Virus record (IMG/VR): IMGVR_UViG_3300046517_002304
Span: 124,001-188,000 of that record
From: a virus
DNA length: 64,000 bases
Strand: one strand, 5' to 3'
Both the position numbers and the translations under genes were made by a program. The notes under the pieces are model-generated. The model worked only from the letters and a program-made list of their open reading frames with translations. It was not told the origin of the DNA and did not search any database. The first letter of the stretch is position 1, and every line of letters begins with the position of its first letter. Below, piece by piece: positions 1-64,000 of the stretch.

Positions 1-564
1 GCCGACCTGTTTGCAACGCCTAAAGAAAGAATGGTCCTCTGATAATGGATGAAGAATTGAAAAAGGCTCTTCATCTAGTTCTTTCTTGATTTTATCAAAC
101 ACGCATCGCCTAACCATTAAGGCACCCGCTCCAGCAGATCCGATTTCCATAATTTCTGCATCGCCATCCCAGCCACCTACGGGTTGATAAAGATGATTTG
201 TTGGATCTTCTAAGTACAATAATGGAGAATGTGGTGGACTTTTATAAGTATAAACGCCAACGATTACGTCAACTTTATGTGAGTCCATACGATGCAATAA
301 TCTAGCACAAAGATCTGGATCAAACGCATGATCGCAGTCAGTGAAGAACAACCAATCTCCTTTAAAGTTTTTTGCTATTTCATTTCGCGCGGCGCAATGA
401 TAGCTCATTCTGGTTCTCATATAATTGACATACTCGCCTTGCCTGCAAAGCATTTCTTGATTATATTGAATTAGATTTCCCCATGAATAGCAGAAATCCT
501 CTAGAACAGCGGGTACGCCGCCCATATAAGCACAAGTTCCCAGACATTTATTTTTAAATAGCAT
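1..564 (-). CDS. Family 2-like glycosyltransferase (3' end outside the window)
   Basis: This reading frame stays open from an ATG at 564 to the window edge (188 codons), so the C-terminus is missing. Residues 72-80 read WLFFTDCDH, a DxD-type metal and nucleotide-sugar binding motif after a hydrophobic strand, as in GT-A glycosyltransferases. A later stretch, GSAGAGALMVRR, fits the acceptor side of the same fold. An AAGGAT Shine-Dalgarno sequence lies upstream. It is the last gene of a minus-strand run behind the GT4 gene and the giant adhesin, so it probably belongs to the same sugar-modification locus. The sugar donor and acceptor cannot be told. Confidence 0.75.
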   Translation of the reverse strand, partial: MLFKNKCLGTCAYMGGVPAVLEDFCYSWGNLIQYNQEMLCRQGEYVNYMRTRMSYHCAARNEIAKNFKGDWLFFTDCDHAFDPDLCARLLHRMDSHKVDVIVGVYTYKSPPHSPLLYLEDPTNHLYQPVGGWDGDAEIMEIGSAGAGALMVRRCVFDKIKKELDEEPFSILHPLSEDHSFFRRCKQVG

Positions 565-607
565 TAATTAATTATCCTTAAATTAAAAGTAATTTCTTAC
601 TAGTGGT

Positions 608-2221
608 TTAGCGTATTTTTTTAAATTTTTCTTTTAGGTCTTCGTTAGAAACAGCGATTTCTCCGATCCAAGCTTCATATTCATCTACAAACTTTTCCCA
701 ATCAAAGTATTTTCTTGCCCAAGGCATTGACTTCTGTCTGATTGCTTCTTGCATTTGCGGATTATTTGCTAAATTCACAATAGCATGAGCATATCTTAAA
801 CGAACTAACATATCTGACATAGGATCGCCCTCAATAATTATGCCGTTAGCAATGTTAGCTTCTAAAGCCCATAAATTATTTGTAACCGGGATTGCTCCTA
901 AAGCTTGTACTTCCATGCACGAAATACACGATGTCTCCGTAAAGGTTGAACTATAGCACCAAATTCCACTCTTCGCTATTTCGCCCCAAAGGGTTGGCTG
1001 ATTAGTTCTTCCGTGAAAGTAAACGCCGCCTTGCTTTGACAAGTCAACAATTGTTTTCTTCATTGTTTCTTGAACACAAGATGGCTTACCAAATTTAAAT
1101 TCAAGTAAATCTGTGTCTAAAAACTCATCCATCGCTACGGTTTCTGTAGAAATTGCTTTTTTAGTTTTTTTCTGTTCGCCACCTATAACTTTGTTCCAGT
1201 TATCAAAACCATAATAAATATGAAGGCTTAGTTTTGGTTCGTATTCTTTCGCTCTGTTAAAAATATGAAGTAGTGCTTCCAACCCTCTGTCTGGTGAACT
1301 CATCCATATAATCCTATATGGATCTCTATTAGGCATATTGTCCACGGGAAAACTTTCATCTATAGCATCTGTCTTAATTCCATTAGAACTTAGAAAAACT
1401 CTATCAGCCATAAATGGGAAAGATGTTTTTAAATAATCCATGTGAACCGGACACAGTGCAAGAACTTTGCTTAGCTTATTAGTTCGCTCTGGCCGATAAG
1501 CGCCACCTGCTCCATCCCAATAAACAACGTCCTGTGCCACCATCCACAAAGTTTGGTTTCTTTGTTCTTTTAAATCTTTATCTGTGCTATAGGAAAGAAT
1601 GGCATCAAATCCCGCTTCTTTAACAGCGTTTAAAATTGCTGGCTGGTCGTCATAAATGATAGCGCATCCTAGCTCTTTCATTTTTTCTACTTTTCTAGTA
1701 GCAGCTTCATCCCAGCTTTTCCCGAACAAAACAACGTTAATGCTCGTATAAGGAACATTTGCTTCTTTTAACATCTTTTCATATTGTTCATTTGGCGGGA
1801 CTTCTTTTTCGCCAGCGGCGGCAATAATGTGAACTCCCTTTCCAGCGGCATAGGCATTTCTTGCCATTTGCCTAAGCTCTTCATTACATTCTAATGAACC
1901 GCCCCAGTCAAATGCTATATGGCTATGATTCGGGACTTCAATCGGCAAATTAAATTTATCCGCAGCACCAGGTGATCTGAATATAATCCACAGCCCCGGC
2001 TGAGTTAAATCTGCATTTTTATAATGGCTCCACTTTACGCCATCGTGAATTTTTGGACAATCATCCGCTACTGGAGCATAAGAAACAACATTGTGCCCTC
2101 TTTTTGCCAATCGTTTAGCTAGCTCAATTTGTGCGGTTTCAGAGCCGCCAATTCCTACAGTATCTGGATTACGAAAGTCCCAAGGTTCAAAAGCATTGCA
2201 TGCGTAGAAGAATATATTCAT
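608..2221 (-). CDS. Glycosyltransferase family 4-like (GT-B fold)
   Basis: 537 residues. The N-terminal Rossmann half contains GIGGSETAQIELAKRLAKRG (about residues 22-41), typical of the acceptor domain of GT4 enzymes. The C-terminal half contains ETSCISCMEVQALGAIPVT, with the E-x7-E spacing of the donor-binding site of retaining GT-B enzymes. Between them lie extra segments, so it is longer than a usual GT4 (350-400 aa). It lies directly downstream of the 278-aa gene and the giant adhesin on the same strand; an 11-bp inverted repeat covers its start codon. It probably transfers a sugar to a virion or host surface molecule; the substrate is unknown. Confidence 0.8.
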   Translation of the reverse strand: MNIFFYACNAFEPWDFRNPDTVGIGGSETAQIELAKRLAKRGHNVVSYAPVADDCPKIHDGVKWSHYKNADLTQPGLWIIFRSPGAADKFNLPIEVPNHSHIAFDWGGSLECNEELRQMARNAYAAGKGVHIIAAAGEKEVPPNEQYEKMLKEANVPYTSINVVLFGKSWDEAATRKVEKMKELGCAIIYDDQPAILNAVKEAGFDAILSYSTDKDLKEQRNQTLWMVAQDVVYWDGAGGAYRPERTNKLSKVLALCPVHMDYLKTSFPFMADRVFLSSNGIKTDAIDESFPVDNMPNRDPYRIIWMSSPDRGLEALLHIFNRAKEYEPKLSLHIYYGFDNWNKVIGGEQKKTKKAISTETVAMDEFLDTDLLEFKFGKPSCVQETMKKTIVDLSKQGGVYFHGRTNQPTLWGEIAKSGIWCYSSTFTETSCISCMEVQALGAIPVTNNLWALEANIANGIIIEGDPMSDMLVRLRYAHAIVNLANNPQMQEAIRQKSMPWARKYFDWEKFVDEYEAWIGEIAVSNEDLKEKFKKIR

Positions 2222-2246
2222 GAACTAAGGTAGTTTTAGTTCATGA
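2218..2246 (-). promoter_or_regulatory. Hairpin over a stop/start junction
   Basis: TCATGAACTAA (2218-2228) and TTAGTTCATGA (2236-2246) form a perfect 11-bp stem with a 7-base loop. The stem contains the start codon of the GT4 gene (2219-2221) and the stop codon of the preceding gene (2236-2238). It could mask the start codon in mRNA, or slow transcription between the genes; there is no U-run to make it a standard terminator. Confidence 0.35.
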
Positions 2247-3072
2247 AATTTTCTCCATGAATAGACCAGAACTTTTGGCCCGGATTTATTATCTTTTCTT
2301 TTTCCATGCTTTGCTGTAAAGGATGTTTTGTAGAGATGTTTCTGCTCAAAACCTTGTCAATGAACCATTTATATTTTGCTGAATCAGGCATAGATTTTAA
2401 CTTAAGTGCCATATTTTCTATTTCGCGAATTCTTGGACTTCCATGCGGCAGGAAGTGTAGTTCGCCAGCCATTCTGTTTAATTCATTAGTATTAATGTCA
2501 TTTTCGCCTTGTTTTCCGCTTATCTGGAACGGCGACAAAACTCCCATAGAAACAACGTAGTAATTTTTATTAATAGGTAGCATAATAGGCGAAAATCCTT
2601 TATATGTCCCTTTTGTTGCATTTAAAAGTTTTTTTACTGTTTTGTGTATTAATTCTGGCGTGTTGACCAGATTACTCCAATGATCCCACATGGCAACTAT
2701 ACCTATATCGGGGTATTCATCTCGTATGTTTGATAATATTTCATTATCATTGTTGTACCTATGTTTATCTAAATACCCTATTCTGCCGAATGTTGCTCTA
2801 GTTTCATCTGGACTATTTTGCGCTAACTCTGTTTTATTATAAGTTATGGGCCTTAACACTTCCCCCCATGTCATATAACCTAATTGTTCTCGTAGCATGT
2901 CTGCATGCGTTTCTTTCCCGATACCACAAAATAGCTTATCGCCATTTTCTAGGTATATGAAAGATGTGGTGTGTGGGTCTTGATAGAAGTCCTCCGCATT
3001 AACCTTACTTAACATTTTAAGTAAACTATTTTCACTTTCCACAAACATTTTAAAGCTATTGGTTTGCCACAT
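2236..3072 (-). CDS. Unknown protein with capsid-targeting-like N-terminus
   Basis: 278 residues of no family I recognise. The start MWQTNSFKMFVESENSLLKM includes SFKMFVESE, which resembles the T4 capsid-targeting pattern (aromatic, two residues, aromatic or aliphatic, then Glu) seen in other genes of this window. The rest is a mixed alpha/beta soluble protein without signal peptide or membrane segment. It lies between the giant adhesin gene, 12 bases upstream, and the GT4 gene, 14 bases downstream, in one minus-strand run. A TAAATA-type box (3082-3089) precedes it. It may be a packaged head protein or an accessory of the adhesin locus; neither is shown directly. Confidence 0.6.
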   Translation of the reverse strand: MWQTNSFKMFVESENSLLKMLSKVNAEDFYQDPHTTSFIYLENGDKLFCGIGKETHADMLREQLGYMTWGEVLRPITYNKTELAQNSPDETRATFGRIGYLDKHRYNNDNEILSNIRDEYPDIGIVAMWDHWSNLVNTPELIHKTVKKLLNATKGTYKGFSPIMLPINKNYYVVSMGVLSPFQISGKQGENDINTNELNRMAGELHFLPHGSPRIREIENMALKLKSMPDSAKYKWFIDKVLSRNISTKHPLQQSMEKEKIINPGQKFWSIHGENFMN

Positions 3073-3081
3073 AATCTACTA

Positions 3082-3089
3082 TATTTACT
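3082..3089 (-). promoter_or_regulatory. Late-promoter-like box AGTAAATA
   Basis: The box lies 9 bases before the ATG at 3072 and resembles the T4 late consensus TATAAATA in its TAAATA core. It falls at the 3' end of the adhesin gene. Weak single instance, supported by the same core before other genes of the window. Confidence 0.25.
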
Positions 3090-6000
3090 GCGGTCTTTCA
3101 TTTCTCTCTACAACAATTTTTTCCCCACCTAATGGCGCAGGTACAAATATCTGATCATCTAAGAACTCAGGAATATTTAGTCCGTTTTGGTAAGCGCCCC
3201 AACTCTCTGATCTTTGAACATTCCATGGTCTTCCGTATTCTGGACTATTTGGATTTAATCTGTTTTCTTCCGAGATACTATCTGGCATAAACCCTATGGG
3301 GATATTTGGCGTAGGCGCTTTAAAGAAAGATGCATTTCCTATAATATGGGCCGCACATATTGCTTTCCATGACGCCTTTATATCATTTTTTGGAATAGCA
3401 GTTATATTAGATATTGAATTAAGATTTGTGTGAATTCCTCTAATTACCGTTTCGCTAAGCACGATTGATGAGTCGCATTTAATATGGTTATTGCTTAGGC
3501 GATCTATATTGGCCATTCTAGAAGTAGCGGCTATTATAGAATTAGCCATATGGTCAGCCTTAGCTATCGCCAACTCCGACATATCTGTCCGTAAGCTAGT
3601 ATTGCTGATATGGACAACCTTCCCGTTTGATGAGACGGACGAGTTAGGTTTTAAGGAGCATGCTGAGCGATGGCTTGATTTTCCTACCACAGACAATGTA
3701 GATTGACCATTTAACGAATCGCTGGCGCGATGATCGGTTTTGGCATGTAGCGGCACGTTGACTAGACAGATTAAATTACTGTTTGTTCTATGAGAAACAC
3801 TCCCGCTTGATATAGCCGTGCTTATTATCTTTGCCGATGTTGAATTAAGGTGTAATGCTTTAGCAGATAATGCTAAATTACAGTTATTAATAGTTCTTAT
3901 AGAAGATACGTGGGCGACCTTAGTTTGAGACACAGATACGTTGATGTTATTAGAAATGCTTGATGCTGCCTTAGCAGACGCTTTGCCGTTAGCAGACATA
4001 TTTGATGATGATGATAATCGGCAGGTAGACACATGCGCTACTCTAGCATTTGCGTTAACCGATGATGCATTTTTGACTGAGCATACGGCCTTATCTGTGT
4101 TACTAACAGAAGCAGTCAAATTAGATGAATTAAGGAGACTGCTTATTGCTTTGCTTATTATGCGAGGTAGTAATCGTATCGCACTTACAACAGACATAAG
4201 GCTTGTGGAAAGGTGCAATATTTTTGCAGTTGAATTAAAATTAGTAGAACCTATGTTTAGAGCATTAGATAAGTGAGTTGTTTTAGCATTAGCGCTTACA
4301 AATGCTTGGCATGTAGCTGCATATGTTGAGCGCTCGGCATTTCTCGCATTAATTAATATAATAGAATTACTTGATGCTTGATAGCTAGAGTTATTTAATA
4401 CTCTGGATGCAGCAACAATGTTACTAATTGATAATTCTTGAACAGATGATTTGTGTAAAACTTGAGCGCCTGCGCTGATGTGTGCTACTGTGTTAAAAGA
4501 AGAGGTATTAGTCGCAAGAACCTTACTGATCGCTGATAAGTTTGAAGCAGCGCTATTTGTGGATGTTGTTAAATGACTAGCTGTTGCCGCTGCCGAGCAT
4601 GAAGATATGCCAGTAATATGAATTGTATTTTCAACATGGGCAACCTTTGATGAAGGCAACATTGCAGCAAAAGGAAGCGCGATAGCTTCAGCGATATGAG
4701 CGACCTTTGATACCGATGCGATATTTGCTACAGCCGCTAATGGCCAGTTACTTTGTTGGATAATTGTATCAAAACTAAGTGTCTTATAGTCTCTAGCTAG
4801 AAGTGTATTGTATCCATTAATACTGTCTTGATAAAGAAGCGATGTTTCTTCTGCGCCCAGCGCTCGTCCATACACTTTTACGTCGTTGAGGTATCCGCTA
4901 AAGAACGTTCCTGATTGATTATTAAAACTACCTAAAATTAACGGTTGCCCGTCGTCTGATTTATGTGATCCTGATCCAGATGCCGTGGCCGAATAAACTT
5001 GCTCAACTCCGTTATAGTAAATTTTAATACTTGTTCCAGAACTGCTTCCGCCCCATGAACATGCTACGTGTGTCCAATATCCAATTTTTGGAGATGCGCA
5101 AGTTCTAGTACAGTCTGTAGTACTATGAACAACTAAGAAGGACAAATTGCTGCCGCCAAGCTGGCAATACCATCCGGCCGTAGTGTCTTGATCTGTTTTA
5201 TAAACTATTGTTCCTGTTGATGTCGGATTAATCCAAAAACTGACAGTAAAAGGATTGATGCCTGTTAAATTACTAATTTTTCCATTGACACTAGAACTTT
5301 TGGCAGCAGTAAAATGCATGCTACCAAGTCCACCCTTATGGCTTGAGAAGCTCCATCCATCAGACCCGGACGACATGTTGGTCAGAGAACCATGATTATT
5401 TCGTCCGGTTAAATCATACCATTTTAATCCACGACTAGTCTGGGGTAATGCTAATAGCCATAGATTTAAAGATTTGGATAAACAACTTTTCCTATTGACC
5501 GCATAATTAAATCTAATATTATTAGAAGTTATCGGGAAAGCGCGATTAATATATCCGGCGTTTTGGAGGATTATGCTGCCTACTTCCAGATGTTGGATTT
5601 TAGCTACAGATGCCAGACCGACAGACGAAGCTATATGTGCAGTTGATGTTGTGACAGATGTAGATGTAGCTCTTACCAACGATGCATCTAACACTAGTGA
5701 AGTTGACTTAGTGCTATTTTTAGAACTGGCCATTAGGCTAGACGAACAAATTATAGATGATGTAATATGAGCGGATATTCGTGAATTAGCGTTTACCACA
5801 CATATAGGCGATACGTTAGATGTGGCTTTGTGAGAGACTTTGGAGATTAATGATAATAAAGAAGATGCATTTAATACGGAACTTGTGGAAGCAGTGTTTT
5901 TGTCGCTGTTGGCTCCGAAAGCCGAATTACATTTTATGCCAATGTTTGCCTTAGTATTTAAATTAGCTCTTGCCACGATACTAGAAGATAGCGATATAGA

Positions 6001-9000
6001 TTCTGTGGCGATATGACCAACGCCTGCTGAAGCATTTTGCGATGCTGTGCATGTAAAGTGAGTAATTGATCCGGTCACAGATCTCATGAAGGTACTGCAT
6101 GCTACCGCACAAGAGGCAGTATGAGATACTTTAGAATTAGATGCAAGATTTACTGATGCTACAACTATTGCTTGTTCAGAATGGGAAATTTTGCTTGAAG
6201 CACTAATCAGTGAATTACAAAGTATGTTGATGCTATCTTTGTTTAAATTTCTACCCAAACCAGCTATGCTTGAATTACAAGATAGATGATTTATAGATTC
6301 AACGTGCGCCACTTTAGCGCTAGGGTTAATATTAGAGGTACATGATGTTAAACAAGTCGCTACATGAGCCACTTTAGATGAAGAGTTAAATAATGTTTGG
6401 CATATTACGCCACATATATCTTTGTGCACGATGCCAGAATTACTGCCGATACTTGAAGTACAATTTAGATTATTCGTAGATTCAACATGAGTGGTTTTAG
6501 CGCTAGCTATAATACTTGAGTTACATGACGTTAGGCAAGTGCCTACGTGTGCTACTCTGGCGTTAGCTATAATACTTGAGTTACATAATGCCAAGCAAGT
6601 ACCTGCGTGCACTACTTTAGTGCTAGCTATAATACTTGAGCTACATAATGCTAAGCAAGTACCTACGTGCACTACTTTAGCATTGGCGGTAATATTAGAC
6701 GCACAAGTTAAGTTATTCGTAGACTCAACATGGACGACCTTGGCACTAGGATTAATATTAGAAGTGCATGATGCTAAGTAAGTGCCTACATGCGCTACTT
6801 TTGTATTGCTAACTGTTGAACTACTAGTATTTGCGATTAGTGTTGTGGCAACGTGGGCGACTTGAATATTGGTAACAATTAATATGCCGCTATTTGCCGA
6901 TATGAATATGGATTTATGAGCCACTCGGCAATTAGCGGAAACTGAAGACGAGCATATAATGTCACTATTGCCTGTAGTGGTTCCATGTACTGATGCGTTA
7001 ATATTAGAAGTACAAGTTAAGTGATTCACAGACTCAACATGCGCCACTTTGGCGCTAGCTATGATACTTGAATTACACGATATTAAGCAAGTACCTACAT
7101 GAGCAACTTTAGTACTGGCTATAATATTAGAGTTACATGATGCTAGGCAGGTACCTACATGCGCGACTCTAGAACTAGCTGTAATATTAGAACCGCATAA
7201 TACACCGACCACGCCTACATGTGCTACTCTGGCACTAGCTATAATGCTTGATGCACAAGCTAAGATACTAGTAATCTCAATATGCGTCACATTAGCATTG
7301 CCGCCAATACTTGAGCTACAAGTTATATGATTCGTAGATTCAACATGTGCAACTTTAGAATTAGCTATAATACTTGAGCTACATGACGCTAGGCAAGTGC
7401 CTACGTGTGCTATTCTGGCGTTAGCTATAATACTTGAGCTACATGATACTAAACAAGTGCCTACATGGGCAACTTTGGCGTTAGCTATAATATTAGAACC
7501 GCATAATACGCCAACTGTTCCTACATGCGCAACCCTAGAGCTAGCCACAATGCCTGAACTACAATTTAGGTTATTTGTAGACTCAATATGCGCTACTTTA
7601 GAATTAGGGATAATACTTGAAGAGCATGACAACAAGCAGGTGCCTACGTGTGCTACTTTAGCATTGGCTATAATATTAGAGCTACATGATACTACAGAAG
7701 TAGCGCCCAAAACAGCTCTTATGTTACATACACAAGATATGTTAGTAGTCGCAATATGAGCAACCTTAGCACTACCGCTGATACTTGAAGTACAATTTAG
7801 GCTATTCGTAGATTCAACGTGTGCTACTTTAGAATTAGCCGTAATGTTTGAACTACATGATATGTTGATGGCTCCTATATGAGCAGCCTTAACGCTGGCA
7901 GTAATATTAGAACTGCATGACAATAAGCAGGCGCCTACGTGTGCTACTTTGGCATTGGCTATAATATTAGAGCCGCACAATACCCCAACTGTTCCTACAT
8001 GCGCAACCTTAGCACTAGCTAGAATACTTGAAGTATTCAATATTAAACAGGTGCCTACATGTGTAACTTTGGCACTACCGCTGATACTTGAAGTACAATT
8101 TAGGCTATTCGTAGATTCAACGTGTGCTACTTTAGAATTAGCCGTAATGTTTGAGCTACATGATACTAAACAAGTGCCTACGTGTGCAACTTTAGCATTA
8201 GCTATAATATTAGAAGTACATGATATTAAGCAAGTCCCTACATGTGCAACCTTAGCACTAGCTATAATGTTAGAACTGCATGATACTAAACAAGTGCCTA
8301 CGTGTGCAACTTTAGCATTAGCTATAATATTAGAAGTACATGATATTAAGCAAGTCCCTACATGTGCAACCTTAGCACTGGCGGTAATATTAGACGCACA
8401 AGTTAAGTTATTCGTAGACTCAACATGGACGACCTTAGCGCTGGCAATAATACTTGAATTACAAACTATATGATTTACAGATTCAACATGGTCAACTCTG
8501 GCGCTGGCTATAATGTTTGAGCTACATGATATTAAGCAAGTCCCTACATGTGCAACCTTAGCATTAGCCGTAATATTAGAAGTGCAAGTTAAATGATTTG
8601 TAGATTCAACGTGCGCTACTTTAACATTAGCTATAATATTAGAAGTACAAACTATAGAGCAAACTGAATTACGGGTAATTTTCCCTGTTGCCACTATTGC
8701 GGAAGAACAAATAATTGCACATGTGTCTAAGTGAGCAACTTTTGCATTTGGACTAATATTACTAGTACACGTTATTACCCATGTACTTGGTGAGTTAACC
8801 GTGCTAAAGTTTATGTATTTGTTAGATCTGTTTAGTAATCCAGGATATGAAGTAATGCTATTTTGGTAAAGTAAACTTGCTTCGCCTCTAGACAAGGCTC
8901 GGTTATAAACTCTAATATCATCCATATAACCAGTTAAGCCTTGAACTGATTGGTTATATGATCCTATGACCAATGGCGATGTTATATCGTCAAAGTGTGT

Positions 9001-10827
9001 GCCGGTTCCATCGGATGTGTTCTGATATCCTTGTTCTGCACCATTATAATAAATGTGAATACCTGAGCCTAAACTAGAACCATTCCATGTTAATGTTATG
9101 TGCACCCAGGTGTTAACTGGAGGCACCACAGAAGACCTGGTGCAATCTGAACTGTTAAAAACGACAGATAACGATAGTCCACCAGAATTATAGCTAACAT
9201 ACCAACCACGCTGAACGTCATTATCTGTTTTATAAATAAGAGTTGTGGTCACCGATACAGAAATATACGTCCAAAAACTAACTGTGAACGCCCCAGTACT
9301 GGTAAGCGACGTAGCTGGTCCTAATATGTAAGAAGTACTAGCTCCAGTAAAATGAAAGCTACCAAAACCGCCCTTGTGGCTTGATGGCTTGAAGCCATCA
9401 ACAGCCGAACTCATGTTTGTTAAAGTACCCGAATTTCTTCTACTAGTTAAATCATATATTTTTGATGCTTTACTAGTTTGCGCTTCTGCTAGATACCATA
9501 ATACTAGTCCTTTGGATAATGGATGCTTTAAATTTATACGATTACTAAATCTTTGATTATTGGCAGACGTAGTAAAAATTTTATTTATGTTCGGAGCAAA
9601 CCCAGCAAATTGGGTGATAAAAGAAGACACTAACAAATGGGCGACTTTGGCATTGTTAACAGTAGAATTACTGCTGCATATTATGCTGGTAGTGGCTTTT
9701 GTGGCATCTCTTCCTGCCGCTACAATACTACTATTACATCTTACCCCACAAGTGGCAACATGCGTAACCCTACAATTAGGCGTCGTAATGCTAGAATTAC
9801 ACTTAACATCACAAATACCAAAAACAAAGTTCTGTAATGCAAAGTAAGGTATAAGCGAAGGCTGAGAATAAAGTTCGTCAGGATAACGCCAAAGTTCAAA
9901 AACCTGTCCTGCCGTAAAAGGTTCAGCATATAACCTAAAGTCACGTATCGGTCCTATAAAATTATGGCTTGCACTAGCTCCGCTAGTGGCAACCTGCCCG
10001 CCGATGGTAATGGCTTGATTAGCGCACGATAACACTCCGGCAGCGTTTGCGCTGGCGGAGGTACTTGTGGCAATTAACTGTCCGTTAATATAAAAGTACT
10101 GCGGCCGTGTTGCCGGAAAAGGATTAAACCGGCTTACTACGCAAGCATGAATCCATTCGCCAGGATTATCGTCAATCCTAATAACAAAGTCATTACCAGC
10201 ATAAATGTTATCGATCCAGTGTAATTCACGAGTATGAGGATCATACCAGAGGTACCATCCTTGAATGGTCGCTGGCCCACTATCATGAGGAACATGATTG
10301 CCAACAATAACATAGGTAAAACCACCGGCGACTTGGTCAGGCGGTATCATAAACCAGATAGACATTGTCCAGCCGACTGATTCTGAATTTACAATTTGCG
10401 GAATAGAGCACTGGGTAGGTACAGTAATATAATTATCGCCTGCTATCCTGTTAAACACCATGCCGAAGTAAGAGTCATATATCCACTGTCCTGTTAGATG
10501 ACCTGTTAGTGCGCCGTTAAAGTGGTTTGGTCCTACGTCCCTAACTGGATAGAAACCAGATCCTCCCGTACCATTTGAATCTCCAGAACCATCATTCAAC
10601 GGCATAGCCAACACAAGTGTTGGCGTATACTGCGAGCTACCTTCGTTAATGCCAGGACACCAGAGTCCTCCCCATTCTGTATTTGTAATACATGGACGAA
10701 CGTCAGGTACTGAGCCAGAGAATGACTGGATAGAAACTAGGCTACCGTCGATAGAATATGATAACGTTGGATCTACATCGCTGAATGTAGGTAGCTTTCT
10801 TATTGTAGCTAACGGAGTTATCACCAT
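3085..10827 (-). CDS. Giant LamG-domain adhesin with 20-residue Cys repeats
   Basis: 2580 residues, the largest gene here. Three LamG/concanavalin-A-like domains are visible at about residues 95-305, 440-655 and 1775-1995; the second and third are near copies, each with TVSFW near the start and a DVKVYGRAL- or DIRVYNRAL-type end strand. Between them run dozens of about 20-residue repeats (main array about 685-1530) of the type KVAHVGTCLISCSSNIIANA, most with paired Cys (C-x3-C). A more degenerate array follows the third LamG domain. The C-terminal 80 residues are non-repetitive and Pro-rich. Ser, Thr and Asn are very abundant. LamG domains usually bind glycans, so a tail-fibre or virion-surface receptor-binding role is likely (inference). 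No signal peptide or membrane span. Neighbouring glycosyltransferases may modify it. Confidence 0.75.
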   Translation of the reverse strand: MVITPLATIRKLPTFSDVDPTLSYSIDGSLVSIQSFSGSVPDVRPCITNTEWGGLWCPGINEGSSQYTPTLVLAMPLNDGSGDSNGTGGSGFYPVRDVGPNHFNGALTGHLTGQWIYDSYFGMVFNRIAGDNYITVPTQCSIPQIVNSESVGWTMSIWFMIPPDQVAGGFTYVIVGNHVPHDSGPATIQGWYLWYDPHTRELHWIDNIYAGNDFVIRIDDNPGEWIHACVVSRFNPFPATRPQYFYINGQLIATSTSASANAAGVLSCANQAITIGGQVATSGASASHNFIGPIRDFRLYAEPFTAGQVFELWRYPDELYSQPSLIPYFALQNFVFGICDVKCNSSITTPNCRVTHVATCGVRCNSSIVAAGRDATKATTSIICSSNSTVNNAKVAHLLVSSFITQFAGFAPNINKIFTTSANNQRFSNRINLKHPLSKGLVLWYLAEAQTSKASKIYDLTSRRNSGTLTNMSSAVDGFKPSSHKGGFGSFHFTGASTSYILGPATSLTSTGAFTVSFWTYISVSVTTTLIYKTDNDVQRGWYVSYNSGGLSLSVVFNSSDCTRSSVVPPVNTWVHITLTWNGSSLGSGIHIYYNGAEQGYQNTSDGTGTHFDDITSPLVIGSYNQSVQGLTGYMDDIRVYNRALSRGEASLLYQNSITSYPGLLNRSNKYINFSTVNSPSTWVITCTSNISPNAKVAHLDTCAIICSSAIVATGKITRNSVCSIVCTSNIIANVKVAHVESTNHLTCTSNITANAKVAHVGTCLISCSSNIIASARVDHVESVNHIVCNSSIIASAKVVHVESTNNLTCASNITASAKVAHVGTCLISCTSNIIANAKVAHVGTCLVSCSSNIIASAKVAHVGTCLISCTSNIIANAKVAHVGTCLVSCSSNITANSKVAHVESTNSLNCTSSISGSAKVTHVGTCLILNTSSILASAKVAHVGTVGVLCGSNIIANAKVAHVGACLLSCSSNITASVKAAHIGAINISCSSNITANSKVAHVESTNSLNCTSSISGSAKVAHIATTNISCVCNIRAVLGATSVVSCSSNIIANAKVAHVGTCLLSCSSSIIPNSKVAHIESTNNLNCSSGIVASSRVAHVGTVGVLCGSNIIANAKVAHVGTCLVSCSSSIIANARIAHVGTCLASCSSSIIANSKVAHVESTNHITCSSSIGGNANVTHIEITSILACASSIIASARVAHVGVVGVLCGSNITASSRVAHVGTCLASCNSNIIASTKVAHVGTCLISCNSSIIASAKVAHVESVNHLTCTSNINASVHGTTTGNSDIICSSSVSANCRVAHKSIFISANSGILIVTNIQVAHVATTLIANTSSSTVSNTKVAHVGTYLASCTSNINPSAKVVHVESTNNLTCASNITANAKVVHVGTCLALCSSSIIASTKVVHAGTCLALCNSSIIANARVAHVGTCLTSCNSSIIASAKTTHVESTNNLNCTSSIGSNSGIVHKDICGVICQTLFNSSSKVAHVATCLTSCTSNINPSAKVAHVESINHLSCNSSIAGLGRNLNKDSINILCNSLISASSKISHSEQAIVVASVNLASNSKVSHTASCAVACSTFMRSVTGSITHFTCTASQNASAGVGHIATESISLSSSIVARANLNTKANIGIKCNSAFGANSDKNTASTSSVLNASSLLSLISKVSHKATSNVSPICVVNANSRISAHITSSIICSSSLMASSKNSTKSTSLVLDASLVRATSTSVTTSTAHIASSVGLASVAKIQHLEVGSIILQNAGYINRAFPITSNNIRFNYAVNRKSCLSKSLNLWLLALPQTSRGLKWYDLTGRNNHGSLTNMSSGSDGWSFSSHKGGLGSMHFTAAKSSSVNGKISNLTGINPFTVSFWINPTSTGTIVYKTDQDTTAGWYCQLGGSNLSFLVVHSTTDCTRTCASPKIGYWTHVACSWGGSSSGTSIKIYYNGVEQVYSATASGSGSHKSDDGQPLILGSFNNQSGTFFSGYLNDVKVYGRALGAEETSLLYQDSINGYNTLLARDYKTLSFDTIIQQSNWPLAAVANIASVSKVAHIAEAIALPFAAMLPSSKVAHVENTIHITGISSCSAAATASHLTTSTNSAASNLSAISKVLATNTSSFNTVAHISAGAQVLHKSSVQELSISNIVAASRVLNNSSYQASSNSIILINARNAERSTYAATCQAFVSANAKTTHLSNALNIGSTNFNSTAKILHLSTSLMSVVSAIRLLPRIISKAISSLLNSSNLTASVSNTDKAVCSVKNASSVNANARVAHVSTCRLSSSSNMSANGKASAKAASSISNNINVSVSQTKVAHVSSIRTINNCNLALSAKALHLNSTSAKIISTAISSGSVSHRTNSNLICLVNVPLHAKTDHRASDSLNGQSTLSVVGKSSHRSACSLKPNSSVSSNGKVVHISNTSLRTDMSELAIAKADHMANSIIAATSRMANIDRLSNNHIKCDSSIVLSETVIRGIHTNLNSISNITAIPKNDIKASWKAICAAHIIGNASFFKAPTPNIPIGFMPDSISEENRLNPNSPEYGRPWNVQRSESWGAYQNGLNIPEFLDDQIFVPAPLGGEKIVVERNERPQ
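6240..8775 (-). repeat. 60-bp tandem repeat array inside the adhesin gene
   Basis: About forty units of 60 bases encode the 20-residue KVAHVGTCL-type repeat. Units differ by scattered substitutions, and alternate versions (VGTCLxSC, VESTNxLxC, VGVVGVLC) are interspersed, showing repeated duplication and recombination. The repeat has coding function and no spacers, so it is not a CRISPR array. The opposite strand is open in places only because of the repeat's composition. Confidence 0.85.
8161..8379 (-). repeat. Exact 99-bp direct duplication within the array
   Basis: Bases 8161-8259 and 8281-8379 are identical at a 120-base offset, that is two repeat units. This is much more similar than other neighbouring units and marks a recent unequal recombination. 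A further near-identical block of about 50 bases is shared between about 6695-6745 and 8393-8443. Confidence 0.8.
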
Positions 10828-10831
10828 ATAC

Positions 10832-10839
10832 TATTTATG
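10832..10839 (-). promoter_or_regulatory. Late-promoter-like box CATAAATA
   Basis: Differs by one base from the T4 late consensus TATAAATA. It ends 4 bases before the adhesin ATG at 10827; the 15-mer CATAAATAGTATATG containing box and start codon is repeated exactly before the gene at 29771. No Shine-Dalgarno sequence fits between box and ATG, so the transcript may be leaderless. Confidence 0.5.
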
Positions 10840-10872
10840 GTGAATTTAGATAATGAAGAAAATTATCAAATA

Positions 10873-11271
10873 TTAAGAAATTGAGACTGTAAATTGCTTT
10901 GTATCTACCGTCGCCGTAACGCTTGCGCCAGAATTATTACTAATATAAACTTCAAATTTGCTAACCCTGTCGCCTGGAACATTAAATGTTCTATGGTAGG
11001 TTGTGCTAATCGCATATGGCATCGTGAATCCCCAAGGGGCATCATTGGTAGCAGATTCGTAGGTTGGAGTGTCGTCCACCATTCTTAATACATTAACAAT
11101 AACTCCCTGTGTTGCCGTTCCACCGTAAGCAATCGTAACAGAAACTTCAGTTCCTACTTTACCAGAATTTGAAATTGATGCTGTAGTGGAACTACTTGTA
11201 TTAGTAATAGTGGAACTTGCGATGCTTGTCGCTGTCCACGTTGAATCCCAATTAGTGCTGATTGTTGCCAT
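10873..11271 (-). CDS. Small beta-rich virion protein (putative)
   Basis: 132 residues, Ser/Thr-rich with alternating hydrophobic strands and no helix-forming stretch or signal peptide, as expected of an Ig-like or jelly-roll virion protein. It lies 45 bases upstream of the giant adhesin on the same strand, so it could be an adhesin chaperone, a tip protein or a head decoration protein. I do not recognise a named family. A TAAATA-type box precedes it closely. Confidence 0.6.
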   Translation of the reverse strand: MATISTNWDSTWTATSIASSTITNTSSSTTASISNSGKVGTEVSVTIAYGGTATQGVIVNVLRMVDDTPTYESATNDAPWGFTMPYAISTTYHRTFNVPGDRVSKFEVYISNNSGASVTATVDTKQFTVSIS

Positions 11272-11278
11272 TATACAT

Positions 11279-11286
11279 TATTTATT
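11279..11286 (-). promoter_or_regulatory. Late-promoter-like box AATAAATA
   Basis: Ends 7 bases before the ATG at 11271 and matches the T4 late core except at the first base. No Shine-Dalgarno sequence lies between. It sits in the divergent gap between this gene and the plus-strand GT9-like gene. Confidence 0.4.
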
Positions 11287-11307
11287 AATCTCCACTAATT
11301 TAATCTT

Positions 11308-12177
11308 ATGACTAAGATATTCGTCACCGCAGGAATCGGTGATTTTATAGCATCTGAATGCTTTTTTCCCGAAGATTTGAGGAAAAGCATTACCAAGATA
11401 TATTACGCAACTCCAGCGCAAAAAGAAATTATTCAGATCGTTTCAGCGCTACCTAATTATCCGAATCTTAAAGAACAAGTAATCATATGGAAAGAGTTTA
11501 ATAACCCAGCGCCATATTGCTTCTTTCACAAGAATCACTTTGAGGGATTTTCTAAAAATCATAATGGCGATCCACTTCCAGGTGATTGGAATGAGGTTGA
11601 AGATTGGAGTATCGCCATCAGGTTTAAGGCAGTTAATGAAACAAATGTCTTTAACTACTGGGAACTTTCAAAGACGTTAATTAAACAAGAAGATTTTACA
11701 GATTATACATATTCCAGTTTAATAAAACATAAGCTATGTGATGCGCCTAGCCCGCCGCTAAATGCAGTGGCAATCGCGCCAGTAACAAGTAGTTTTGGCA
11801 GTCCTCCAGAAAGAAATTTTAATGATGACGACTGGAGCACTATTTTATCATTACTAACTGAAAATAACCAGATAGGTGTAGTTTTAGGAACTGGTAATCT
11901 TTATGTTCCAAATCACGGCAGAATTATTAATTTGCTTAATCAAACTTCTATTTTGCAATCGATTGAAATATTAAAACAGTGCCACGGATATTATGGTATT
12001 GACTCTTTTATGTCGGTATTAGCAGCCAAGTTATTTGATAATATAAGAATTAAAAGTTTAAACTCTCACTGTTATCGCTACAAGCACATATATTATTATC
12101 CTAAAACAAATTTTGATTTTTTGTACGGAGCCAACAATCTTGTTCTTCACGCTTTTGGATTAACTGATTTAAAATGA
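11308..12177 (+). CDS. GT9/heptosyltransferase-like protein
   Basis: 289 residues. The start MTKIFVTAGIGDFIASECFF has the glycine-rich GIGDF loop seen at the start of GT9 (ADP-heptose:LPS heptosyltransferase-type) folds. The C-terminal part has GVVLGTGNL, then a region (SIEILKQCHGYYGIDSFMSVLAAKLF) that matches the donor-site segment of that family, where GxDSG or similar precedes an alanine-rich helix. The match is by pattern only. It overlaps the next gene by 4 bases (ATGA), which has a clearer GT9-like C-terminus, so both probably work on the same glycan. Confidence 0.55.
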   Translation: MTKIFVTAGIGDFIASECFFPEDLRKSITKIYYATPAQKEIIQIVSALPNYPNLKEQVIIWKEFNNPAPYCFFHKNHFEGFSKNHNGDPLPGDWNEVEDWSIAIRFKAVNETNVFNYWELSKTLIKQEDFTDYTYSSLIKHKLCDAPSPPLNAVAIAPVTSSFGSPPERNFNDDDWSTILSLLTENNQIGVVLGTGNLYVPNHGRIINLLNQTSILQSIEILKQCHGYYGIDSFMSVLAAKLFDNIRIKSLNSHCYRYKHIYYYPKTNFDFLYGANNLVLHAFGLTDLK

Positions 12178-14231
12178 ACGTAATAAAAACATGTAAACAC
12201 GGCCAATTCATATACAATCCGAATGATGAATATATTGGTAGATCACTCACTAATTATGGCGAATATGAAGAAGAAGAGGTTAGGTTTTTTGAAAGCGTAA
12301 TCAAAGAAGGCGATTGGGTATTAGATATTGGGGCCAATATTGGCACGCATACCATAGCTTTTTCTAAGTTAGTTGGCAATGGTGCGGTATGGGCATTTGA
12401 ACCACAAAGACAGGTATATTATGCTCTTTGTGGCAATATAGCAATTAACAATTTGAGTAATGTGTACGCATTTCAACAAGTGGTTAGCAACAAAGATGGG
12501 CAAATGAAAATACCAGAACTTGATTTTAAAGTTCCAGGCAATTTCGGCGGCTTAGAGTTGCATAAAAAGTATGCGCCGAACAAGCCAAACACCATGGCAA
12601 GAATGACCACTATTGATTTAATGAAATTAAAGAGATGTAATTTCATTAAAATAGATGTAGAGGGAATGGAAATGAACGTGTTGGCTGGGGCCAGAAACAC
12701 TATCATTAAATTTCAGCCAATCCTATTCGTTGAAAACGATAGGTTGGACATGGCCAAAGATCTAACTGAATACATAATCAAATTAGGATATAAAACATAT
12801 ATTTATAAGTCATTGTTGTTTAACAAAAACAACTTTCATAAAAATCAGAATAACGTTTTTGGCTTTGTGGGATGTTTAAATTTGATTTGTATACCAAATC
12901 ACATGGCGGACCAATTTGAAGCGGCGTCAGATTTTAAGCCATTTGACGGAGTATTTGACGATAATGACAAGTCTAGTTCAGCAAATGCTATGAGTATTAT
13001 TCGTTGCGATTCTATAAATTATCTTCTTGAATCTGCTCAAAAATGTTCAAATATTCATGAATATGAAAAAGCAGAAGAGTACCTGAATATTGCTTTAAAA
13101 ATTAAAGATGATGAACATGCTGTTTATACTGGACTAGCGGCTTTGATGTATAAGAAAACGGACTTCTCCAGAGCTTTGACATACCTTGATAAATCATTGT
13201 CGCTAGAGCATTCTTTGGCTAATTTAAACTCCAAAGGACTGACGCTAGGGTTTTTAAATCGCCCGAAAGAAGCCATAGAGTGTTTCCGAGAATATTTAAT
13301 GCATAAAGAAAATGATGCACAGGTTCATTTTAATATGTCTTTGGATATGATAAAATCTGGAGATTTTAAAGAAGGCTTCCGAGAGTATGAGTGGAGGCTT
13401 CTATTGCCTAAATCGTCTGCTTATATGGAAAGGTTTGGTTCAAAGCCTATATGGGAAGGTTCGCCAAATAAAAAAGTTCTTTTGTTTATTGAGCAGGGTG
13501 TTGGTGATTTTATACAATTCGTTAGATACGCCAAGCTTCTAAAAGAAAGAGGCTGCTATGTTATTAGCGAAATGTGGGATGATGTAAAAGATTTATTTAA
13601 AGATTACCCTTATATTGATGAATTTGTAGCAATACGCAAATATGGCGAGGATGATTGTAAATTACCTGAATTTGACTGTATTGCATCTTGGTGCAGTTTG
13701 CCATACATTTTCAAAACAACTACAGAAACAATTCCTAGTGACGTACCTTATATTACTGTTAAAGATGGGTTTGATGATATTAATGGCGGAATAGGCATAG
13801 TTTGGGCAGGAAGCACCGTACACGACCATGATCATATAAGAAGCTGCTATTTGAGAGATTTAAAGCCATTAGATGGTCTTAAGTTATACTCCTTACAAAA
13901 AGGCAGTATGCAGAGAGTATGGAACAATACTGGTCCAGTTGATTTAATGGATGGATCTGATGTTAAGTATACAGATCTAGCGCCAAGAATTAATGATTTC
14001 AATGATACTGCTAAAATAATATCTAAATTAGATGCTGTGGCTACTGTTGATACGTCGGTGGCTCATTTAGCGGCGGCTATGGGTAAGCCAGTTTACTTGG
14101 CTCTTGGAAAATCTAATGACTTTCGTTGGTTTGATAAGGGATCTAGCTCACCTTGGTATCCGACTGTTCAGATTTTTCGGCAGGAATCGTCTTGGCTTCA
14201 GGTTTGGGAGCAAGTTCGGCAGAAACTATAA
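12174..14231 (+). CDS. FkbM methyltransferase - TPR - GT9-like fusion
   Basis: 685 residues with three parts. Residues about 1-235 are a FkbM-type SAM methyltransferase: VLDIGANIGTHTIAFSKLV is motif I, followed by AFEPQ and FIKIDVEGME, typical of FkbM. Residues about 270-400 hold tetratricopeptide-like helices (EKAEEYLNIALKI, SRALTYLDKSLSL, KEAIECFREYL). Residues about 430-685 resemble the catalytic region of TPR-linked glycosyltransferases: IEQGVGDFIQFVRYAKLLK, GIVWAGS, then DTSVAHLAAAMGKPVYLAL and SPWYPTVQIFRQ. It would add a sugar and an O-methyl group to the same glycan or glycoprotein (inference). Translation is coupled to the previous gene by ATGA overlap. Its 3' end overlaps the convergent 89-aa gene by 89 bases. 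Confidence 0.8.
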   Translation: MNVIKTCKHGQFIYNPNDEYIGRSLTNYGEYEEEEVRFFESVIKEGDWVLDIGANIGTHTIAFSKLVGNGAVWAFEPQRQVYYALCGNIAINNLSNVYAFQQVVSNKDGQMKIPELDFKVPGNFGGLELHKKYAPNKPNTMARMTTIDLMKLKRCNFIKIDVEGMEMNVLAGARNTIIKFQPILFVENDRLDMAKDLTEYIIKLGYKTYIYKSLLFNKNNFHKNQNNVFGFVGCLNLICIPNHMADQFEAASDFKPFDGVFDDNDKSSSANAMSIIRCDSINYLLESAQKCSNIHEYEKAEEYLNIALKIKDDEHAVYTGLAALMYKKTDFSRALTYLDKSLSLEHSLANLNSKGLTLGFLNRPKEAIECFREYLMHKENDAQVHFNMSLDMIKSGDFKEGFREYEWRLLLPKSSAYMERFGSKPIWEGSPNKKVLLFIEQGVGDFIQFVRYAKLLKERGCYVISEMWDDVKDLFKDYPYIDEFVAIRKYGEDDCKLPEFDCIASWCSLPYIFKTTTETIPSDVPYITVKDGFDDINGGIGIVWAGSTVHDHDHIRSCYLRDLKPLDGLKLYSLQKGSMQRVWNNTGPVDLMDGSDVKYTDLAPRINDFNDTAKIISKLDAVATVDTSVAHLAAAMGKPVYLALGKSNDFRWFDKGSSSPWYPTVQIFRQESSWLQVWEQVRQKL

Positions 14232-14412
14232 CCTTTCCATTATCTAAAGTTAAGGTAAAGTTGGTTATTAGTTTATTGTTTTTTAACTTTGTAAAGAGAT
14301 TATTAATCTGGATGTGCGCATCAGAATTATCTTGAATATCGGCTGGACTGTCAGGAAAGAATAACTTTCTCGGAAGCGTAATGTGGACTTTTCCACCATC
14401 TACTATAGGCAT
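14143..14412 (-). CDS. Small unknown protein, antisense overlap
   Basis: 89 residues, begins MPIVDGGKVHITLPRKLFF and ends in a charged, Pro/Lys/Glu-rich tail. An AGGAG Shine-Dalgarno sequence lies 6 bases before its ATG, which argues that it is real although its last 89 bases run antisense to the fusion gene. The middle (NFTLTLDNGKVIVSAEL) is predicted beta. No family recognised. Confidence 0.6.
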   Translation of the reverse strand: MPIVDGGKVHITLPRKLFFPDSPADIQDNSDAHIQINNLFTKLKNNKLITNFTLTLDNGKVIVSAELAPKPEAKTIPAEKSEQSDTKVS

Positions 14413-14477
14413 AATTGTCTCCTAAAATTCTTAGCTTGAAGCCTATATAAATTAGTTAACTAAAAGGAAAATTCACA

Positions 14478-14915
14478 ATGGCAGCAATGTCTACTTATCT
14501 TGAAGGTCAGTTTATTACCCATGTGTTCCGCACTGGAACATTTACTAAACCGACAGTATTGGCCCTAGCTCTTTGTACTACGACCCCGATTGCAAGCGAT
14601 TCAGGAACGCTAAGCGGTGCAGGTTCAACTGGTATTGAAGTAGCAAACAGTAATGGCTATACCCGAGTCACCTACAATCCACTTGACGCTAACTGGGCTG
14701 TTGCCAGCAATGGTACAACTAGCAACTCAAGCTCTATTACTTGGGCGTCAGCTACGGGTAACTGGGGGACAGTAACGTCACTCGCTATATGCGATAACAT
14801 TACTTATAATACCGGGCAAATGTTCTTTTTTTCGACGCTTGCACAAAATAAAGTTCTCAGTGCGAACGATACTTTCTCCTTCGCATCATCAGGCTTGACG
14901 GTTTCGTTTAGCTAA
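14478..14915 (+). CDS. Phage structural protein, tail-fibre-associated type
   Basis: 145 residues. The pattern MxxYLExxFxxHVFRTxTFTKPT, then a central SSSITWASATGNWGTVTSLAICD and an end with LSANDTFSFASSGLTVSF, matches a family of small beta-rich phage structural proteins often annotated as tail or minor tail proteins. It has its own upstream region with an AAGG Shine-Dalgarno sequence and is followed by a strong hairpin terminator, so it is transcribed as a single gene. The exact virion location is not known from sequence. Confidence 0.65.
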   Translation: MAAMSTYLEGQFITHVFRTGTFTKPTVLALALCTTTPIASDSGTLSGAGSTGIEVANSNGYTRVTYNPLDANWAVASNGTTSNSSSITWASATGNWGTVTSLAICDNITYNTGQMFFFSTLAQNKVLSANDTFSFASSGLTVSFS

Positions 14916-14938
14916 CTTTTTATTATATTGTTTTATCC

Positions 14939-14970
14939 AAACCCACGTCAAAATTTGACGTGGGTTTTTT
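14939..14970 (+). terminator. Rho-independent terminator
   Basis: AAACCCACGTCAAA (14939-14952) pairs perfectly with TTTGACGTGGGTTT (14954-14967), and a T-run follows. It ends the transcript of the 145-aa structural gene. Confidence 0.85.
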
Positions 14971-15002
14971 ATTTTGATTAACTTGCTTTCATACTATCAT
15001 TA

Positions 15003-16460
15003 TCATTGCTGTTCTTTATTTCCATTACTTTTTCTTTTGCTAATTTTATTTTTATTTATATGCTTTTTACTGATTACTTCGTGCGTTATTTGTTTTAATG
15101 TTTGTTGTCCAGGAAATCCGTTAAATCCTCGCCGTAAATTTTGATCTAAGTTTTTCCAAGATATTCCTAATTCATCATATATTATTGAGGATGTGTCAAT
15201 ACAAGACGGCAGTTTATCATTATCATTAATAAACATTTTAATCCAACTTTTTACTTGTTCAGTTGTAATTTTCCTATTTGTAATTCCTAATCTTCCGTTT
15301 TTTGGATCATTTATATTATATCCTAGGTCGTCATTTTTGCTGCCGAAGTAATTGATCCAGAAGCACTCTCTTTGGGTTGCCGTATCTGGAGTTACTTCTT
15401 TAAAAGTTTCTAACATTAAAAATGCAAAAGCATGATCTCCTCGTTTATTCCATGATCGCTGTAAATGAATATTATCATGTTGGTTTTTTTCTAGATCCCA
15501 TTGATGTTCGCTCAATCTTCCGCCTATGCCGTCCTTACTTATTGCTTGCCCTACATATATTTTACCGCTAATAGTATTAAAGATTCCGTAAATTCCGCTC
15601 ACGCCATAAAATTCACTGAATTCTCCGACTACTGCGTACGTGCCACCCAATAATTCATTACACTTATCTTTAATTTGTTTTAAAGTAAGTTCGCAAGAAG
15701 ATTTACGATACGTCAAATGATTATTAGTAGCCATTGCCATTTCTGGATCAGTAAAATTTCTAAACACTCTATCCACTAATTTATAATAACTCACTTTACA
15801 CCGAAAATCTAGTGACCACTCTTTTGCAGTCTTAGTTTCACCGAATGCAGTAATCTCTTTATTTAAGTTCCTAAATGCTTCGGGAGCGTAGTCTTTAGAC
15901 AATGACTTTTCTGGACTCATTCCATATTGAAATATCCTATTAGACAAAATGTCATAACCTACTTCGCAATTTGGGTGTTGCGATAGTTCTTTTAACGTAT
16001 ATTCTTTGCCTTTATAGGATACTACAGCATCCACTCTATTATTATGTGTACATTCTTCATAATAGCAATTTTCTGGTGAATACGGCTTATTATTATCTTT
16101 ACGATACATCCTGTAACTTTTTTGCCATCCTGCTTTAATTGCCCAATCCTTAAATACATCAAAGCTTGTCCACTCCGAACATACATTTTCCTTGTATTCA
16201 CTGCGCATTGCATTCCAGCACTTATACAGAGGATCTTTTTCTCTAGTTGCCTTAATAAAATGATAGCAATTATCTGGCGAAAAAGGCTTACTATTATCTT
16301 TTCTTTTGATAATTTGGCCGTCTTCCCATCCACCGTCAATCGCCCATTTTTCAAAAATCTTAAAATCTAGCCATTCCGGACAAACGCCAACATTTCCCTT
16401 AGCGCCAATCCAGGATTTGTAAAGCCGATTTGTTCTTCTGTTTTGATTAAAGTCATACAT
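15003..16460 (-). CDS. GIY-YIG endonuclease with HNH-like DNA-binding repeats
   Basis: 485 residues. At about residues 290-310, GIYGIFNTISGKIYVGQA is the GIY-YIG signature, followed by an RLSEHQWDL segment and a downstream catalytic Glu in ATQRECFWINYFGS. Two related N-terminal modules (about 10-70 and 75-135) share the pattern LYKxW, CxEWxxFxxFxxWAxxxGW, RKDNxKPxSPxNCY, as in HNH-type phage DNA-binding modules but without the full catalytic residues. It is probably a free-standing homing endonuclease. A good AAGGTG ribosome site precedes the ATG. It lies between two structural genes. Confidence 0.85.
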   Translation of the reverse strand: MYDFNQNRRTNRLYKSWIGAKGNVGVCPEWLDFKIFEKWAIDGGWEDGQIIKRKDNSKPFSPDNCYHFIKATREKDPLYKCWNAMRSEYKENVCSEWTSFDVFKDWAIKAGWQKSYRMYRKDNNKPYSPENCYYEECTHNNRVDAVVSYKGKEYTLKELSQHPNCEVGYDILSNRIFQYGMSPEKSLSKDYAPEAFRNLNKEITAFGETKTAKEWSLDFRCKVSYYKLVDRVFRNFTDPEMAMATNNHLTYRKSSCELTLKQIKDKCNELLGGTYAVVGEFSEFYGVSGIYGIFNTISGKIYVGQAISKDGIGGRLSEHQWDLEKNQHDNIHLQRSWNKRGDHAFAFLMLETFKEVTPDTATQRECFWINYFGSKNDDLGYNINDPKNGRLGITNRKITTEQVKSWIKMFINDNDKLPSCIDTSSIIYDELGISWKNLDQNLRRGFNGFPGQQTLKQITHEVISKKHINKNKISKRKSNGNKEQQ

Positions 16461-16503
16461 ATTTCACCTTATACGTATTAATCGTCAAATCAAAGCCAAA
16501 ACA

Positions 16504-16719
16504 TTAAGAAAAATCACTTCTAGTCAGTCGTGCTACAACGACATTCTCAGATCCAAGAGCAATTTCTGGTAAAGCGCCTATATCGTTAATAGCTCCAAAT
16601 GAACGACAAGTTGAGCAATTCCCTGCCGCTGTAGGATCATATGGTTTTTGAAATTCTGGCTGACTAGAAAGCCTTTGGTTAATAGATAAGCCGCAACAAC
16701 CCGGGGGAACTAAAGTCAT
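16504..16719 (-). CDS. Small Cys-containing protein, paralogue of its neighbour
   Basis: 71 residues, with PEFQKPYDP followed by a C-x2-C (NCSTC). The neighbour at 16716-16901 carries PEFQRPYNF and CNSC in the same order. The two overlap by 4 bases and are a tandem duplication with divergent ends. No family recognised; they may be small virion proteins or metal-binding adaptors. Confidence 0.6.
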   Translation of the reverse strand: MTLVPPGCCGLSINQRLSSQPEFQKPYDPTAAGNCSTCRSFGAINDIGALPEIALGSENVVVARLTRSDFS

Positions 16720-16901
16720 CTTGTATTTCTTTCAATCAAGATAACTGGCTGCTCCACTATTTCTGGAACAACTACTGGTTTGTCTATCCAAGTAAACATA
16801 TCTCCGCATGAATTACAAGACGGAATAAAGTTATAAGGCCGTTGAAATTCTGGTGCATCAGGCACATTTTGATTACTTTGATTTGGGTCGCAACAGCTCA
16901 T
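16716..16901 (-). CDS. Small Cys-containing protein, paralogue of its neighbour
   Basis: 61 residues: MSCCDPNQ start, PEFQRPYNF, then CNSCGDMF and a hydrophobic beta-rich end (VVVPEIVEQPVILIE). First gene of the two-gene minus-strand unit; its ATG lies 15 bases from the divergent plus-strand start at 16917. Function unknown. Confidence 0.6.
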   Translation of the reverse strand: MSCCDPNQSNQNVPDAPEFQRPYNFIPSCNSCGDMFTWIDKPVVVPEIVEQPVILIERNTR

Positions 16902-16916
16902 ACACTATATATCAAT

Positions 16917-17456
16917 ATGATACGAGACGCTTGTGGAAAACCATATCAGTTATCTGGTTCGCTTCAGATGTTTGATCAGAATAATCCTGATTTGGCCATG
17001 CTTCACTCTATAAATGCCGAGCTATATCGCATATATGGTAGCCCGGCTTTATTCTTTCCTATTTTAATTAATGTTGATAACGTAGACAAGCTTTGGATTG
17101 AAGATAGAACTAAGCTTTGGGCACCAGGCATAGAAATATTTGTTCTATATACGCCACTCCCAGCAGTGTTTCAACAAGGCCAATTTGGTATTGATGGGCC
17201 GATGGATTTGGTTCTTGAAACTCACAACCAATCTTTAATCGCTGCATTGGGACAAGCGCCAAGAATAGGATCTAAAATATTTTTACCACTTAAGCGTGAA
17301 TGGTTTGTCTTAACTGCCGCACAGAACGAAAACTTTGCTCTATGGAATCAATTTGGTATAAATTTAATTTGTCAGAGATTCCAGGAAACGGTTACGGATG
17401 CTAGCGGCTCTCCATCTTTGGCAAACCAAACTACTACTACTTTTAATATTGATTAA
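16917..17456 (+). CDS. Probable virion (neck/connector-type) protein
   Basis: 179 residues from the ATG at 16917; a longer TTG-initiated frame from 16842 would run into the divergent gene and is not used. The sequence is beta-rich with aromatic patches (ALFFPILINVDNVDKLW, FLPLKREWFVL, FALWNQFG). The layout resembles small T4 neck-type proteins but I cannot establish homology. The next gene begins 3 bases after its stop, so the two are cotranscribed. Confidence 0.5.
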   Translation: MIRDACGKPYQLSGSLQMFDQNNPDLAMLHSINAELYRIYGSPALFFPILINVDNVDKLWIEDRTKLWAPGIEIFVLYTPLPAVFQQGQFGIDGPMDLVLETHNQSLIAALGQAPRIGSKIFLPLKREWFVLTAAQNENFALWNQFGINLICQRFQETVTDASGSPSLANQTTTTFNID

Positions 17457-17459
17457 GTC

Positions 17460-17951
17460 ATGGCTATTATAAATAAAGACGGAACCCCATATAGATTAAC
17501 TCATCCTAATCAACTGATGCTTGACCAAAACTTATCAGATGAAAAGTATGAATTACATAACTTTAATGTAAAAGAAATGCCTAAAAAAACACAAATTAAA
17601 CATGAAGTAAGACAGGTTATAATTGAAAAAATTGACCCTGCTACACCACCCGAGTACCAGTTAACTATGTTGAATTGCCTGCCGGCAAAAACGATCCAAG
17701 TAAAAGATGATCTATACGATGAAGTAAAAGTAAAGGTTCAATACGACAAGCCATCTAAAATTAGTTTTTTTATATCTAAGGTAGATGATATTTTATTTCA
17801 GTGCTGGAGCAAAACGCAAATAGGAAAAGATTCTATAATTCATCAAGCTAGGGAAAGGCGCTGGTGGATGGTAAAAGAAATAGGCGAGCAAGAGGGATGG
17901 TATTTTTATTCCTGTATACCTTCTTCAATTACGCCTTACTTTGAGGCATAG
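17460..17951 (+). CDS. Unknown protein, likely structural
   Basis: 163 residues. Central strands KTIQVKDDLYDEVKVKVQYD suggest a beta domain, and the end ERRWWMVKEIGEQEGWYFYSC is aromatic-rich. It follows the neck-type gene by 3 bases, which suggests a shared structural role. No family recognised. Its 3' end overlaps the convergent 85-aa gene by 23 bases. Confidence 0.5.
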   Translation: MAIINKDGTPYRLTHPNQLMLDQNLSDEKYELHNFNVKEMPKKTQIKHEVRQVIIEKIDPATPPEYQLTMLNCLPAKTIQVKDDLYDEVKVKVQYDKPSKISFFISKVDDILFQCWSKTQIGKDSIIHQARERRWWMVKEIGEQEGWYFYSCIPSSITPYFEA

Positions 17952-18186
17952 AAACGTCCGCTTTTATTCCTAGTCTTGCTAGTTCTGCTTTATTTTGTTC
18001 TATGCAAGCTAGATAAGCCGCGCCGTAGAGGTCTGCTATCATTTGGCATAAATTTGTCACATCTTTTTCAGTCACGAATTGCGTTGCCATTCGTTCTATT
18101 AGTTCAGCGTGCGCCGGATACTTATCTTTTAGAATTTCTTTTATGAATTTATGAAGATGTGGCTTATATGGTAGATGAGAAAGCAT
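17929..18186 (-). CDS. Small helical unknown protein
   Basis: 85 residues, mostly alpha-helical (HAELIERMATQFVTEKDVTNLCQMIADLYGAAYLACI). It starts inside the last 23 bases of the DNA methyltransferase gene upstream on the same strand, so translation is probably coupled to it. Could be a small partner of the methylase; not shown. Confidence 0.55.
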   Translation of the reverse strand: MLSHLPYKPHLHKFIKEILKDKYPAHAELIERMATQFVTEKDVTNLCQMIADLYGAAYLACIEQNKAELARLGIKADVSMPQSKA

Positions 18187-18952
18187 TTATTCGTTCTATT
18201 CCTTTGTTAAAGTATTCTTCGTTTTTTTCTATGCAGATAAAGTTTCTTTTAGTGCCTATACAAGCTACGGCGGTTGTCATAGAGCCAGCAGTATTATCTA
18301 GAACTAAATCACCTTCGTTAGTATAGGTTTTAATTAACCACTCAAATAATTCTACTGGTTTTTGTGTTGGAACAGTTGGCCTTGCTTCAGATTTAAACGG
18401 AAGTACGCTGATTGGGTTTTTTAAAGACGTATCTTTGTCCGTAGTCATTTTGTAGACTCCGGTAGACATATTGTTAAATTCACCGACTTGTTTATCCTTA
18501 AATTTTCTCTTATATCTTTTAATAGTTTGCTCTGATGCCGGCAACATTTGTGGGTTATATGTTGGGCTTTGCTTATAAAATATACAGATATTTTCATGCA
18601 TTTTCATTGGCATATACTTAGCTAATTGGAATGAACCACATTTAGTTTTTTGCCATATTAGTTCATATTTGAAATTCTCAATATTACTATTAATTAGCTT
18701 AGTCGTAAACGGTTGCGATGCAGTAAATGCCATAACCCCATTTGGTTTAATCAATCTGTTATAATGCTCCCATAAGCTATGCATAGGTATATTTTCATCC
18801 CATTTTACCCAGGTGGTGCCGTATGGAAGATCACATAAGATGAAATCTATGCTTTTTTCCTGTATATAATGCATAACATTGAGACAATCGCCTAAGCATA
18901 AAGAATTAGGCTGTATGGGGCTTTCCGATGTGTAATCTTTAATTATTTGCAT
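18164..18952 (-). CDS. DNA (adenine-N6 or cytosine-N4) methyltransferase, beta class
   Basis: 262 residues from the ATG at 18952; a TTG-started form from 19012 would add 20 residues and overlap the divergent gene. Motif IV is DLPYGTTW (a DPPY variant) near residues 42-49, before the SAM-binding motif I at the end (LVLDNTAGSMTTAVACI), which is the order of beta-class amino-methyltransferases. The middle LIWQKTKCGSFQLAKYMPMKMHENICIF matches the family as well. No restriction partner is near, so protection from host restriction is the likely role. Confidence 0.85.
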   Translation of the reverse strand: MQIIKDYTSESPIQPNSLCLGDCLNVMHYIQEKSIDFILCDLPYGTTWVKWDENIPMHSLWEHYNRLIKPNGVMAFTASQPFTTKLINSNIENFKYELIWQKTKCGSFQLAKYMPMKMHENICIFYKQSPTYNPQMLPASEQTIKRYKRKFKDKQVGEFNNMSTGVYKMTTDKDTSLKNPISVLPFKSEARPTVPTQKPVELFEWLIKTYTNEGDLVLDNTAGSMTTAVACIGTKRNFICIEKNEEYFNKGIERINAFSSTI

Positions 18953-18988
18953 TATATATAAGGTACAACATATCATAGGGTAAATTGC

Positions 18989-20539
18989 ATGAACTTTACT
19001 GATTTTATACAAGAGACAGATTCGGAATTTTTGTTAGAGGCGAACCCACGTAAGGGCGTCACCGACAAAGCTTTAAGAGTTAAGCTAGTTCCGGACAATA
19101 CTGACCGAGAATTGTTTATGCGATTTTCTGCATCTTTCCCAGATGAAGGGCGTAATCAGAAGGCAAGACAACAATTAGAGAGCATGGGATTGAAGCCGTC
19201 AACTCAGTTGGCCGCGAAAGTCGTGAGGGCCAGATATGCAGTCGCAGCGGCGCACGGCGCAGGCGCTAACCCGCAATTACAGAAAGATGCATCAGAACAT
19301 AATGTATATTTCACACAGCCAAGCGGCGAAACAGCAACTCTAGTTGTTGGAAGCAATGAAATTCCTAATATTAACATCGGGTTTGAATCATTGAAGCATA
19401 AATTAGAAAACTACCCCGTTTCCGATACCGAAACCGGCAATGTTAAAAAGGAATTACCTAGGTTTACGCATCCTACTGTTCAGGGTAAGATTTCGCCACG
19501 AGACACAGAAGGTAATCCTACAAAGGGCAAGCAGACCAATGGTATTAATAAGGCAACATTAGGTATTTCTGGTCATCCATCAGAAGTAGGTTGGTCAATC
19601 GCTTATCACAGAACTGGTGTTAAGGCTAATAAAATGACTCCAGAGGAAGAAAAGTATGCGGAAAAGCCTAGTTCTGTAGACACATCGCAATCGCCAGAAA
19701 TGGGCGATGAAGAGGAGCGAACTAGAGTTAAGAAATTAACCGCTGCCGGTAATAACTACGTTGATAATGTTCTCTTCAACCCAACTGAAATGCCGTCTGA
19801 AATGAATGACTCTGAAGGGAATGAATTAACCAATAAGCAGGTATTGGGAATGATCAAGAATGCTATCCGCAGACAAAATCTAAAGAATGTAGATCCACAA
19901 GACGTTTTGTCAGCATTCGCAATGCAGGTTCGCAATAAGTATGGTGAATTTGAAAATTATGAAAATGCTGAAAAGATGATTAATTCTTTAATTCCTATTG
20001 CGATCCATGATGCGAGAGAAGCATCGGGACATGGTAGAAAAGCCGGGGAAGACTTGACTCACGGTAAAAAATATCAGATGAAGGCAGGAAGCATTGAAGG
20101 CGAAGAAGATCAGGAAACCGGCAAGTTTAAAGGCAAGATGGTTTCTACTGATGATCTTAAGAAGAGACTTGATCTAAGAACTCCTGAATATCAAGGTGAG
20201 CCAGTTCAAGGCGCTGATAAGGAAGCTGAAGTTCCTTACGAACCTCGTCCTCAAAATATTAGAACTTATAAAGCATCTCATAGAAGTCCTGATCAACCTG
20301 ATCAAATAGCGGCAGATATGGCCGCAGAAAAAGAAAATAAGCGAACCAAGGACTTGTATGGAGCCGCTAAGCCAGAAATGCCCAAAGATGACATTGAACG
20401 CGCATCGCCAGAAGAAATGGCCGCACGCCGACAAGAATTTTTGGGTAAGGTGCGCAATCTAGCTGCATCTAATCAGCCAGCGGCAACTCAGCCATCTTCT
20501 GTCCTACAGAGATTGCGACAGAAGTTTAAAGTTGCTTAA
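18989..20539 (+). CDS. Probable internal head protein with capsid-targeting N-terminus
   Basis: 516 residues, hydrophilic and charged. The start MNFTDFIQETDSEFLLEANP resembles the T4 capsid-targeting sequence (MKTYQEFIAEA). It contains IQE (residues 7-9) and LLE (15-17, followed by Ala), both fitting the (L/I)-x-E cleavage rule of T4-type prohead proteases. The remainder is rich in Glu, Lys, Gln and Pro, probably partly disordered, with a helical segment at about 285-345. It would be packaged in the prohead core and trimmed on maturation (inference). Its codon use is more GC-rich and regular than its neighbours, like the other head genes. Confidence 0.65.
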   Translation: MNFTDFIQETDSEFLLEANPRKGVTDKALRVKLVPDNTDRELFMRFSASFPDEGRNQKARQQLESMGLKPSTQLAAKVVRARYAVAAAHGAGANPQLQKDASEHNVYFTQPSGETATLVVGSNEIPNINIGFESLKHKLENYPVSDTETGNVKKELPRFTHPTVQGKISPRDTEGNPTKGKQTNGINKATLGISGHPSEVGWSIAYHRTGVKANKMTPEEEKYAEKPSSVDTSQSPEMGDEEERTRVKKLTAAGNNYVDNVLFNPTEMPSEMNDSEGNELTNKQVLGMIKNAIRRQNLKNVDPQDVLSAFAMQVRNKYGEFENYENAEKMINSLIPIAIHDAREASGHGRKAGEDLTHGKKYQMKAGSIEGEEDQETGKFKGKMVSTDDLKKRLDLRTPEYQGEPVQGADKEAEVPYEPRPQNIRTYKASHRSPDQPDQIAADMAAEKENKRTKDLYGAAKPEMPKDDIERASPEEMAARRQEFLGKVRNLAASNQPAATQPSSVLQRLRQKFKVA

Positions 20540-20541
20540 AT

Positions 20542-21006
20542 TTAGTGTAGTTGGGCCATAGATGAGCGTGAATTAAAAGGCATTACTTTAGATTTAGCTA
20601 ATTTACAAGATTCGATACGGTGAAATCTTCTAGTATCTCCCTTGTATTCGCGAGCAGTAATTCCTATTTCACCAGAAATTAGATCGTGATTTTTAGAGTT
20701 TTCGTGCCATAAGGTTGAGTATGCATTTAAATACCAAAGATCTTTGAAAATTGCGAGAGCATCTGTTTCATTAAATTTAATTATATTTATGCTAAAATAC
20801 GGAACCAAATCTTCCAACTGCTTAAAGGATTGAAACTGTTTTGCATGAGACAAAAGATATCTAAGATTGGTTATAGTCCCATATTCACTGTACTCAATTT
20901 CGGGTAAGTTATTCGGATTATCTGGATTAAATGTTTTGGCATCTAGTCCAGATACTAGTGGTAATGCAGCCAAGCCAGTTAAAATAGCATTTCTTCTAGT
21001 AATCAT
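20542..21006 (-). CDS. Exported protein with Tat-like signal
   Basis: 154 residues. MITRRNAILTGLAALPLVSG has a twin-arginine core (TRRNAIL) and a hydrophobic stretch, like a Tat signal peptide, then a probable cleavage region near SGLDA. The mature part is mixed and of no recognised family. The gene overlaps the end of the GMP reductase gene by 11 bases, so it is translated with it. If real, it would be exported folded by the host Tat system, which is unusual for a phage protein. Confidence 0.6.
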   Translation of the reverse strand: MITRRNAILTGLAALPLVSGLDAKTFNPDNPNNLPEIEYSEYGTITNLRYLLSHAKQFQSFKQLEDLVPYFSINIIKFNETDALAIFKDLWYLNAYSTLWHENSKNHDLISGEIGITAREYKGDTRRFHRIESCKLAKSKVMPFNSRSSMAQLH

Positions 21007-22057
21007 AATTTTCTCCAGAACTTGTATTTTGGTGTATCTTACTCACTTGGACAAATGTTGCACACTTGCCCATATCTTTAATTGACGTAGAGCCTATATA
21101 AGCGCAAGATGAACGAAGTCCACCTAAAACTTCTTGTATAATTTTATTAACAGAACCTTTATACTTTATATTCATTACTGCGCCCTCTGATGCCCGGTAG
21201 TCTTTAATTGAACCATATTTAGATTGCGCATAATGCGTTGACATGCCATACCATGTCATTTCTTTTTTAGAACCATCAGGATTAAGTATCCAGTCAGCGG
21301 ATGAACATTCGTCTGTTCCGGAAAGCATAGTTCCGACCATTACGAAGTCGCCGTTCCCGCCAAACACCTTGCATATATCGCCGGGATACTTGCATCCTCC
21401 GTCACTGCATACTAGTCCTAGTCTTTTTTCACCAGACTTAAGGCCATGAGCAACTTGCGAACATTCTTGTACTGCACTGAATGTTCCATATCCTACGCCG
21501 GTAACTAACCGAGTGCGACATGCCGCCCCAGGGCCTATTTGTATTTTTACTATATCAACACCACCATGAATAATTAACTCTTGGACCATTTCGGGAGTTG
21601 TGATATTTCCTGCGCATATAATAGATTCTGGAAAATGATTTCTCACATCTCTACAGAACCCAACAAAACTTTCCATATATCCATTGGGGACATCAATTAC
21701 AATATTTGGTTGGACCCCAGTTAACTTACGATATGTGATTAACTTGTCAAGTCCTTCTTGTTCTTTGCCTATAGACATCCATAGGTAATCGGTCCCGATT
21801 TCGTTGATATAATCTGCTAGAACTTCAGGATTATAATACTTGTGTAGAACTGTAATAATTTTGTTTTTAGAAAGCTCCCTTGCCATGTCAATAGTCGCAA
21901 TGGGAACCATATTAGATGACATAATTGGAATACAGGTTAGCTCTCTTGGCGAGTGGTAAAACCTAAGCTTGCGCTCCAACGATACATCACTTCTACTATT
22001 TAATGTTGACCTTTTTGGTACCATGAGAACGTCATCAAAGTCAAGCTTAAATTCCAT
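20996..22057 (-). CDS. guaC: GMP reductase
   Basis: 353 residues, about the length of E. coli GuaC (347). It converts GMP to IMP with NADPH, releasing ammonia. Conserved stretches follow the family throughout: DDVLMVPKRSTLNSRSDV at the start, IIAGN-type ICAGNITT, the catalytic loop IGPGAACRTR with Cys180, TGVGYGTFSAV, SDGGCKYPGD, FVMVGTMLSGTDEC, then LGGLRSSCAYIGS. The GuaC-type IGPGxxCxTR loop and absence of CBS domains favour GMP reductase over IMP dehydrogenase. With PRPP synthetase and the deaminase-like gene it forms a nucleotide block. It could shift the guanine pool towards adenine in an AT-rich phage (inference). Confidence 0.9.
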   Translation of the reverse strand: MEFKLDFDDVLMVPKRSTLNSRSDVSLERKLRFYHSPRELTCIPIMSSNMVPIATIDMARELSKNKIITVLHKYYNPEVLADYINEIGTDYLWMSIGKEQEGLDKLITYRKLTGVQPNIVIDVPNGYMESFVGFCRDVRNHFPESIICAGNITTPEMVQELIIHGGVDIVKIQIGPGAACRTRLVTGVGYGTFSAVQECSQVAHGLKSGEKRLGLVCSDGGCKYPGDICKVFGGNGDFVMVGTMLSGTDECSSADWILNPDGSKKEMTWYGMSTHYAQSKYGSIKDYRASEGAVMNIKYKGSVNKIIQEVLGGLRSSCAYIGSTSIKDMGKCATFVQVSKIHQNTSSGENYDY

Positions 22058-22059
22058 TG

Positions 22060-22413
22060 TTATTCCTTATTCGATTCTGAATTGTATAACTTTTCTATTT
22101 CAGAGATTTGGCTGGTTGTCATCCACATAGCCTTGATCCATCTCTTTAGCCGCACATCTTCTATCGGATTTTCTTGCCATTCGGCTAAACGCTTTTTACA
22201 TATCTTTATTAACTTAGAGAATCCGTTTGGAACTCTCTCATAGAAAGATGGGCGTTCCCGATTGATAGGTCCGCTTGTTTTAAGGGTACAGCAATGCTGC
22301 CAAGCAGGATACCAATCCTCATCCTCCATTCTATTCGCGGTTATTTTTTCTCCATTATGGTAGTGAGTATGTTTCGGCGAGACAAAGTCTGAGTATTTTT
22401 TTGCCCATTTCAT
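22060..22413 (-). CDS. Unknown protein
   Basis: 117 residues, basic, with several Trp and a helical C-terminal half (KRLAEWQENPIEDVRLKRWIKAMW). It ends 3 bases before the guaC start and is probably cotranscribed. A CxxLK and His cluster near residues 16-45 could bind metal. No family recognised. Confidence 0.5.
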   Translation of the reverse strand: MKWAKKYSDFVSPKHTHYHNGEKITANRMEDEDWYPAWQHCCTLKTSGPINRERPSFYERVPNGFSKLIKICKKRLAEWQENPIEDVRLKRWIKAMWMTTSQISEIEKLYNSESNKE

Positions 22414-22429
22414 TTTGTCACCCAGAACA

Positions 22430-22528
22430 TCAGCATCGTGGAGCCGGAGAATTAATTACGTCAATCATAGCTATGATGAAGTATATTAACATGGCGATTT
22501 CTAAGATTAGTGTATTGCTGTCGCTCAT
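22430..22528 (-). CDS. Tiny membrane peptide
   Basis: 32 residues, MSDSNTLILEIAMLIYFIIA then MIDVINSPAPRC: one transmembrane helix. A GAGGT ribosome-binding site lies 6 bases before the ATG. It sits 8 bases after the stop of the DUF6356-like gene on the same strand. Short, so uncertain, but the ribosome site and operon position support it. Confidence 0.4.
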   Translation of the reverse strand: MSDSNTLILEIAMLIYFIIAMIDVINSPAPRC

Positions 22529-22536
22529 ATTATACC

Positions 22537-22761
22537 TCAAGCCTTAGGCTTGCTCTTACTATCATTTAAAATTTTGTTTAAATGATAAATGATAGTAGAT
22601 GCAGTGTCTACGAGCACGAAGGGCAAAATAGCGTGAACCATTAAAATGACTGCTGTTATAACCAGCACAACTACTATCTTAAAGGCAAAGATAAGGTGCT
22701 GGAAGTATGTCATTTTTACTTCGTTAAGATGGTTCATTTGCATTATTTGGTCTTTCTTCAT
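22537..22761 (-). CDS. DUF6356-like small membrane protein
   Basis: 74 residues. The segment NHLNEVKMTYFQHLIFAFKI followed by a transmembrane helix containing MVHAILPF and then TASTIIYHLNKIL matches the DUF6356 pattern (short N-terminal helix with YxxH, TM helix with HALLPF, C-terminal helix). The ATG at 22761 overlaps the upstream gene by 38 bases; ATGs at 22743, 22737 or 22713 are also possible. Function of the family is unknown. Confidence 0.55.
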   Translation of the reverse strand: MKKDQIMQMNHLNEVKMTYFQHLIFAFKIVVVLVITAVILMVHAILPFVLVDTASTIIYHLNKILNDSKSKPKA

Positions 22762-22897
22762 TCACAGGATGCGTTTTGTACAATCTTTCACATTGTCTGC
22801 ATTCTCCGTTTGTTCTGGAGAAGTTGCAGAATATGTGATGCGGGGTACCGCCAATTCCGTAAAGCGTTTTTTCTTTTACAGATATTTCAGCTTTCAT
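22724..22897 (-). CDS. Small Cys-containing protein
   Basis: 57 residues: MKAEISVKEKTLYGIGGTPH, then HIFCNFSRTNGECRQCERLY, with three Cys (C-x8-C-x2-C). An AGGGAA ribosome site precedes it, and its ATG overlaps the stop of the 37-aa gene (ATGA). Possibly a small metal-binding protein. Confidence 0.45.
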   Translation of the reverse strand: MKAEISVKEKTLYGIGGTPHHIFCNFSRTNGECRQCERLYKTHPVNEERPNNANEPS

Positions 22898-23007
22898 TTT
22901 TTGTTCCCTAAGCTTTTCCAGTATTTCATTGCAGACGACGAATACAACGGCGATCCCAAGACCATAATTGTAATGATGATCCCCAGCCCCAATAAAAGTT
23001 TAAGCAT
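22894..23007 (-). CDS. Tiny membrane peptide
   Basis: 37 residues, MLKLLLGLGIIITIMVLG followed by a short basic tail (MKYWKSLGNKK). One transmembrane segment or an uncleaved signal. ATGA overlap with the next small gene. Part of a run of five small genes on this strand. Confidence 0.4.
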   Translation of the reverse strand: MLKLLLGLGIIITIMVLGSPLYSSSAMKYWKSLGNKK

Positions 23008-23021
23008 AATTTTGCTTTCTT

Positions 23022-23252
23022 TTAAAGATAAATTCTTAAAACAGTGCCGATAATCATGGGCAGAGAAACGATAATCGCTATAGACGCTACGATTGCTGCT
23101 GCGTATTTGCCACTTCGGTATGGTGGATTATGGGAAACATAAGTATACGGAATTTTGGGTTTGGAATAACCCGATTTTCGTATACTTTTACTTCTGATCC
23201 AGCCATTTCCGCGTGAAACAGACGCAATAAGATTAGAATCAATGAACTTCAT
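23022..23252 (-). CDS. Membrane protein with the LI-S module
   Basis: 76 residues from the ATG at 23252, chosen because MKFIDSNLIASVSRGNGWIR then aligns with the starts of 24765 (MKLINANLIASL) and 51411 (MKIINLDLIKSL). An ATG at 23264 is covered by a TAAATA-type box. The module is followed by a basic Ser/Lys/Tyr stretch and a C-terminal transmembrane helix (AAAIVASIAIIVSLPMIIGTV). The start overlaps the end of the deaminase-like gene. Function unknown; the membrane anchor suggests that the module would face the cytoplasm or periplasm. Confidence 0.55.
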   Translation of the reverse strand: MKFIDSNLIASVSRGNGWIRSKSIRKSGYSKPKIPYTYVSHNPPYRSGKYAAAIVASIAIIVSLPMIIGTVLRIYL

Positions 23253-23670
23253 AGACTTTTTCATATTTATTTCTAAAACTTTTATCAGAATTGCTCCAGT
23301 AAACTTCAGTTATACCGAGAGCATCTAAAATCTGTTGGCAGTCATCACACGGCTTGCTATCCCCAAGTTCCAAGAAGCGGTTTAAGCGAATAATAACAAA
23401 CTTTATGCGATGGTTTATATAAGTGTGTCCCCATAGACGACTTATCGCGTCAATTTCAGCGTGAGTGAAAAGATATTTGGGTTTTGTGTTAAACCTCTTG
23501 GCAAATTTCAAAACACGAGCAGATTCGGTGCTCATGTCATTATATCCAATCGTCAAAAGTTTGTTTTTGCGATAGGTAAACGCAAAATGCCAATTCCGGT
23601 TTAGGGACGTATCGTAAATTTTAGGCAGTAAATTCTGTGCCAGCGTAAGGGATTTCTCAATAATGTACAT
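23239..23670 (-). CDS. CMP/dCMP-deaminase-like zinc enzyme
   Basis: 143 residues. His70-Ala-Glu72 (FTHAEIDAI) and Cys108-x2-Cys111 (KPCDDCQQIL) form the zinc site and proton shuttle of the cytidine/dCMP deaminase superfamily, with the usual following strand (GITEVYWS). dCMP deaminase feeds dUMP to thymidylate synthesis. The substrate could also be CMP, a modified base or RNA. It belongs with guaC and prs in the nucleotide block. Confidence 0.75.
   Translation of the reverse strand: MYIIEKSLTLAQNLLPKIYDTSLNRNWHFAFTYRKNKLLTIGYNDMSTESARVLKFAKRFNTKPKYLFTHAEIDAISRLWGHTYINHRIKFVIIRLNRFLELGDSKPCDDCQQILDALGITEVYWSNSDKSFRNKYEKVYEVH
23264..23271 (-). promoter_or_regulatory. Late-promoter-like box AATAAATA
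   Basis: Lies inside the 3' end of the deaminase-like gene and 11 bases before the ATG at 23252. Its last base is the A of the alternative ATG at 23264, which argues against that start. Confidence 0.35.
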
Positions 23671-23758
23671 AAGCGAGATAATAGCATAAAAATAAGGTTA
23701 CGTCAATGTGAGTTTTGGTCTTGACCAGGCGAATGTTTTGTGATAAAAAGGTCGTAGT

Positions 23759-24739
23759 ATGAATGAAATCAAATTATTCGGAATGCCTGGGACGATCCCT
23801 TTTGCGGAAAAAGTCGCCGCACAACTGGATTTATCGCTAGGCAGATACACCTACAAGCTTTTTGACGACAAAGAGCCGTACATTCGGTCTGACGAGAATG
23901 TACGGAATATGGATGTTTATATCATTAGCTCTCTTTGTTTTACTAAAGATTTTACTCCGTCAGAAAAATTCATGCAGTTATTGATGTTTATCGGTTCATT
24001 GAGGGATGCCTCCGCCGGCAAGATAAACGTGGTCGTGCCGTTTATGGCCTTTTCAAGGATGGATAGGAAAACACAGCCGAGAGAACCAATCGCCACAAAG
24101 TATGTCGCCCAACTCTTAGAATCTGTAGGCACAAATCGTATTATCTGCTGTGATATTCACAACTTAAGTTCTTTCCAGTGCAGTTTTCGTATTAATACAG
24201 ACAATCTAGAAGCCAAAAATTTATTTGCTAAACACGTAGCTGCAACAATAAAAAACCACAAAAACATTGCTGTTCTTAGCCCTGATTCAGGCGGAATGTC
24301 AAGAGCGTCTAGATTCCGTAATGCACTGAACAATATTTTAAAGGAAAATGTTGGACTTGCTTATTTAGATAAAAGTAGAAGTCAGGCGGGTGACGTAAGC
24401 GGAAATCATATCGTTGGTGATGTTAAAGACAAGCAAGTAGTGATTATTGACGACATGATTTCAAGCGGCAAAACAATTAAGCAGTGTGTTGATACAGTCA
24501 AATCACACGGCGGTACAGTTTGGGCAATTTGCGCCACTCATGGTTTATTTGTTGGAAAAGTTAATGATTATCTTGCTGGCGTAAATAAGATAATCATTAC
24601 TGATACGATAAATCATTTTGATGATTTAGATAAAAGTATACTTGAGAAAATTGAAATTGTGTCAACTACGGAAATGTTCGCCAAAGCTATTCGCAGAACG
24701 AATCAGGGCGGTTCTATTAGTTCTTTATTAAAAGACTAA
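23759..24739 (+). CDS. prs: Ribose-phosphate pyrophosphokinase (PRPP synthetase-like)
   Basis: 326 residues, normal length for Prs (about 315). It transfers pyrophosphate from ATP to ribose-5-phosphate. Visible features: FSRMDRK (98-104, ATP-binding flexible loop), CCDIHNLSSFQ (the DLH-x-x-Q region), SPDSGGMSRA (ribose-phosphate site) and VVIIDDMISSGKTI (227-240, PRPP loop). The start has a GG-containing ribosome site. The surrounding genes suggest nucleotide supply. Some phage Prs-like enzymes act instead on ADP-ribose in NAD+ rebuilding (Adps of the NARP1 pathway); sequence alone does not settle this, and no Namat-like partner is in the window. Confidence 0.9.
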   Translation: MNEIKLFGMPGTIPFAEKVAAQLDLSLGRYTYKLFDDKEPYIRSDENVRNMDVYIISSLCFTKDFTPSEKFMQLLMFIGSLRDASAGKINVVVPFMAFSRMDRKTQPREPIATKYVAQLLESVGTNRIICCDIHNLSSFQCSFRINTDNLEAKNLFAKHVAATIKNHKNIAVLSPDSGGMSRASRFRNALNNILKENVGLAYLDKSRSQAGDVSGNHIVGDVKDKQVVIIDDMISSGKTIKQCVDTVKSHGGTVWAICATHGLFVGKVNDYLAGVNKIIITDTINHFDDLDKSILEKIEIVSTTEMFAKAIRRTNQGGSISSLLKD

Positions 24740-24764
24740 ACCTTAAAATATAAGAAAGAAAAAA

Positions 24765-25136
24765 ATGAAGCTCATCAACGCAAATCTAATCGCATCCCTC
24801 AGTTATGGTGGGAAGGGCTATATTAAAACTAAAAATTACTATAGCGATTTTTCTGTTCAGGTTATGGTCCAGCCAAATGGTGGTGGGGAAAAGCATCTTA
24901 TTACAGGATATAATATAAAAATGGATGCGCAATCACAGGCCAACTACGATAACAAAAGCTCCAAGCCAATTATACTGAATTATGACTTTGTTATGCCTAT
25001 CGCTGGTATTATTGTAGGATGCAACACTTTTTATCGTGGCGAACTTATTAATAAGGGTAGCGTAAACGATAAAATCAATCACGCTATAGGCGATAAGTGC
25101 TCTATTAGAGCAGAGCTAAAGATACTTGAGTGGTAA
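24765..25136 (+). CDS. Small protein with the LI-S module
   Basis: 123 residues. It starts MKLINANLIASLSYGGKGYI, the N-terminal module shared with 23022, 51411 and the C-terminus of 33818. The rest is beta-rich (SVQVMVQPN, ITGYNIKMDAQ, PIILNYDFVMPIAGIIVG) and soluble. It follows prs by 25 bases, with AAGAAAG as a weak ribosome site. Function unknown. Confidence 0.55.
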   Translation: MKLINANLIASLSYGGKGYIKTKNYYSDFSVQVMVQPNGGGEKHLITGYNIKMDAQSQANYDNKSSKPIILNYDFVMPIAGIIVGCNTFYRGELINKGSVNDKINHAIGDKCSIRAELKILEW

Positions 25137-25139
25137 TAG

Positions 25140-25715
25140 TTATCTTTCTTCCAGTATCTTCCATACTTCATAAACATCTGGGCCAAATAGCTTAGATGGA
25201 ACGGGCAAGACTACACGTTTTTCGGTGAATACATCTGAAATCACGGACTCAATAGGCTCAATTGTTTGATAGCTCGTCAATCCGCCGTTTTCTTGAACAA
25301 TGCTTTCGTTGATCTTGCCATAATAATAAAAGCCAGCAACTAATGCTGCCTTCACTCTGATTTCTTTAAATATTCTTTCATATAATTCATAATTTTCTTT
25401 TACCGTAGCCGTTATTTCTGATGAAAATAGGCTTACGAATGAAAGCGGTTTAAACCCTCCTAAAACTTGCTTTAAATCACAATTTCTATAATCTATTTTT
25501 TTGACGTTGACGCCCTCAAAATTTTTGTCTAGTCCTAGATATGCTCTAGGGCGGGTATACCTCTTGAATTCTCCCAGCCCACACCCCAAATCAACCGTAT
25601 ACTCAAAACAAGAATTGAATTTAATAATATCAAAAATCCAGTCATGCGCCTTTCTAACTGTAGGCTCATGTAAGTATTCGTCGTACATTTTATAAAATTC
25701 GGTGTTGTATGGCAT
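25140..25715 (-). CDS. Class I SAM methyltransferase-like protein
   Basis: 191 residues from the ATG at 25715, which has a GGAG ribosome site 8 bases upstream; a TTG at 25742 is rejected. TVDLGCGLGEFKRY is motif I of class I methyltransferases and YLGLDKNFEG the acidic strand-2 end. The later part (SFVSLFSSEITATVKENYELYERIF) fits the fold. Substrate unknown; it is the size of small-molecule or tRNA-type methylases. Confidence 0.65.
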   Translation of the reverse strand: MPYNTEFYKMYDEYLHEPTVRKAHDWIFDIIKFNSCFEYTVDLGCGLGEFKRYTRPRAYLGLDKNFEGVNVKKIDYRNCDLKQVLGGFKPLSFVSLFSSEITATVKENYELYERIFKEIRVKAALVAGFYYYGKINESIVQENGGLTSYQTIEPIESVISDVFTEKRVVLPVPSKLFGPDVYEVWKILEER

Positions 25716-25730
25716 AATTATTCTCCATAT

Positions 25731-25740
25731 ATTAATCGGC
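25731..25740 (-). promoter_or_regulatory. GCCGAT[A/T]AA motif
   Basis: GCCGATTAAT lies 16 bases before the ATG at 25715. GCCGATAAA occurs at similar distances before the genes at 34177(-), 35769(+) and 41423(+). It may be part of a second promoter class. Confidence 0.25.
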
Positions 25741-25759
25741 AAATTAGAGTAGTCATATG

Positions 25760-25767
25760 AGTAAATA
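25760..25767 (+). promoter_or_regulatory. Late-promoter-like box AGTAAATA
   Basis: Ends 4 bases before the ATG at 25772, the same spacing as at 10827 and 29771. No Shine-Dalgarno sequence between box and ATG. Confidence 0.35.
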
Positions 25768-25771
25768 AAGC

Positions 25772-26254
25772 ATGTCTATTAGATGGTTAATCTCAAGGGA
25801 TATTGAAAACGCGATAGATGTTGCCCGCACCGACATGGGACTGGTAACATGGAGCGAGAAAGACATTAAAGATGCTCTTAGACAACGTAATTATATCGGA
25901 TATGTGGCAGAAAATCCGTCGTTTCATATAAATGGAGTTATGATATACGAATTAAATCAAAGTTATCTAGATGTAAAAATGCTATACTCAAATGATCCAA
26001 TATCCACTAATGAGCTGGTGGATAAATTAATATCTACATTACGTCCGAATGGCAGAAATAAGATCTTTGTAAGAATTCAAGAAAACCAGGCCAACGAATC
26101 GCAGATATTGTCTGTATTAGCCAGGAAAGGATTTGGGACTAGACAAGAGGGGCGCGAAATAATAGCGGAGTATCCGCCGATGGACCAAAAAAGAAAAGTA
26201 TCGTCCTTTAAAACATTTCTGGGCAATAATCCATCAGAAAAAATAGGCCACTAA
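25772..26254 (+). CDS. GNAT-like acetyltransferase
   Basis: 160 residues with the layout of a GNAT domain: N-terminal RDIENAIDVARTDMG helix, YIGYVAEN and FHINGVMIYEL strands, KMLYSNDPISTNELVDKLIS covering the acetyl-CoA strand-helix region, then VLARKGFGTRQEG. The R/QxxGxG/A loop is not conserved, so catalytic activity is uncertain. Its stop overlaps the convergent 128-aa gene by 4 bases. Target unknown. Confidence 0.5.
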   Translation: MSIRWLISRDIENAIDVARTDMGLVTWSEKDIKDALRQRNYIGYVAENPSFHINGVMIYELNQSYLDVKMLYSNDPISTNELVDKLISTLRPNGRNKIFVRIQENQANESQILSVLARKGFGTRQEGREIIAEYPPMDQKRKVSSFKTFLGNNPSEKIGH

Positions 26255-26637
26255 GGCGTATGTTCTTGAGCATCTGAAAATCTGCGGAATTCATTTGCTA
26301 ATGTTATATCGGTAGATGTTAATGTTCCATTCTCAAAACAAACTTTGCATACTTTAAGCAATTCTTCAGTATGATCGTTTTTTACTTCCATAGTATAATT
26401 GTTATCAGTTACCCATTCATTACCAAGGCACATTCCACATTTACAAATGGGTAGCCCCGACCTTTTGGTCAACTCAAAGTAAAATTCTTGCTTTTTACTT
26501 TCATCTTTAGGAGCATTAAAGTAAAAAATCGCAGATGACTTAGCGTTCGTTTCATAAGAGTTTAAAAAGTCTGACATGGCTTTAAATGTCGGGCACTGAG
26601 GATCGCTACAACAAACATGCATTGTATGACATTTCAT
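26251..26637 (-). CDS. Cys-rich unknown protein
   Basis: 128 residues with CC-x4-C near residues 9-15, CKCGMC in the middle and a CKVC later, consistent with one or two metal sites. The segment AKSSAIFYFNAPKDESKKQEFYFELTK is mixed alpha/beta. First of a minus-strand group of small metal-binding-like proteins (26251-28727). No family recognised. Confidence 0.5.
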   Translation of the reverse strand: MKCHTMHVCCSDPQCPTFKAMSDFLNSYETNAKSSAIFYFNAPKDESKKQEFYFELTKRSGLPICKCGMCLGNEWVTDNNYTMEVKNDHTEELLKVCKVCFENGTLTSTDITLANEFRRFSDAQEHTP

Positions 26638-26640
26638 AAT

Positions 26641-26826
26641 TTATTCTTTCTTAATTTCTAAACCATCTAAATTCACCATTAACTTTGCGGGTATTGGTAA
26701 GCCGACAATACCACAATGATTATTTTCGTTTGTTATATTCCAAAATTTGCAAATAGTGCATTGTTCAAAGTACTTGCCTTTATCATAGCAAGCCGCAATT
26801 ACAAAACTATGCTTACATTCGCTCAT
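26641..26826 (-). CDS. Small zinc-ribbon-like protein
   Basis: 61 residues; SECKHSF and FEQCTICKFW give a possible zinc knuckle (Cys, His, C-x2-C). It begins at the base where the next upstream gene stops, so is translationally coupled. Function unknown. Confidence 0.5.
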   Translation of the reverse strand: MSECKHSFVIAACYDKGKYFEQCTICKFWNITNENNHCGIVGLPIPAKLMVNLDGLEIKKE

Positions 26827-27281
26827 TAGAACTCCTCTACTTTGCCATCACTAAGATAATTAAATACTTTTAATATGTCGTCTTCTTGCGTTTTTCTGCT
26901 ATTTGTAGTTGGTCTTAGTATGTTCTTTTCAAGACTCCATTCACCAGCATAAAAAGTAATGCTAAATGCCGTGCCTTTTTCGCTTGTTAGAAATAATGTA
27001 GATGTTTTTTCTGGTGTGTTAATAGAAACATTTCCGGCATAAGTGCTGCCATTCCGACGCAATGTTAATTTACATTTTGTTTTTTCTGAAATAACCCTTC
27101 TTGTGTTTTTAGGGCCATAGTACATAGCCACCCACAAATCATCGTCTATCTTTACCGTTGTGGATGATGTATCTTCAGGTATTGTAAATTTTATTGTTGT
27201 CTCTAGTTGCGATTCCGGTGACCAAAGGCGCGGGCCGTCATTAAAGCATAGAAATGCTAACGCCAATATTAGTGTATTCAT
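26826..27281 (-). CDS. Putative secreted beta-rich protein
   Basis: 151 residues. MNTLILALAFLCF is a short hydrophobic start without a preceding basic residue, possibly a signal peptide. The remainder is beta-rich (KCKLTLRRNGSTYAGNVSIN, STLFLTSEKGTAFSITFYAG). No family recognised. Confidence 0.45.
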   Translation of the reverse strand: MNTLILALAFLCFNDGPRLWSPESQLETTIKFTIPEDTSSTTVKIDDDLWVAMYYGPKNTRRVISEKTKCKLTLRRNGSTYAGNVSINTPEKTSTLFLTSEKGTAFSITFYAGEWSLEKNILRPTTNSRKTQEDDILKVFNYLSDGKVEEF

Positions 27282-27313
27282 AATATGTTATTCGGTAAAT
27301 GATTTGTTAAACT

Positions 27314-27937
27314 TTAGGATTTATTACTATTTTCTAGTTCGGTGTTCCAGTAAAGTTCAGACAGGAATGCATCCCATGACTTCGGCATAACTCTACGATC
27401 AATGTTAAATATACTAAATTTTGGTTTAAATGGTTGTCTAATAAGCTTCATCCCGATTTCATCAGGCGTATTGTTGGCCTTGTACCTATTGCATTTGGTG
27501 CAAGCGATTACGCAATTAAACCAATTAGTTTTTCCATTTCTTGATACCGGTATAATGTGATCTATAGACAGCTCTTTGGTCCCAGGTGTAGCCCCACAAT
27601 ATTGACATTGATTGTTATCTCTGTTGTAGATAGCTCTACGATTAAACGGCACCTGTCTATTGGGAAAGCCATCGTATCTGGTTAAGAGTATGACCTCTGG
27701 AATTCTATATGCGGTACTTCTAGTTTTAATAACACTTTCATTATCGTTAGGACGAATTTGCGACCAATCATTCCATGTATAGGTGGAAAAACCGTTAATC
27801 GCGTCAACTATTCTTGCTTTTGGCTCATTGTTCTTATAGGTGCTGAACAGCTTGGAAATAGCCGACTCTAGAGGATTAATGCCAATAGGCATCCATGACT
27901 TATTGAGAACTAAAACCGGATGAGCGGCGACATACAT
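27314..27937 (-). CDS. HNH endonuclease
   Basis: 207 residues. NQCQYCG, then LSIDHIIPVSRNGKTNWFNCVIACTKCNRYKAN, gives a full HNH with four zinc-binding Cys (two CxxC) and the DH catalytic pair. The N-terminal domain (PVLVLNKSWMPIGINPLESAISKLF) is common in stand-alone HNH nucleases of phages and bacteria. Could be a homing nuclease or take part in DNA processing. A perfect TATAAATA box stands just before its start. Confidence 0.85.
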   Translation of the reverse strand: MYVAAHPVLVLNKSWMPIGINPLESAISKLFSTYKNNEPKARIVDAINGFSTYTWNDWSQIRPNDNESVIKTRSTAYRIPEVILLTRYDGFPNRQVPFNRRAIYNRDNNQCQYCGATPGTKELSIDHIIPVSRNGKTNWFNCVIACTKCNRYKANNTPDEIGMKLIRQPFKPKFSIFNIDRRVMPKSWDAFLSELYWNTELENSNKS

Positions 27938-27941
27938 AGCA

Positions 27942-27949
27942 TATTTATA
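27942..27949 (-). promoter_or_regulatory. Perfect T4-late consensus TATAAATA
   Basis: Exact match to the T4 late promoter element, ending 4 bases before the HNH gene ATG at 27937. No Shine-Dalgarno sequence fits in the gap. Confidence 0.5.
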
Positions 27950-27967
27950 ATAGCGACGAACGTATTA

Positions 27968-28213
27968 TTATATGACAGGATCTGTTTCCGGTTGTTTAAC
28001 GATAACTGCTTTTTTATAGTCCAATAAAAGAGATTTATTACTAAAATAGGGAGTTCCATATTTTGTATTTAGAGTAGAATTTTTTACATACTTTTCTGCT
28101 TTGTGCTTTGTCGTGAAGTGAGCCAACAAAGTCCTAACTTCTTCATATATGTCCATGTCGGCTTCATCATCAAATCCGACAGACACTTTTTTGACTCCAT
28201 ATAAATCGTACAT
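27968..28213 (-). CDS. Small unknown protein
   Basis: 81 residues, acidic N-terminal half (GFDDEADMDIYEEVRTLLAHF) and basic C-terminal half (KHKAEKYVKNSTLN). Predicted mixed fold. It lies in the minus-strand run behind the zinc-ribbon genes. No family recognised. Confidence 0.5.
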   Translation of the reverse strand: MYDLYGVKKVSVGFDDEADMDIYEEVRTLLAHFTTKHKAEKYVKNSTLNTKYGTPYFSNKSLLLDYKKAVIVKQPETDPVI

Positions 28214-28233
28214 GTTCTAATTTCTTTCTCAAC

Positions 28234-28509
28234 CTATGTTAACTCATCGCCATAATAGCCCGCGGGAATTTCAGTCCATTTCATTCCTGACACCGGCACA
28301 TCTTTTGCCTTCTTCTTATTCTTTGCTTTCTTAGCAGTTATTTTTTTCACTGGCGCGAAATCAAAGGCAGACAACGGCTTTAATCCCACGAATGCTTTTC
28401 TTGGATCGTTTCGGTTACGAAAGCATTTGTCGCATATGTCATAGTTACACGCAACATCTTCAACGGTATTTGCGTTTGACATAGGTTGTCCACAGTAATC
28501 GCACTTCAT
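28234..28509 (-). CDS. Zinc-ribbon protein with basic tail
   Basis: 91 residues. CDYCGQPM and CNYDICDKCF make a four-Cys zinc ribbon, followed by a Lys/Ala-rich linker (KKITAKKAKNKKKAKD) and a short Trp-containing end. The basic segment suggests nucleic-acid contact. Overlaps the preceding gene by 4 bases. The same CDYCG start is found in the gene at 29483. Confidence 0.6.
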   Translation of the reverse strand: MKCDYCGQPMSNANTVEDVACNYDICDKCFRNRNDPRKAFVGLKPLSAFDFAPVKKITAKKAKNKKKAKDVPVSGMKWTEIPAGYYGDELT

Positions 28510-28727
28510 GATCGCTCCTTTATTTCTGCTAATCTTTGTTTTCTATGAGGCTCTAGATGTCTTTCGTGCCAGCTTTTGTCTCTCTGGCTGCTAAGGTCAA
28601 TCCAATGTTGAAAATTTTCTGGCTCTACCGGCTCCTCTCCATCGGCAAATTCCACAAAATCAGGCACACATTCTCCCCCTTTAATGTTTGGGTAATACTT
28701 AAGTTTTATATAATACTTCAATTTCAT
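28506..28727 (-). CDS. Small unknown protein
   Basis: 73 residues, MKLKYYIKLKYYPNIKGGEC, then an acidic stretch and a basic C-terminal helix (WHERHLEPHRKQRLAEIKE). It starts 2 bases after the stop of the TrpRS-like gene and overlaps the zinc-ribbon gene by 4 bases, so all three form an operon. Function unknown. Confidence 0.5.
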   Translation of the reverse strand: MKLKYYIKLKYYPNIKGGECVPDFVEFADGEEPVEPENFQHWIDLSSQRDKSWHERHLEPHRKQRLAEIKERS

Positions 28728-28729
28728 TT

Positions 28730-29467
28730 TTAGCTCCTGAGTTTATTAAAAATTGATTCGCTTAATCGTTCTTTTAACTCTAGGTTCATAGACGGAATCT
28801 CGCCGCCCACAAAGCAAGAGTATAAATAACACAAATTATCCATACCGTTTTTATCGGTGGTTGCCTTCTTTAACTTTAAACTAATTTCTTCATAACTGTC
28901 GTCTAAAAACAAACAACCGCCTGGATTTGATTTTGACATTTTAACAGATGGATTTTTTAAATCCTTAATTCTTCCCACTACAATCTCTGGTTCAGGTATA
29001 ACAAAATCTTCGCTGAAAACTCTGTTATATTTTTTTAGTAGCTTAGATGCATACTGAAGATGCTGTGTTTGATCTTCCCCAACAAGTACTTTTTTAAATC
29101 CTGCTACGTCGTGCGTCATCAAAACTGGATACGTTAATAAATGGGCGCTTGGATTAGACGACGACTTGTATTGTGTCATTCTTTCTAAATCGCCCATTGC
29201 GGATATTGAAAGAAGTTTGAAGTAAAATTCGGCATTAAAAACATCCTTTTGAATTATGATTTTAGAAACGCCAAATTTGTTCAGTAGCTCAATGCTATTC
29301 TTGATTTCCTGCCCAGGCGCATGATAGTTAGCAACTAAAACGCTAGCTCCAGCTTTTCCTGGCAGTATTACCGAGAAATAGTGACCAAGATGCAATTTGC
29401 CTGTTGGCCTGAACCCGCACAATTTATCACCAAAGACACACCATGTTTCTTCTCCTGAAAACCCCAT
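28730..29467 (-). CDS. Compact tryptophanyl-tRNA-synthetase-like protein
   Basis: 245 residues; bacterial TrpRS has about 330. Class I synthetase signatures are present in order: GFRPTGKLHLGHYF (HIGH at 26-29), LERMTQYKSS, YPVLMTHDVAG, GEDQTQHLQYA, FVIPEPEIV and KMSKS at 176-180. These follow TrpRS closely; the C-terminal anticodon-binding part is reduced to about 60 residues. It could charge tRNA-Trp during host shutdown, or have another adenylating role if tRNA binding is lost. It lies just downstream of the zinc-ribbon/MCP-fragment gene. Confidence 0.8.
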   Translation of the reverse strand: MGFSGEETWCVFGDKLCGFRPTGKLHLGHYFSVILPGKAGASVLVANYHAPGQEIKNSIELLNKFGVSKIIIQKDVFNAEFYFKLLSISAMGDLERMTQYKSSSNPSAHLLTYPVLMTHDVAGFKKVLVGEDQTQHLQYASKLLKKYNRVFSEDFVIPEPEIVVGRIKDLKNPSVKMSKSNPGGCLFLDDSYEEISLKLKKATTDKNGMDNLCYLYSCFVGGEIPSMNLELKERLSESIFNKLRS

Positions 29468-29482
29468 TTTACACTAAAAACT

Positions 29483-29728
29483 TTACTTGTCAAGGCCCTT
29501 AGATGCAGAATAGCGACAGCGCAAGTAGTAAATCAATCCCGTTGGACCAAGTAATGGCTGCACACTTACAAGCTTATTGGCTATGGATGCCGTATTTAAA
29601 TTTTTAAATAGGGGAATAGACATATGAGAAAACATGTTAATATTTTTCCCGCTACACTTTGCGCATACCTGATGTTCATTTAATGGAACCAGTTTATCGG
29701 ATTTATTTCCACAGTAATCGCATATCAT
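29483..29728 (-). CDS. Zinc ribbon fused to a major-capsid-protein fragment
   Basis: 81 residues. Residues 3-25 hold CDYCG and CAKCSG, a zinc ribbon. From about residue 36 the sequence SIPL, IANKLVSVQPLLGP, GLIYYLRCRY follows the phage's own major capsid protein (residues 71-107: SIPL, IANKIVSVQPLLGP, GLVYYLRFRY) with few changes, and the DNA is also clearly related. It is therefore a partial copy of the capsid gene attached to a zinc ribbon, not an independent capsid gene. The copied region corresponds to the T4 gp23 stretch around the Gol peptide. Role unknown; a decoy, regulator or capsid-assembly modifier are possibilities. Confidence 0.7.
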   Translation of the reverse strand: MICDYCGNKSDKLVPLNEHQVCAKCSGKNINMFSHMSIPLFKNLNTASIANKLVSVQPLLGPTGLIYYLRCRYSASKGLDK

Positions 29729-29758
29729 AATATACTTATCGTATTATGCTTTAAGACA

Positions 29759-29766
29759 CATAAATA
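29759..29766 (+). promoter_or_regulatory. Late-promoter-like box CATAAATA
   Basis: Ends 4 bases before the ATG at 29771; box plus ATG (CATAAATAGTATATG) is identical to that of the adhesin gene. The start codon is fixed by the conserved MRF.xxLES N-terminus, so the close spacing is not due to a wrong start. Confidence 0.5.
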
Positions 29767-29770
29767 GTAT

Positions 29771-31204
29771 ATGCGATTTCGTGCCTACCTAGAGTCGTTC
29801 GGCTCGTTTAATTATAGGGTTCCCAATGACCCAGAAGAGCAATTATACGACTTCTATATGCTTAATTGGCTTAGGGGCAGAAATTCGCTTTATAACAAAG
29901 CTAATCAACATGGGTTGGCTATCTCACCTAAAAAGCCAGAATATGGCGGTGACATGGGCCATGAAGACAAAATAGATTATATGTTAGATGAAGTCGCACA
30001 TACTCTAATCCCCAAGCTTAAATCCGACTTCCTTAAGGCAGTGCTATTCGGCATTACTGCGGAAATGCGGCATGTGCCTCGTGAAATGGGAGATTATAAA
30101 AATTTTTCGGCTAATATAGCAGACGGCGTCGGCGAGAGATACGCAAAAATATACAATGATTTTTTTAGTTATTATAATTATGATAATTTTAAAGACAAAA
30201 TGGCAGAATTTAATAAATCTGTTCCTGTAAAAGACAGAATGTTTAGAAATGTTAAAAATTTCGTAGATCCGCATAATGCCGATTTTCTTCATTATAATAT
30301 GACCGGTAGAATGGCCGCTTATCGCAGTATGTTAAAAGGCGGCTCTACTGAGAGAGATTTCGTAGAAATGGCTAAATTTACGTTTGCGAACGGTAGTTGG
30401 CAGGCTAGCTATGGTGGCCAACCATGGGCAAATGCTTGTGATGGATGGCTGCAATTATATGATTCAAAAGGTGAAAATTCTGATATAGTCGCCATTGATC
30501 ACATTTATGATCTACAGCATAATAATGGTTCTGTTTTAAATAAAGTAGCTAAGTATATTAAGGGGGGAAATACTACATGGCTCAAAACTGCTTTGGATGA
30601 TAAGGCGCAGTCTAATGGTCCGATGGATATAGTGGATAAAGTATCGTCAAGCATGAGAGAACTAGCTTTGCCGGCCATAAAATTAAAATTTGGAACAACG
30701 TATCAAGACAAGGCATCTGCGGAAATTTCACCATATAAAGGCTCTTATGAAAACCAATATTTTTTGACTGGCCATGACTGGAGTGCCTACGAAGGAGCTT
30801 ATCATAGTTCTTCAATTCCTGAATTAAAGTTAGTGCGACTTGGGCTATATCTTGGTTGGTCGCCTAAAAAGGTTACATTAAAGGATATTGAAAGGTTAAA
30901 AAATACTTTAAAAGTTCCTCAGTTAGATGACGCGCGGATAAAGAAAGTGCTTACATCTGAATACAATAATAAAAGAAACATAGAAACTGGTAACTTTAAA
31001 TATGTAAAGGTTAAATTAAGTAGTGATTTAATACGGGAAATAGACAAATTTATAAGGCTAAAAGACACCTGGCTATATGAAGCAGTAGTTAAAAAAATAG
31101 ACAGTGAAACTCATTATGGATATGCAGCATCAAAATACTTATATGGCTACTGCGCATCATTAGTCGGTAAACAAAGAAGTATAGATGAGGTCGTAGAGCC
31201 ATGA
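29771..31204 (+). CDS. Probable packaged head protein, paralogue A
   Basis: 477 residues. MRFRAYLESFGSF is a capsid-targeting-like N-terminus. It is paralogous over its full length to the next gene; residues 10-80 are nearly the same in both (NYRVP, DPEEQLYDFYMLN, RGRNSLYNKANQHGL). Later shared blocks are DFVEMAKF, ACDxWLQLY and RNIETGNF. No membrane segment or enzymatic motif that I recognise. The two genes overlap by 4 bases and are cotranslated. Probably internal head or ejected proteins (inference). Confidence 0.6.
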   Translation: MRFRAYLESFGSFNYRVPNDPEEQLYDFYMLNWLRGRNSLYNKANQHGLAISPKKPEYGGDMGHEDKIDYMLDEVAHTLIPKLKSDFLKAVLFGITAEMRHVPREMGDYKNFSANIADGVGERYAKIYNDFFSYYNYDNFKDKMAEFNKSVPVKDRMFRNVKNFVDPHNADFLHYNMTGRMAAYRSMLKGGSTERDFVEMAKFTFANGSWQASYGGQPWANACDGWLQLYDSKGENSDIVAIDHIYDLQHNNGSVLNKVAKYIKGGNTTWLKTALDDKAQSNGPMDIVDKVSSSMRELALPAIKLKFGTTYQDKASAEISPYKGSYENQYFLTGHDWSAYEGAYHSSSIPELKLVRLGLYLGWSPKKVTLKDIERLKNTLKVPQLDDARIKKVLTSEYNNKRNIETGNFKYVKVKLSSDLIREIDKFIRLKDTWLYEAVVKKIDSETHYGYAASKYLYGYCASLVGKQRSIDEVVEP

Positions 31205-32607
31205 GATTCTCTCAATTTATAGAATCTTTTGGTTCATTTAATTATCGTGTTCCCGATGATCCAGAAGAACAATTATATGACTTCTATATGTTGAATTTGC
31301 TAAGAGGCAGAAATTCGCTTTATAACAAGGCTAATCAACATGGCTTAACCATAATGCCTAAGAAGCCAGAGTACGGCGGCGAAATGAATCATGAAGATAA
31401 AGTAGACTACATGCTGGATGAAGTGGCAAAAGTTCTTATACCAAAACTTAAATCAGATTTATTAGAAGCGGTTCTTTTTAGTATAACGGCAGAATTTAGA
31501 CATGGTGGCGACCGAGATACGCAAGAAATACCAATGAGCCATATGACAGATATGATTCGTAGACAAATGGGCGCTAAATATTCTAGAATATTTAGCGATT
31601 TTTTTAACCATTTAGACTCTTCTTTTGATGCATCGTTTAGGCCAAAAATTCAAGCAAATTCTCAATTGATGAAAAACACTATTAACAGTACTCCTATCTA
31701 TAACAGTAGAAGATTGGCATCTTATTCATCGATGGAAAAAAGTACCCATAATGAAAAAGACTTTGTAGAAATGGCTAAATTTGTTTTTGGGGAGGGGGAT
31801 TGGGACAAAGATTACGGTGGTCCTTCATGGGAACAGGCTTGTGATGCATGGCTCCAACTGTATAATTCTAAATCAGAAGATTCAGACATTATAGCGATTG
31901 ATCATATGTACGATATAGAGCACAATACAGGGAACATTCTTGACAAGAGCAATCACTTTTTAAAGAACGGGCAATTTACATGGCTCAGTAATGCCCTTAA
32001 TAAAAAAGCTAGAATTACTTCTCCGATGCAAATCATTGACGATATTTCTCCAGCAATGACACAAATAGCCTTGCCTGCCATAAAGTTAAAGTATGGCCAA
32101 ACATTAGAAGATAAAATGAAGGCTGATACATTTAAAACACAGATCCCAGGAGCTGGGTTTGATGACTTAATTAAAAAGGAATTTGACGAAAATCAAGGAA
32201 TATATGATGCAGGTATTCCTGAACTAAAAATGGCTAGAACTCTTAGGGGAATTTTAGCTGCTTATAAAGTGCGTAGAATTGACTTTAGAATCATTGAATT
32301 AGCTAAGTCTAAAATTAGAGTCCCATTAGACAGTCAAAAAATTAAACAGTTCTTTCAGCAAGAGTATCAAAATTGCAGAAATATAGAAACTGGTAACTTT
32401 GGTCATGTTAAGGTGCTTATGACTAAAGATTTAATATACGAAATACAAAAAAATTTAGAAGATCCATATGGCCATAGATCAGGAATAAAAGACAGAATAG
32501 CCGGTGAAACAAATTATGACGATGAAGTTATTAAGAGTTTAGTAGATTACTGTGAAAAGTTAGTTGAAGATGGCGGAAATGTTAGCTCAATATTAGCGGT
32601 TCGCTAA
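31201..32607 (+). CDS. Probable packaged head protein, paralogue B
   Basis: 468 residues, tandem duplicate of the preceding gene, starting MRFSQFIESFGSFNYRVP. The most conserved parts are the N-terminal 80 residues and the C-terminal RNIETGNFxxVKV region, while the middle (130-190) has diverged, so the ends probably carry the common function. Its stop overlaps the convergent MT-A70 gene by 4 bases. Confidence 0.6.
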   Translation: MRFSQFIESFGSFNYRVPDDPEEQLYDFYMLNLLRGRNSLYNKANQHGLTIMPKKPEYGGEMNHEDKVDYMLDEVAKVLIPKLKSDLLEAVLFSITAEFRHGGDRDTQEIPMSHMTDMIRRQMGAKYSRIFSDFFNHLDSSFDASFRPKIQANSQLMKNTINSTPIYNSRRLASYSSMEKSTHNEKDFVEMAKFVFGEGDWDKDYGGPSWEQACDAWLQLYNSKSEDSDIIAIDHMYDIEHNTGNILDKSNHFLKNGQFTWLSNALNKKARITSPMQIIDDISPAMTQIALPAIKLKYGQTLEDKMKADTFKTQIPGAGFDDLIKKEFDENQGIYDAGIPELKMARTLRGILAAYKVRRIDFRIIELAKSKIRVPLDSQKIKQFFQQEYQNCRNIETGNFGHVKVLMTKDLIYEIQKNLEDPYGHRSGIKDRIAGETNYDDEVIKSLVDYCEKLVEDGGNVSSILAVR

Positions 32608-33137
32608 GCTTCATTACCCCAGCAATACCAGCCTTCTCTTTTAGCTCTAGCATACATGTCTAATCGTGGTTCTGGCGATAGCTTTTCTACTAGCTTATAG
32701 AAATCATCTGGTTTCTCGCTATGCCTGCCTCTATCCCATGAAAAGCATGTTCCACTAGTAGCCTGTGAATGCCGTCCACCCATTCCAAAAGGATTTCCGT
32801 GTCTACTTCCTACCCGAGACACAAGTATATGTTCTGTATTACATCTAAAACGTCCTACGCCAAGCCCTGGCTTCTTCCAAGTCCAAAGTATGATTGGTTT
32901 AGCCTTCCATGCGCCAGCGACCGTATAGGCCCAATCTACGTGTTGTGCAAGGCACCATATGTATAAGTGTGCCTGTTTGGCAATCGGCGGCTTGATAGAA
33001 CAGATTTCGTCTAAGCTTAATGTGTTATAATGAGATTGTGGACTGCCCTTGGGCGCTTTTCCATTAATAATTGACATTTCTGGTGTCCAAGGCGGGTCAA
33101 CCACTATTGTGCGAAACTCTACATCAGGAAATTGCAT
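32604..33137 (-). CDS. MT-A70-like adenine N6-methyltransferase
   Basis: 177 residues. VVDPPWTPEM (about 12-21) is the DPPW catalytic motif; then HYNTLSLDEI, HLYIWCLAQHVDWA and IILWTWKKPGLGVGRFRCNTEHIL follow the MT-A70 order, ending with EKPDDFYKLVEKLSPEPRLDMYARAKREGWYCWG. In phages these enzymes methylate adenine in DNA and protect it from restriction. It is the second DNA methylase in the window. Confidence 0.9.
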   Translation of the reverse strand: MQFPDVEFRTIVVDPPWTPEMSIINGKAPKGSPQSHYNTLSLDEICSIKPPIAKQAHLYIWCLAQHVDWAYTVAGAWKAKPIILWTWKKPGLGVGRFRCNTEHILVSRVGSRHGNPFGMGGRHSQATSGTCFSWDRGRHSEKPDDFYKLVEKLSPEPRLDMYARAKREGWYCWGNEA

Positions 33138-33152
33138 ATTTTAAGTTAGTTT

Positions 33153-33160
33153 ACTAAATA
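33153..33160 (+). promoter_or_regulatory. Late-promoter-like box ACTAAATA
   Basis: Ends 6 bases before the ATG at 33167, whose MKTWTQYCEN start matches the next gene, so the start is secure. No Shine-Dalgarno sequence in the gap. Confidence 0.4.
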
Positions 33161-33166
33161 ACTTAT

Positions 33167-33394
33167 ATGAAAACCTGGACCCAATACTGCGAAAATATGC
33201 CAAATTATGCTACCTCTGCTCGTCCGATGACGGCAGGTGGATTTAATGGAACAGTTAACCTAGGGCAGGCTAACTTACAATTAGTTGGGCAAGCATTGCA
33301 GATAGATAGCGGAACTCACAGCATAAGGCTTCCGCTAACATCACAACAGGTTCAGCAGATACAAAAAGAAGTAGGATCAGGATTAGGTAGATAA
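33167..33394 (+). CDS. Small capsid-targeted protein, paralogue 1
   Basis: 75 residues. MKTWTQYCEN is very similar to the T4 capsid-targeting sequence MKTYQEFIAEA. The rest (GGFNGTVNLGQANLQLVGQ, then QVQQIQKEVG) is paralogous to the next gene. Likely a small prohead-core or internal protein. Followed by its paralogue after 1 base. Confidence 0.65.
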   Translation: MKTWTQYCENMPNYATSARPMTAGGFNGTVNLGQANLQLVGQALQIDSGTHSIRLPLTSQQVQQIQKEVGSGLGR

Positions 33395-33395
33395 T

Positions 33396-33614
33396 ATGAA
33401 AACTTGGACTCAATATCTAGAGGCTGTAGGCACACCAGCACCAGCAATTTTTATGCCAGGACTCTTTAATGGTCTAACAAACTTGGGGCCAGTAAGCGTA
33501 AGGGTAGTTGGCAATATACTACAAATACAAACCAATAGGGATGCGTCTAATCTAGTTCTTACAATGCCACAGATTCAGCAGCTTAAGCGAGATTTTAACT
33601 TAACGGTTATTTAG
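33396..33614 (+). CDS. Small capsid-targeted protein, paralogue 2
   Basis: 72 residues, MKTWTQYLEAVG start, then GLFNGLTNLGPVSVRVVGNI and a C-terminal helix (MPQIQQLKRDF), parallel to the preceding gene. The YLEA junction resembles the T4 cleavage site FIAE-A. Overlaps the convergent small membrane gene by 15 bases. Confidence 0.65.
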   Translation: MKTWTQYLEAVGTPAPAIFMPGLFNGLTNLGPVSVRVVGNILQIQTNRDASNLVLTMPQIQQLKRDFNLTVI

Positions 33615-33821
33615 CTTTTTAATCTTTTCCAGACAATCTGTAACTTCATCTAATTTTTTGCTGGGATACTTACAAGTACCTAGTAGCAGCAAAAGGGCGT
33701 CCTCAACAAAGATCATATCCTTGTTACTTAACTTTTCGTCCTTAGTTGGAGAGCATACAATAAAAAACCAAAGAGCAGCTTCTATGAGTATATAAGCGAT
33801 AATGGCAGCGGCTAATGTCAT
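33600..33821 (-). CDS. Small membrane protein
   Basis: 73 residues. One N-terminal transmembrane helix (MTLAAAIIAYILIEAALWFF) and a helical soluble tail. Overlaps the upstream gene by 4 bases, so coupled to it. Function unknown. Confidence 0.5.
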   Translation of the reverse strand: MTLAAAIIAYILIEAALWFFIVCSPTKDEKLSNKDMIFVEDALLLLLGTCKYPSKKLDEVTDCLEKIKKLNNR

Positions 33822-34177
33822 CGGAAAGCCTTAGTTGTAGTTTTAATGAAAGATTGATTTTCGCTATAAGATAAGGATTTAATGAGGTTTAAATCTAAGT
33901 ACTTAGTTTTCTTTAAAGGATGAATTGTTCCAACGTGTATTTTAAGAGTATCACCAGCCATGACGTAGACCGTACTGGCAAAATATGATATTGTTATATC
34001 TCCGCATCCTGCAAGCGGCAAAGAACAATACTTACTTACAAATAGAGATGTAGCACTCCAAGCAGATTTTGGGTTGAATATGGCATACATCTTGCCGTCA
34101 TCATCTTTCACTAAATTTACTCTGCGATAATCAGCGTTTGATAATTCTTTGTGACCGTTTAATAGTCCTGCGTACAT
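33818..34177 (-). CDS. Unknown protein ending in the LI-S module
   Basis: 119 residues. The N-terminal 85 residues are beta-rich (KMYAIFNPKSAW, DITISYFASTVYVMAGDTLKI). The last 28 residues include YLDLNLIKSLSYSENQSFIK, which is the same pattern as the N-terminal module of the genes at 23022, 24765 and 51411, here at the C-terminus. An AGGAG ribosome site precedes the ATG. Function unknown. Confidence 0.55.
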   Translation of the reverse strand: MYAGLLNGHKELSNADYRRVNLVKDDDGKMYAIFNPKSAWSATSLFVSKYCSLPLAGCGDITISYFASTVYVMAGDTLKIHVGTIHPLKKTKYLDLNLIKSLSYSENQSFIKTTTKAFR

Positions 34178-34194
34178 AATTGTTCTCCTGATAT

Positions 34195-34203
34195 TTTATC
34201 GGC
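34195..34203 (-). promoter_or_regulatory. GCCGATAAA motif
   Basis: Lies 18 bases before the ATG at 34177, between it and the divergent 34262 gene. Same nonamer as at 35739 and 41391. Confidence 0.3.
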
Positions 34204-34261
34204 TCTCATGCAAATCAATCTTAATGACGATAGATTATTGTTATGAAAAGGAGATGCTGGA

Positions 34262-34582
34262 ATGACCGATAAAGAACTTATTGATTGGGCGCGGTTGATG
34301 TTAGGCGAACCGATTATAAAATTAGAGATAGATGATGAGCAAGTTCAATTTATAATTGACACAGCTAGAACTAACATTAAAGATGCTCAGTTTAAAACTA
34401 ATAAAATGGTTAAGAAAGCAGTATACAACGATTTGGTCCGTGAAGGCGTTCTAGCGTTATCTTGTTTGATGCTGGATAGGATCAATGGAGCATTTGCTCA
34501 TCCAGTGGAAGAAGAATGGTATCGGGGCGGCAAAGAAAAAGTTGAAGCATGGAAAGAGAAGTTAAAGGAGATTAAGGAATAA
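34262..34582 (+). CDS. Small protein resembling the N-terminal part of T4 gp13
   Basis: 106 residues. KELIDWARLMLGEPIIKLEIDDEQVQFIIDTA resembles by pattern the start of T4 neck protein gp13 ([20 protein letters not shown], then TPDQI), a motif seen in many T4-like neck proteins. The rest is helical and much shorter than gp13 (309 aa). It has a strong AAGGAG ribosome site. It may be a neck or tail-completion protein, or a remnant. Confidence 0.45.
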   Translation: MTDKELIDWARLMLGEPIIKLEIDDEQVQFIIDTARTNIKDAQFKTNKMVKKAVYNDLVREGVLALSCLMLDRINGAFAHPVEEEWYRGGKEKVEAWKEKLKEIKE

Positions 34583-34583
34583 C

Positions 34584-34946
34584 ATGAAGGAAGTTAAATC
34601 AGTAGAAGAAATAAAGTGTACCGACGACTTCAATAAGGAAGTGATTGTCAGCAAGCAATGTCTGCACACTGGTGTGATTTATTACTTTCTTAAAGGTGCT
34701 TGGACACCAGTTTATCCGCAAGAGGATGGCACATTCAGGTATCCATATAATTGCAATACAGTTATGCAGATAATGACATTGACGCCTGTAGTGGAGCGAA
34801 AGTCTTTGGTTGAAAGGCTCAGGGATCAGTCTAATAGTCCATCTTGGATTGTAAGACTTAGTAGTCGTCTTATGATTTTTAAATTGAAATGCGAATCTTT
34901 ATTAGATTCAGAAAAACCTTGGGTTGAAAGGTGGTTGGGGGAATGA
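34584..34946 (+). CDS. Unknown protein
   Basis: 120 residues; N-terminal beta-rich part with Cys13 and Cys27 (VIVSKQCLHTGVIYYFLKG) and a helical C-terminal half. It follows the gp13-like gene by 1 base with AAGGAA ribosome site and overlaps the capsid-fragment gene by 4 bases. No family recognised. Confidence 0.5.
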   Translation: MKEVKSVEEIKCTDDFNKEVIVSKQCLHTGVIYYFLKGAWTPVYPQEDGTFRYPYNCNTVMQIMTLTPVVERKSLVERLRDQSNSPSWIVRLSSRLMIFKLKCESLLDSEKPWVERWLGE

Positions 34947-35134
34947 TTGTAATTAGTGCTGAGTATAAGGAAATACCTATTAGCCAACCTATGGCTGAAT
35001 TTAAAAGAATTAGCATTCCTTTGATAAGAAGGATTTATCCTAGTTTAATTGACATGAGAAGTGATCTTTTCAGTATTAGAGGAGATTATGTTATTAGAAC
35101 GATAGATAGCGCTTATGAACATGGCTATGATTGA
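34943..35134 (+). CDS. Small protein carrying a capsid-protein fragment
   Basis: 63 residues from the ATG at 34943, which overlaps the previous stop (ATGA) and has a GGGG-rich ribosome site; a GTG 12 bases earlier is less likely. Residues 17-36 (AEFKRISIPLIRRIYPSLI) match major capsid protein residues 65-83 (ANFKRISIPLVRRIFPQLI) at about 14 of 19 positions. The rest (about 27 residues) is unrelated. This is the second small gene with the same capsid region, on the other strand from the first. Role unknown. Confidence 0.65.
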   Translation: MIVISAEYKEIPISQPMAEFKRISIPLIRRIYPSLIDMRSDLFSIRGDYVIRTIDSAYEHGYD

Positions 35135-35146
35135 TCGTATGATATT

Positions 35147-35365
35147 ATGAAGCTAAAAACAACTTGGAAATTTTGCGAAGAAATGAAAGAGATTCCAGAT
35201 AATACACGGCGGGATTTATTGCGCAATCTACTAAAGGACGAAGATGCATCATGGGGAACATCTAGAAGCGCAGAAGAAATGGAAAAACAATTAGATTATT
35301 TAATGGGATGTGGCGACAATCCTAGCGTAGCTCCAGTCAATGAAGAAATCAAAATCGGGACTTGA
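35147..35365 (+). CDS. Small helical protein
   Basis: 72 residues, MKLKTTWKFCEEMKEIPDNT, weakly like the capsid-targeting starts (W-x2-aromatic). Helical and charged (RDLLRNLLKDEDASW, EEMEKQLDYLM). Its last 66 bases overlap the convergent 121-aa gene, so one of the two may have another end or be less expressed. Confidence 0.45.
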   Translation: MKLKTTWKFCEEMKEIPDNTRRDLLRNLLKDEDASWGTSRSAEEMEKQLDYLMGCGDNPSVAPVNEEIKIGT

Positions 35366-35665
35366 ACTATAATCAAGGTAGCCGAAGTCCATTCTACTTG
35401 GCCAGATGCCTTCTAGTGTGTAGGACTTTTCTCCGAATGATAGGACGCCGGTGCCAGTCGTCTTCTCTCCGTTATAATGATAGCAGTGAGACATAATCTC
35501 AAATATGCACTTAGGTTCGCCCATTTGATCACCATCATCGTGGAATTTGGTCTTTAGGCTTTCTCCAGAGTTGTTCTCAAGAATTTCTGGGTTAATGACT
35601 TGGAAGTTGTCTATGTGGCATTCTAGGCCATTAGGGAACGTAAGCTCCAATGTGTAATTGTTCAT
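35300..35665 (-). CDS. Beta-rich unknown protein
   Basis: 121 residues: MNNYTLELTFPNGLECHIDN, then IFEIMSHCYHYNGEKTTGTG and SFGEKSYTLEGIWP, a likely beta sandwich. Overlaps the plus-strand 72-aa gene by 66 bases. No family recognised. A G-rich tract lies just upstream. Confidence 0.5.
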   Translation of the reverse strand: MNNYTLELTFPNGLECHIDNFQVINPEILENNSGESLKTKFHDDGDQMGEPKCIFEIMSHCYHYNGEKTTGTGVLSFGEKSYTLEGIWPSRMDFGYLDYSSSPDFDFFIDWSYARIVATSH

Positions 35666-35678
35666 GATTAGTTGTTGT

Positions 35679-35732
35679 GGGGGGGGTAGTGTATATAGGG
35701 GGAAATGATGGGTTTCTCTTATGATATGTGGG
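35679..35732 (+). other. G-tract cluster with G-quadruplex potential
   Basis: Four G-tracts of 8, 5, 3 and 3 (35679-35686, 35698-35702, 35710-35712, 35730-35732) lie within 54 bases in the divergent gap, in otherwise AT-rich DNA. They could fold into a quadruplex and affect expression of either flanking gene. Confidence 0.4.
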
Positions 35733-35738
35733 TTTTAA

Positions 35739-35747
35739 GCCGATAAA
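35739..35747 (+). promoter_or_regulatory. GCCGATAAA motif
   Basis: Lies 22 bases before the ATG at 35769, followed by GTACTATAG that may act as a -10-type element. Confidence 0.3.
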
Positions 35748-35768
35748 GTACTATAGCGCGGTGATACT

Positions 35769-37616
35769 ATGGGAAAAGAACGAGTAAGAACAACGATAGA
35801 ATATATTGCCAAGGCCAAAAATAAATGGAATGGATATTTTACATATCCGAATACTATTTTTATTGGCCGGTTTGGCAAAATTGAATTTGAGTGTCCAGTA
35901 CATGGCGCTATGACAATGACGGCTAGAGCACATCTAGATTCTGGTTGTAACAAATGTAATGGATATTTTAAGCACACTGGGGCAACGGCAAAAGCCAAAA
36001 TGCTCCAAATACATGGGTATTTTTGCGACTATTCTAAAATACCCGATGAATTAGAATTCGGAGTCAATACTATTGTAGAAATAGGTTGCCCTAAACATGG
36101 ATTCTTTAAAATCAAAATTGAAGACCATTTTAATGCGGTGCATCCATGCCGTAGCTGTGCCAATGAAGCTAGGGGAATTGCTAATAAAAAAACAACAGAA
36201 GAATGGATATCTGAAGCAAAACTTAAATGGGGCCAAACGTGTAATTATGACAAATCGGTTTATGTAAATAAAGAAACCTATATTGATATTTATTGTATTT
36301 ATCATGGGTGGATAAAACAGAAACCGAATAATCATGTAGAAAATGGATGCCATCATTGTAGCGGCCGTGGTATTGGCAAGCATGACAGATATAGCTTTAT
36401 TAAAAGGGCGATACAAATTAATGGATATATTTATGATTACTCTAAAGTATTAGATAATTTTAGTGGATTAAACTCTGTTATAGAACTAGGATGTCCAACG
36501 CATGGGTGGTTTAAAGTTGTAGCGGCTAATCATCTTACAGAAGGACGAGGATGCTCAAAATGTAATGGTGGTGTTTTTTATACACATAATGACTTCTTAG
36601 AAAAGGCAAATAAAAAGCATAATAATAAATTCAAATATCTATCAAAATATACTAGATCACATGATCCAATTACGATAGAGTGCTCTAAGCACGGTGTATT
36701 TGAACAGTTGGCCTATGTCCATCTTCAGTCAATCCATGCTTGCCAGAAGTGTGCTGCTGAATTAGGGCAATCCGCTGGCGAAAACGAGGTAGCGGATTAT
36801 ATCGCCAATTTAGGCATTAATATTATTAGAAATGACAATACTTTTCTTGGGAAGTCAAAAGAAATAGATATTTACTTACCCGATCAAAAGGTTGGAATTG
36901 AATATTGTGGCCTTTATTACCATAGGGAAGGCATGCAGACATATAAATTTAACCATAATATTAAAACTAATTTAGCAGATGAAAAAAATATATTTTTAAT
37001 TCATTTGTTTGACAAGGAATGGAAAGAGCAAAAAGAAATTGTTAAATCTAGGATATCTGGCATATTGGGGAAAAATAAGACGATATATGCTAAAAACACA
37101 GAGATAGTTCAATTACATAAATACGAAAAAGATAAATTTTTACAGGAAACGCATATACAAGGAAAAGATAATTCCAGTATTTATTTCGGCTTAAAATATA
37201 AGGATCAGATTGTTTCATGCATGACATTTGGGCACCCAAGATTTAATAAAAACTATAACTGGGAAATGCTTAGGTTTAGTTCTATTTTGTATACCCATAT
37301 AGTGGGCGGAGCTAGCAAGCTGTTGTCTCACTTTAGAAAAATTTATCCAGGAACAATTATTTCTTACGCTGACAGGAGATGGTCACAAGGAAAGTTGTAT
37401 TACATATTAGGATTTAACTTAGATAAAGTTACAGAGCCTAGTTATCATTATTATAATGTTTCTACACATGCATTTCATAATCGTCTAAAATTTCAAAAGT
37501 ATAAGCTTAAAGATATGCCTTATTATGATGAAAAATTAACCGAAGAAGAAATTATGATGTTAAATGGATATGATAGAGTTTGGGATGCAGGACAAATGCG
37601 GTTTGTTCTTAAGTAA
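35769..37616 (+). CDS. Homing endonuclease, zinc-finger repeats plus PD-(D/E)xK/Vsr-like nuclease
   Basis: 615 residues. The N-terminal 330 residues contain about six repeats of roughly 60 residues with CPxHG and CxxC (for example ECPVHGAMTM and CNKCNG), the DUF723-like zinc-binding DNA-recognition type. Residues about 335-440 form the nuclease: AGENEVADYIANLGI, then KEIDIYLPDQKVGIEYCGLYYHRE and IFLIHLFDKEW, typical of Vsr-like phage homing nucleases. The C-terminal domain (VSCMTFG, WEMLRFS, GGASKLLSHF, ISYADRRWSQG) is the usual tail of this family. It sits directly beside the capsid gene. Confidence 0.85.
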   Translation: MGKERVRTTIEYIAKAKNKWNGYFTYPNTIFIGRFGKIEFECPVHGAMTMTARAHLDSGCNKCNGYFKHTGATAKAKMLQIHGYFCDYSKIPDELEFGVNTIVEIGCPKHGFFKIKIEDHFNAVHPCRSCANEARGIANKKTTEEWISEAKLKWGQTCNYDKSVYVNKETYIDIYCIYHGWIKQKPNNHVENGCHHCSGRGIGKHDRYSFIKRAIQINGYIYDYSKVLDNFSGLNSVIELGCPTHGWFKVVAANHLTEGRGCSKCNGGVFYTHNDFLEKANKKHNNKFKYLSKYTRSHDPITIECSKHGVFEQLAYVHLQSIHACQKCAAELGQSAGENEVADYIANLGINIIRNDNTFLGKSKEIDIYLPDQKVGIEYCGLYYHREGMQTYKFNHNIKTNLADEKNIFLIHLFDKEWKEQKEIVKSRISGILGKNKTIYAKNTEIVQLHKYEKDKFLQETHIQGKDNSSIYFGLKYKDQIVSCMTFGHPRFNKNYNWEMLRFSSILYTHIVGGASKLLSHFRKIYPGTIISYADRRWSQGKLYYILGFNLDKVTEPSYHYYNVSTHAFHNRLKFQKYKLKDMPYYDEKLTEEEIMMLNGYDRVWDAGQMRFVLK

Positions 37617-37625
37617 TATTAGTCG

Positions 37626-37655
37626 AATAAAAAACCCCCGATTTCTCGGGGGTTT
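37626..37655 (-). terminator. Rho-independent terminator of the capsid gene
   Basis: AAACCCCCGA (37632-37641) pairs with TCGGGGGTTT (37646-37655) over a 4-base loop. On the minus strand a six-U run follows. It ends the capsid transcript 29-58 bases after its stop codon and may also slow plus-strand transcription from the endonuclease gene. Confidence 0.85.
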
Positions 37656-37683
37656 AGTCGTCTTCCAAGTCTAATTATTAAAA

Positions 37684-39135
37684 TTAGATGCTGAAATTGT
37701 TGATAGCGATGGTAGCGTAGAAGCGTGCACCGTTATTTAGTAATTTAAGTCCGTATCTTGTCATCAAGCCTCTACGTGGGCAGAAGCTATTAGGGTCAAG
37801 TACCAGTGGAGTCTGCATTAAAGGAACGTATGGGCAATAGAAGAACCCTGAATCCATATAAGTATCACCCTTATAACCCATGAGTAGGTTATTGGTTGGG
37901 AACTGTGGATCCTTATAAAGCTTCCAACGGTTGCTGACAGTACCGACATACTGAACGCCTAGCGAGCTAGTGAACGATTCTGAAGGTGCTGGAGCGAAAC
38001 CTGCTGTGGCTGTCTCAAAGATTGAGGCAACTTCAGGTGAGCAGATAATCCAGTTTGCACCGCTACGTAGCGTTTTCTTATGGATGATGTTGCTAACCTG
38101 TGAAACCTTAACGAATAGGGCTTCGTACTTTTCCTTAACGGTATCACCTAGGGCAGTGTTGTAATCCCAAGTGACGTTAGTACCAGCGTTGTTACGGAGG
38201 TTGGTGATGATTTCACGGTCAATTTCAAGATTGATTTCTTGAGCAAGAACGGTCGTCAATTCCTGTTCCGCATCTAGCGAATACTGTGAACGTAAGTCCT
38301 GTTGAGCTTCAAAGCTCCAGACAGCGCGTAGCTTACGGGTAACGGCGGTAATGGTTTCCTGTTCAACCGTTAGATTAACTTCGGGCTGATCAGTATTGCA
38401 TTCCATGTTATAGTCGTAAGTGACGACGATGCTGTTAGTGCTAGGATCGCTTGACCAAGTTAGAGTGATGGCACCAGTCGTGAGATTGATGCTACCAGCG
38501 GTAACGTTTGGTGAATTGCTCGTAGAACTAATAGTAAAGGTACCCGACGCATCAATGGTGAAGGTCTGAATGGCAGTGCTACCCTGGTAGATAGTACCTG
38601 ATTCAGTTCCAGCAAGAATTGGCGTGTGCTTTAGAGTGTAAGTAAGAGTAGTTGTACCACCAGCGTTGGTGACGGTTTCAAGACTGACAGTCTGGCTAGA
38701 ATAGAAAATATCAAGATTTACTAGACCGCTTGAGAGCTGTTGTAGTGAAAGAGCATCGTCTGTTGGGAAACTAGACTTGTTAGTCGCACCTAGTGTAGCA
38801 CCCTTGTCAGTCGCATAGCGAAAGCGGAGGTAATAAACTAGACCGACTGGACCGAGTAATGGCTGAACAGAAACGATCTTGTTAGCGATTAGCTGTGGGA
38901 AAATACGACGAACGAGGGGGATACTAATACGTTTGAAGTTAGCGACATCGCCTGCGGTCGTGCTTGAAGATTCGTTGAGGTTGCATGATAGTTCCTGATT
39001 TTCCATTAGGATGGCAGTGTTCTGACGAACTGTCTTATCCTTAATGTCGTTCAGGAGACCACGGTCGCCCCAAGTTTTTTCGCACTTGGCACCTTCGTGT
39101 AAAAATTCCCCTTTGGCTGTACCAAAATTTGACAT
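37684..39135 (-). CDS. Major capsid protein, T4 gp23-like
   Basis: 483 residues. It aligns with T4 gp23 at the N-arm (FKRISIPLVRRIFPQLI, then SVQPLLGPVGLVYYLRFRY), the spine region (RKLRAVWSFEAQQDLRSQY, ELTTVLAQEINLEIDREI) and the C-terminal MGYKGDTYMDSGFFYCPYVP and RYGLKLL. Residues about 145-245 are a Thr/Ser-rich beta insertion (SSQTVSLETVTNAGG to NSIVVTYDYN), an Ig-like domain absent at this place in T4. LNE-S at 53-56 fits the (L/I)-x-E prohead-protease site, so the mature protein probably begins at Ser56. Ribosome site AAAGGA. A late-type box lies 90 bases upstream and a terminator follows. It forms the prohead shell hexamers. Confidence 0.95.
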   Translation of the reverse strand: MSNFGTAKGEFLHEGAKCEKTWGDRGLLNDIKDKTVRQNTAILMENQELSCNLNESSSTTAGDVANFKRISIPLVRRIFPQLIANKIVSVQPLLGPVGLVYYLRFRYATDKGATLGATNKSSFPTDDALSLQQLSSGLVNLDIFYSSQTVSLETVTNAGGTTTLTYTLKHTPILAGTESGTIYQGSTAIQTFTIDASGTFTISSTSNSPNVTAGSINLTTGAITLTWSSDPSTNSIVVTYDYNMECNTDQPEVNLTVEQETITAVTRKLRAVWSFEAQQDLRSQYSLDAEQELTTVLAQEINLEIDREIITNLRNNAGTNVTWDYNTALGDTVKEKYEALFVKVSQVSNIIHKKTLRSGANWIICSPEVASIFETATAGFAPAPSESFTSSLGVQYVGTVSNRWKLYKDPQFPTNNLLMGYKGDTYMDSGFFYCPYVPLMQTPLVLDPNSFCPRRGLMTRYGLKLLNNGARFYATIAINNFSI

Positions 39136-39223
39136 AATATTTCTTTATCCTTTGTTTAATTATTTTTAGTTGTTAATTTCTATAACTTATCAGCAACAAG
39201 CTTTAGAGTTATAAAAATTGGTT

Positions 39224-40135
39224 CTATTTATTATCGTAAGCGAGTTTGCGCCATTGAGCTTCAATAGAAGTTGTATCTTCATCAATTCTGGTTGGTTCTT
39301 CTGTCGCTACCGCTTCTTTAAGAACGACAACTTCTTGTCGGCTCTTATCGTTAACAACAACGCCCTTACCCTCTACTGTCTTCTTCTTTTCGCTTCTTAC
39401 CTTTTCAGTGCCTTCGGAAATAACCTGTGCTGAGGCACGAACTTGTTCATTTAGCTTATCGCGTTCCGCTGTTAGGCGGTTAGCTCTGGCTTCTAATACC
39501 TTGACCTGTTGCTTGGCTTCAGTTACCTGACGGCCTAGCTCTTCGGCTTTGCTAGCTGTTACGCTGGCGTAATCTTCGTCGCTGAGCCAATCAGATGCTA
39601 GATTGAGAACTTTGTCCCAAGCTAGTTTGTGCTCAAGCATGTATGGGTCATTAAGAATCTGTGCTTTGGCCATTTCGTGTAGCTCTTCTTCCTTGACGCT
39701 TAGGAACTGGTCAATCTTGTCAACTAGGTCAGTCTTAACTGCGTGTAGTTCACGTTCTTTGGCTTCGTTGATGGTTAGCTCAAGCTCTTCGTTCTTCTTG
39801 CGTTCGGCAAGAATTAGATCTTTGGCTTGTTCATGAGCCTCTTCTAGCTGTACTTCAAACTCTTCGCGCTGTGTTTCAAGACGATTCTTGAAGTCAACGA
39901 TAATTTCATAAGCTTCGTTATATCCCTTTAGGGCAACCTTCTCAGCTTCAAGCTTCTCAGCTTCAACTGTCTTATAGGCTGATTCAAGATTAGCATTATA
40001 TTCGGTTTCTAGTTCAGCTCTCGCTCCGTCTAGGAATTCGCTGACAGCTTCAGTAAGCTTGGCGCGATCACCTTCTGGTACTAGGGCTTCTAGAGCCTGG
40101 AAAACTTTGCTTTTTGCGTCTGTATTCTTAGTCAT
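39224..40135 (-). CDS. Prohead core scaffold protein, gp22-like
   Basis: 303 residues, nearly all alpha-helical coiled coil, very rich in Glu, Lys and Ala (residues 40-150 and 195-240). Position between the protease and capsid genes and composition match T4 gp22, the core scaffold around which the prohead forms and which the protease degrades. The C-terminus (DEDTTSIEAQWRKLAYDNK) is short and conserved-looking, as expected for the shell contact. It overlaps the protease gene by 8 bases. Confidence 0.85.
   Translation of the reverse strand: MTKNTDAKSKVFQALEALVPEGDRAKLTEAVSEFLDGARAELETEYNANLESAYKTVEAEKLEAEKVALKGYNEAYEIIVDFKNRLETQREEFEVQLEEAHEQAKDLILAERKKNEELELTINEAKERELHAVKTDLVDKIDQFLSVKEEELHEMAKAQILNDPYMLEHKLAWDKVLNLASDWLSDEDYASVTASKAEELGRQVTEAKQQVKVLEARANRLTAERDKLNEQVRASAQVISEGTEKVRSEKKKTVEGKGVVVNDKSRQEVVVLKEAVATEEPTRIDEDTTSIEAQWRKLAYDNK
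39225..39232 (-). promoter_or_regulatory. Late-promoter-like box AATAAATA before the capsid gene
   Basis: Lies at the 3' end of the scaffold gene (its TAG stop begins just after) and would start a capsid mRNA with an about 85-base leader. T4 gene 23 also has its own late promoter for high expression. Confidence 0.5.
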
Positions 40136-40781
40136 TGTTTAGGTTCTCTCTAATTAATTGTGATTCCTTGTTAATCATATGTCCCATAAAGGAAATTAAA
40201 GTATTAACATTTACTTTATTTAGGGATGCTGTCTCATTTTTTATTTGTATATTCTCTGAATTAATGGTTGAAACTGACTCAACTTTACGTGCAATAGCAC
40301 GAATTTCAGATGGGTTGTTGACAATATCAAAGGTTACTAGGTTATAATTGTCGTTGATTTCAAGAACTCCGTCTGCATTAGTAGTTCCCGAACCTACACC
40401 TCTTGTGCTCACACCAACCGTAATATTTGATTCTAGTAAAGCCTTAAGAACCTTACCGTTTGGAGTATTTAGAACTTCAGCATTGCCCCAAAGTTCATTC
40501 CCCTCCCACCATAGCTTGGTTACAACCGCGCAAGCTGTTTCAAGCTTAACTACACTTGTATCTGGATGGTCAAGACTAGAGATTAAAGCTCTCTGATCTA
40601 TGAATTTCTGTAGACGATTTACATTCTGTTCTAGAATTGATTTCTTATACTTACGCTTATTCTGATTAACGGTCTCGGCGACACTAAAAATGCCTGTAAA
40701 GACGGTTGGTCCACCCTTGTGGGACTCATTTAAATTCAGTGTGGCATAGCCGCCGTTGTCTAGAAGGAGATAATCGCTCAT
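40128..40781 (-). CDS. Prohead core protease, gp21-like
   Basis: 217 residues from the ATG at 40781. An ATG at 40814 would add 11 residues, but a late-type CATAAATA box covers it, and alignment with T4 gp21 starts at MSDYLLLDNG. Catalytic segments of the assemblin-type serine protease are visible: ISSLDHPDTS (His), TKLWWEGNELWGNAEVL, and NITVGVSTRGVGS (Ser), followed by YNLVTFDIVNNPS. It processes scaffold, capsid protein and targeted internal proteins at (L/I)-x-E sites. The C-terminal 40 residues are charged and may be removed by self-cleavage. Confidence 0.9.
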   Translation of the reverse strand: MSDYLLLDNGGYATLNLNESHKGGPTVFTGIFSVAETVNQNKRKYKKSILEQNVNRLQKFIDQRALISSLDHPDTSVVKLETACAVVTKLWWEGNELWGNAEVLNTPNGKVLKALLESNITVGVSTRGVGSGTTNADGVLEINDNYNLVTFDIVNNPSEIRAIARKVESVSTINSENIQIKNETASLNKVNVNTLISFMGHMINKESQLIRENLNND

Positions 40782-40813
40782 ATGTTTTTGATCTTTACAA
40801 AAAGGGTCTGACA

Positions 40814-40821
40814 TATTTATG
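40814..40821 (-). promoter_or_regulatory. Late-promoter-like box CATAAATA
   Basis: Overlaps an in-frame ATG (40814) of the protease frame and would start a transcript about 27 bases before the preferred start at 40781. Confidence 0.45.
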
Positions 40822-40830
40822 GTTTAATAT

Positions 40831-40838
40831 TGTAAATA
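40831..40838 (+). promoter_or_regulatory. Late-promoter-like box TGTAAATA
   Basis: Ends 4 bases before the ATG at 40843, back to back with the minus-strand box at 40814-40821. No Shine-Dalgarno sequence in the gap. Confidence 0.35.
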
Positions 40839-40842
40839 TATC

Positions 40843-41100
40843 ATGCTTAAAAAATATTCCGAACATAAGCTAAACAAACTGGGCGGTACAGACCCTCATA
40901 CACCAGAAGAAGCTAAGATTTACAAGAAAGTAGACCTGGTAACTCTTCCTGAAGATGTAAAAGGAACCAACTGTTTTAACTGTCGTTTTGTTAAAAATGG
41001 ATTCTGCGAAAATAAGCAAGTCCTACAAAAGGTCACAGATAGAAACTGCTGTGCTTTGTGGGACAATAAAGATGCTTATAGAAAATGGGTAAATGAATAA
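40843..41100 (+). CDS. Small Cys-rich protein (possible metal or Fe-S site)
   Basis: 85 residues. The second half has NCFNCRFVKNGFCENK and NCCALWD, a C-x2-C-x7-C-x10-C-C-x3-W arrangement that resembles the spacing style of high-potential iron-sulfur proteins, though a zinc site is as likely. Overlaps the next gene by 8 bases. Divergent from the protease gene. No family assigned. Confidence 0.5.
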   Translation: MLKKYSEHKLNKLGGTDPHTPEEAKIYKKVDLVTLPEDVKGTNCFNCRFVKNGFCENKQVLQKVTDRNCCALWDNKDAYRKWVNE

Positions 41101-41389
41101 TTTTTATCATTATCTAGAGTCCAAGCATTTCATCGGCGATTGCATTAATGGCTTAGATGACGACCGTTTCTGCAATCACATAGCATATGATGCTACAGAC
41201 ATGGCTCAGTTAGTAGGGGGTGGGGAAGAGGTAAGTTTACAGCATTTTTCCAAAGAATGCTCTGTAGAACCTCAAGTTTTATATCAGGTTTCTAATTCCC
41301 CGAGCCGATATCATTTTTTCATTAATAAAGACCGAGATATTGCTTGGATTTACGATGATGAAAAAGATATTCATTACTTTTACGGTTGA
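41093..41389 (+). CDS. Small protein with capsid-targeting-like start
   Basis: 98 residues. MNNFYHYLESKHFIGD carries the F-x2-YLES pattern shared with MRFRAYLES. The rest is acidic and aromatic (NKDRDIAWIYDDEKDIHYFYG). It lies close to the prohead genes. Possibly a packaged protein (inference). Confidence 0.5.
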   Translation: MNNFYHYLESKHFIGDCINGLDDDRFCNHIAYDATDMAQLVGGGEEVSLQHFSKECSVEPQVLYQVSNSPSRYHFFINKDRDIAWIYDDEKDIHYFYG

Positions 41390-41390
41390 T

Positions 41391-41399
41391 GCCGATAAA
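41391..41399 (+). promoter_or_regulatory. GCCGATAAA motif
   Basis: Lies 24 bases before the ATG at 41423, which has a CGGAG ribosome site. Confidence 0.3.
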
Positions 41400-41422
41400 G
41401 ATTCATGTAAACGGAGAATTGC

Positions 41423-41887
41423 ATGAATCTTTGGACGAATTTTATAAAACTTGAGAAACAATTAGAGAAGCACAAGGATAGAATTGTGCGTGAATGTGAC
41501 TTTATCACATATCCAACATTAGCAATGATAGGTAAGGATATAGTATTTCTAACAAGTTACTGGCGCAATCACGTTGACAACCCTATTCTTTTCAATTACA
41601 TGATTTTTAGTGTCCTTGGACGAACCATTAATGAACAGGAACTTAGTAATATCTGTCATTTTGCATATCTCCATAAATTAGCAGAAGTAAATCATGCTAT
41701 CGCTAAAGACGCAGGAGATTGTCTTTGTAAAATTCATACTTTTGATTACAAGAAGATGCAAATGGTTATTACCCTTCACCCGGATGCTGTTGGTAAAGCC
41801 GTAATTGTCGATAGCACATTTGATTTGCCCGTATCAATGAAGAAAATAATGGAACAAGTGATTGATAGCATAGGAGATATAAAATGA
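41423..41887 (+). CDS. Unknown protein, paralogue of 42231
   Basis: 154 residues. MNLWTNFIKLEK, then KHKDRIVRECDFI at the start matches MSYWSRLLELEK, then KHKDQIICECDLI of the gene at 42231; the rest is diverged, mixed alpha/beta. Overlaps the membrane-protein gene by 4 bases. The three genes 41423-42722 are one operon. Confidence 0.55.
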   Translation: MNLWTNFIKLEKQLEKHKDRIVRECDFITYPTLAMIGKDIVFLTSYWRNHVDNPILFNYMIFSVLGRTINEQELSNICHFAYLHKLAEVNHAIAKDAGDCLCKIHTFDYKKMQMVITLHPDAVGKAVIVDSTFDLPVSMKKIMEQVIDSIGDIK

Positions 41888-42234
41888 TAGAAGCCGCTGT
41901 TATGGCTAGTATTATGTTAACTGCGATTGGAGTTTACTTTTTATCTAGCGTAGGAATGATTGTTAGAAAAAGTCAACCGATCTTGTCGTTATTTTGTACT
42001 TTAGGTTCCGGACTTTGTTCGATATACTGGCCATTTAGAACTGGCGATTGTCTTAAGGGCATGGTATGGGGAGATTGCCCTGTATGCCCGCATATAAGTA
42101 TTTGGCAGTGTATCGGAGAATACACATCTGGCGCTACGATGGCACTTGCTTATATATTTGTGATAATGAGTGTAGTTTATACTGTCTATGGAGCCTTCTT
42201 TTGTCTGATGAATCCTAACGTTGGTGATGAATGA
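41884..42234 (+). CDS. Small multi-pass membrane protein
   Basis: 116 residues with about three hydrophobic segments (MIEAAVMASIMLTAIGVYFL, LSLFCTLGSGLCSIYW, ATMALAYIFVIMSVVYTVYG) and a Cys-rich loop (GDCLK, WGDCPVCP) that might form disulfides. It sits between the two paralogues with 4-base overlaps on both sides. Function unknown. Confidence 0.6.
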   Translation: MIEAAVMASIMLTAIGVYFLSSVGMIVRKSQPILSLFCTLGSGLCSIYWPFRTGDCLKGMVWGDCPVCPHISIWQCIGEYTSGATMALAYIFVIMSVVYTVYGAFFCLMNPNVGDE

Positions 42235-42722
42235 GTTATTGGTCTAGATTATTAGAACTAGAAAAAGGAATCAAGAAGCACAAAGATCAGATAATCTGCG
42301 AATGCGATTTGATTGACTTGTCTACAGACGTGCGAGCCGTACGGTGCAGAAAAGATTTAGGCATAGCTCATGTAGATTATACTTATAAATCTTTTGACGG
42401 GCAAAAAACTGAATGCTGGTGTCCTTTTTCGTATTGGTTTGACCATAATAATAAGTTTAGTGATTGGGATATGTTCAATTTTGTTGAGCAAACCTATAAC
42501 TATAAAATATCAACAATTAGACATTCATTTTGCGAGAACGGATACGGCTTATCTTGTTGGCTTACCGGAGTAGACTATAGTCGTAAAAAAATACGGTGCG
42601 GTCTTACAAAAGGTTATGACTGGACAGGGAAATTTATACAAAAGACACAGATTGACATTCCTTGCTCCACTCAGAATACTGCCCTTGAGTGCGTCAATAT
42701 GATAACTAGAGCAGGATTATAG
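42231..42722 (+). CDS. Unknown protein, paralogue of 41423
   Basis: 163 residues sharing the N-terminal 30-residue helix with 41423. The rest has many Trp, Tyr and Cys (CWCPFSYWFDHNN, GLSCWLTGVDYSRKKI) and is probably beta-rich. End of the three-gene operon; the HNH-like gene follows 2 bases after its stop. Confidence 0.55.
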   Translation: MSYWSRLLELEKGIKKHKDQIICECDLIDLSTDVRAVRCRKDLGIAHVDYTYKSFDGQKTECWCPFSYWFDHNNKFSDWDMFNFVEQTYNYKISTIRHSFCENGYGLSCWLTGVDYSRKKIRCGLTKGYDWTGKFIQKTQIDIPCSTQNTALECVNMITRAGL

Positions 42723-42724
42723 AA

Positions 42725-44044
42725 GTGCCTAAAAAACTTACTACTGAACAGTTCGTTGAAAAAGCTATAAAAGTGCATGGGGAGCGGTACGATTATAGTT
42801 TGGTGGAGTATATTAGCAATAAGGTGATGGTGCAGATAATTTGTCCATTACACGGTATTTTTGAACAAAGACCCGATGGACATTTATCTAGCATTGTTGG
42901 CGGGTGTCCCGAATGTGGGCGGATACAAGTCATACAAACCAAAAAAGACCATGGCTTAAGTCATACCGTAGAATATCAAACGTGGCATAGAATGATGAGC
43001 AGATGTTATAATAAAAACCATCATCATTATTTGGACTATGGAGCACGAGGTATTATGGTTTGTGAAAGGTGGCATGATTTTTTAAACTTTTTAGAAGACA
43101 TGGGACTAAGACCAGTAAATTTATCTTTAGATAGGATTGATTGTAATGGCAATTATTGTCCTGAAAATTGTAGATGGTCAAGCAATAAAGAACAACTTAA
43201 TAATAGAAGAAATGTTAAAAAATATACCGTTAATGGCATGACCAAAACGCTTACTGGATGGTGTGAAGAAACTGGATTATCTTATAAATGTTTAAGTAAT
43301 AGGTTTCGCAACGGGTGGAGCATTGAAGATGCTATTAATACGCCTAAAATTACCTATAACAAGAAGGATGGCAATGAAGTTAAAAAGAAAAAATCTTCAT
43401 CTAAAGAGGTAATAATTATTAAAGAAAAAACACTTGAAGATTTTAAAAATAAATGTAATTTTAAAGATATATCTGGCAAAAAAATCGGCACTTTGACTGC
43501 GATTAAGCCGCTTGGAATTAATTGCTACGGACAAGTGGTATGGCTTTTTACATGTGAGTGCGGAGATAAAATTAATTATATATGCAGAGGCCGCCTATGC
43601 GAAAGATGTAATTCACCAAGGTTTGCCAAGATTACTAATCCCAAAGAGTATGGCACATGGTGTCGTATGATTGAGAGATGTAAAAATGACATAGATTATA
43701 TTAATAAAAACGTTACTGTTTGTCCAAGATGGCTAGATGGTTTTGATAACTTTCTTGCCGACATGGGGATGTCGCCTCATTATAAATGTAGTCTAGATAG
43801 AATTAATAATAACTTAGGTTATTACAAAGGAAATTGTAGGTGGGCTACCGATGAGCAGCAACAAAGAAATAAAAGCGATACTATCATGCTTACAGTTAAT
43901 GGCGAAACCAAACCGCTTGTTGAATGGTGTGAAATTACGGGAATGTCCAGATCTTGCCTAAGGTCAAGAATTCAATCCGGCTGGTCTGTAGAAGATGCTG
44001 TACTAACTCCTTTTCGTAAAATTAAAAGAAAAAACCCTGTATAA
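42725..44044 (+). CDS. HNH-type homing endonuclease
   Basis: 439 residues, GTG start. Residues 1-70 are a DUF723-like module (EQFVEKAIKVHGERYDYSLV, CPLHGIFEQ, GGCPECG). Two HNH-like modules follow (about 80-160 and 290-380): YGARGIMVCERWHDFLNFL, LSLDRIDCNGNYCPENCRWS, then a weaker second copy with CPRWLDGFDNFL and CSLDRINNNLGYYKGNCRWA. Each is followed by a KTLTGWCEETGLS- or KPLVEWCEITGMS-type helix-turn-helix (NUMOD-like). Free-standing homing endonuclease beside the prohead gene at 44085. Confidence 0.8.
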   Translation: MPKKLTTEQFVEKAIKVHGERYDYSLVEYISNKVMVQIICPLHGIFEQRPDGHLSSIVGGCPECGRIQVIQTKKDHGLSHTVEYQTWHRMMSRCYNKNHHHYLDYGARGIMVCERWHDFLNFLEDMGLRPVNLSLDRIDCNGNYCPENCRWSSNKEQLNNRRNVKKYTVNGMTKTLTGWCEETGLSYKCLSNRFRNGWSIEDAINTPKITYNKKDGNEVKKKKSSSKEVIIIKEKTLEDFKNKCNFKDISGKKIGTLTAIKPLGINCYGQVVWLFTCECGDKINYICRGRLCERCNSPRFAKITNPKEYGTWCRMIERCKNDIDYINKNVTVCPRWLDGFDNFLADMGMSPHYKCSLDRINNNLGYYKGNCRWATDEQQQRNKSDTIMLTVNGETKPLVEWCEITGMSRSCLRSRIQSGWSVEDAVLTPFRKIKRKNPV

Positions 44045-44062
44045 TTAATTATACAGGGTTTT
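44031..44062. terminator. Bidirectional terminator
   Basis: A perfect 32-base palindrome (AAAACCCTGTATAATT and its reverse complement) between two convergent genes. Runs of A and T at both ends allow termination in both directions. The stop codon of the plus gene lies in the stem. Confidence 0.85.
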
Positions 44063-44084
44063 AAATCTTACTTTATCTTAAAAA

Positions 44085-46004
44085 TTACTTGCTCCAGTGG
44101 TCGGAACCCATTTCTGGACGACCAGGAATTAGGTTTCGTGGGAGGTAGACATTTTTCAAGCCACTCTCCTCATCGTTCCACGTTTCTCCGCTAACATTCT
44201 TACTGGCCATTCCAGCATCAGAATTCACATCATCAGACTCGCCCTTGGGGCCAACATACTTAATGCTTGATGGGAGGTATGGATTCTTCGTCTGTGGCCA
44301 AATATCACTATGGAAGTTCTGCCAGCCGAAGCCAGGAGAGCCTTGATCAATTTTCTCGCCGTCCAGCTTCATTGAATCTGGAGTAATCTCGTGTGAGCGA
44401 GTTCCAGCTTCAAGGTCAGACTTAGGAGAGTATCCGAAGCCACTGTTGGCGCGAACCTTGCTTGTTTCGCCATTAGCAGTTTCTTCTGGATTGTCAACAT
44501 AACCCCATCCGTTTTCGGAATCTAGATTGCTCTCAAAGAAGTTGACTAGCCACTCTGCGGCGATTTCAACATCGTTAAGATTAATAGAACCGCTTTCAAG
44601 TGATGGCTCTAGTTCGTAAAGAATTACACCGGCTTCTGATTTTAGTTCATTGTCCTGAAGGCTTTCGGCCATCTGAGCAACATCAGAAATCGCATTGTAA
44701 ACATCAGCAGTTAGCTTAACTTCCTTAGCGATTGATTCATCAATTTTGCTATAGAAGCCAGCGATGCGTGATTGGAAGTCAAGATAAGAATCTTCATTGT
44801 CTGACTTGCTTGTTTCGGATAGTCTTAGGATTGCTTCAACTTTCTCTGGGAAAGATTCAAAAGCAGTGCGTAGAATACCTTCACTCATAAATCCGCAAGT
44901 AGCGTCGTCAAAGTTGACTTCGCCAGCAAACTTAAGAGCCTTTGAAACGGCTTCCGCTAGTTCGGTCTGAGAAAGAGCGATTAGGCTTGGGAAACGACCA
45001 ACGATGTTTCCAAGGCACTCTTCTAGGCCGTCATTGTCAGAAATGTTGTTTAATCTCTTGAGTTGGGCGACTGCCTTGCAGAATTCTGGGCTATTAACGA
45101 CTCGGTGAGCCGCTTCACGCAACACTTTAACGTCTGCTTTCAGAACGTCCAACTTAATTTGTATTACCTTACCTTCATTACGAACTTGTCGTGTAGGAAT
45201 AACAACGCTAACTACATCACCCTGTTCATTATGAACAACGTTTGATTCGTTAAGATAAATTCCGCCGACATAATTATAAAAGTTATCAAGAACTGATGCC
45301 CACTCATTTACCTTAGCTTTTGGAGCGCGGGTGAAATAAGCGCGAGCGGATAGACCTGATTTCTTAAGGGTCTTGGCCTTGCTACCTAGAGCAGACTGAC
45401 GCTTACGATTGCTGCGATAGAAGTCTAGCTTGCTGGACATCTTAGCGCGAATACCTGGCTCTTTATGGCGTCTCTTGCCCCAACCGCGTTTCGCGGCGAG
45501 TGATTTGCCCATGTTCTTAGCGCCACGACGAACGAAGACACCGCCAGCAGCTTCCTGCATTTTGCCCATCTTCTTAAAGTTGTCGTCAAACTTGTCAACC
45601 ATACTCTTCTTAGCGCGGCCACGCTTCATGACTCGTTCAAGCATTAGCTTAACCTTGTCCCAGCTTAGATCGGCTGAATCTGTATCATTACTAGCAAGAG
45701 CATCAACCATTTCGGCGATAGCTACTTTGCGAGCTTCGGTTTCTGACTCTGCGTCAACAACCAGCTCTTCAATATTAGTAAATTTAACTTCTTTATCATT
45801 AAAATTGTAGTTGGCCTTTACGAACGTGCCATCAGCACATTCATAAACAACAGAACTACCATCATAACAATGCACAGAAACTAAATCAATGTCCAGTGCC
45901 TTTCCTAAAATCCCTGTAGCTTCATCAAGCTCTTTTAGGGCGTTAAATAAAGAATTCTTTTCAATTGTTTCAAAGACATCAAAACTAACGAGTTTTCTTT
46001 GCAT
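44085..46004 (-). CDS. Probable prohead/head-associated structural protein
   Basis: 639 residues. The start MQRKLVSFDVFETIEKN is followed by an acidic domain, a strongly basic stretch (about 135-220, with KRGRAKK, AAKRGWGKRRHK, RSNRKRQ) and a helical region, ending with Gly/Asn/Pro-rich sequence. Regular codon use, an AGGAG ribosome site and position next to terminase and portal suggest an abundant head protein. The basic part may contact DNA. No family recognised. Confidence 0.6.
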   Translation of the reverse strand: MQRKLVSFDVFETIEKNSLFNALKELDEATGILGKALDIDLVSVHCYDGSSVVYECADGTFVKANYNFNDKEVKFTNIEELVVDAESETEARKVAIAEMVDALASNDTDSADLSWDKVKLMLERVMKRGRAKKSMVDKFDDNFKKMGKMQEAAGGVFVRRGAKNMGKSLAAKRGWGKRRHKEPGIRAKMSSKLDFYRSNRKRQSALGSKAKTLKKSGLSARAYFTRAPKAKVNEWASVLDNFYNYVGGIYLNESNVVHNEQGDVVSVVIPTRQVRNEGKVIQIKLDVLKADVKVLREAAHRVVNSPEFCKAVAQLKRLNNISDNDGLEECLGNIVGRFPSLIALSQTELAEAVSKALKFAGEVNFDDATCGFMSEGILRTAFESFPEKVEAILRLSETSKSDNEDSYLDFQSRIAGFYSKIDESIAKEVKLTADVYNAISDVAQMAESLQDNELKSEAGVILYELEPSLESGSINLNDVEIAAEWLVNFFESNLDSENGWGYVDNPEETANGETSKVRANSGFGYSPKSDLEAGTRSHEITPDSMKLDGEKIDQGSPGFGWQNFHSDIWPQTKNPYLPSSIKYVGPKGESDDVNSDAGMASKNVSGETWNDEESGLKNVYLPRNLIPGRPEMGSDHWSK

Positions 46005-46054
46005 AGTTCACTCCTGGAGTATTATTAAAATATGTATTATATTCTTCGCAAAAT

Positions 46055-46062
46055 TATTTAGT
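46055..46062 (-). promoter_or_regulatory. Late-promoter-like box ACTAAATA
   Basis: Lies about 50 bases before the ATG at 46004, which has its own AGGAG site; it would give a normal leader. Confidence 0.35.
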
Positions 46063-46132
46063 CTGATATAGTAATTATTTTGACTAAACACTAATTTAAC
46101 ATACATTAAGGTTATAGGGAGTATATAGAATT

Positions 46133-46297
46133 ATGAGCAATTATTGGATTGATTTGATAAAAAGAGAAGAAGAATTAGAAAAATTACGCAAAGAACAAGA
46201 ACGCCGCGATTTTGAGATAATTTATCAAGAACTTCAAATGCGAGAAAAGCTAAAGGCCCTTTGGAACTCACAAAGGAAACAAGGCCAGAAAGTTTAG
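46133..46297 (+). CDS. Small coiled-coil protein before terminase
   Basis: 54 residues: MSNYWIDLIKREEELEKLRK followed by a continuous charged helix. Its stop lies 2 bases before the terminase ATG, so the two are probably coupled. The YWIDLIKREEELEK start recalls 41423 and 42231. In T4 the small terminase gp16 precedes gp17, but this protein is far shorter and homology is not shown. Confidence 0.5.
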   Translation: MSNYWIDLIKREEELEKLRKEQERRDFEIIYQELQMREKLKALWNSQRKQGQKV

Positions 46298-46299
46298 TA

Positions 46300-48027
46300 A
46301 TGGGTGGGATAGACTACGCCGCTGAATATAAAAAGTGCGCAAAAGACTTTGTTTACTTTTGTGAAACCTATGTTAAAATTCGGCATAGCACTAAAGGCAA
46401 GGTGCCTTTTAAGCTATATGATTACCAAAAGCGCACTCTTGAAGATTTTGAAAATCATAGGTACAACATAGTATTAAAATTTAGACAGGGCGGTTTAACT
46501 ACGCTTGCCGTTATATGGGCCGCTTGGAAGGCAATGTTTAACACAAAGCAGAATCAAATCTCTTTCGTGTCTAGAACTGATCGCGAAGCAAAAATTTCTG
46601 CTCGTATCGTTACATTTTTTCTTCATGAGTTGCCGGATTGGTTAAAACCAGAAATGGAAGCGCGTCCAGCAGCACATGAAAAGAAATTCATGGAAACTGG
46701 TGGATCTATAATATTTTCTACTGTTAAGGCGGTTCGCGGTCGTTCATTGGCATTATTAATTATAGACGAAGCGGCATTCATTTCAGATATGGAAGAAAAC
46801 TGGGCTGACTTACAGCCTGCTCTTTCTGGTGGCGGTAGATGCATTGTAATTTCTACGCCTAAGGGAAAAGGTAATTGGTATGCTGTTGAATATCATAAGG
46901 CTCTTAACAATGAAAATCAGTTTCATGTAATTGATATTGACGTATCAGAACATCCAGATTACAATAACCCAAAGTGGATAGCAGAACAAAAATCTGCTCT
47001 AGGAGAAAAAAGATTCGGTCAAGAAGTTTTACGCCAATTCTTGGCTCCAGGCGAAACATTTCTTTCCAATAGTTTAATTAATGACTTAGATCTTGCCACT
47101 AGGGGAACGCCACCGATGGCTAGAAGATTTCCGCTGTGGGACACGACCACTAGAGATGGGGAAAAAGGCGCTTTATGGATATGGAAAGCGCCTGTTGAAG
47201 GCAAAGATTATATTATTGCTGCGGATAGCGGTGAAGGCGTAGGCGAAGAGGGAGACTTTAGTGCCTTCCAAGTTTTTGACGTTGCGGAATGTGAACAAGT
47301 TGCTGAATTTTATAGCAACTCTATTCCACCATATACGTATGCCCAAATCCTTAGTCAGATTGCTACATCTTATAATTACGCAAATTTAGTGGTTGAAGGC
47401 AACGGTCCTGGTATTGCTACGCTGGCTGAATTAACAAGCAAATTATTTTATACACATCTATATGGAAAAAGAGTTAGAGACGGTTTTAAGCCAGGATATT
47501 TAACAGGTGGCACAAATAGAGTCGCAATGTTTGATACGCTCCAAGCAGCGCTTATGAATAAAACAGTTGTGTTAAAAAGCACAAGATTGATCAAAGAGTT
47601 CAATACATTTATTTTTAATGCATCTAAGAAACGTCCTGAAGCCGCAAAGGGAACTCATGATGATTTAATCATGGCCTTAGCGATTGCGCTGCAAGTGCGC
47701 AGTGAGTTATATGCTAACATAGCTAGGTATACTCCATCAGCCGAACATATTAAGGATATTGCTCCGAATGCCTTATCTATAAGCGCAATCAAAGCAGAGT
47801 TAGAAACTTTATTTAGCTCAAGCTACCCATCTTACAAAGATGGACCTCCGCCAATTATAGATCCAAATGAAGAAATATTTGGTAAAGATATAAATGAAGC
47901 AATGTTTAAACAACATCAGGCCGCGCGCTTTGGAAATGATGTCTTAAAAGAATTTGGATGGGCCGTTTTGCCGTTTATTTTTACTGCTTGTGAAGTATTA
48001 ACAAATTCGGTTAGTGGACTAGCCTAG
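46300..48027 (+). CDS. terL: Terminase large subunit, T4 gp17-like
   Basis: 575 residues from the ATG at 46300; a TTG at 46261 would overlap the small upstream gene. ATPase: adenine motif YDYQKRTLEDF, Walker-A-like LKFRQGGLTTLA (the variant form with Lys before the loop), Walker B LALLIIDEAAF, coupling motif CIVISTPKG. Nuclease: YIIAADSGEGVGEEGDFSAF with the first metal-binding Asp, LVVEGNGPG, and the final GTHDDLIMALAIAL. It cuts and pumps DNA into the prohead through the portal encoded downstream. Confidence 0.95.
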   Translation: MGGIDYAAEYKKCAKDFVYFCETYVKIRHSTKGKVPFKLYDYQKRTLEDFENHRYNIVLKFRQGGLTTLAVIWAAWKAMFNTKQNQISFVSRTDREAKISARIVTFFLHELPDWLKPEMEARPAAHEKKFMETGGSIIFSTVKAVRGRSLALLIIDEAAFISDMEENWADLQPALSGGGRCIVISTPKGKGNWYAVEYHKALNNENQFHVIDIDVSEHPDYNNPKWIAEQKSALGEKRFGQEVLRQFLAPGETFLSNSLINDLDLATRGTPPMARRFPLWDTTTRDGEKGALWIWKAPVEGKDYIIAADSGEGVGEEGDFSAFQVFDVAECEQVAEFYSNSIPPYTYAQILSQIATSYNYANLVVEGNGPGIATLAELTSKLFYTHLYGKRVRDGFKPGYLTGGTNRVAMFDTLQAALMNKTVVLKSTRLIKEFNTFIFNASKKRPEAAKGTHDDLIMALAIALQVRSELYANIARYTPSAEHIKDIAPNALSISAIKAELETLFSSSYPSYKDGPPPIIDPNEEIFGKDINEAMFKQHQAARFGNDVLKEFGWAVLPFIFTACEVLTNSVSGLA

Positions 48028-48038
48028 AGATTAATCTA

Positions 48039-48299
48039 ATGAATTACGAAAAAACTATCGATGTTATTAACCAAGCGGCCCGCATGCTATCTGGAGATAT
48101 TGCCTCAATAGAAGCTAAGTCATATCTTGCAATGGCCGCCGGTTCATTACTTAAACTAATTAAGAAAAACAACAATATTACTGCTGCACATCAAAAAATG
48201 CAAGAAGCTGGTAAAAAGAAGAATGAAGAATGGCAGGCGCAGTTAAAGGCCATCACAGAATTACATAAAATTCCCGGAGTTCCGCCTGATAGCGTTTAG
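48039..48299 (+). CDS. Small helical protein
   Basis: 86 residues, alpha-helical, Ala/Lys-rich (QAARMLSGDIASIEAKSYLA, KMQEAGKKKNEEWQAQLKAI). It lies between terminase and portal, 11 bases after terminase, and may be a head-assembly accessory. Its 3' end overlaps the convergent sulfotransferase-like gene by 39 bases. Confidence 0.5.
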   Translation: MNYEKTIDVINQAARMLSGDIASIEAKSYLAMAAGSLLKLIKKNNNITAAHQKMQEAGKKKNEEWQAQLKAITELHKIPGVPPDSV

Positions 48300-48878
48300 G
48301 TATCTTTCATATTTGTTAGATTGAATTACTGGCACATAAACATTTGGCTGTTTTATATTTCTTAATATCTTGCCTTCTGATAACTCACCGCCATCTGTTG
48401 GCCAAGCTTCATAATAATCACTAATTGGGTCTTTTATATTAAGGAATGACTCTATTAATGGAAAACATTGTCTGTTGACAATTTCATCATAAGTAATGCA
48501 TATTGAGTTTTTTGCTTTTTTAGAATACTCATATAATCTTCGTAAACGAAACCTGTAATAATTATATGCATTCTTAGTTGCGATTGCTTTTAAAGTTGGT
48601 TCTGGTTGTCGTGTGAGAAATATAATTTTACAAAAATCAAATAAATTGTTGTAGTATAAATCAGTATTGTGATTAAGTGTATCGCAATAAATCGGGAGAT
48701 CATCATTGATACAGGGATGATTTTTTATTACATAATTTAACGTTTCTAGGGATTCAGGCCCAGCATAGGCTATGTGGCTATCAGTCAAACAAGCAACTTT
48801 TTTAGTTGAGTTTAATATACGAGCGAGCAAATGAGATCCAGCTCCTTCATGAGATAAGATAAAACAGTAGGTTTTCAA
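48261..48878 (-). CDS. Sulfotransferase-like P-loop protein
   Basis: 205 residues. CFILSHEGAGSHLLARIL has the position and pattern of the 5'-phosphosulfate loop of PAPS sulfotransferases (S/T-x2-GT/S), and KIIFLTRQPEPTLKAIATKN that of the 3'-phosphate site (RDPxxxxxS region). A YDEIV segment follows. The Lys of the usual P-loop is replaced, so activity is uncertain. It would sulfate a sugar or protein; it lies alone on the minus strand between terminase and portal. Confidence 0.5.
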   Translation of the reverse strand: MKTYCFILSHEGAGSHLLARILNSTKKVACLTDSHIAYAGPESLETLNYVIKNHPCINDDLPIYCDTLNHNTDLYYNNLFDFCKIIFLTRQPEPTLKAIATKNAYNYYRFRLRRLYEYSKKAKNSICITYDEIVNRQCFPLIESFLNIKDPISDYYEAWPTDGGELSEGKILRNIKQPNVYVPVIQSNKYERYLNAIRRNSGNFM

Positions 48879-48934
48879 GGATATTTTTCAACAAATATAT
48901 AACTTATAACTAAGTTAGTTCGGAGAATAATTTT

Positions 48935-51430
48935 ATGGCAGATTGGCTACAACCATTTAAAGCATTCAGCGGTTCTTTTACAGAACCACCTGTTGCGCAG
49001 ATCACAAGTTTAGACAGAATACAACCCGCTGGTATTACTCAGCCCGATGCATTGTCTTTAAAAGATAATTCTGCCCTACAGGGCAATCGCTTTATTGCCC
49101 TTAGAGACACAACCGACCTAGTGGATCTATCTGTAAGTAATCAGGCACGCAACGGCAGGTATATGGAACTTGAGCGTCTTAGAAATATGGTAGAAATTGA
49201 AACTGCCTTAGCCATATATGCTGATGAATGTTGTGTATCTGGGGACACAAAGGTTTATACTCCATTTGGAAAGATTAAAATTAAACAACTGGCACAGGAA
49301 AAACAGCCAGATGAACTGTTCCTTGTATATTGCTATGATTTTAAGAAGAAGGATTATACTCTTGGATGGGCATTTCATCCAAGACTTGTTAAGAGAGCCG
49401 AAACAGTCCAAGTAATTTTTAGTAATGGCAGAAAAGTCGTTCTAACACCAGATCATCGTATATTAAAAACAGATGGAACGTGGTGCATGGCAGGAGATTT
49501 GCAGTTCGGCGATGAGACGATGCAATTCAACAGAGTCCAACCATTTGTTAGTATGAAGAAGTTGACTCAAAATAGATTTCCAAGAATTAAGAGCGCTAGA
49601 TTTGGATGGCAGACAGAAAAATTACTAGTGGCAGAGTGGGAAGCAGGAGGTGTGCCTCAGGAATTTATCAGAGAGCATCAGATTACGCAAGGGCTTACTA
49701 AAGGAATGTCGTTGCAGGAAGTTGCAGATTCTATAGGAATTCATGTAAGAGGACTTAGAGAACAAGTTCGCAATAAGAATATTTCGCTACAAGAAATTCG
49801 TAGACTTAACGATACTTATCCAGACAAACTAAGGGTAGCTAAAGTTATACCACATGATGTGATGGATGTATATGATCTATCTGTGCAAGAGCATGAAAAT
49901 TTTTGCACCAATGGTGGTATTATGCATAACTGTCAGTTAGGCGAGAACGGTCGCTGCTTAGAAATACACACGGCGAATAAGGATGTTAAAAGACTTTGCG
50001 AAAGATTATGTCATGAAGATTTAGAAATGGACGATGCTTTGTGGGGATCGCATCGCAATCTATGCTTATATGGCGATGAATTCTGGGAACTAGTTATTGA
50101 CCCAACATCACCAAAAGACGGTATTCTCAAAGTACAGTCCTTACCAGCAGCAACAATGTATAGAATTGAAACCATTAGAGGAAAGCTTCTAGAGTTTCAG
50201 CAGAGTGGAACTGGCGCAGATATTCAGGCATTAGCCAATCCAGACTTGGCACAAAGCACAAGCGGAGCGATTAGATTCACTCCGCAACAGATTGTACATT
50301 TTCGTTTAGGCGGCGATAGAAGAATGTTTTATCCATATGGAGAATCTATTCTAGAATCAGCTAAATCAGCAGCGCACCAACTGCGATTAATGGAAGATGC
50401 AATGACCGTTTATAGGCTTACCCGCAGCCCATCCAGACGTATTTTCTATATTGATGTTGGTCAAATGCCACCGGCAAAACAAGAATCTGCCATTGAAAGA
50501 GTCATGGCGCAATTTCGTAAAAAGAAAGTATTTAATAATAGAACAGCATCTGGTCTTAATTCATCTGGCGTAGAAGAACGCTGGAATCCGGTTTCATTTG
50601 ATGAAGATTTTTGGATTCCACTAAAGACCGGAGACAATACCAGAATTGATACATTAAACGAAGGCGTTTCCTGGAATCAGATTGATGATATTCTATATTT
50701 TAGAAATAAACTTTTGATTGCGCTAGGATTGCCCAAGAGTTATTTGGCACAAGAAGATCCTGCGTTAACACGATTAAATTTATCATCACAGGACATTAGA
50801 TTTGCTAAGCGAATTGAGCGACATCAAATGGTCGTCGCGCAGGGTATCCGACAGTTATGCAAGAGACACTTGGAGTTACTAGGTTTTCCTGCTCATGAAT
50901 TTTCTGACTTAAGAATTAAGATTACCCCATCTTCTGACTGGCGCGAAATTAGCAGAAATGAAGTTACTGAAGCAAGATTCAATAGAGCGTCTGCCATAAA
51001 AGGCGCAGGATTAATGAGCGACTACGATATTTTGGTTGAAGTTCTAAAAATAGAACCAGAAAAATCAAAAGAACTAGTGTCCAGACTCAAGATGCAAAAA
51101 CTGGATGAAATGAAGCTTGCTGCAATGGCTGCTAATCCTAGATTTTTGGGACTTGCGGAAGAATCTCCGACTAATGAAATCGGCACAGAAGCAGGAGGTC
51201 CGATGACAGACTTATCTCCAGAGAGCGGTGCCGAAGCACAGGGACAGGGGCAAGAAATGGGACAAGAATCCCAAGGCGAACAAAATCCACAACAAGGCCA
51301 AATGTCACTATTGCCCGAGCCTTCAGATGACGATATAGTTAAGTATAACATGCATATATCGAATTATGCTCGTGAAATGGACTCTGAGGATATTGACGCC
51401 GGGGAATTAAATGAAGATAATCAATCTTGA
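48935..51430 (+). CDS. Portal protein, T4 gp20-like, interrupted by an intein
   Basis: 831 residues before splicing, 598 after (T4 gp20 has 524). Extein joins ALAIYADEC (to residue 99) with CQLGENGRCLEI (from 333). Later portal features: HRNLCLYGDEFWELVID, IVHFRLGGDRRMFYPYGES, DAMTVYRLTRSPSRRIFYID, RFAKRIERHQMVVAQGI. The C-terminal 100 residues are Glu/Gln/Gly-rich, probably disordered. The portal forms the dodecameric DNA entry channel. GGAG ribosome site. The last 20 bases overlap the next gene. Confidence 0.95.
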   Translation: MADWLQPFKAFSGSFTEPPVAQITSLDRIQPAGITQPDALSLKDNSALQGNRFIALRDTTDLVDLSVSNQARNGRYMELERLRNMVEIETALAIYADECCVSGDTKVYTPFGKIKIKQLAQEKQPDELFLVYCYDFKKKDYTLGWAFHPRLVKRAETVQVIFSNGRKVVLTPDHRILKTDGTWCMAGDLQFGDETMQFNRVQPFVSMKKLTQNRFPRIKSARFGWQTEKLLVAEWEAGGVPQEFIREHQITQGLTKGMSLQEVADSIGIHVRGLREQVRNKNISLQEIRRLNDTYPDKLRVAKVIPHDVMDVYDLSVQEHENFCTNGGIMHNCQLGENGRCLEIHTANKDVKRLCERLCHEDLEMDDALWGSHRNLCLYGDEFWELVIDPTSPKDGILKVQSLPAATMYRIETIRGKLLEFQQSGTGADIQALANPDLAQSTSGAIRFTPQQIVHFRLGGDRRMFYPYGESILESAKSAAHQLRLMEDAMTVYRLTRSPSRRIFYIDVGQMPPAKQESAIERVMAQFRKKKVFNNRTASGLNSSGVEERWNPVSFDEDFWIPLKTGDNTRIDTLNEGVSWNQIDDILYFRNKLLIALGLPKSYLAQEDPALTRLNLSSQDIRFAKRIERHQMVVAQGIRQLCKRHLELLGFPAHEFSDLRIKITPSSDWREISRNEVTEARFNRASAIKGAGLMSDYDILVEVLKIEPEKSKELVSRLKMQKLDEMKLAAMAANPRFLGLAEESPTNEIGTEAGGPMTDLSPESGAEAQGQGQEMGQESQGEQNPQQGQMSLLPEPSDDDIVKYNMHISNYAREMDSEDIDAGELNEDNQS
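49232..49930 (+). mobile_element. Mini-intein in the portal gene
   Basis: 233 residues (100-332). Cys100 starts block A (CVSGDTKVYTPFGKIKIKQL), block B is GRKVVLTPDHRILK with the TxxH pattern, block F is VYDLSVQEHENFCTNGG and the end is IMHN followed by Cys333, the usual HN-C junction. There is no LAGLIDADG or HNH nuclease; instead residues 256-292 contain a helix-turn-helix-like segment (MSLQEVADSIGIHVRGL). Splicing should be competent because all key residues are present. Confidence 0.9.
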
Positions 51431-51809
51431 CTTAATAAAATCACTAGCGAATAGCGGTACGTCGTGGATTAGGAGCCGAACAAAGATAGATGTCAAGGTG
51501 CCTAGGCGAAATGCCATAGGTGGATATGCGTCAGATATATTGTATGATTATTTAGATATACCGACTATATCAACGCCATATCCATATCCAGTTGGCTATA
51601 CAAGCAATAAGCCTGTCAAAAAAGTAAATTCAAATGCGAATATTTATACGGTTAATGTAAACTCTTACACAATCGGCACGGGATGGGGATCCACTTCATC
51701 TACTTCGGCTACCCTAACGCCAACTTGTACGACAAACGCATATTATGCGCCAGTATCAATTACGGGTTATTGCCAGCATGCCGGTTATACTTCTACTTTA
51801 GGAAATTAA
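51411..51809 (+). CDS. Small protein with the LI-S module
   Basis: 132 residues. MKIINLDLIKSLANSGTSWI is the shared module; after it follow a basic region and a Tyr/Pro/Ser/Thr-rich, low-complexity C-terminal half (IPTISTPYPYPVGYTS, NVNSYTIGTGWGSTSS). It starts within the last 20 bases of the portal gene, so it is coupled to portal translation, which suggests a head or virion role. Confidence 0.55.
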   Translation: MKIINLDLIKSLANSGTSWIRSRTKIDVKVPRRNAIGGYASDILYDYLDIPTISTPYPYPVGYTSNKPVKKVNSNANIYTVNVNSYTIGTGWGSTSSTSATLTPTCTTNAYYAPVSITGYCQHAGYTSTLGN

Positions 51810-51810
51810 A

Positions 51811-52251
51811 ATGAATCAATCTCAAATGATAAATTTACTAATCGGTGATTTAAAAAACGAATACCATCACATGAATTTTTACTTGTGGGCGTCGGTCGCG
51901 GTTTCTGGACTACATAGGGAAGAATTTTCTGAATTTTTCTCCGAAGCGGCTAAAAGCGAAATGAGTCATGTTAGGGAATTTTATAATGCATTGCTTACAT
52001 TAGGGTATATGGCCGTTCCGCCAGATCAACAGGCGGCAGATTATATAGAAGCCACTACATTAACTGATGTTACGTCATTATTAAAATATGCCATAGGCAT
52101 GGAAGAACAGGTTGTGGCAAATTATACCCAGAGAATAAAGGATGCCGAACAACTAGGCGGATCGGACGGGAAATATCTGGAAATATTCTTAGAGAATCAA
52201 CTTTTAGATTCTAAGAATGATTCTACTCATATGCAGCAGATGATGAAGTAA
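51811..52251 (+). CDS. Ferritin-like diiron protein
   Basis: 146 residues in four helices. Ligand candidates are Glu17 (LKNEYHH), Glu50-x2-His53 (SEMSHV), Glu98 (GMEEQVVANY) and Asp137-x2-His140 (DSTH), where bacterioferritins normally have ExxH. A Dps/bacterioferritin-like iron store or oxidase is likely, with a weakened second site. It follows the module protein by 1 base in the portal operon. Purpose in a phage head operon is unknown. Confidence 0.7.
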   Translation: MNQSQMINLLIGDLKNEYHHMNFYLWASVAVSGLHREEFSEFFSEAAKSEMSHVREFYNALLTLGYMAVPPDQQAADYIEATTLTDVTSLLKYAIGMEEQVVANYTQRIKDAEQLGGSDGKYLEIFLENQLLDSKNDSTHMQQMMK

Positions 52252-52275
52252 TTTGTATGAAATCCTTACTATAGT

Positions 52276-52283
52276 AATAAATA
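52276..52283 (+). promoter_or_regulatory. Late-promoter-like box AATAAATA
   Basis: Lies 28 bases before the ATG at 52312, which has a TAAGGA ribosome site. TATAGT and ACTATA flank the box as a 6-bp inverted repeat. Confidence 0.45.
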
Positions 52284-52311
52284 AACTATACCGCTTAAGG
52301 AATCTATAGAA

Positions 52312-53136
52312 ATGCCGTTTTTTCAAAATGTGTTTAATGCTGATTATACCGGAGTCATGGTACTCGGGGATAGGAACTTACTTTTAAATTTTAATGTTCC
52401 TGGTAATAGAAATAATCGTCACGATTTCGTAAGCTGGAACACCCAGACATACAATGTATCGTCTAACAAGACTCTTACCATCAATTATTCATTTGACACC
52501 AAAAACTATGTAACCTTGGCCATAGATGTGTCTACAACTGCGGCAAGCGCAGCGGCAGCACAGGCCAAAGAAATTGTTAGCGCCCTAACAGCCAATGCCA
52601 CTTTTGCGACATATTTTACTGCGGCAGTAACAAATGCTAACGCCGTTCGAATTCAAGTTGCAAATCAGCATATGGAAACCATAATAAGAACTTATATTTC
52701 CAATACTGGGGCCGAAATTGCGCTTAAGTTCAACACCTACGCTGGCGTAGCCGAAATTCCTACTTATTTTGCCAGACATACGGTAGCCAACGCTAATGCT
52801 TACCCCGATTCTGCCGCAACACTAATACAGTTGGACGGTAGCGTTCCTGCTGACCTTGCTATCATAAGAAATGCGATTAATAACCAAAGTTGGACGACCG
52901 CCAACTTACTAAGCGATTATCAGATGTTTAAGGGTCGTTCTGGAATATTTAATTTCCAGAAAATTACTATTGATGGATCTAATAGAATTACTCAGATCAT
53001 TGAATATCCTGCTGGCGCAGTTGCCGGGGATTTTGCTAAACGAACCACATATATATATTCAGGCAGCAACACTAATCCGAGTCAGATTACTGAAGAGCCT
53101 TATACGTTAATAACAAGCGATTTAATTATTCCTTAA
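52312..53136 (+). CDS. Probable virion structural protein
   Basis: 274 residues, Asn/Thr/Ala-rich and beta-rich with a helical Ala stretch (TTAASAAAAQAKEIVSALTA). A late-type box, good ribosome site and regular codon use suggest an abundant virion protein, possibly a tail-tube or decoration protein. No family recognised. Confidence 0.55.
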   Translation: MPFFQNVFNADYTGVMVLGDRNLLLNFNVPGNRNNRHDFVSWNTQTYNVSSNKTLTINYSFDTKNYVTLAIDVSTTAASAAAAQAKEIVSALTANATFATYFTAAVTNANAVRIQVANQHMETIIRTYISNTGAEIALKFNTYAGVAEIPTYFARHTVANANAYPDSAATLIQLDGSVPADLAIIRNAINNQSWTTANLLSDYQMFKGRSGIFNFQKITIDGSNRITQIIEYPAGAVAGDFAKRTTYIYSGSNTNPSQITEEPYTLITSDLIIP

Positions 53137-53147
53137 GGAACAATACA

Positions 53148-53525
53148 ATGACAGACAAAGAAGTAGAAACAAGAGTTAGAGAAGTTAAAGACGAACAAGG
53201 AAATGTCATTGAACGGATTACTGAAACTTGGGTAGAAAAAGTTCCAATGGAACTTAAGAACCGAGTTGTGGAGAAAATCTCTGCTGTTCCAGTTGTTCTA
53301 GAAACCAAACTTGAAGTCTATGAAGACGGCAAGATGGTTGACTCTAAGCAAGAGTCACTTACTGGCATGGTCAAGGTATGCGAAGGCAAGAAAGAAAAAT
53401 TTAAGGGACTTGCAGATATGCAGGATCGTGTATCCGATTCTATGTCAAAAAAAGGAATGAATATCGGATTGATTGCCATTATACTTGGACTAGTGGGCTA
53501 CATTGTATACACAGTAGTTGTCTAA
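53148..53525 (+). CDS. Tail-anchored membrane protein
   Basis: 125 residues: a charged N-terminal beta/coil part (RVREVKDEQGNVIERITETW) and a single C-terminal transmembrane helix (IGLIAIILGLVGYIVYTVVV), a tail-anchor topology. AAGGAA ribosome site, 11 bases after the structural gene. Function unknown. Confidence 0.6.
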   Translation: MTDKEVETRVREVKDEQGNVIERITETWVEKVPMELKNRVVEKISAVPVVLETKLEVYEDGKMVDSKQESLTGMVKVCEGKKEKFKGLADMQDRVSDSMSKKGMNIGLIAIILGLVGYIVYTVVV

Positions 53526-53553
53526 CTAGCGAATGGCATGAGCTGCATAATTT

Positions 53554-54720
53554 TTAAAGATTGAGTAATTGTCTCAATTCTTTATTTGCAGCTCTCATTT
53601 TTCCTTTTAGGTATTCTACAGATCCCAATACTTCATCGCCGTATTTTTTACTAATGTCTTTCATTATTACGGTATGGCCGGTGACTTTTTTAACGTAGAA
53701 CTTAGTGCCTTTATGAGCGACAACTCCATATCCCCCATTGGTGCACATAAGGTTGAGCTTAGTCATAGAAACATATATTGTTCCCGCTTGTATGGCATTA
53801 CTATGCCTTTCGTCAAAATTGCTGCCAACGAACGCATCTTTTAATTCATCTAATTTAGCGTACCACTCTGCTCCTGTTGGTTGAGTTTTAACAAGAACGC
53901 ATAGAACATTTGATACTTTAACCGCTTTAATATTGGGTATTGCTATTTCCGCTCCCTTTAACATGGTGATGTAATCACCGTTAAAATGGATTTGCGCTTT
54001 TTCGCGCTTATCGTGATGAGTAATAACAAAATCATATGCCTTTATATCTTTGGCAAGCATAAAGACATATTGGTCTACCTTAGTAGTAGCATTTTCTGGA
54101 TAAGACTCACTGCTTGATCGATTAATCTTTTTGACCTGGCATCCATCAGATATATTTGGTAAAGTGATTTTTTCTATAGATACAGAAACAGTTTTTTCTT
54201 CTTCGCATTCTTCTGGTTTTTCATCGTCGCTGGCAACGACTTTGAGAGGAACAAATTCCTGAAATACTGCATTGGAGTGAAAATAACATTCCCATAAGAG
54301 GAACCTTCTTATGACAAATGCATTTTTATAATCTTCAATAATAATCTTATCTTTAAATTTCCCTATTCCTTTACAAATAACACGATATAAACCAGGCTCA
54401 GCAATGGACTTTACTACTCCTGCTCCAGCCCACACAACATCTAATGGTTTTTTAACTTTATACACTTTGCCTGTATTAACGCATTCGCTGTGTTCATTTG
54501 TTTTTTTTGTAAAACTGAAAAAATTATCTACGGGCATAGGGGGGAGAATTTCAGTATCGTAGTTAAGAGAGCAAACAACCTTAATGCCAGACTGCTCGTT
54601 TCTTATTTTTCTAACATATAGAACATCATTGCGCTCAACAGTATGTCCCATACAATGGGATTTGAGCGTGGCTATGTAGTAAGCGCCAACCTTCGGAAGT
54701 TTAGTCTCGTGTCTTGACAT
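53554..54720 (-). CDS. SH3-like repeat protein (4 repeats)
   Basis: 388 residues from the ATG at 54720, which overlaps the end of the longer repeat gene by 20 bases; an upstream non-ATG extension is rejected. About four units of 70-90 residues follow the pattern VGxxYxxxK, GxxLxVxxI, then two strands and a short helix with F (for example PKVGAYYIATLK and NTGKVYKVKKPL). They look like small SH3/KOW-type barrels. Same repeat as the upstream 938-aa protein, so the two may be a split of one gene. Confidence 0.55.
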   Translation of the reverse strand: MSRHETKLPKVGAYYIATLKSHCMGHTVERNDVLYVRKIRNEQSGIKVVCSLNYDTEILPPMPVDNFFSFTKKTNEHSECVNTGKVYKVKKPLDVVWAGAGVVKSIAEPGLYRVICKGIGKFKDKIIIEDYKNAFVIRRFLLWECYFHSNAVFQEFVPLKVVASDDEKPEECEEEKTVSVSIEKITLPNISDGCQVKKINRSSSESYPENATTKVDQYVFMLAKDIKAYDFVITHHDKREKAQIHFNGDYITMLKGAEIAIPNIKAVKVSNVLCVLVKTQPTGAEWYAKLDELKDAFVGSNFDERHSNAIQAGTIYVSMTKLNLMCTNGGYGVVAHKGTKFYVKKVTGHTVIMKDISKKYGDEVLGSVEYLKGKMRAANKELRQLLNL

Positions 54721-57517
54721 TCCTGTATCTTTTCGGGATGGCATCAAAGATTTCTTTGGTTTTGACAAAGGCCCATTTTGATTTTTCGCCGTTGCCATTT
54801 CTCCAGAAAGCAGCACTCCAAGAGTCAGAATTTGTCGCAAATATGTCAACCATAGTTCCTTTTTTAATAGGATGTTTTAAGTGCATTATAAGGTCATCTT
54901 CTCTGCTGTATGAAGGCGTGTCTTCCAGCAAGACAACATCTTCTAATATCGGACGCCCCAATGGGCAATGAATAAATTCATCTTCTGCTACATTTCCATC
55001 TTCTAGTTTGATTTTTACTGTTTTACACCCTTCAGATATTTTACCATCTATTTTGTCAATTACAACGTCAAATTTTTGGTCTGTTGCGTGATATTCTGTG
55101 CACCAATTAAAATCATCAGCATAACAATATACCGGAGTAGGGAATGAAGGTACCGTGATACCTAGAATGTCTTTTGACTGATGCCTAAAGCTTACAAATA
55201 TTATGTCGCCGATTTCGGCAAAAGTCAGCGGAGATGTATAATTTGTAGGGGTCCGACGAATCCCGTCTAAATACTTCCAATATTGGAATTTGTGAGTGAC
55301 AAGATAACTGCGCCCAACGACTATATCTTCATAATCAAACGGCGGCTCTTCCGTGGTGGAGCCGTATATTGCTTTTAAAAATTCGTTTTTACTCACCCAC
55401 TGATAAAAAAGTCTATTTTCAAAATCATGTGTAGAAATTTTTACTGCACAAGTATCATAAACTTCATGAACTAGTATCAATGATCCAGCAGGATGCAGAA
55501 TCGCTCCGTTCAATGTCGGTAATTGGGTTTTTAACTTATACTCTCGGCCAATTTCGATAACTGTTTCGGTATTCGTTTTTATTTCTTTCTTCTCAATTAT
55601 TCTAGAAAAAAGAGACTTGGTAACAAAAAACGGCGATTTCAGTGTTGGATAATCGCATGAAACATCATACCCAGATGAATGATATTTAATTACTGTAAGC
55701 GTTCTATTTTCTTTGTGCGGGAATCCAAAATATCTAGCGCCAAATTCATTTATATTATAAACGCTTCCTTCTGAAAATTTACTTTGTTTTTTTGTTTTTA
55801 CTTGCCATGCTTTCGTTGTATGCGCTAATAAAACGTCCTTTTCTATATCGCTTCGTAGAACTTTTTTATTTATAACATTCAGCCATGTTACATATTGAAC
55901 TGCCACCAAATTATTTTTTATTTCTACAACATCTAGTACTGTCCCAAGTTCAATGCACTCATACGGCTTATTTTTTAAAACTATTACCTTAGCGACCCGG
56001 TATAGTTCTCCTATTTTTATTTCATGATTTGGTTTTACTTTTGATTTATCTATTTTTACTGAGTGTGCATGTAAAACTGCCGTAGCTACGCTAATAGGCG
56101 TAATTTTAGATGATACAGATTGCACCAGAACAAAACTATTTTGTATTTTTATAACTTCTAGTATAACTCCAGCGATGACATAGTTATTATCACACAGCGC
56201 CATCTCTTTTATAACCTGGTATTTGTCTCCGACCATTACGCTACTATCATACTGGATTGTTTGTAGAGCAGATGACGCTAAAAATATTTTCTTTTCAAAA
56301 ACTAAAACACGGCCCTTTTTATTGCTACCGTCATCAGAAAGCATATATGTCACAACATTGTAATCGTCAACGCTTTCTATGCGCAGCAAGTTTCCTACTT
56401 GTGTGGTTAAGCCACTTTGGATATCGCTTATGCTCTTAGTTAAAGCATAAGTTTGGCCTACTATTAAGCGTTTGGCCAATGGAGGAAGCATAACAGTATG
56501 CATTTCTTGCAGATGACCGTCTTTTATAGCCGACAGTAAACTACCTAACGAAGCATCAAGAAAGAATCTAGAGTTTTCGTCTCTTTTATTACTTGACACG
56601 GACGCAATTAAGTTGTTTTTTATTTTTAAAACTGTGATTGTATCAAGACAGCTAGCTAACAGATTGCGGCCTGAATCAGCGCCGAGTCCATTTAGTCCTA
56701 TGCCACTTTTTGGAATTACTAAAAATTCACTGCCAACCAAATGTTCATGGTCTGGCTTTACATCGTTGCCTTTGGGAGCGGCTTTGTTTTTGGATTTCGG
56801 CGATGACTTGTGATGGTGTTCCCAAAATTCATCTTCATCACGCCATGCGAAAGAAATATACCGATCCCTTTCGCTGGTTAAATAACATCTTGTTGATATT
56901 CTGGCATCTTTATTGGACCCAATAGCATGTATTTCCACCATGCTATTTGCTTGAACAATTCCGTCTATTGCGTTGATGGTCTTGTTTGTTATATAAACTT
57001 GCCCGACTTTCAGAGCAGATTTCTTTTTGCCTGATATTAAAGCGAAGTTTTTAGTAAATTCACTTTTATCTACAAAGATATTGTGGATAGTATCTTTGCC
57101 GCGTTTTGTAAGCTTTAGATATTTTGACCACTTTCCTTGACATTGCTCTATTACGCTAAATGTGGAATCTTTATGATCGTCTACAGATAATATTTTTGAA
57201 CTATTTTTAGGAGGTAACCGTCTAGAGCATATAGTATCATGAATTATTTTATAAGACTTGCCTACGTATTCACACTCTATTTCGGGAATCCCCTCTGTAT
57301 TTTCGTCAAATACCCTATATGGGATTGTTGTGGGACAGTATGTCTCATGGTTGCGATATACAAGCGCTTTAATAGCATCACTTTTGATTCTTACTTCATC
57401 TACGTATAGAACATCGCCAGGTAAAAATTTGTGCTTTTTCCCTGTACTAAACTCTTTGGTGACCTTGAAGTAGTCGCCAATTAAGTAAAGAGCGTCTTGT
57501 TGGATAGCAATGTTCAT
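54701..57517 (-). CDS. SH3-like repeat protein (about 10 repeats)
   Basis: 938 residues with about ten to eleven repeats of 70-90 residues. Repeat starts include LIGDYFKVTKEF, YVGKSYKIIHDT, KVGQVYITNKTI, IVGQTYALTKSI, MVGDKYQVIKEM, KIGELYRVAKVI, EIGREYKLKTQL and VVGRSYLVTHKF, each followed by G-x-x-L-x-V and further strands. Predicted small beta barrels in a chain, probably binding nucleic acid, peptide or cell-wall polymer. No signal peptide or catalytic motif. In an operon with the MscL-like gene. Confidence 0.6.
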   Translation of the reverse strand: MNIAIQQDALYLIGDYFKVTKEFSTGKKHKFLPGDVLYVDEVRIKSDAIKALVYRNHETYCPTTIPYRVFDENTEGIPEIECEYVGKSYKIIHDTICSRRLPPKNSSKILSVDDHKDSTFSVIEQCQGKWSKYLKLTKRGKDTIHNIFVDKSEFTKNFALISGKKKSALKVGQVYITNKTINAIDGIVQANSMVEIHAIGSNKDARISTRCYLTSERDRYISFAWRDEDEFWEHHHKSSPKSKNKAAPKGNDVKPDHEHLVGSEFLVIPKSGIGLNGLGADSGRNLLASCLDTITVLKIKNNLIASVSSNKRDENSRFFLDASLGSLLSAIKDGHLQEMHTVMLPPLAKRLIVGQTYALTKSISDIQSGLTTQVGNLLRIESVDDYNVVTYMLSDDGSNKKGRVLVFEKKIFLASSALQTIQYDSSVMVGDKYQVIKEMALCDNNYVIAGVILEVIKIQNSFVLVQSVSSKITPISVATAVLHAHSVKIDKSKVKPNHEIKIGELYRVAKVIVLKNKPYECIELGTVLDVVEIKNNLVAVQYVTWLNVINKKVLRSDIEKDVLLAHTTKAWQVKTKKQSKFSEGSVYNINEFGARYFGFPHKENRTLTVIKYHSSGYDVSCDYPTLKSPFFVTKSLFSRIIEKKEIKTNTETVIEIGREYKLKTQLPTLNGAILHPAGSLILVHEVYDTCAVKISTHDFENRLFYQWVSKNEFLKAIYGSTTEEPPFDYEDIVVGRSYLVTHKFQYWKYLDGIRRTPTNYTSPLTFAEIGDIIFVSFRHQSKDILGITVPSFPTPVYCYADDFNWCTEYHATDQKFDVVIDKIDGKISEGCKTVKIKLEDGNVAEDEFIHCPLGRPILEDVVLLEDTPSYSREDDLIMHLKHPIKKGTMVDIFATNSDSWSAAFWRNGNGEKSKWAFVKTKEIFDAIPKRYRNVKTRD

Positions 57518-57524
57518 GAGCGCT

Positions 57525-57998
57525 CTATTTGCGGGGGCGAATTTTGATCTGTAGCTCTATGCCGCTCAACTTATGTTCATTATAAAAAACATCCATGGCG
57601 TCAATTTTTGCTTGCACATCATCTACAGAGTCTACTTCGCAGGTTTGGTATTCTTCGCCAAGGCCGCGATTGTACATAGCTGTCGCGACGAATTTCTTTT
57701 TCGGCACGAAGCTCATAAATGTGTCTATGCGATCTTCTACATCTATCATAGACGAATACTCTTCTACGTCAAATGTTTTTGAATTCATGGGTGTGGCATA
57801 CTTTTGTAAAAAGAAGTTGCCTTCGTGTTCGTAAACCAAAAACCCTTTATTGTTAATATCTTGCCAGAATGCAACGTCGTATTTCGGTTTAACCGCAGCA
57901 ATTTCGGGTACCTTATGAGCTATCGCACTATCATCACCCCTGTCCTCGGTACTTTGGTATCTTTCCATTTTACTGAAAAAGTCGTCAAGTTCATTCAT
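57525..57998 (-). CDS. Unknown acidic protein
   Basis: 157 residues. N-terminal disordered acidic part, then a mixed alpha/beta domain (KYDVAFWQDINNKGFLVYEH, FVATAMYNRGLGEEYQTCEV, VQAKIDAMDVFYNEHKL). AAGGTG ribosome site. Seven bases upstream of the long SH3-like repeat gene. No family recognised. Confidence 0.5.
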   Translation of the reverse strand: MNELDDFFSKMERYQSTEDRGDDSAIAHKVPEIAAVKPKYDVAFWQDINNKGFLVYEHEGNFFLQKYATPMNSKTFDVEEYSSMIDVEDRIDTFMSFVPKKKFVATAMYNRGLGEEYQTCEVDSVDDVQAKIDAMDVFYNEHKLSGIELQIKIRPRK

Positions 57999-58037
57999 GG
58001 CACACCTTGTTAAGAAACAAAAATCTGTTTACGATTA

Positions 58038-58526
58038 TCAGAGGCCCCAGTTTTTCTGCAAAAACTCCACTGTTCTCTTTACCCATCCTTGCACTTCTTT
58101 TCCTTCTTCTTGCTTCTGTGTTTCTAAATACCTGATTTCCGCCTTAGCCGCAATAGCATACATCTTTTCCATGAAAGCCTCCCATTCGTCGCCTGGGACG
58201 AAAGTTGTGGCGATACCGTCGCTTTCTACGTACACTTTATCAGAAAACCAAGTTACTGTCAATGTCTCTGCGTCGGACAAATACATTATTTCAAACTCTT
58301 TTCCGTATGGATACGCCTGAAACAACCATCCCATTTGCCGGGATGATTCGTCAGACTCAAAAATTTCTTGCGTCATCAATTCCCATTCTGCATGAGTGTA
58401 TTCGCCTTGGTCAATAATTGGCTTCCCGATGTGCTTAACAATACTTCTTGCCTTTATAGAAATTTTTTTCTGCGTTGCTTCTTCCCGCCGCTTTTGAATA
58501 ATCTGATTAATCTTTGTACTATCCAT
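58038..58526 (-). CDS. Unknown protein
   Basis: 162 residues; basic N-terminal helix (NQIIQKRREEATQKKI), a central domain with WLFQAYPYGKEFEIMYLSD and TLTVTWFSDKVYVESDG strands and a C-terminal helix. Overlaps the MscL-like gene by 8 bases. No family recognised. Confidence 0.5.
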   Translation of the reverse strand: MDSTKINQIIQKRREEATQKKISIKARSIVKHIGKPIIDQGEYTHAEWELMTQEIFESDESSRQMGWLFQAYPYGKEFEIMYLSDAETLTVTWFSDKVYVESDGIATTFVPGDEWEAFMEKMYAIAAKAEIRYLETQKQEEGKEVQGWVKRTVEFLQKNWGL

Positions 58527-58980
58527 CTGTTAAATCCTTTATGCAATATGGACAACGTGTGGCGCGAACATTAATGATCATCTGACAATACTGGCACGTT
58601 TTCTCTATATCTGACTTAGGGCATATTTTGTTTAATAGAGGGGTGAAAAGCTTCATGTAAAAAACATATAAGCACACAGAAATAATCAAAAAATCTAAAG
58701 TAGACCCAACAAATTTGCCGGCTTCTATGGTTAGACCATCGTAAATTTTGAACTCTAGATTTCTCCAATTTCGTTCTATCGAGCTATTGGTTAAAAAGCC
58801 TATTACCGGCATTAGAATGTTTTCTGATAACGCCGTTACCATTTTATTAAAGGATGTTGCCAACATTAAGGCAACAGAAATTTCTAACATGTTTTTCTTA
58901 AGAGCAAATTCACGATACTGCTTGATTTCATCCTTTATTTTTTCAGGGTCAAATGCGTGTTGGACGTGGTGGTGGCTCAT
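58519..58980 (-). CDS. mscL: MscL-like mechanosensitive channel with zinc ribbon
   Basis: 153 residues. The start of the channel domain (YREFALKKNMLEISVALMLA, then SFNKMVTALSENILMPVIGF) aligns with MscL TM1 (FREFALRGN type) and its MPP/LG loop; a periplasmic loop leads to TM2 (TLDFLIISVCLYVFYMKLF). The C-terminus has C129-x2-C132 and C143-x2-C146 (RATRCPYCIKDL), the zinc-ribbon tail known in some bacterial MscL proteins. Canonical MscL opens under membrane tension. It is the first gene of the operon 58980-53554. It could help lysis, ejection or osmotic control (inference). Confidence 0.8.
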   Translation of the reverse strand: MSHHHVQHAFDPEKIKDEIKQYREFALKKNMLEISVALMLATSFNKMVTALSENILMPVIGFLTNSSIERNWRNLEFKIYDGLTIEAGKFVGSTLDFLIISVCLYVFYMKLFTPLLNKICPKSDIEKTCQYCQMIINVRATRCPYCIKDLTDG

Positions 58981-59020
58981 GATTTATCTATGAATTAACG
59001 TATATTAACTATATTAGTGC

Positions 59021-59881
59021 ATGTTTCGCATATTTCAAAGATACACTGATCCGATAACCCGAGCAATTAAAAGAAAAGACATTACATTATGCCTAGAAGA
59101 GCGCAGGATGGAAGATGCGATATCTATTACTAGCGCTCCAGCATTAATAGCATACACTAATGATAAAGAAGGAGAAGATACTGTTTATCTTAATCCTGAT
59201 GAATATTTAATGTATCTTGTAGATGCTAAAAGAACATCACCGCCTATTGGGTGCAGTCAAACATATTTAACTGATATTTATGATGGTGGGGCTACCATAA
59301 GCATATTTGACGCCAAGCATCTAAAAGCGTTTGTGGGATGCCCAGTGGCGATTCTAAGCGATCTAGATGGCAAGGTGGTTGATTATGCTATTATTAAAGA
59401 AATAAACCAAAACCAATTGATTTTGTCAAATGAATTAAAAAATAAATACTACGCCGGAGCATTTGTCCATAACCTATCTAATCGATGGTGGAAATACCCT
59501 TTAAAAAAGGAATTTATAGGAATTAAGGCTGGCGCTTGCCGTCCAAGTAGCTTGCAGTTTTACGCAAGGTTTGACGGAAATGAAATTGAGATTATGATTA
59601 GCGATATTTTAAATAGAGGAACAATGGTGTCTTGTGATGTTTATGTAAGATTGGAGTCATTCTCTTTTATAGAGCCGCATTGGATGCCTGATGCAGCAGA
59701 CCTATCTTTAGACACGACTAATATTAAATTAGCAACATATGGCGGTGGAATAAAATGTGGTGGAGGGAAATTAAGTGATAAAGAATATTGTGTTGGTATT
59801 GTATCAAAGGATAAAATAGGCAGAGTAGATGTAAATGAATCTATTCCCTTCATTCAAGTGGTTAAAGTAGGATGCGCTTAA
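59021..59881 (+). CDS. Unknown protein
   Basis: 286 residues. Mixed domain with ATISIFDAKHLKAFVGCPVA and KVVDYAIIKEINQNQLILS strands, and a later GTMVSCDVYVRLESFSF beta region with Gly-rich YGGGIKCGGGKL. Soluble; possibly a virion protein. Its end overlaps the convergent gene by 20 bases. No family recognised. Confidence 0.5.
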   Translation: MFRIFQRYTDPITRAIKRKDITLCLEERRMEDAISITSAPALIAYTNDKEGEDTVYLNPDEYLMYLVDAKRTSPPIGCSQTYLTDIYDGGATISIFDAKHLKAFVGCPVAILSDLDGKVVDYAIIKEINQNQLILSNELKNKYYAGAFVHNLSNRWWKYPLKKEFIGIKAGACRPSSLQFYARFDGNEIEIMISDILNRGTMVSCDVYVRLESFSFIEPHWMPDAADLSLDTTNIKLATYGGGIKCGGGKLSDKEYCVGIVSKDKIGRVDVNESIPFIQVVKVGCA

Positions 59882-60545
59882 TGTCATCGTCGTCCTCTTT
59901 ATCGTTCTTATCCGAATACGCTTTTTGAAATACAAGTTCTGTAGCTACAACGTCCTGAAAGTCTAACATATATTTTTTCCATATGCCCCAGTTGGCCCAT
60001 AAGTGTTTGGACTTTTCTTTTACTTTTGCGCGTTGGGTTTCTAACAAATCGGAAATGTTATTATATCCAAAGTATGGATAAGAATATGGATTATCATATT
60101 GCTTCATTTCACTTTTATGAACAGCAGCAAATGCCTCCCATAACCAGTTTGTTTTCTTGACCACATGCGCCACTGGATTAAAGAATGTAGTCATATAATC
60201 CTGATATTCTTCTGCTTGCACTAGTCCATATCCGGCGTCAGAGTATTGCTTCCTACCATACAGGTATGGATTTGGTGTAAATTTTAAAATATAATAATCA
60301 CTTAATATTACACGATCATCATTGAATATATCGCTTACGTTAAATTCTAAAAAGTTTGGTAGGTATTGGCCTTTGCACCTGGATACAAACCAATGCTTAA
60401 TGCAGAAAGTGCCGTCTGGTCTTTTAGCTATAGTAATTACTATTTTATCATTCCACCTTCTATGCTCTATAAAGATAGAAGTGGGAAAATTAACACAGGT
60501 TTTTAGGACGCCTGTTCTGAGCACATATTCAAGAGCCAGTATCAT
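59862..60545 (-). CDS. Unknown protein
   Basis: 227 residues, many aromatic residues (NPYLYGRKQYSDAGYG, NPYSYPYFGYNN) and an acidic C-terminus (KNDKEDDDDIKR). No membrane span or known motif. Both ends lie close to plus-strand genes. Confidence 0.5.
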   Translation of the reverse strand: MILALEYVLRTGVLKTCVNFPTSIFIEHRRWNDKIVITIAKRPDGTFCIKHWFVSRCKGQYLPNFLEFNVSDIFNDDRVILSDYYILKFTPNPYLYGRKQYSDAGYGLVQAEEYQDYMTTFFNPVAHVVKKTNWLWEAFAAVHKSEMKQYDNPYSYPYFGYNNISDLLETQRAKVKEKSKHLWANWGIWKKYMLDFQDVVATELVFQKAYSDKNDKEDDDDIKRILL

Positions 60546-60570
60546 GATAATATATACTAGTTAGAACCAT

Positions 60571-60960
60571 ATGAAGAAACTCATCTTATTATTCTTAATG
60601 TGCCTTTCGGGCTGCGCCATCAGTCCTTTTTTAGGCCCAGCAGGGGATGCTATTGTTGCTTGGAAAGATGGGGAAGCGGACAGATACTATAATGCTAGTT
60701 CCGAAGCAATCTACAAAGCTACTAAGAGTAGTCTCATAAAATTAGGTATACCCATACTGAAAGATGAAGCCGTACGACCTGGAACTTATAATTTAGTTGC
60801 GGGCCATGGCGATAAGTTTAAGATTAATATAACAAATAAAAATATTCACATAACTTGCGTTAAGATAAGAGTTAATTTTATGGGCGATCATGATTACGCT
60901 GAGTTAATTTTTGGCACTATATCTAAAGAAATATATGTGATTAATTTTCCGAAAACCTAG
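60571..60960 (+). CDS. Lipoprotein, DUF3568-like
   Basis: 129 residues. MKKLILLFLMCLSGCAIS is a lipoprotein signal with LSGC lipobox. The mature part (WKDGEADRYYNASSEAIYKA, KFKINITN, VKIRVNFMGDHDYAELIF) follows the pattern of small DUF3568-type bacterial lipoproteins. It would be anchored in the periplasmic face of a membrane. Possible roles are superinfection exclusion or envelope change (inference). Its end overlaps the convergent GNAT gene by 20 bases. Confidence 0.65.
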   Translation: MKKLILLFLMCLSGCAISPFLGPAGDAIVAWKDGEADRYYNASSEAIYKATKSSLIKLGIPILKDEAVRPGTYNLVAGHGDKFKINITNKNIHITCVKIRVNFMGDHDYAELIFGTISKEIYVINFPKT

Positions 60961-61315
60961 GTCGCCATATCATAGTTGGCCCAAACATACTTGATAATCT
61001 ATAGTCCTTATTTCTGCCCTTATTGTGCACAAACCCTAATTTAGTATAAAATCTAAGTAGTGCCGCTTTTTTACCTGGTCCTGGTTCAGGACTCAAAACT
61101 ATCGGCTGGTTGATTCTCTTGGCGAAGTTTTGGATTTGCTGCATTACAGCAGTGCCTATACCTTCGCCGTGACGAGGGGTCTCAATATTGGAAATATGTA
61201 TCACCCCATCTTGTGACTGGAATACCCATAGATCTAATCCAGTGTATTTAGCTATTAGCTGTTGACGCAGAGCCTCCAGCTCTGCGTTTTCTTCTAAGAA
61301 TAACTTAAAATTCAT
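60941..61315 (-). CDS. GNAT acetyltransferase with capsid-targeting-like start
   Basis: 124 residues from the ATG at 61315, overlapping the peptidase gene by 11 bases. MNFKLFLEENAELEAL resembles the targeting pattern, with LEE as a possible (L/I)-x-E cleavage site. The GNAT core is clear: HISNIETPRHGEGIGTAVMQ with the R-x2-G-x-G acetyl-CoA loop, PIVLSPEPGPGKKAALLRFY, and TKLGFVHNKG. If packaged, it could acetylate a host protein after injection, as T4 Alt modifies RNA polymerase by another reaction (inference). Confidence 0.75.
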   Translation of the reverse strand: MNFKLFLEENAELEALRQQLIAKYTGLDLWVFQSQDGVIHISNIETPRHGEGIGTAVMQQIQNFAKRINQPIVLSPEPGPGKKAALLRFYTKLGFVHNKGRNKDYRLSSMFGPTMIWRPRFSEN

Positions 61316-62750
61316 TAAAGTATAGCCTATGAAGCTTTCCGCCAGACACGGCATGGGTTTTGGTGTGGAATTTTGAATAATCGATTGAATCAACAAATTC
61401 AACATCATTTTCAGCAACCAATTTATTGACCATAAACATAGCTGAATCCATAGCGCTGTCTTGATCTACGCTTAGCTCCTGTATCATACATCCAACTTTA
61501 TTAAATTCCATATAATGCTCGCTGGCAATTTCAATCTCAACGCCAGCCATACTAGCATTAAGAGCCACAAGACCATGCGCCTCTGGAATTTTAAAGCTAC
61601 AAACGCCCTTTTTTCTGACAATAGTTGTATCATTTAGCTGCCAAACTGTGTCCATGTCGTTAATTTCAATATCATCAATGTTTTTTTCACTTAACATTTT
61701 AATAGCAGGCTTTAGTATTTTACGACGAACGAAGGCGCTTTTAATTACAGCCTCGTATTTTGGAAAGTAGCTTCTAGCAGAAACCACCATTGCATTAGCA
61801 ATAGCTGCATAAAATCTATTGGTCAATGGAGCTAGTGTTAGGCACTTAAAATATATAGACGCCATTGCATCCCTGGCAGAAACAAGAGCATCATGAGCGG
61901 TCACGCCGTTTTTACGGTCTAGATTATACATTCCAACAAATGCTTCGTACCAGGCTCCGGTAAACACTCTGCTGAAACTATGGCATTCTCCACCGAGTTT
62001 CCCGTCGCCAGATGTATTATATGGTAGAGATTCTGGTATTGTATACATAAAATCATTGACTGCATTTCTAAGCGCGTCAGATAACCCTGCTCTCCCATCG
62101 GTCATACGATTAATCGCTACGCCCATTTGTTCCGCAAGACGAGAAATAAGATTACTTTTACTTAAGTCATCTCCAGTTTCAACCAAAGCATCTTTTATTA
62201 GTTCTTCGTGTTGTAGCGCGCTAAGGATTGCCATGGTATCGCCAAATGCTTCGTGAAACGCCGCAGTTTCTAAACATTGAACATTCCATAGGTCTGGACG
62301 AACTCCGTCTAATATAGCATGGCCAAGCTCGTGCGCGACAATGTCAGGTGACTCACAAGTATAGACTGTTTTGCCGTCTTTGTCTTTATCATAGAAAAAC
62401 TTTAAAGCTTGACGATCATAATAAGCATTAAATTGAACGCCTGCGCGAGGGAATACACTCAAGTTATTTATAGACGACCAACGATGCAGAGCGTGCATTA
62501 AATTAGGTTGAACAAATCCAAGAGTAAAGGCTAGAGTAGAATATACCTGCATAACTTGTGGGTCATTTTTATCACCGACGAGCGTAAAGACTGGGCACGG
62601 ATTAGGAAGGTTAGGAATATTAATCTTAACTTTTTCTGGAACCGATGGATCATCTAGAATATAATCAAAGTCCGAACCAATTGTTGGATTCATTGATTTT
62701 ACATTTGATTGTCGGTTAAAAAAATTGCCTAAGAATTTAAAGAATTGCAT
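61305..62750 (-). CDS. M4-like (thermolysin-type) zinc metallopeptidase
   Basis: 481 residues. H140-ELG-H144 in SPDIVAHELGHAILDGV and Glu167 in ETAAFHEAFGD give the HExxH plus Glu zinc site of thermolysin-type peptidases. A NTSGDGKLGGECHSFSRVF region fits the second domain with the usual His. There is no signal peptide or propeptide, so it acts in the cell or is packaged; the start MQFFKFLGNFF is only weakly like the targeting pattern. Late-type box upstream and GGAAA ribosome site. The GNAT gene follows with overlap. Confidence 0.8.
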   Translation of the reverse strand: MQFFKFLGNFFNRQSNVKSMNPTIGSDFDYILDDPSVPEKVKINIPNLPNPCPVFTLVGDKNDPQVMQVYSTLAFTLGFVQPNLMHALHRWSSINNLSVFPRAGVQFNAYYDRQALKFFYDKDKDGKTVYTCESPDIVAHELGHAILDGVRPDLWNVQCLETAAFHEAFGDTMAILSALQHEELIKDALVETGDDLSKSNLISRLAEQMGVAINRMTDGRAGLSDALRNAVNDFMYTIPESLPYNTSGDGKLGGECHSFSRVFTGAWYEAFVGMYNLDRKNGVTAHDALVSARDAMASIYFKCLTLAPLTNRFYAAIANAMVVSARSYFPKYEAVIKSAFVRRKILKPAIKMLSEKNIDDIEINDMDTVWQLNDTTIVRKKGVCSFKIPEAHGLVALNASMAGVEIEIASEHYMEFNKVGCMIQELSVDQDSAMDSAMFMVNKLVAENDVEFVDSIDYSKFHTKTHAVSGGKLHRLYFNEF

Positions 62751-62779
62751 ATTATTTTTTCCATAAGTGTATTATAGAA

Positions 62780-62787
62780 TATTTATT
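62780..62787 (-). promoter_or_regulatory. Late-promoter-like box AATAAATA
   Basis: Lies 29 bases before the peptidase ATG at 62750, leaving room for a short leader with GGAAA. Confidence 0.45.
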
Positions 62788-62801
62788 CAATCAAGTCTTA
62801 A

Positions 62802-63857
62802 TTAACTTGTAGCAGCAGTAAATTCCGCAATTTGGGCGGGCTTTTTAAACTGAGATGCTACTGCTCTAAGAACCGTCATCCATTCAGGGCTTCCTTTAGG
62901 CAGCGCTCTCCAGTCATCAATCGTCATCATAGTCCCACGGGGGGCCTTTGGATCAATGTATCTTTTTGCTATATGAACAATGTACTTATTAATTATTGCT
63001 TCTTTTGGCGTCATTGTGCCTGGCGCTGGGGGCGGAGCCGGGCCTGTTGGAGTTGCCCCTTTTGCTATTTCATCGTCTATTCTTTGAGCTTCTTGTTCTA
63101 CTATTGCATTATTACCTATATCATAATGATGCGTAAGATGCTGAACAAAGTCTAGGGCGCTTTCTGGTCTGCCTCCCATTGCTCCCATTTCCGCTCTATA
63201 GGTTGCATATAATTTTTTAAGCATGCTTTGCCAAGGAGCGGATTTACGCAAATATAGAGAGATGATAAATATTGACAGCAAATCTCTAATTGCCTTGTCT
63301 TTTGGCTTCCATCTAGCCCTTTTTTCAAATCCATCAATTATGAACTGATGCTCCGCTTTATCCTTGCTTGATGCATGCGGAGTATGGGTCTTAGGCGGTG
63401 TTGGAACTTGACGATGCTGTTCCCAGTTATCATCTAAAGTATTGTTAATAACCTGCGGATCATGAACTCCGGGAGGGAATCGGTATATCTTTGGATTTAA
63501 ATCATGTGCTTGTACATACAATCCAATTAATTCTCTTGGATTAAATTGATGCTGATTTACTTTATTGATACTATTTGTTAAGTCAATTAGGGTTTTATCT
63601 GGAATAATTTGATTTAAAGCCAAGGACTTTACGACATTAGTAAGATTTTTCTTAGCAAATAGGTCGGCTTTGTTCCACTTAACATTATGCTCACTTTGCA
63701 AAAACTTTATAAACTCATCCGCCGCTTTATTAAAATCTGCATCTGTAGGCTTGCCTTGTGTAATTCCCTGCATCATTCCTTGTGCGAATTGATTCACACC
63801 AGATAAGAATCCAGCTTCATCGTACTGATTGCTCCACTCTTTAAACCTTAATGCCAT
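62802..63857 (-). CDS. Probable packaged protein with capsid-targeting-like start
   Basis: 351 residues from the ATG at 63857 (MALRFKEWSNQYDEAGFLSG); an ATG 6 bases earlier is covered by a TAAATA box. RFKEWSNQ recalls the aromatic spacing of the targeting motif. The middle is helical, with a Pro-rich linker (GPAPPPAPGTMTPKEA) before a C-terminal helical domain. No family recognised. Confidence 0.55.
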   Translation of the reverse strand: MALRFKEWSNQYDEAGFLSGVNQFAQGMMQGITQGKPTDADFNKAADEFIKFLQSEHNVKWNKADLFAKKNLTNVVKSLALNQIIPDKTLIDLTNSINKVNQHQFNPRELIGLYVQAHDLNPKIYRFPPGVHDPQVINNTLDDNWEQHRQVPTPPKTHTPHASSKDKAEHQFIIDGFEKRARWKPKDKAIRDLLSIFIISLYLRKSAPWQSMLKKLYATYRAEMGAMGGRPESALDFVQHLTHHYDIGNNAIVEQEAQRIDDEIAKGATPTGPAPPPAPGTMTPKEAIINKYIVHIAKRYIDPKAPRGTMMTIDDWRALPKGSPEWMTVLRAVASQFKKPAQIAEFTAATS

Positions 63858-63862
63858 AAACA

Positions 63863-63870
63863 TATTTAGA
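63863..63870 (-). promoter_or_regulatory. Late-promoter-like box TCTAAATA
   Basis: Ends 5 bases before the preferred ATG at 63857 and overlaps the upstream ATG at 63863. Confidence 0.3.
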
Positions 63871-63893
63871 GTTTGGCACGATATTATTAGTAT

Positions 63894-64000
63894 ATGGAAA
63901 GAAAAGAATTAGTCATTAGTCATCATATGTTTTTGACGCAAAAACAAAGGTATAGCTTATCCGAAGATGACACCACCCTTGAAGTTAGCGGAAGTAGTCT
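63894..64000 (+). CDS. Start of an unknown gene (cut by the window end)
   Basis: An ATG at 63894 opens a frame (MERKELVISHHMFLTQKQRY) that runs to the window end without a stop (35 codons seen). It is divergent from the gene at 63857. Too short to classify. Confidence 0.4.
   Translation, partial: MERKELVISHHMFLTQKQRYSLSEDDTTLEVSGSS

Follow-up and report, generated by a model that had tools for sequence, protein, structure and literature searches.

MscL channels of huge T4-like phages: a viral clade, with an overlapping partner gene in six lineages

The DNA analysed here comes from a huge T4-like phage that carries its own version of the mechanosensitive channel MscL. Judged by the gene orders compared below, this channel and a coupled partner, P4, form a conserved unit that huge T4-like phages carry next to their head genes.

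Results

Layout of the gene cluster

The virus record (IMG/VR IMGVR_UViG_3300046517_002304) has 511,233 bases, and the window, the whole stretch of 64,000 nucleotides that was analysed, covers its bases 124001-188000. In agreement with a preliminary description of this DNA, the open reading frames at 53554-58980 make up a minus-strand cluster of five tightly packed genes that starts with an MscL homologue; gaps between them measure 7-39 bases and overlaps 8-20 bases. The cluster and its relevant neighbours are as follows:

46261-48027, plus strand: large terminase, 46% identical to that of phage LR756511; head-gene context
48935-51430, plus strand: portal with an intein-like insert, 47% identical to that of LR756511; matches gp20 of T4-like phages
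53148-53525, plus strand: TA, 125 aa, a single membrane segment at its C-terminus; a conserved neighbour that runs towards the operon
53554-54720, minus strand: 388-aa repeat protein with up to four weaker repeats; its ATG at 54720 gives a 20-base overlap with the 938-aa gene
54701-57517, minus strand: 938-aa repeat protein with ten repeats; 7-base gap from P5
57525-57998, minus strand: P5, 157 aa, soluble-looking, following P4 after a 39-base gap
58038-58526, minus strand: P4, 162 aa, soluble-looking; its start overlaps the MscL stop by 8 bases
58519-58980, minus strand: MscL homologue, 153 aa, first gene of the cluster (PF01741, 3hzq, AF2 model, zinc ribbon)
61305-62750, minus strand: M4-like metallopeptidase (HELGH), a conserved neighbour that flanks MscL on the side away from P4

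A gp23 capsid protein of the T4 type is encoded in the same window. The membrane segment of TA was located from hydropathy; six relatives of TA could be aligned, and the gene has the same position in relatives. The metallopeptidase matches PF01447 at E 0.0018, which is below the cut-off, and is 39% identical to its LR756511 relative. A DUF3568 lipoprotein-like gene lies at 60571-60960 (PF12092, 50.3 bits) and also occurs beside the M4-like peptidase at the related loci L024, L103 and L106.

A divergent MscL with a zinc ribbon

The 153-aa protein matches PF01741 (E 1.3e-18; 67.9 bits, curated cut-off 27.4), and the closest solved sequence is S. aureus MscL (3hzq, E 3e-16). It stays below the NCBIfam equivalog cut-offs (51.9 bits versus 71 for TIGR00220 and 66.9 versus 197 for PRK13953); on these scores it is a divergent family member, outside NCBI's named equivalogs. 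The zinc ribbon noted in the preliminary description is present as a C-terminal CxxC...CxxC motif, CQYCQMIINVRATRCPYC. That the ribbon might be a phage invention was ruled out, as MscLs of Myxococcota and Clostridia carry one.

An AF2 model built from 22 viral rows comprises an N-terminal helix, TM1, an external hairpin, TM2 and the ribbon, with helices at residues 12-26, 29-63 and 87-119. Its confidence is medium (pLDDT 72, pTM 0.41), and the five best PDB matches of this single chain are all MscL (prob 1.00, TM-scores to query 0.38-0.42), in line with the channel assignment made earlier. Residues are numbered as in E. coli MscL and were compared with Salmonella MscL as the reference row. At the gate, L19/V23 correspond to I34/L38 of the window protein and are hydrophobic throughout the viral rows, and N15, K31, P43, G76 and F85 are retained. 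G22 and G26, on the packed face of TM1, are both Ala, and the bacterial C-terminal EIRDLL helix is missing. No holin family was matched by the phage MscL in PHROG, and no MscS was found in the window record.

Viral MscLs form one clade

Single-sequence scans of viral contigs with MscL or P4 returned no relative; relatives were found by way of the portal, which is 47% identical to that of the 595-kb phage LR756511 and led to 80 loci on related viral contigs, and with profiles. Of 50 related huge-phage records, 11 contain an MscL that exceeds the cut-off, and a profile scan of viral contigs gave 32 viral MscL loci. The earlier statement that phage MscL is rare thus holds among named phage records but not in this huge-phage clade, where the gene is common.

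In a tree of 22 viral and 55 other, mostly bacterial, MscLs, all 22 non-redundant viral proteins group in a single clade (SH-aLRT 100), separate from the bacterial proteins sampled. The tree neither dates nor roots this clade, because it was computed on 129 columns by a quick search, with bacterial rows found by a contig scan that used a four-row alignment and phage-derived patterns. The same 22 proteins all match PHROG phrog_25692. Between close viral pairs (dS above 0.1) dN/dS is 0.03-0.20, and by this measure viral MscL is under purifying selection. The channel is nevertheless not essential, because many relatives have P4 without MscL at that place and LR756511 has none anywhere in its record; searches of the records of L076 and L080 found none either. 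Ribbon-less viral MscLs are usually located elsewhere in the genome, beside a small lipoprotein-like gene.

Most MscL matches in the 'phages' collection had to be set aside as unusable, being Salmonella or Acinetobacter contigs with mscL amid bacterial genes, or short unannotated records. In AFYI01000003.1 of that collection, mscL stands among ordinary bacterial genes with trkA adjoining, and in CAKLQH020000002.1 it does so with typA and mutM adjoining. In two related huge phages, a gene for a caspase-like peptidase with a signal-like N-terminus (PF00656, 28.3 bits, over the cut-off) adjoins MscL (L086:417-1355 and L087:1994-2932).

P4 is coupled to MscL

MscL lies directly upstream of P4 in six lineages (the window, L103, L106=L084, L108=L109, L011=L085 and L089), and the pair sits beside the terminase/portal block. 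The start of P4 overlaps the stop of MscL in all six: the overlap is 8 bases long in L103, L108 and the window (in L106 too, if one of its two possible starts is used), 4 bases in L085, and 62 bases in L089, there from a TTG start. The P4 proteins of these lineages are only 22-30% identical to that of the window, and the pairing is therefore not a matter of recent copying. Across the six lineages the peptidase flanks MscL where the contig reaches that far and TA lies beyond P4; the M4-like peptidase is adjacent to MscL in L103, L106, L108 and L089, and three more small genes stand between the two in the window.

Homologues of P4, which is single copy in the window record, are found in LR756511 and many related loci. 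Six of these (L002, L074, L076, L080, L073 and L010) have P4 without an adjoining MscL, and the P4-P5 order is retained in L021-L024, L033 and L027. The C-terminus of P4 is conserved as WG[IL]; a P4 profile gave weak, unrelated matches in Pfam and PDB, with no recognisable domain.

The SH3-like repeat proteins are found in one phage

The 938- and 388-aa proteins consist largely of divergent repeats of ~70-90 aa. Repeat motifs start ten times in the larger protein (aa 13, 85, 171, 261, 353, 429, 502, 583, 656 and 734) and four times in the smaller, and the repeats are 10-34% identical to the first alignment row. The best ungapped 30-residue self-match scores 45-46, compared with 28-33 in ten shuffles. 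In leave-one-out profile tests of 12 repeats, six scored above all 300 shuffles, three were reached by 5-11 shuffles, one was reached by 19, and two were indistinguishable from chance. On account of these results about ten repeats are solid; weak ones, located mostly in the 388-aa protein, are part of the total of about 14 given in the preliminary description.

The repeat at aa 656, modelled by AF2 with six other repeats as the alignment, gave a small beta barrel (pLDDT 90, pTM 0.75) with the five strands of an SH3-like fold. Its top PDB matches are SH3 domains (prob 1.00, TM 0.69, E 0.03), as the repeat name in the preliminary description had led one to expect, and its viral structure matches include single-domain small proteins of other phages. 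The sequences matched nothing over the cut-off in Pfam (DUF7444 at E 0.012 came closest), nor any SH3 entry in PHROG, NCBIfam or the PDB sequences. The SH3-like identity is thus supported, at the level of the predicted fold only, for one modelled repeat.

A repeat profile searched against 32 related records as wholes found none, with the phage's own genome as the only control (7/7 of the building repeats recovered), and tblastn with the repeat proteins in phages and viral contigs gave no relative beyond one 100% identical contig. In L024, P5 (3158-3526) and TA (2560-3105) are adjacent with no repeat genes between them, whereas in the window 4 kb with both repeat genes separates the two. As far as these comparisons reach, the repeat proteins are a private addition to this phage that fills a site where relatives have two adjacent conserved genes. 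Co-occurrence of the repeats with MscL was consequently rejected, and the combination of MscL with SH3 chains is therefore not a conserved system. Of the gene order expected to recur in related huge phages, the MscL-P4 part does so and the repeat part does not.

Further features of the window and related loci

ATAAATA, sought as a shared late-promoter motif, is mildly enriched upstream of genes, and not clearly present before MscL. ATAAATA-like motifs, as in T4 late promoters, lie upstream of the genes at 10873, 3085 and 29771, and CATAAATAGTAT immediately precedes 3085-10827 and 29771-31204.

In the head block, the intein-like insert of the portal gene starts with CVSGDT and ends with HNC; a similar insert is present in the same part of the portal gene in LR756511, L011, L024 and L027. 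A ferritin-like protein (PF00210) is encoded at 51811-52251 and occurs at the same place in several relatives. A relative of the protein encoded at 52312-53136 is fused to RCC1-like repeats in L024:468-2399, and the head-block proteins of L024:6858-7277 and L027:6862-7221 consist almost wholly of aspartate runs. Elsewhere in the window, an IMP dehydrogenase-like gene is found at 20996-22057 (PF00478, E 4e-54), and 12174-14231 has FkbM methyltransferase, TPR and glycosyltransferase-9 matches within one chain.

Discussion

MscL is the textbook osmotic safety valve, and its role as a tension valve is established for the family; its native pore lets through small proteins only. The most likely reading of the phage protein, with a probability of about 0.45, is a late-expressed tension valve of the host membrane that guards against premature bursting. 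The channel would be made late, together with the head proteins, a timing that we infer from the head-gene neighbourhood only, and would insert as a pentamer into the host inner membrane. Opening at near-lytic tension, it would release osmolytes, and a cell that a long infection has swollen or weakened might thus stay intact until assembly of the large virions is complete. The zinc ribbon would lie on the cytoplasmic side, at the inner mouth of the pore, and may bind P4, or a factor held by P4; this contact could set the gating or the place of the channel. The SH3-repeat proteins would be a multivalent scaffold peculiar to this lineage and acquired into the same transcription unit, with a hypothetical physical tie to the channel. 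In favour of the valve are the family match, the modelled two-TM topology, the hydrophobic gate, purifying selection, the single clade, the P4 overlap and the gp23-type capsid gene; against it stand the Ala residues at G22 and G26, the missing EIRDLL helix, the lack of a clear shared promoter motif before MscL, the absence of MscL from this place in many relatives with P4 and a P4 without recognisable domain.

Membrane tension, lysis and exclusion, all named as possible roles in the preliminary description, cannot be separated by sequence. It is unlikely that MscL times lysis like a pinholin, accumulating until it opens spontaneously or via P4, depolarises the membrane and so starts lysis. The gene does encode a membrane protein and has late genes close by, as well as genes for lipoprotein-like and tail-anchored products, and the ribbon-less viral MscLs adjoin a small lipoprotein-like gene; yet most endolysins could not pass through the native pore, the surroundings of MscL yielded no lysis gene, close relatives that lack it must lyse too, and with no PHROG holin family matched, the sole holin-like hit (E 0.34) was to P4. 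Its place in the head-gene neighbourhood, overlapping P4, a core gene of the head block, would also suit a channel carried in or made for the virion that acts as a pressure relief or a conduit while the DNA is ejected. We consider this improbable: relatives with the same head block lack MscL, virions do not usually contain a two-TM channel, and the ribbon-less viral MscLs sit elsewhere in the genome.

A plain osmotic auxiliary gene of host origin, kept for hosts whose habitats are salty or fluctuating and without any particular link to P4, would be in keeping with the patchy presence of MscL among related records and with the reported rise of viral MscL abundance with salinity in estuaries (PMC13288924). 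One viral clade instead of repeated captures, and the same place with the P4 overlap in six lineages, make it a rather poor candidate. The preliminary description had treated the channel and the SH3 chains as one new machine for exclusion, defence or envelope remodelling, and this we regard as very improbable. In this single genome the genes do lie on one strand and are closely spaced or overlapping, but the repeats occur in none of the 32 related records (own genome as the only control), tblastn gave only an identical copy, P5 and TA adjoin without them in L024, and the channel is kept with other partners elsewhere. Nothing points to defence: PADLOC models did not match MscL, P4, P5 or the 388-aa protein, and the 938-aa protein had a single hit at E 0.013. 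A valve that delays rupture fits best, because MscL is known for keeping cells from bursting, its pore would hold back most endolysins and some relatives dispense with the gene.

Beyond the valve itself, it is conceivable, if doubtful, that MscL and P4 of huge T4-like phages are an old tension sensor of two components, specific to phages, in which the co-translated P4 gates or places MscL through its cytoplasmic ribbon and cell rupture is timed or delayed, and which SH3-repeat scaffolds extend in this phage. The conserved overlap makes P4 a direct, testable partner for MscL, and should P4 or the zinc ribbon control gating, the result would be a regulated MscL; to our knowledge, none has been described. 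Retention of a viral MscL as one clade linked to head genes would imply active management of host turgor by huge phages. The SH3 chains represent a large, unexplained type of protein, for which this phage is so far the sole source.

Compared with known systems, the phage protein has the parts of bacterial MscL (PF01741; S. aureus 3hzq, M. tuberculosis 2oar, M. acetivorans 4y7k), a common family with an N-terminal helix, two TM helices, a hydrophobic gate and an external loop. It differs in belonging to a separate viral clade, in lacking the EIRDLL helix, in overlapping P4 and in having Ala for G22/G26. The zinc-ribbon MscLs of Myxococcota and Clostridia have the same C-terminal CxxC...CxxC after TM2 and fall on the bacterial side of the tree. 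The PHROG family shared by all the viral proteins is listed there as of unknown function, not annotated as MscL and given no context. The MscL of estuarine Caudoviricetes, likewise on viral contigs, was reported as a salinity-linked osmoregulation gene; the available part of that report gives an abundance correlation and contains no analysis of clade, domains or gene neighbours (PMC13288924). A literature search that covered few subscription papers found no description of MscL in huge phages, of a viral clade or of the partner P4. Small SH3-like phage proteins such as the 72-aa protein of Bacillus phage AR9 match the repeat model in fold, but are single-domain, as against about ten domains in tandem here, with no detectable sequence relationship. 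The SH3-chain proteins are thus new sequences of a known fold, and the viral MscL clade with its coupled partner appears to be a new form of a known channel.
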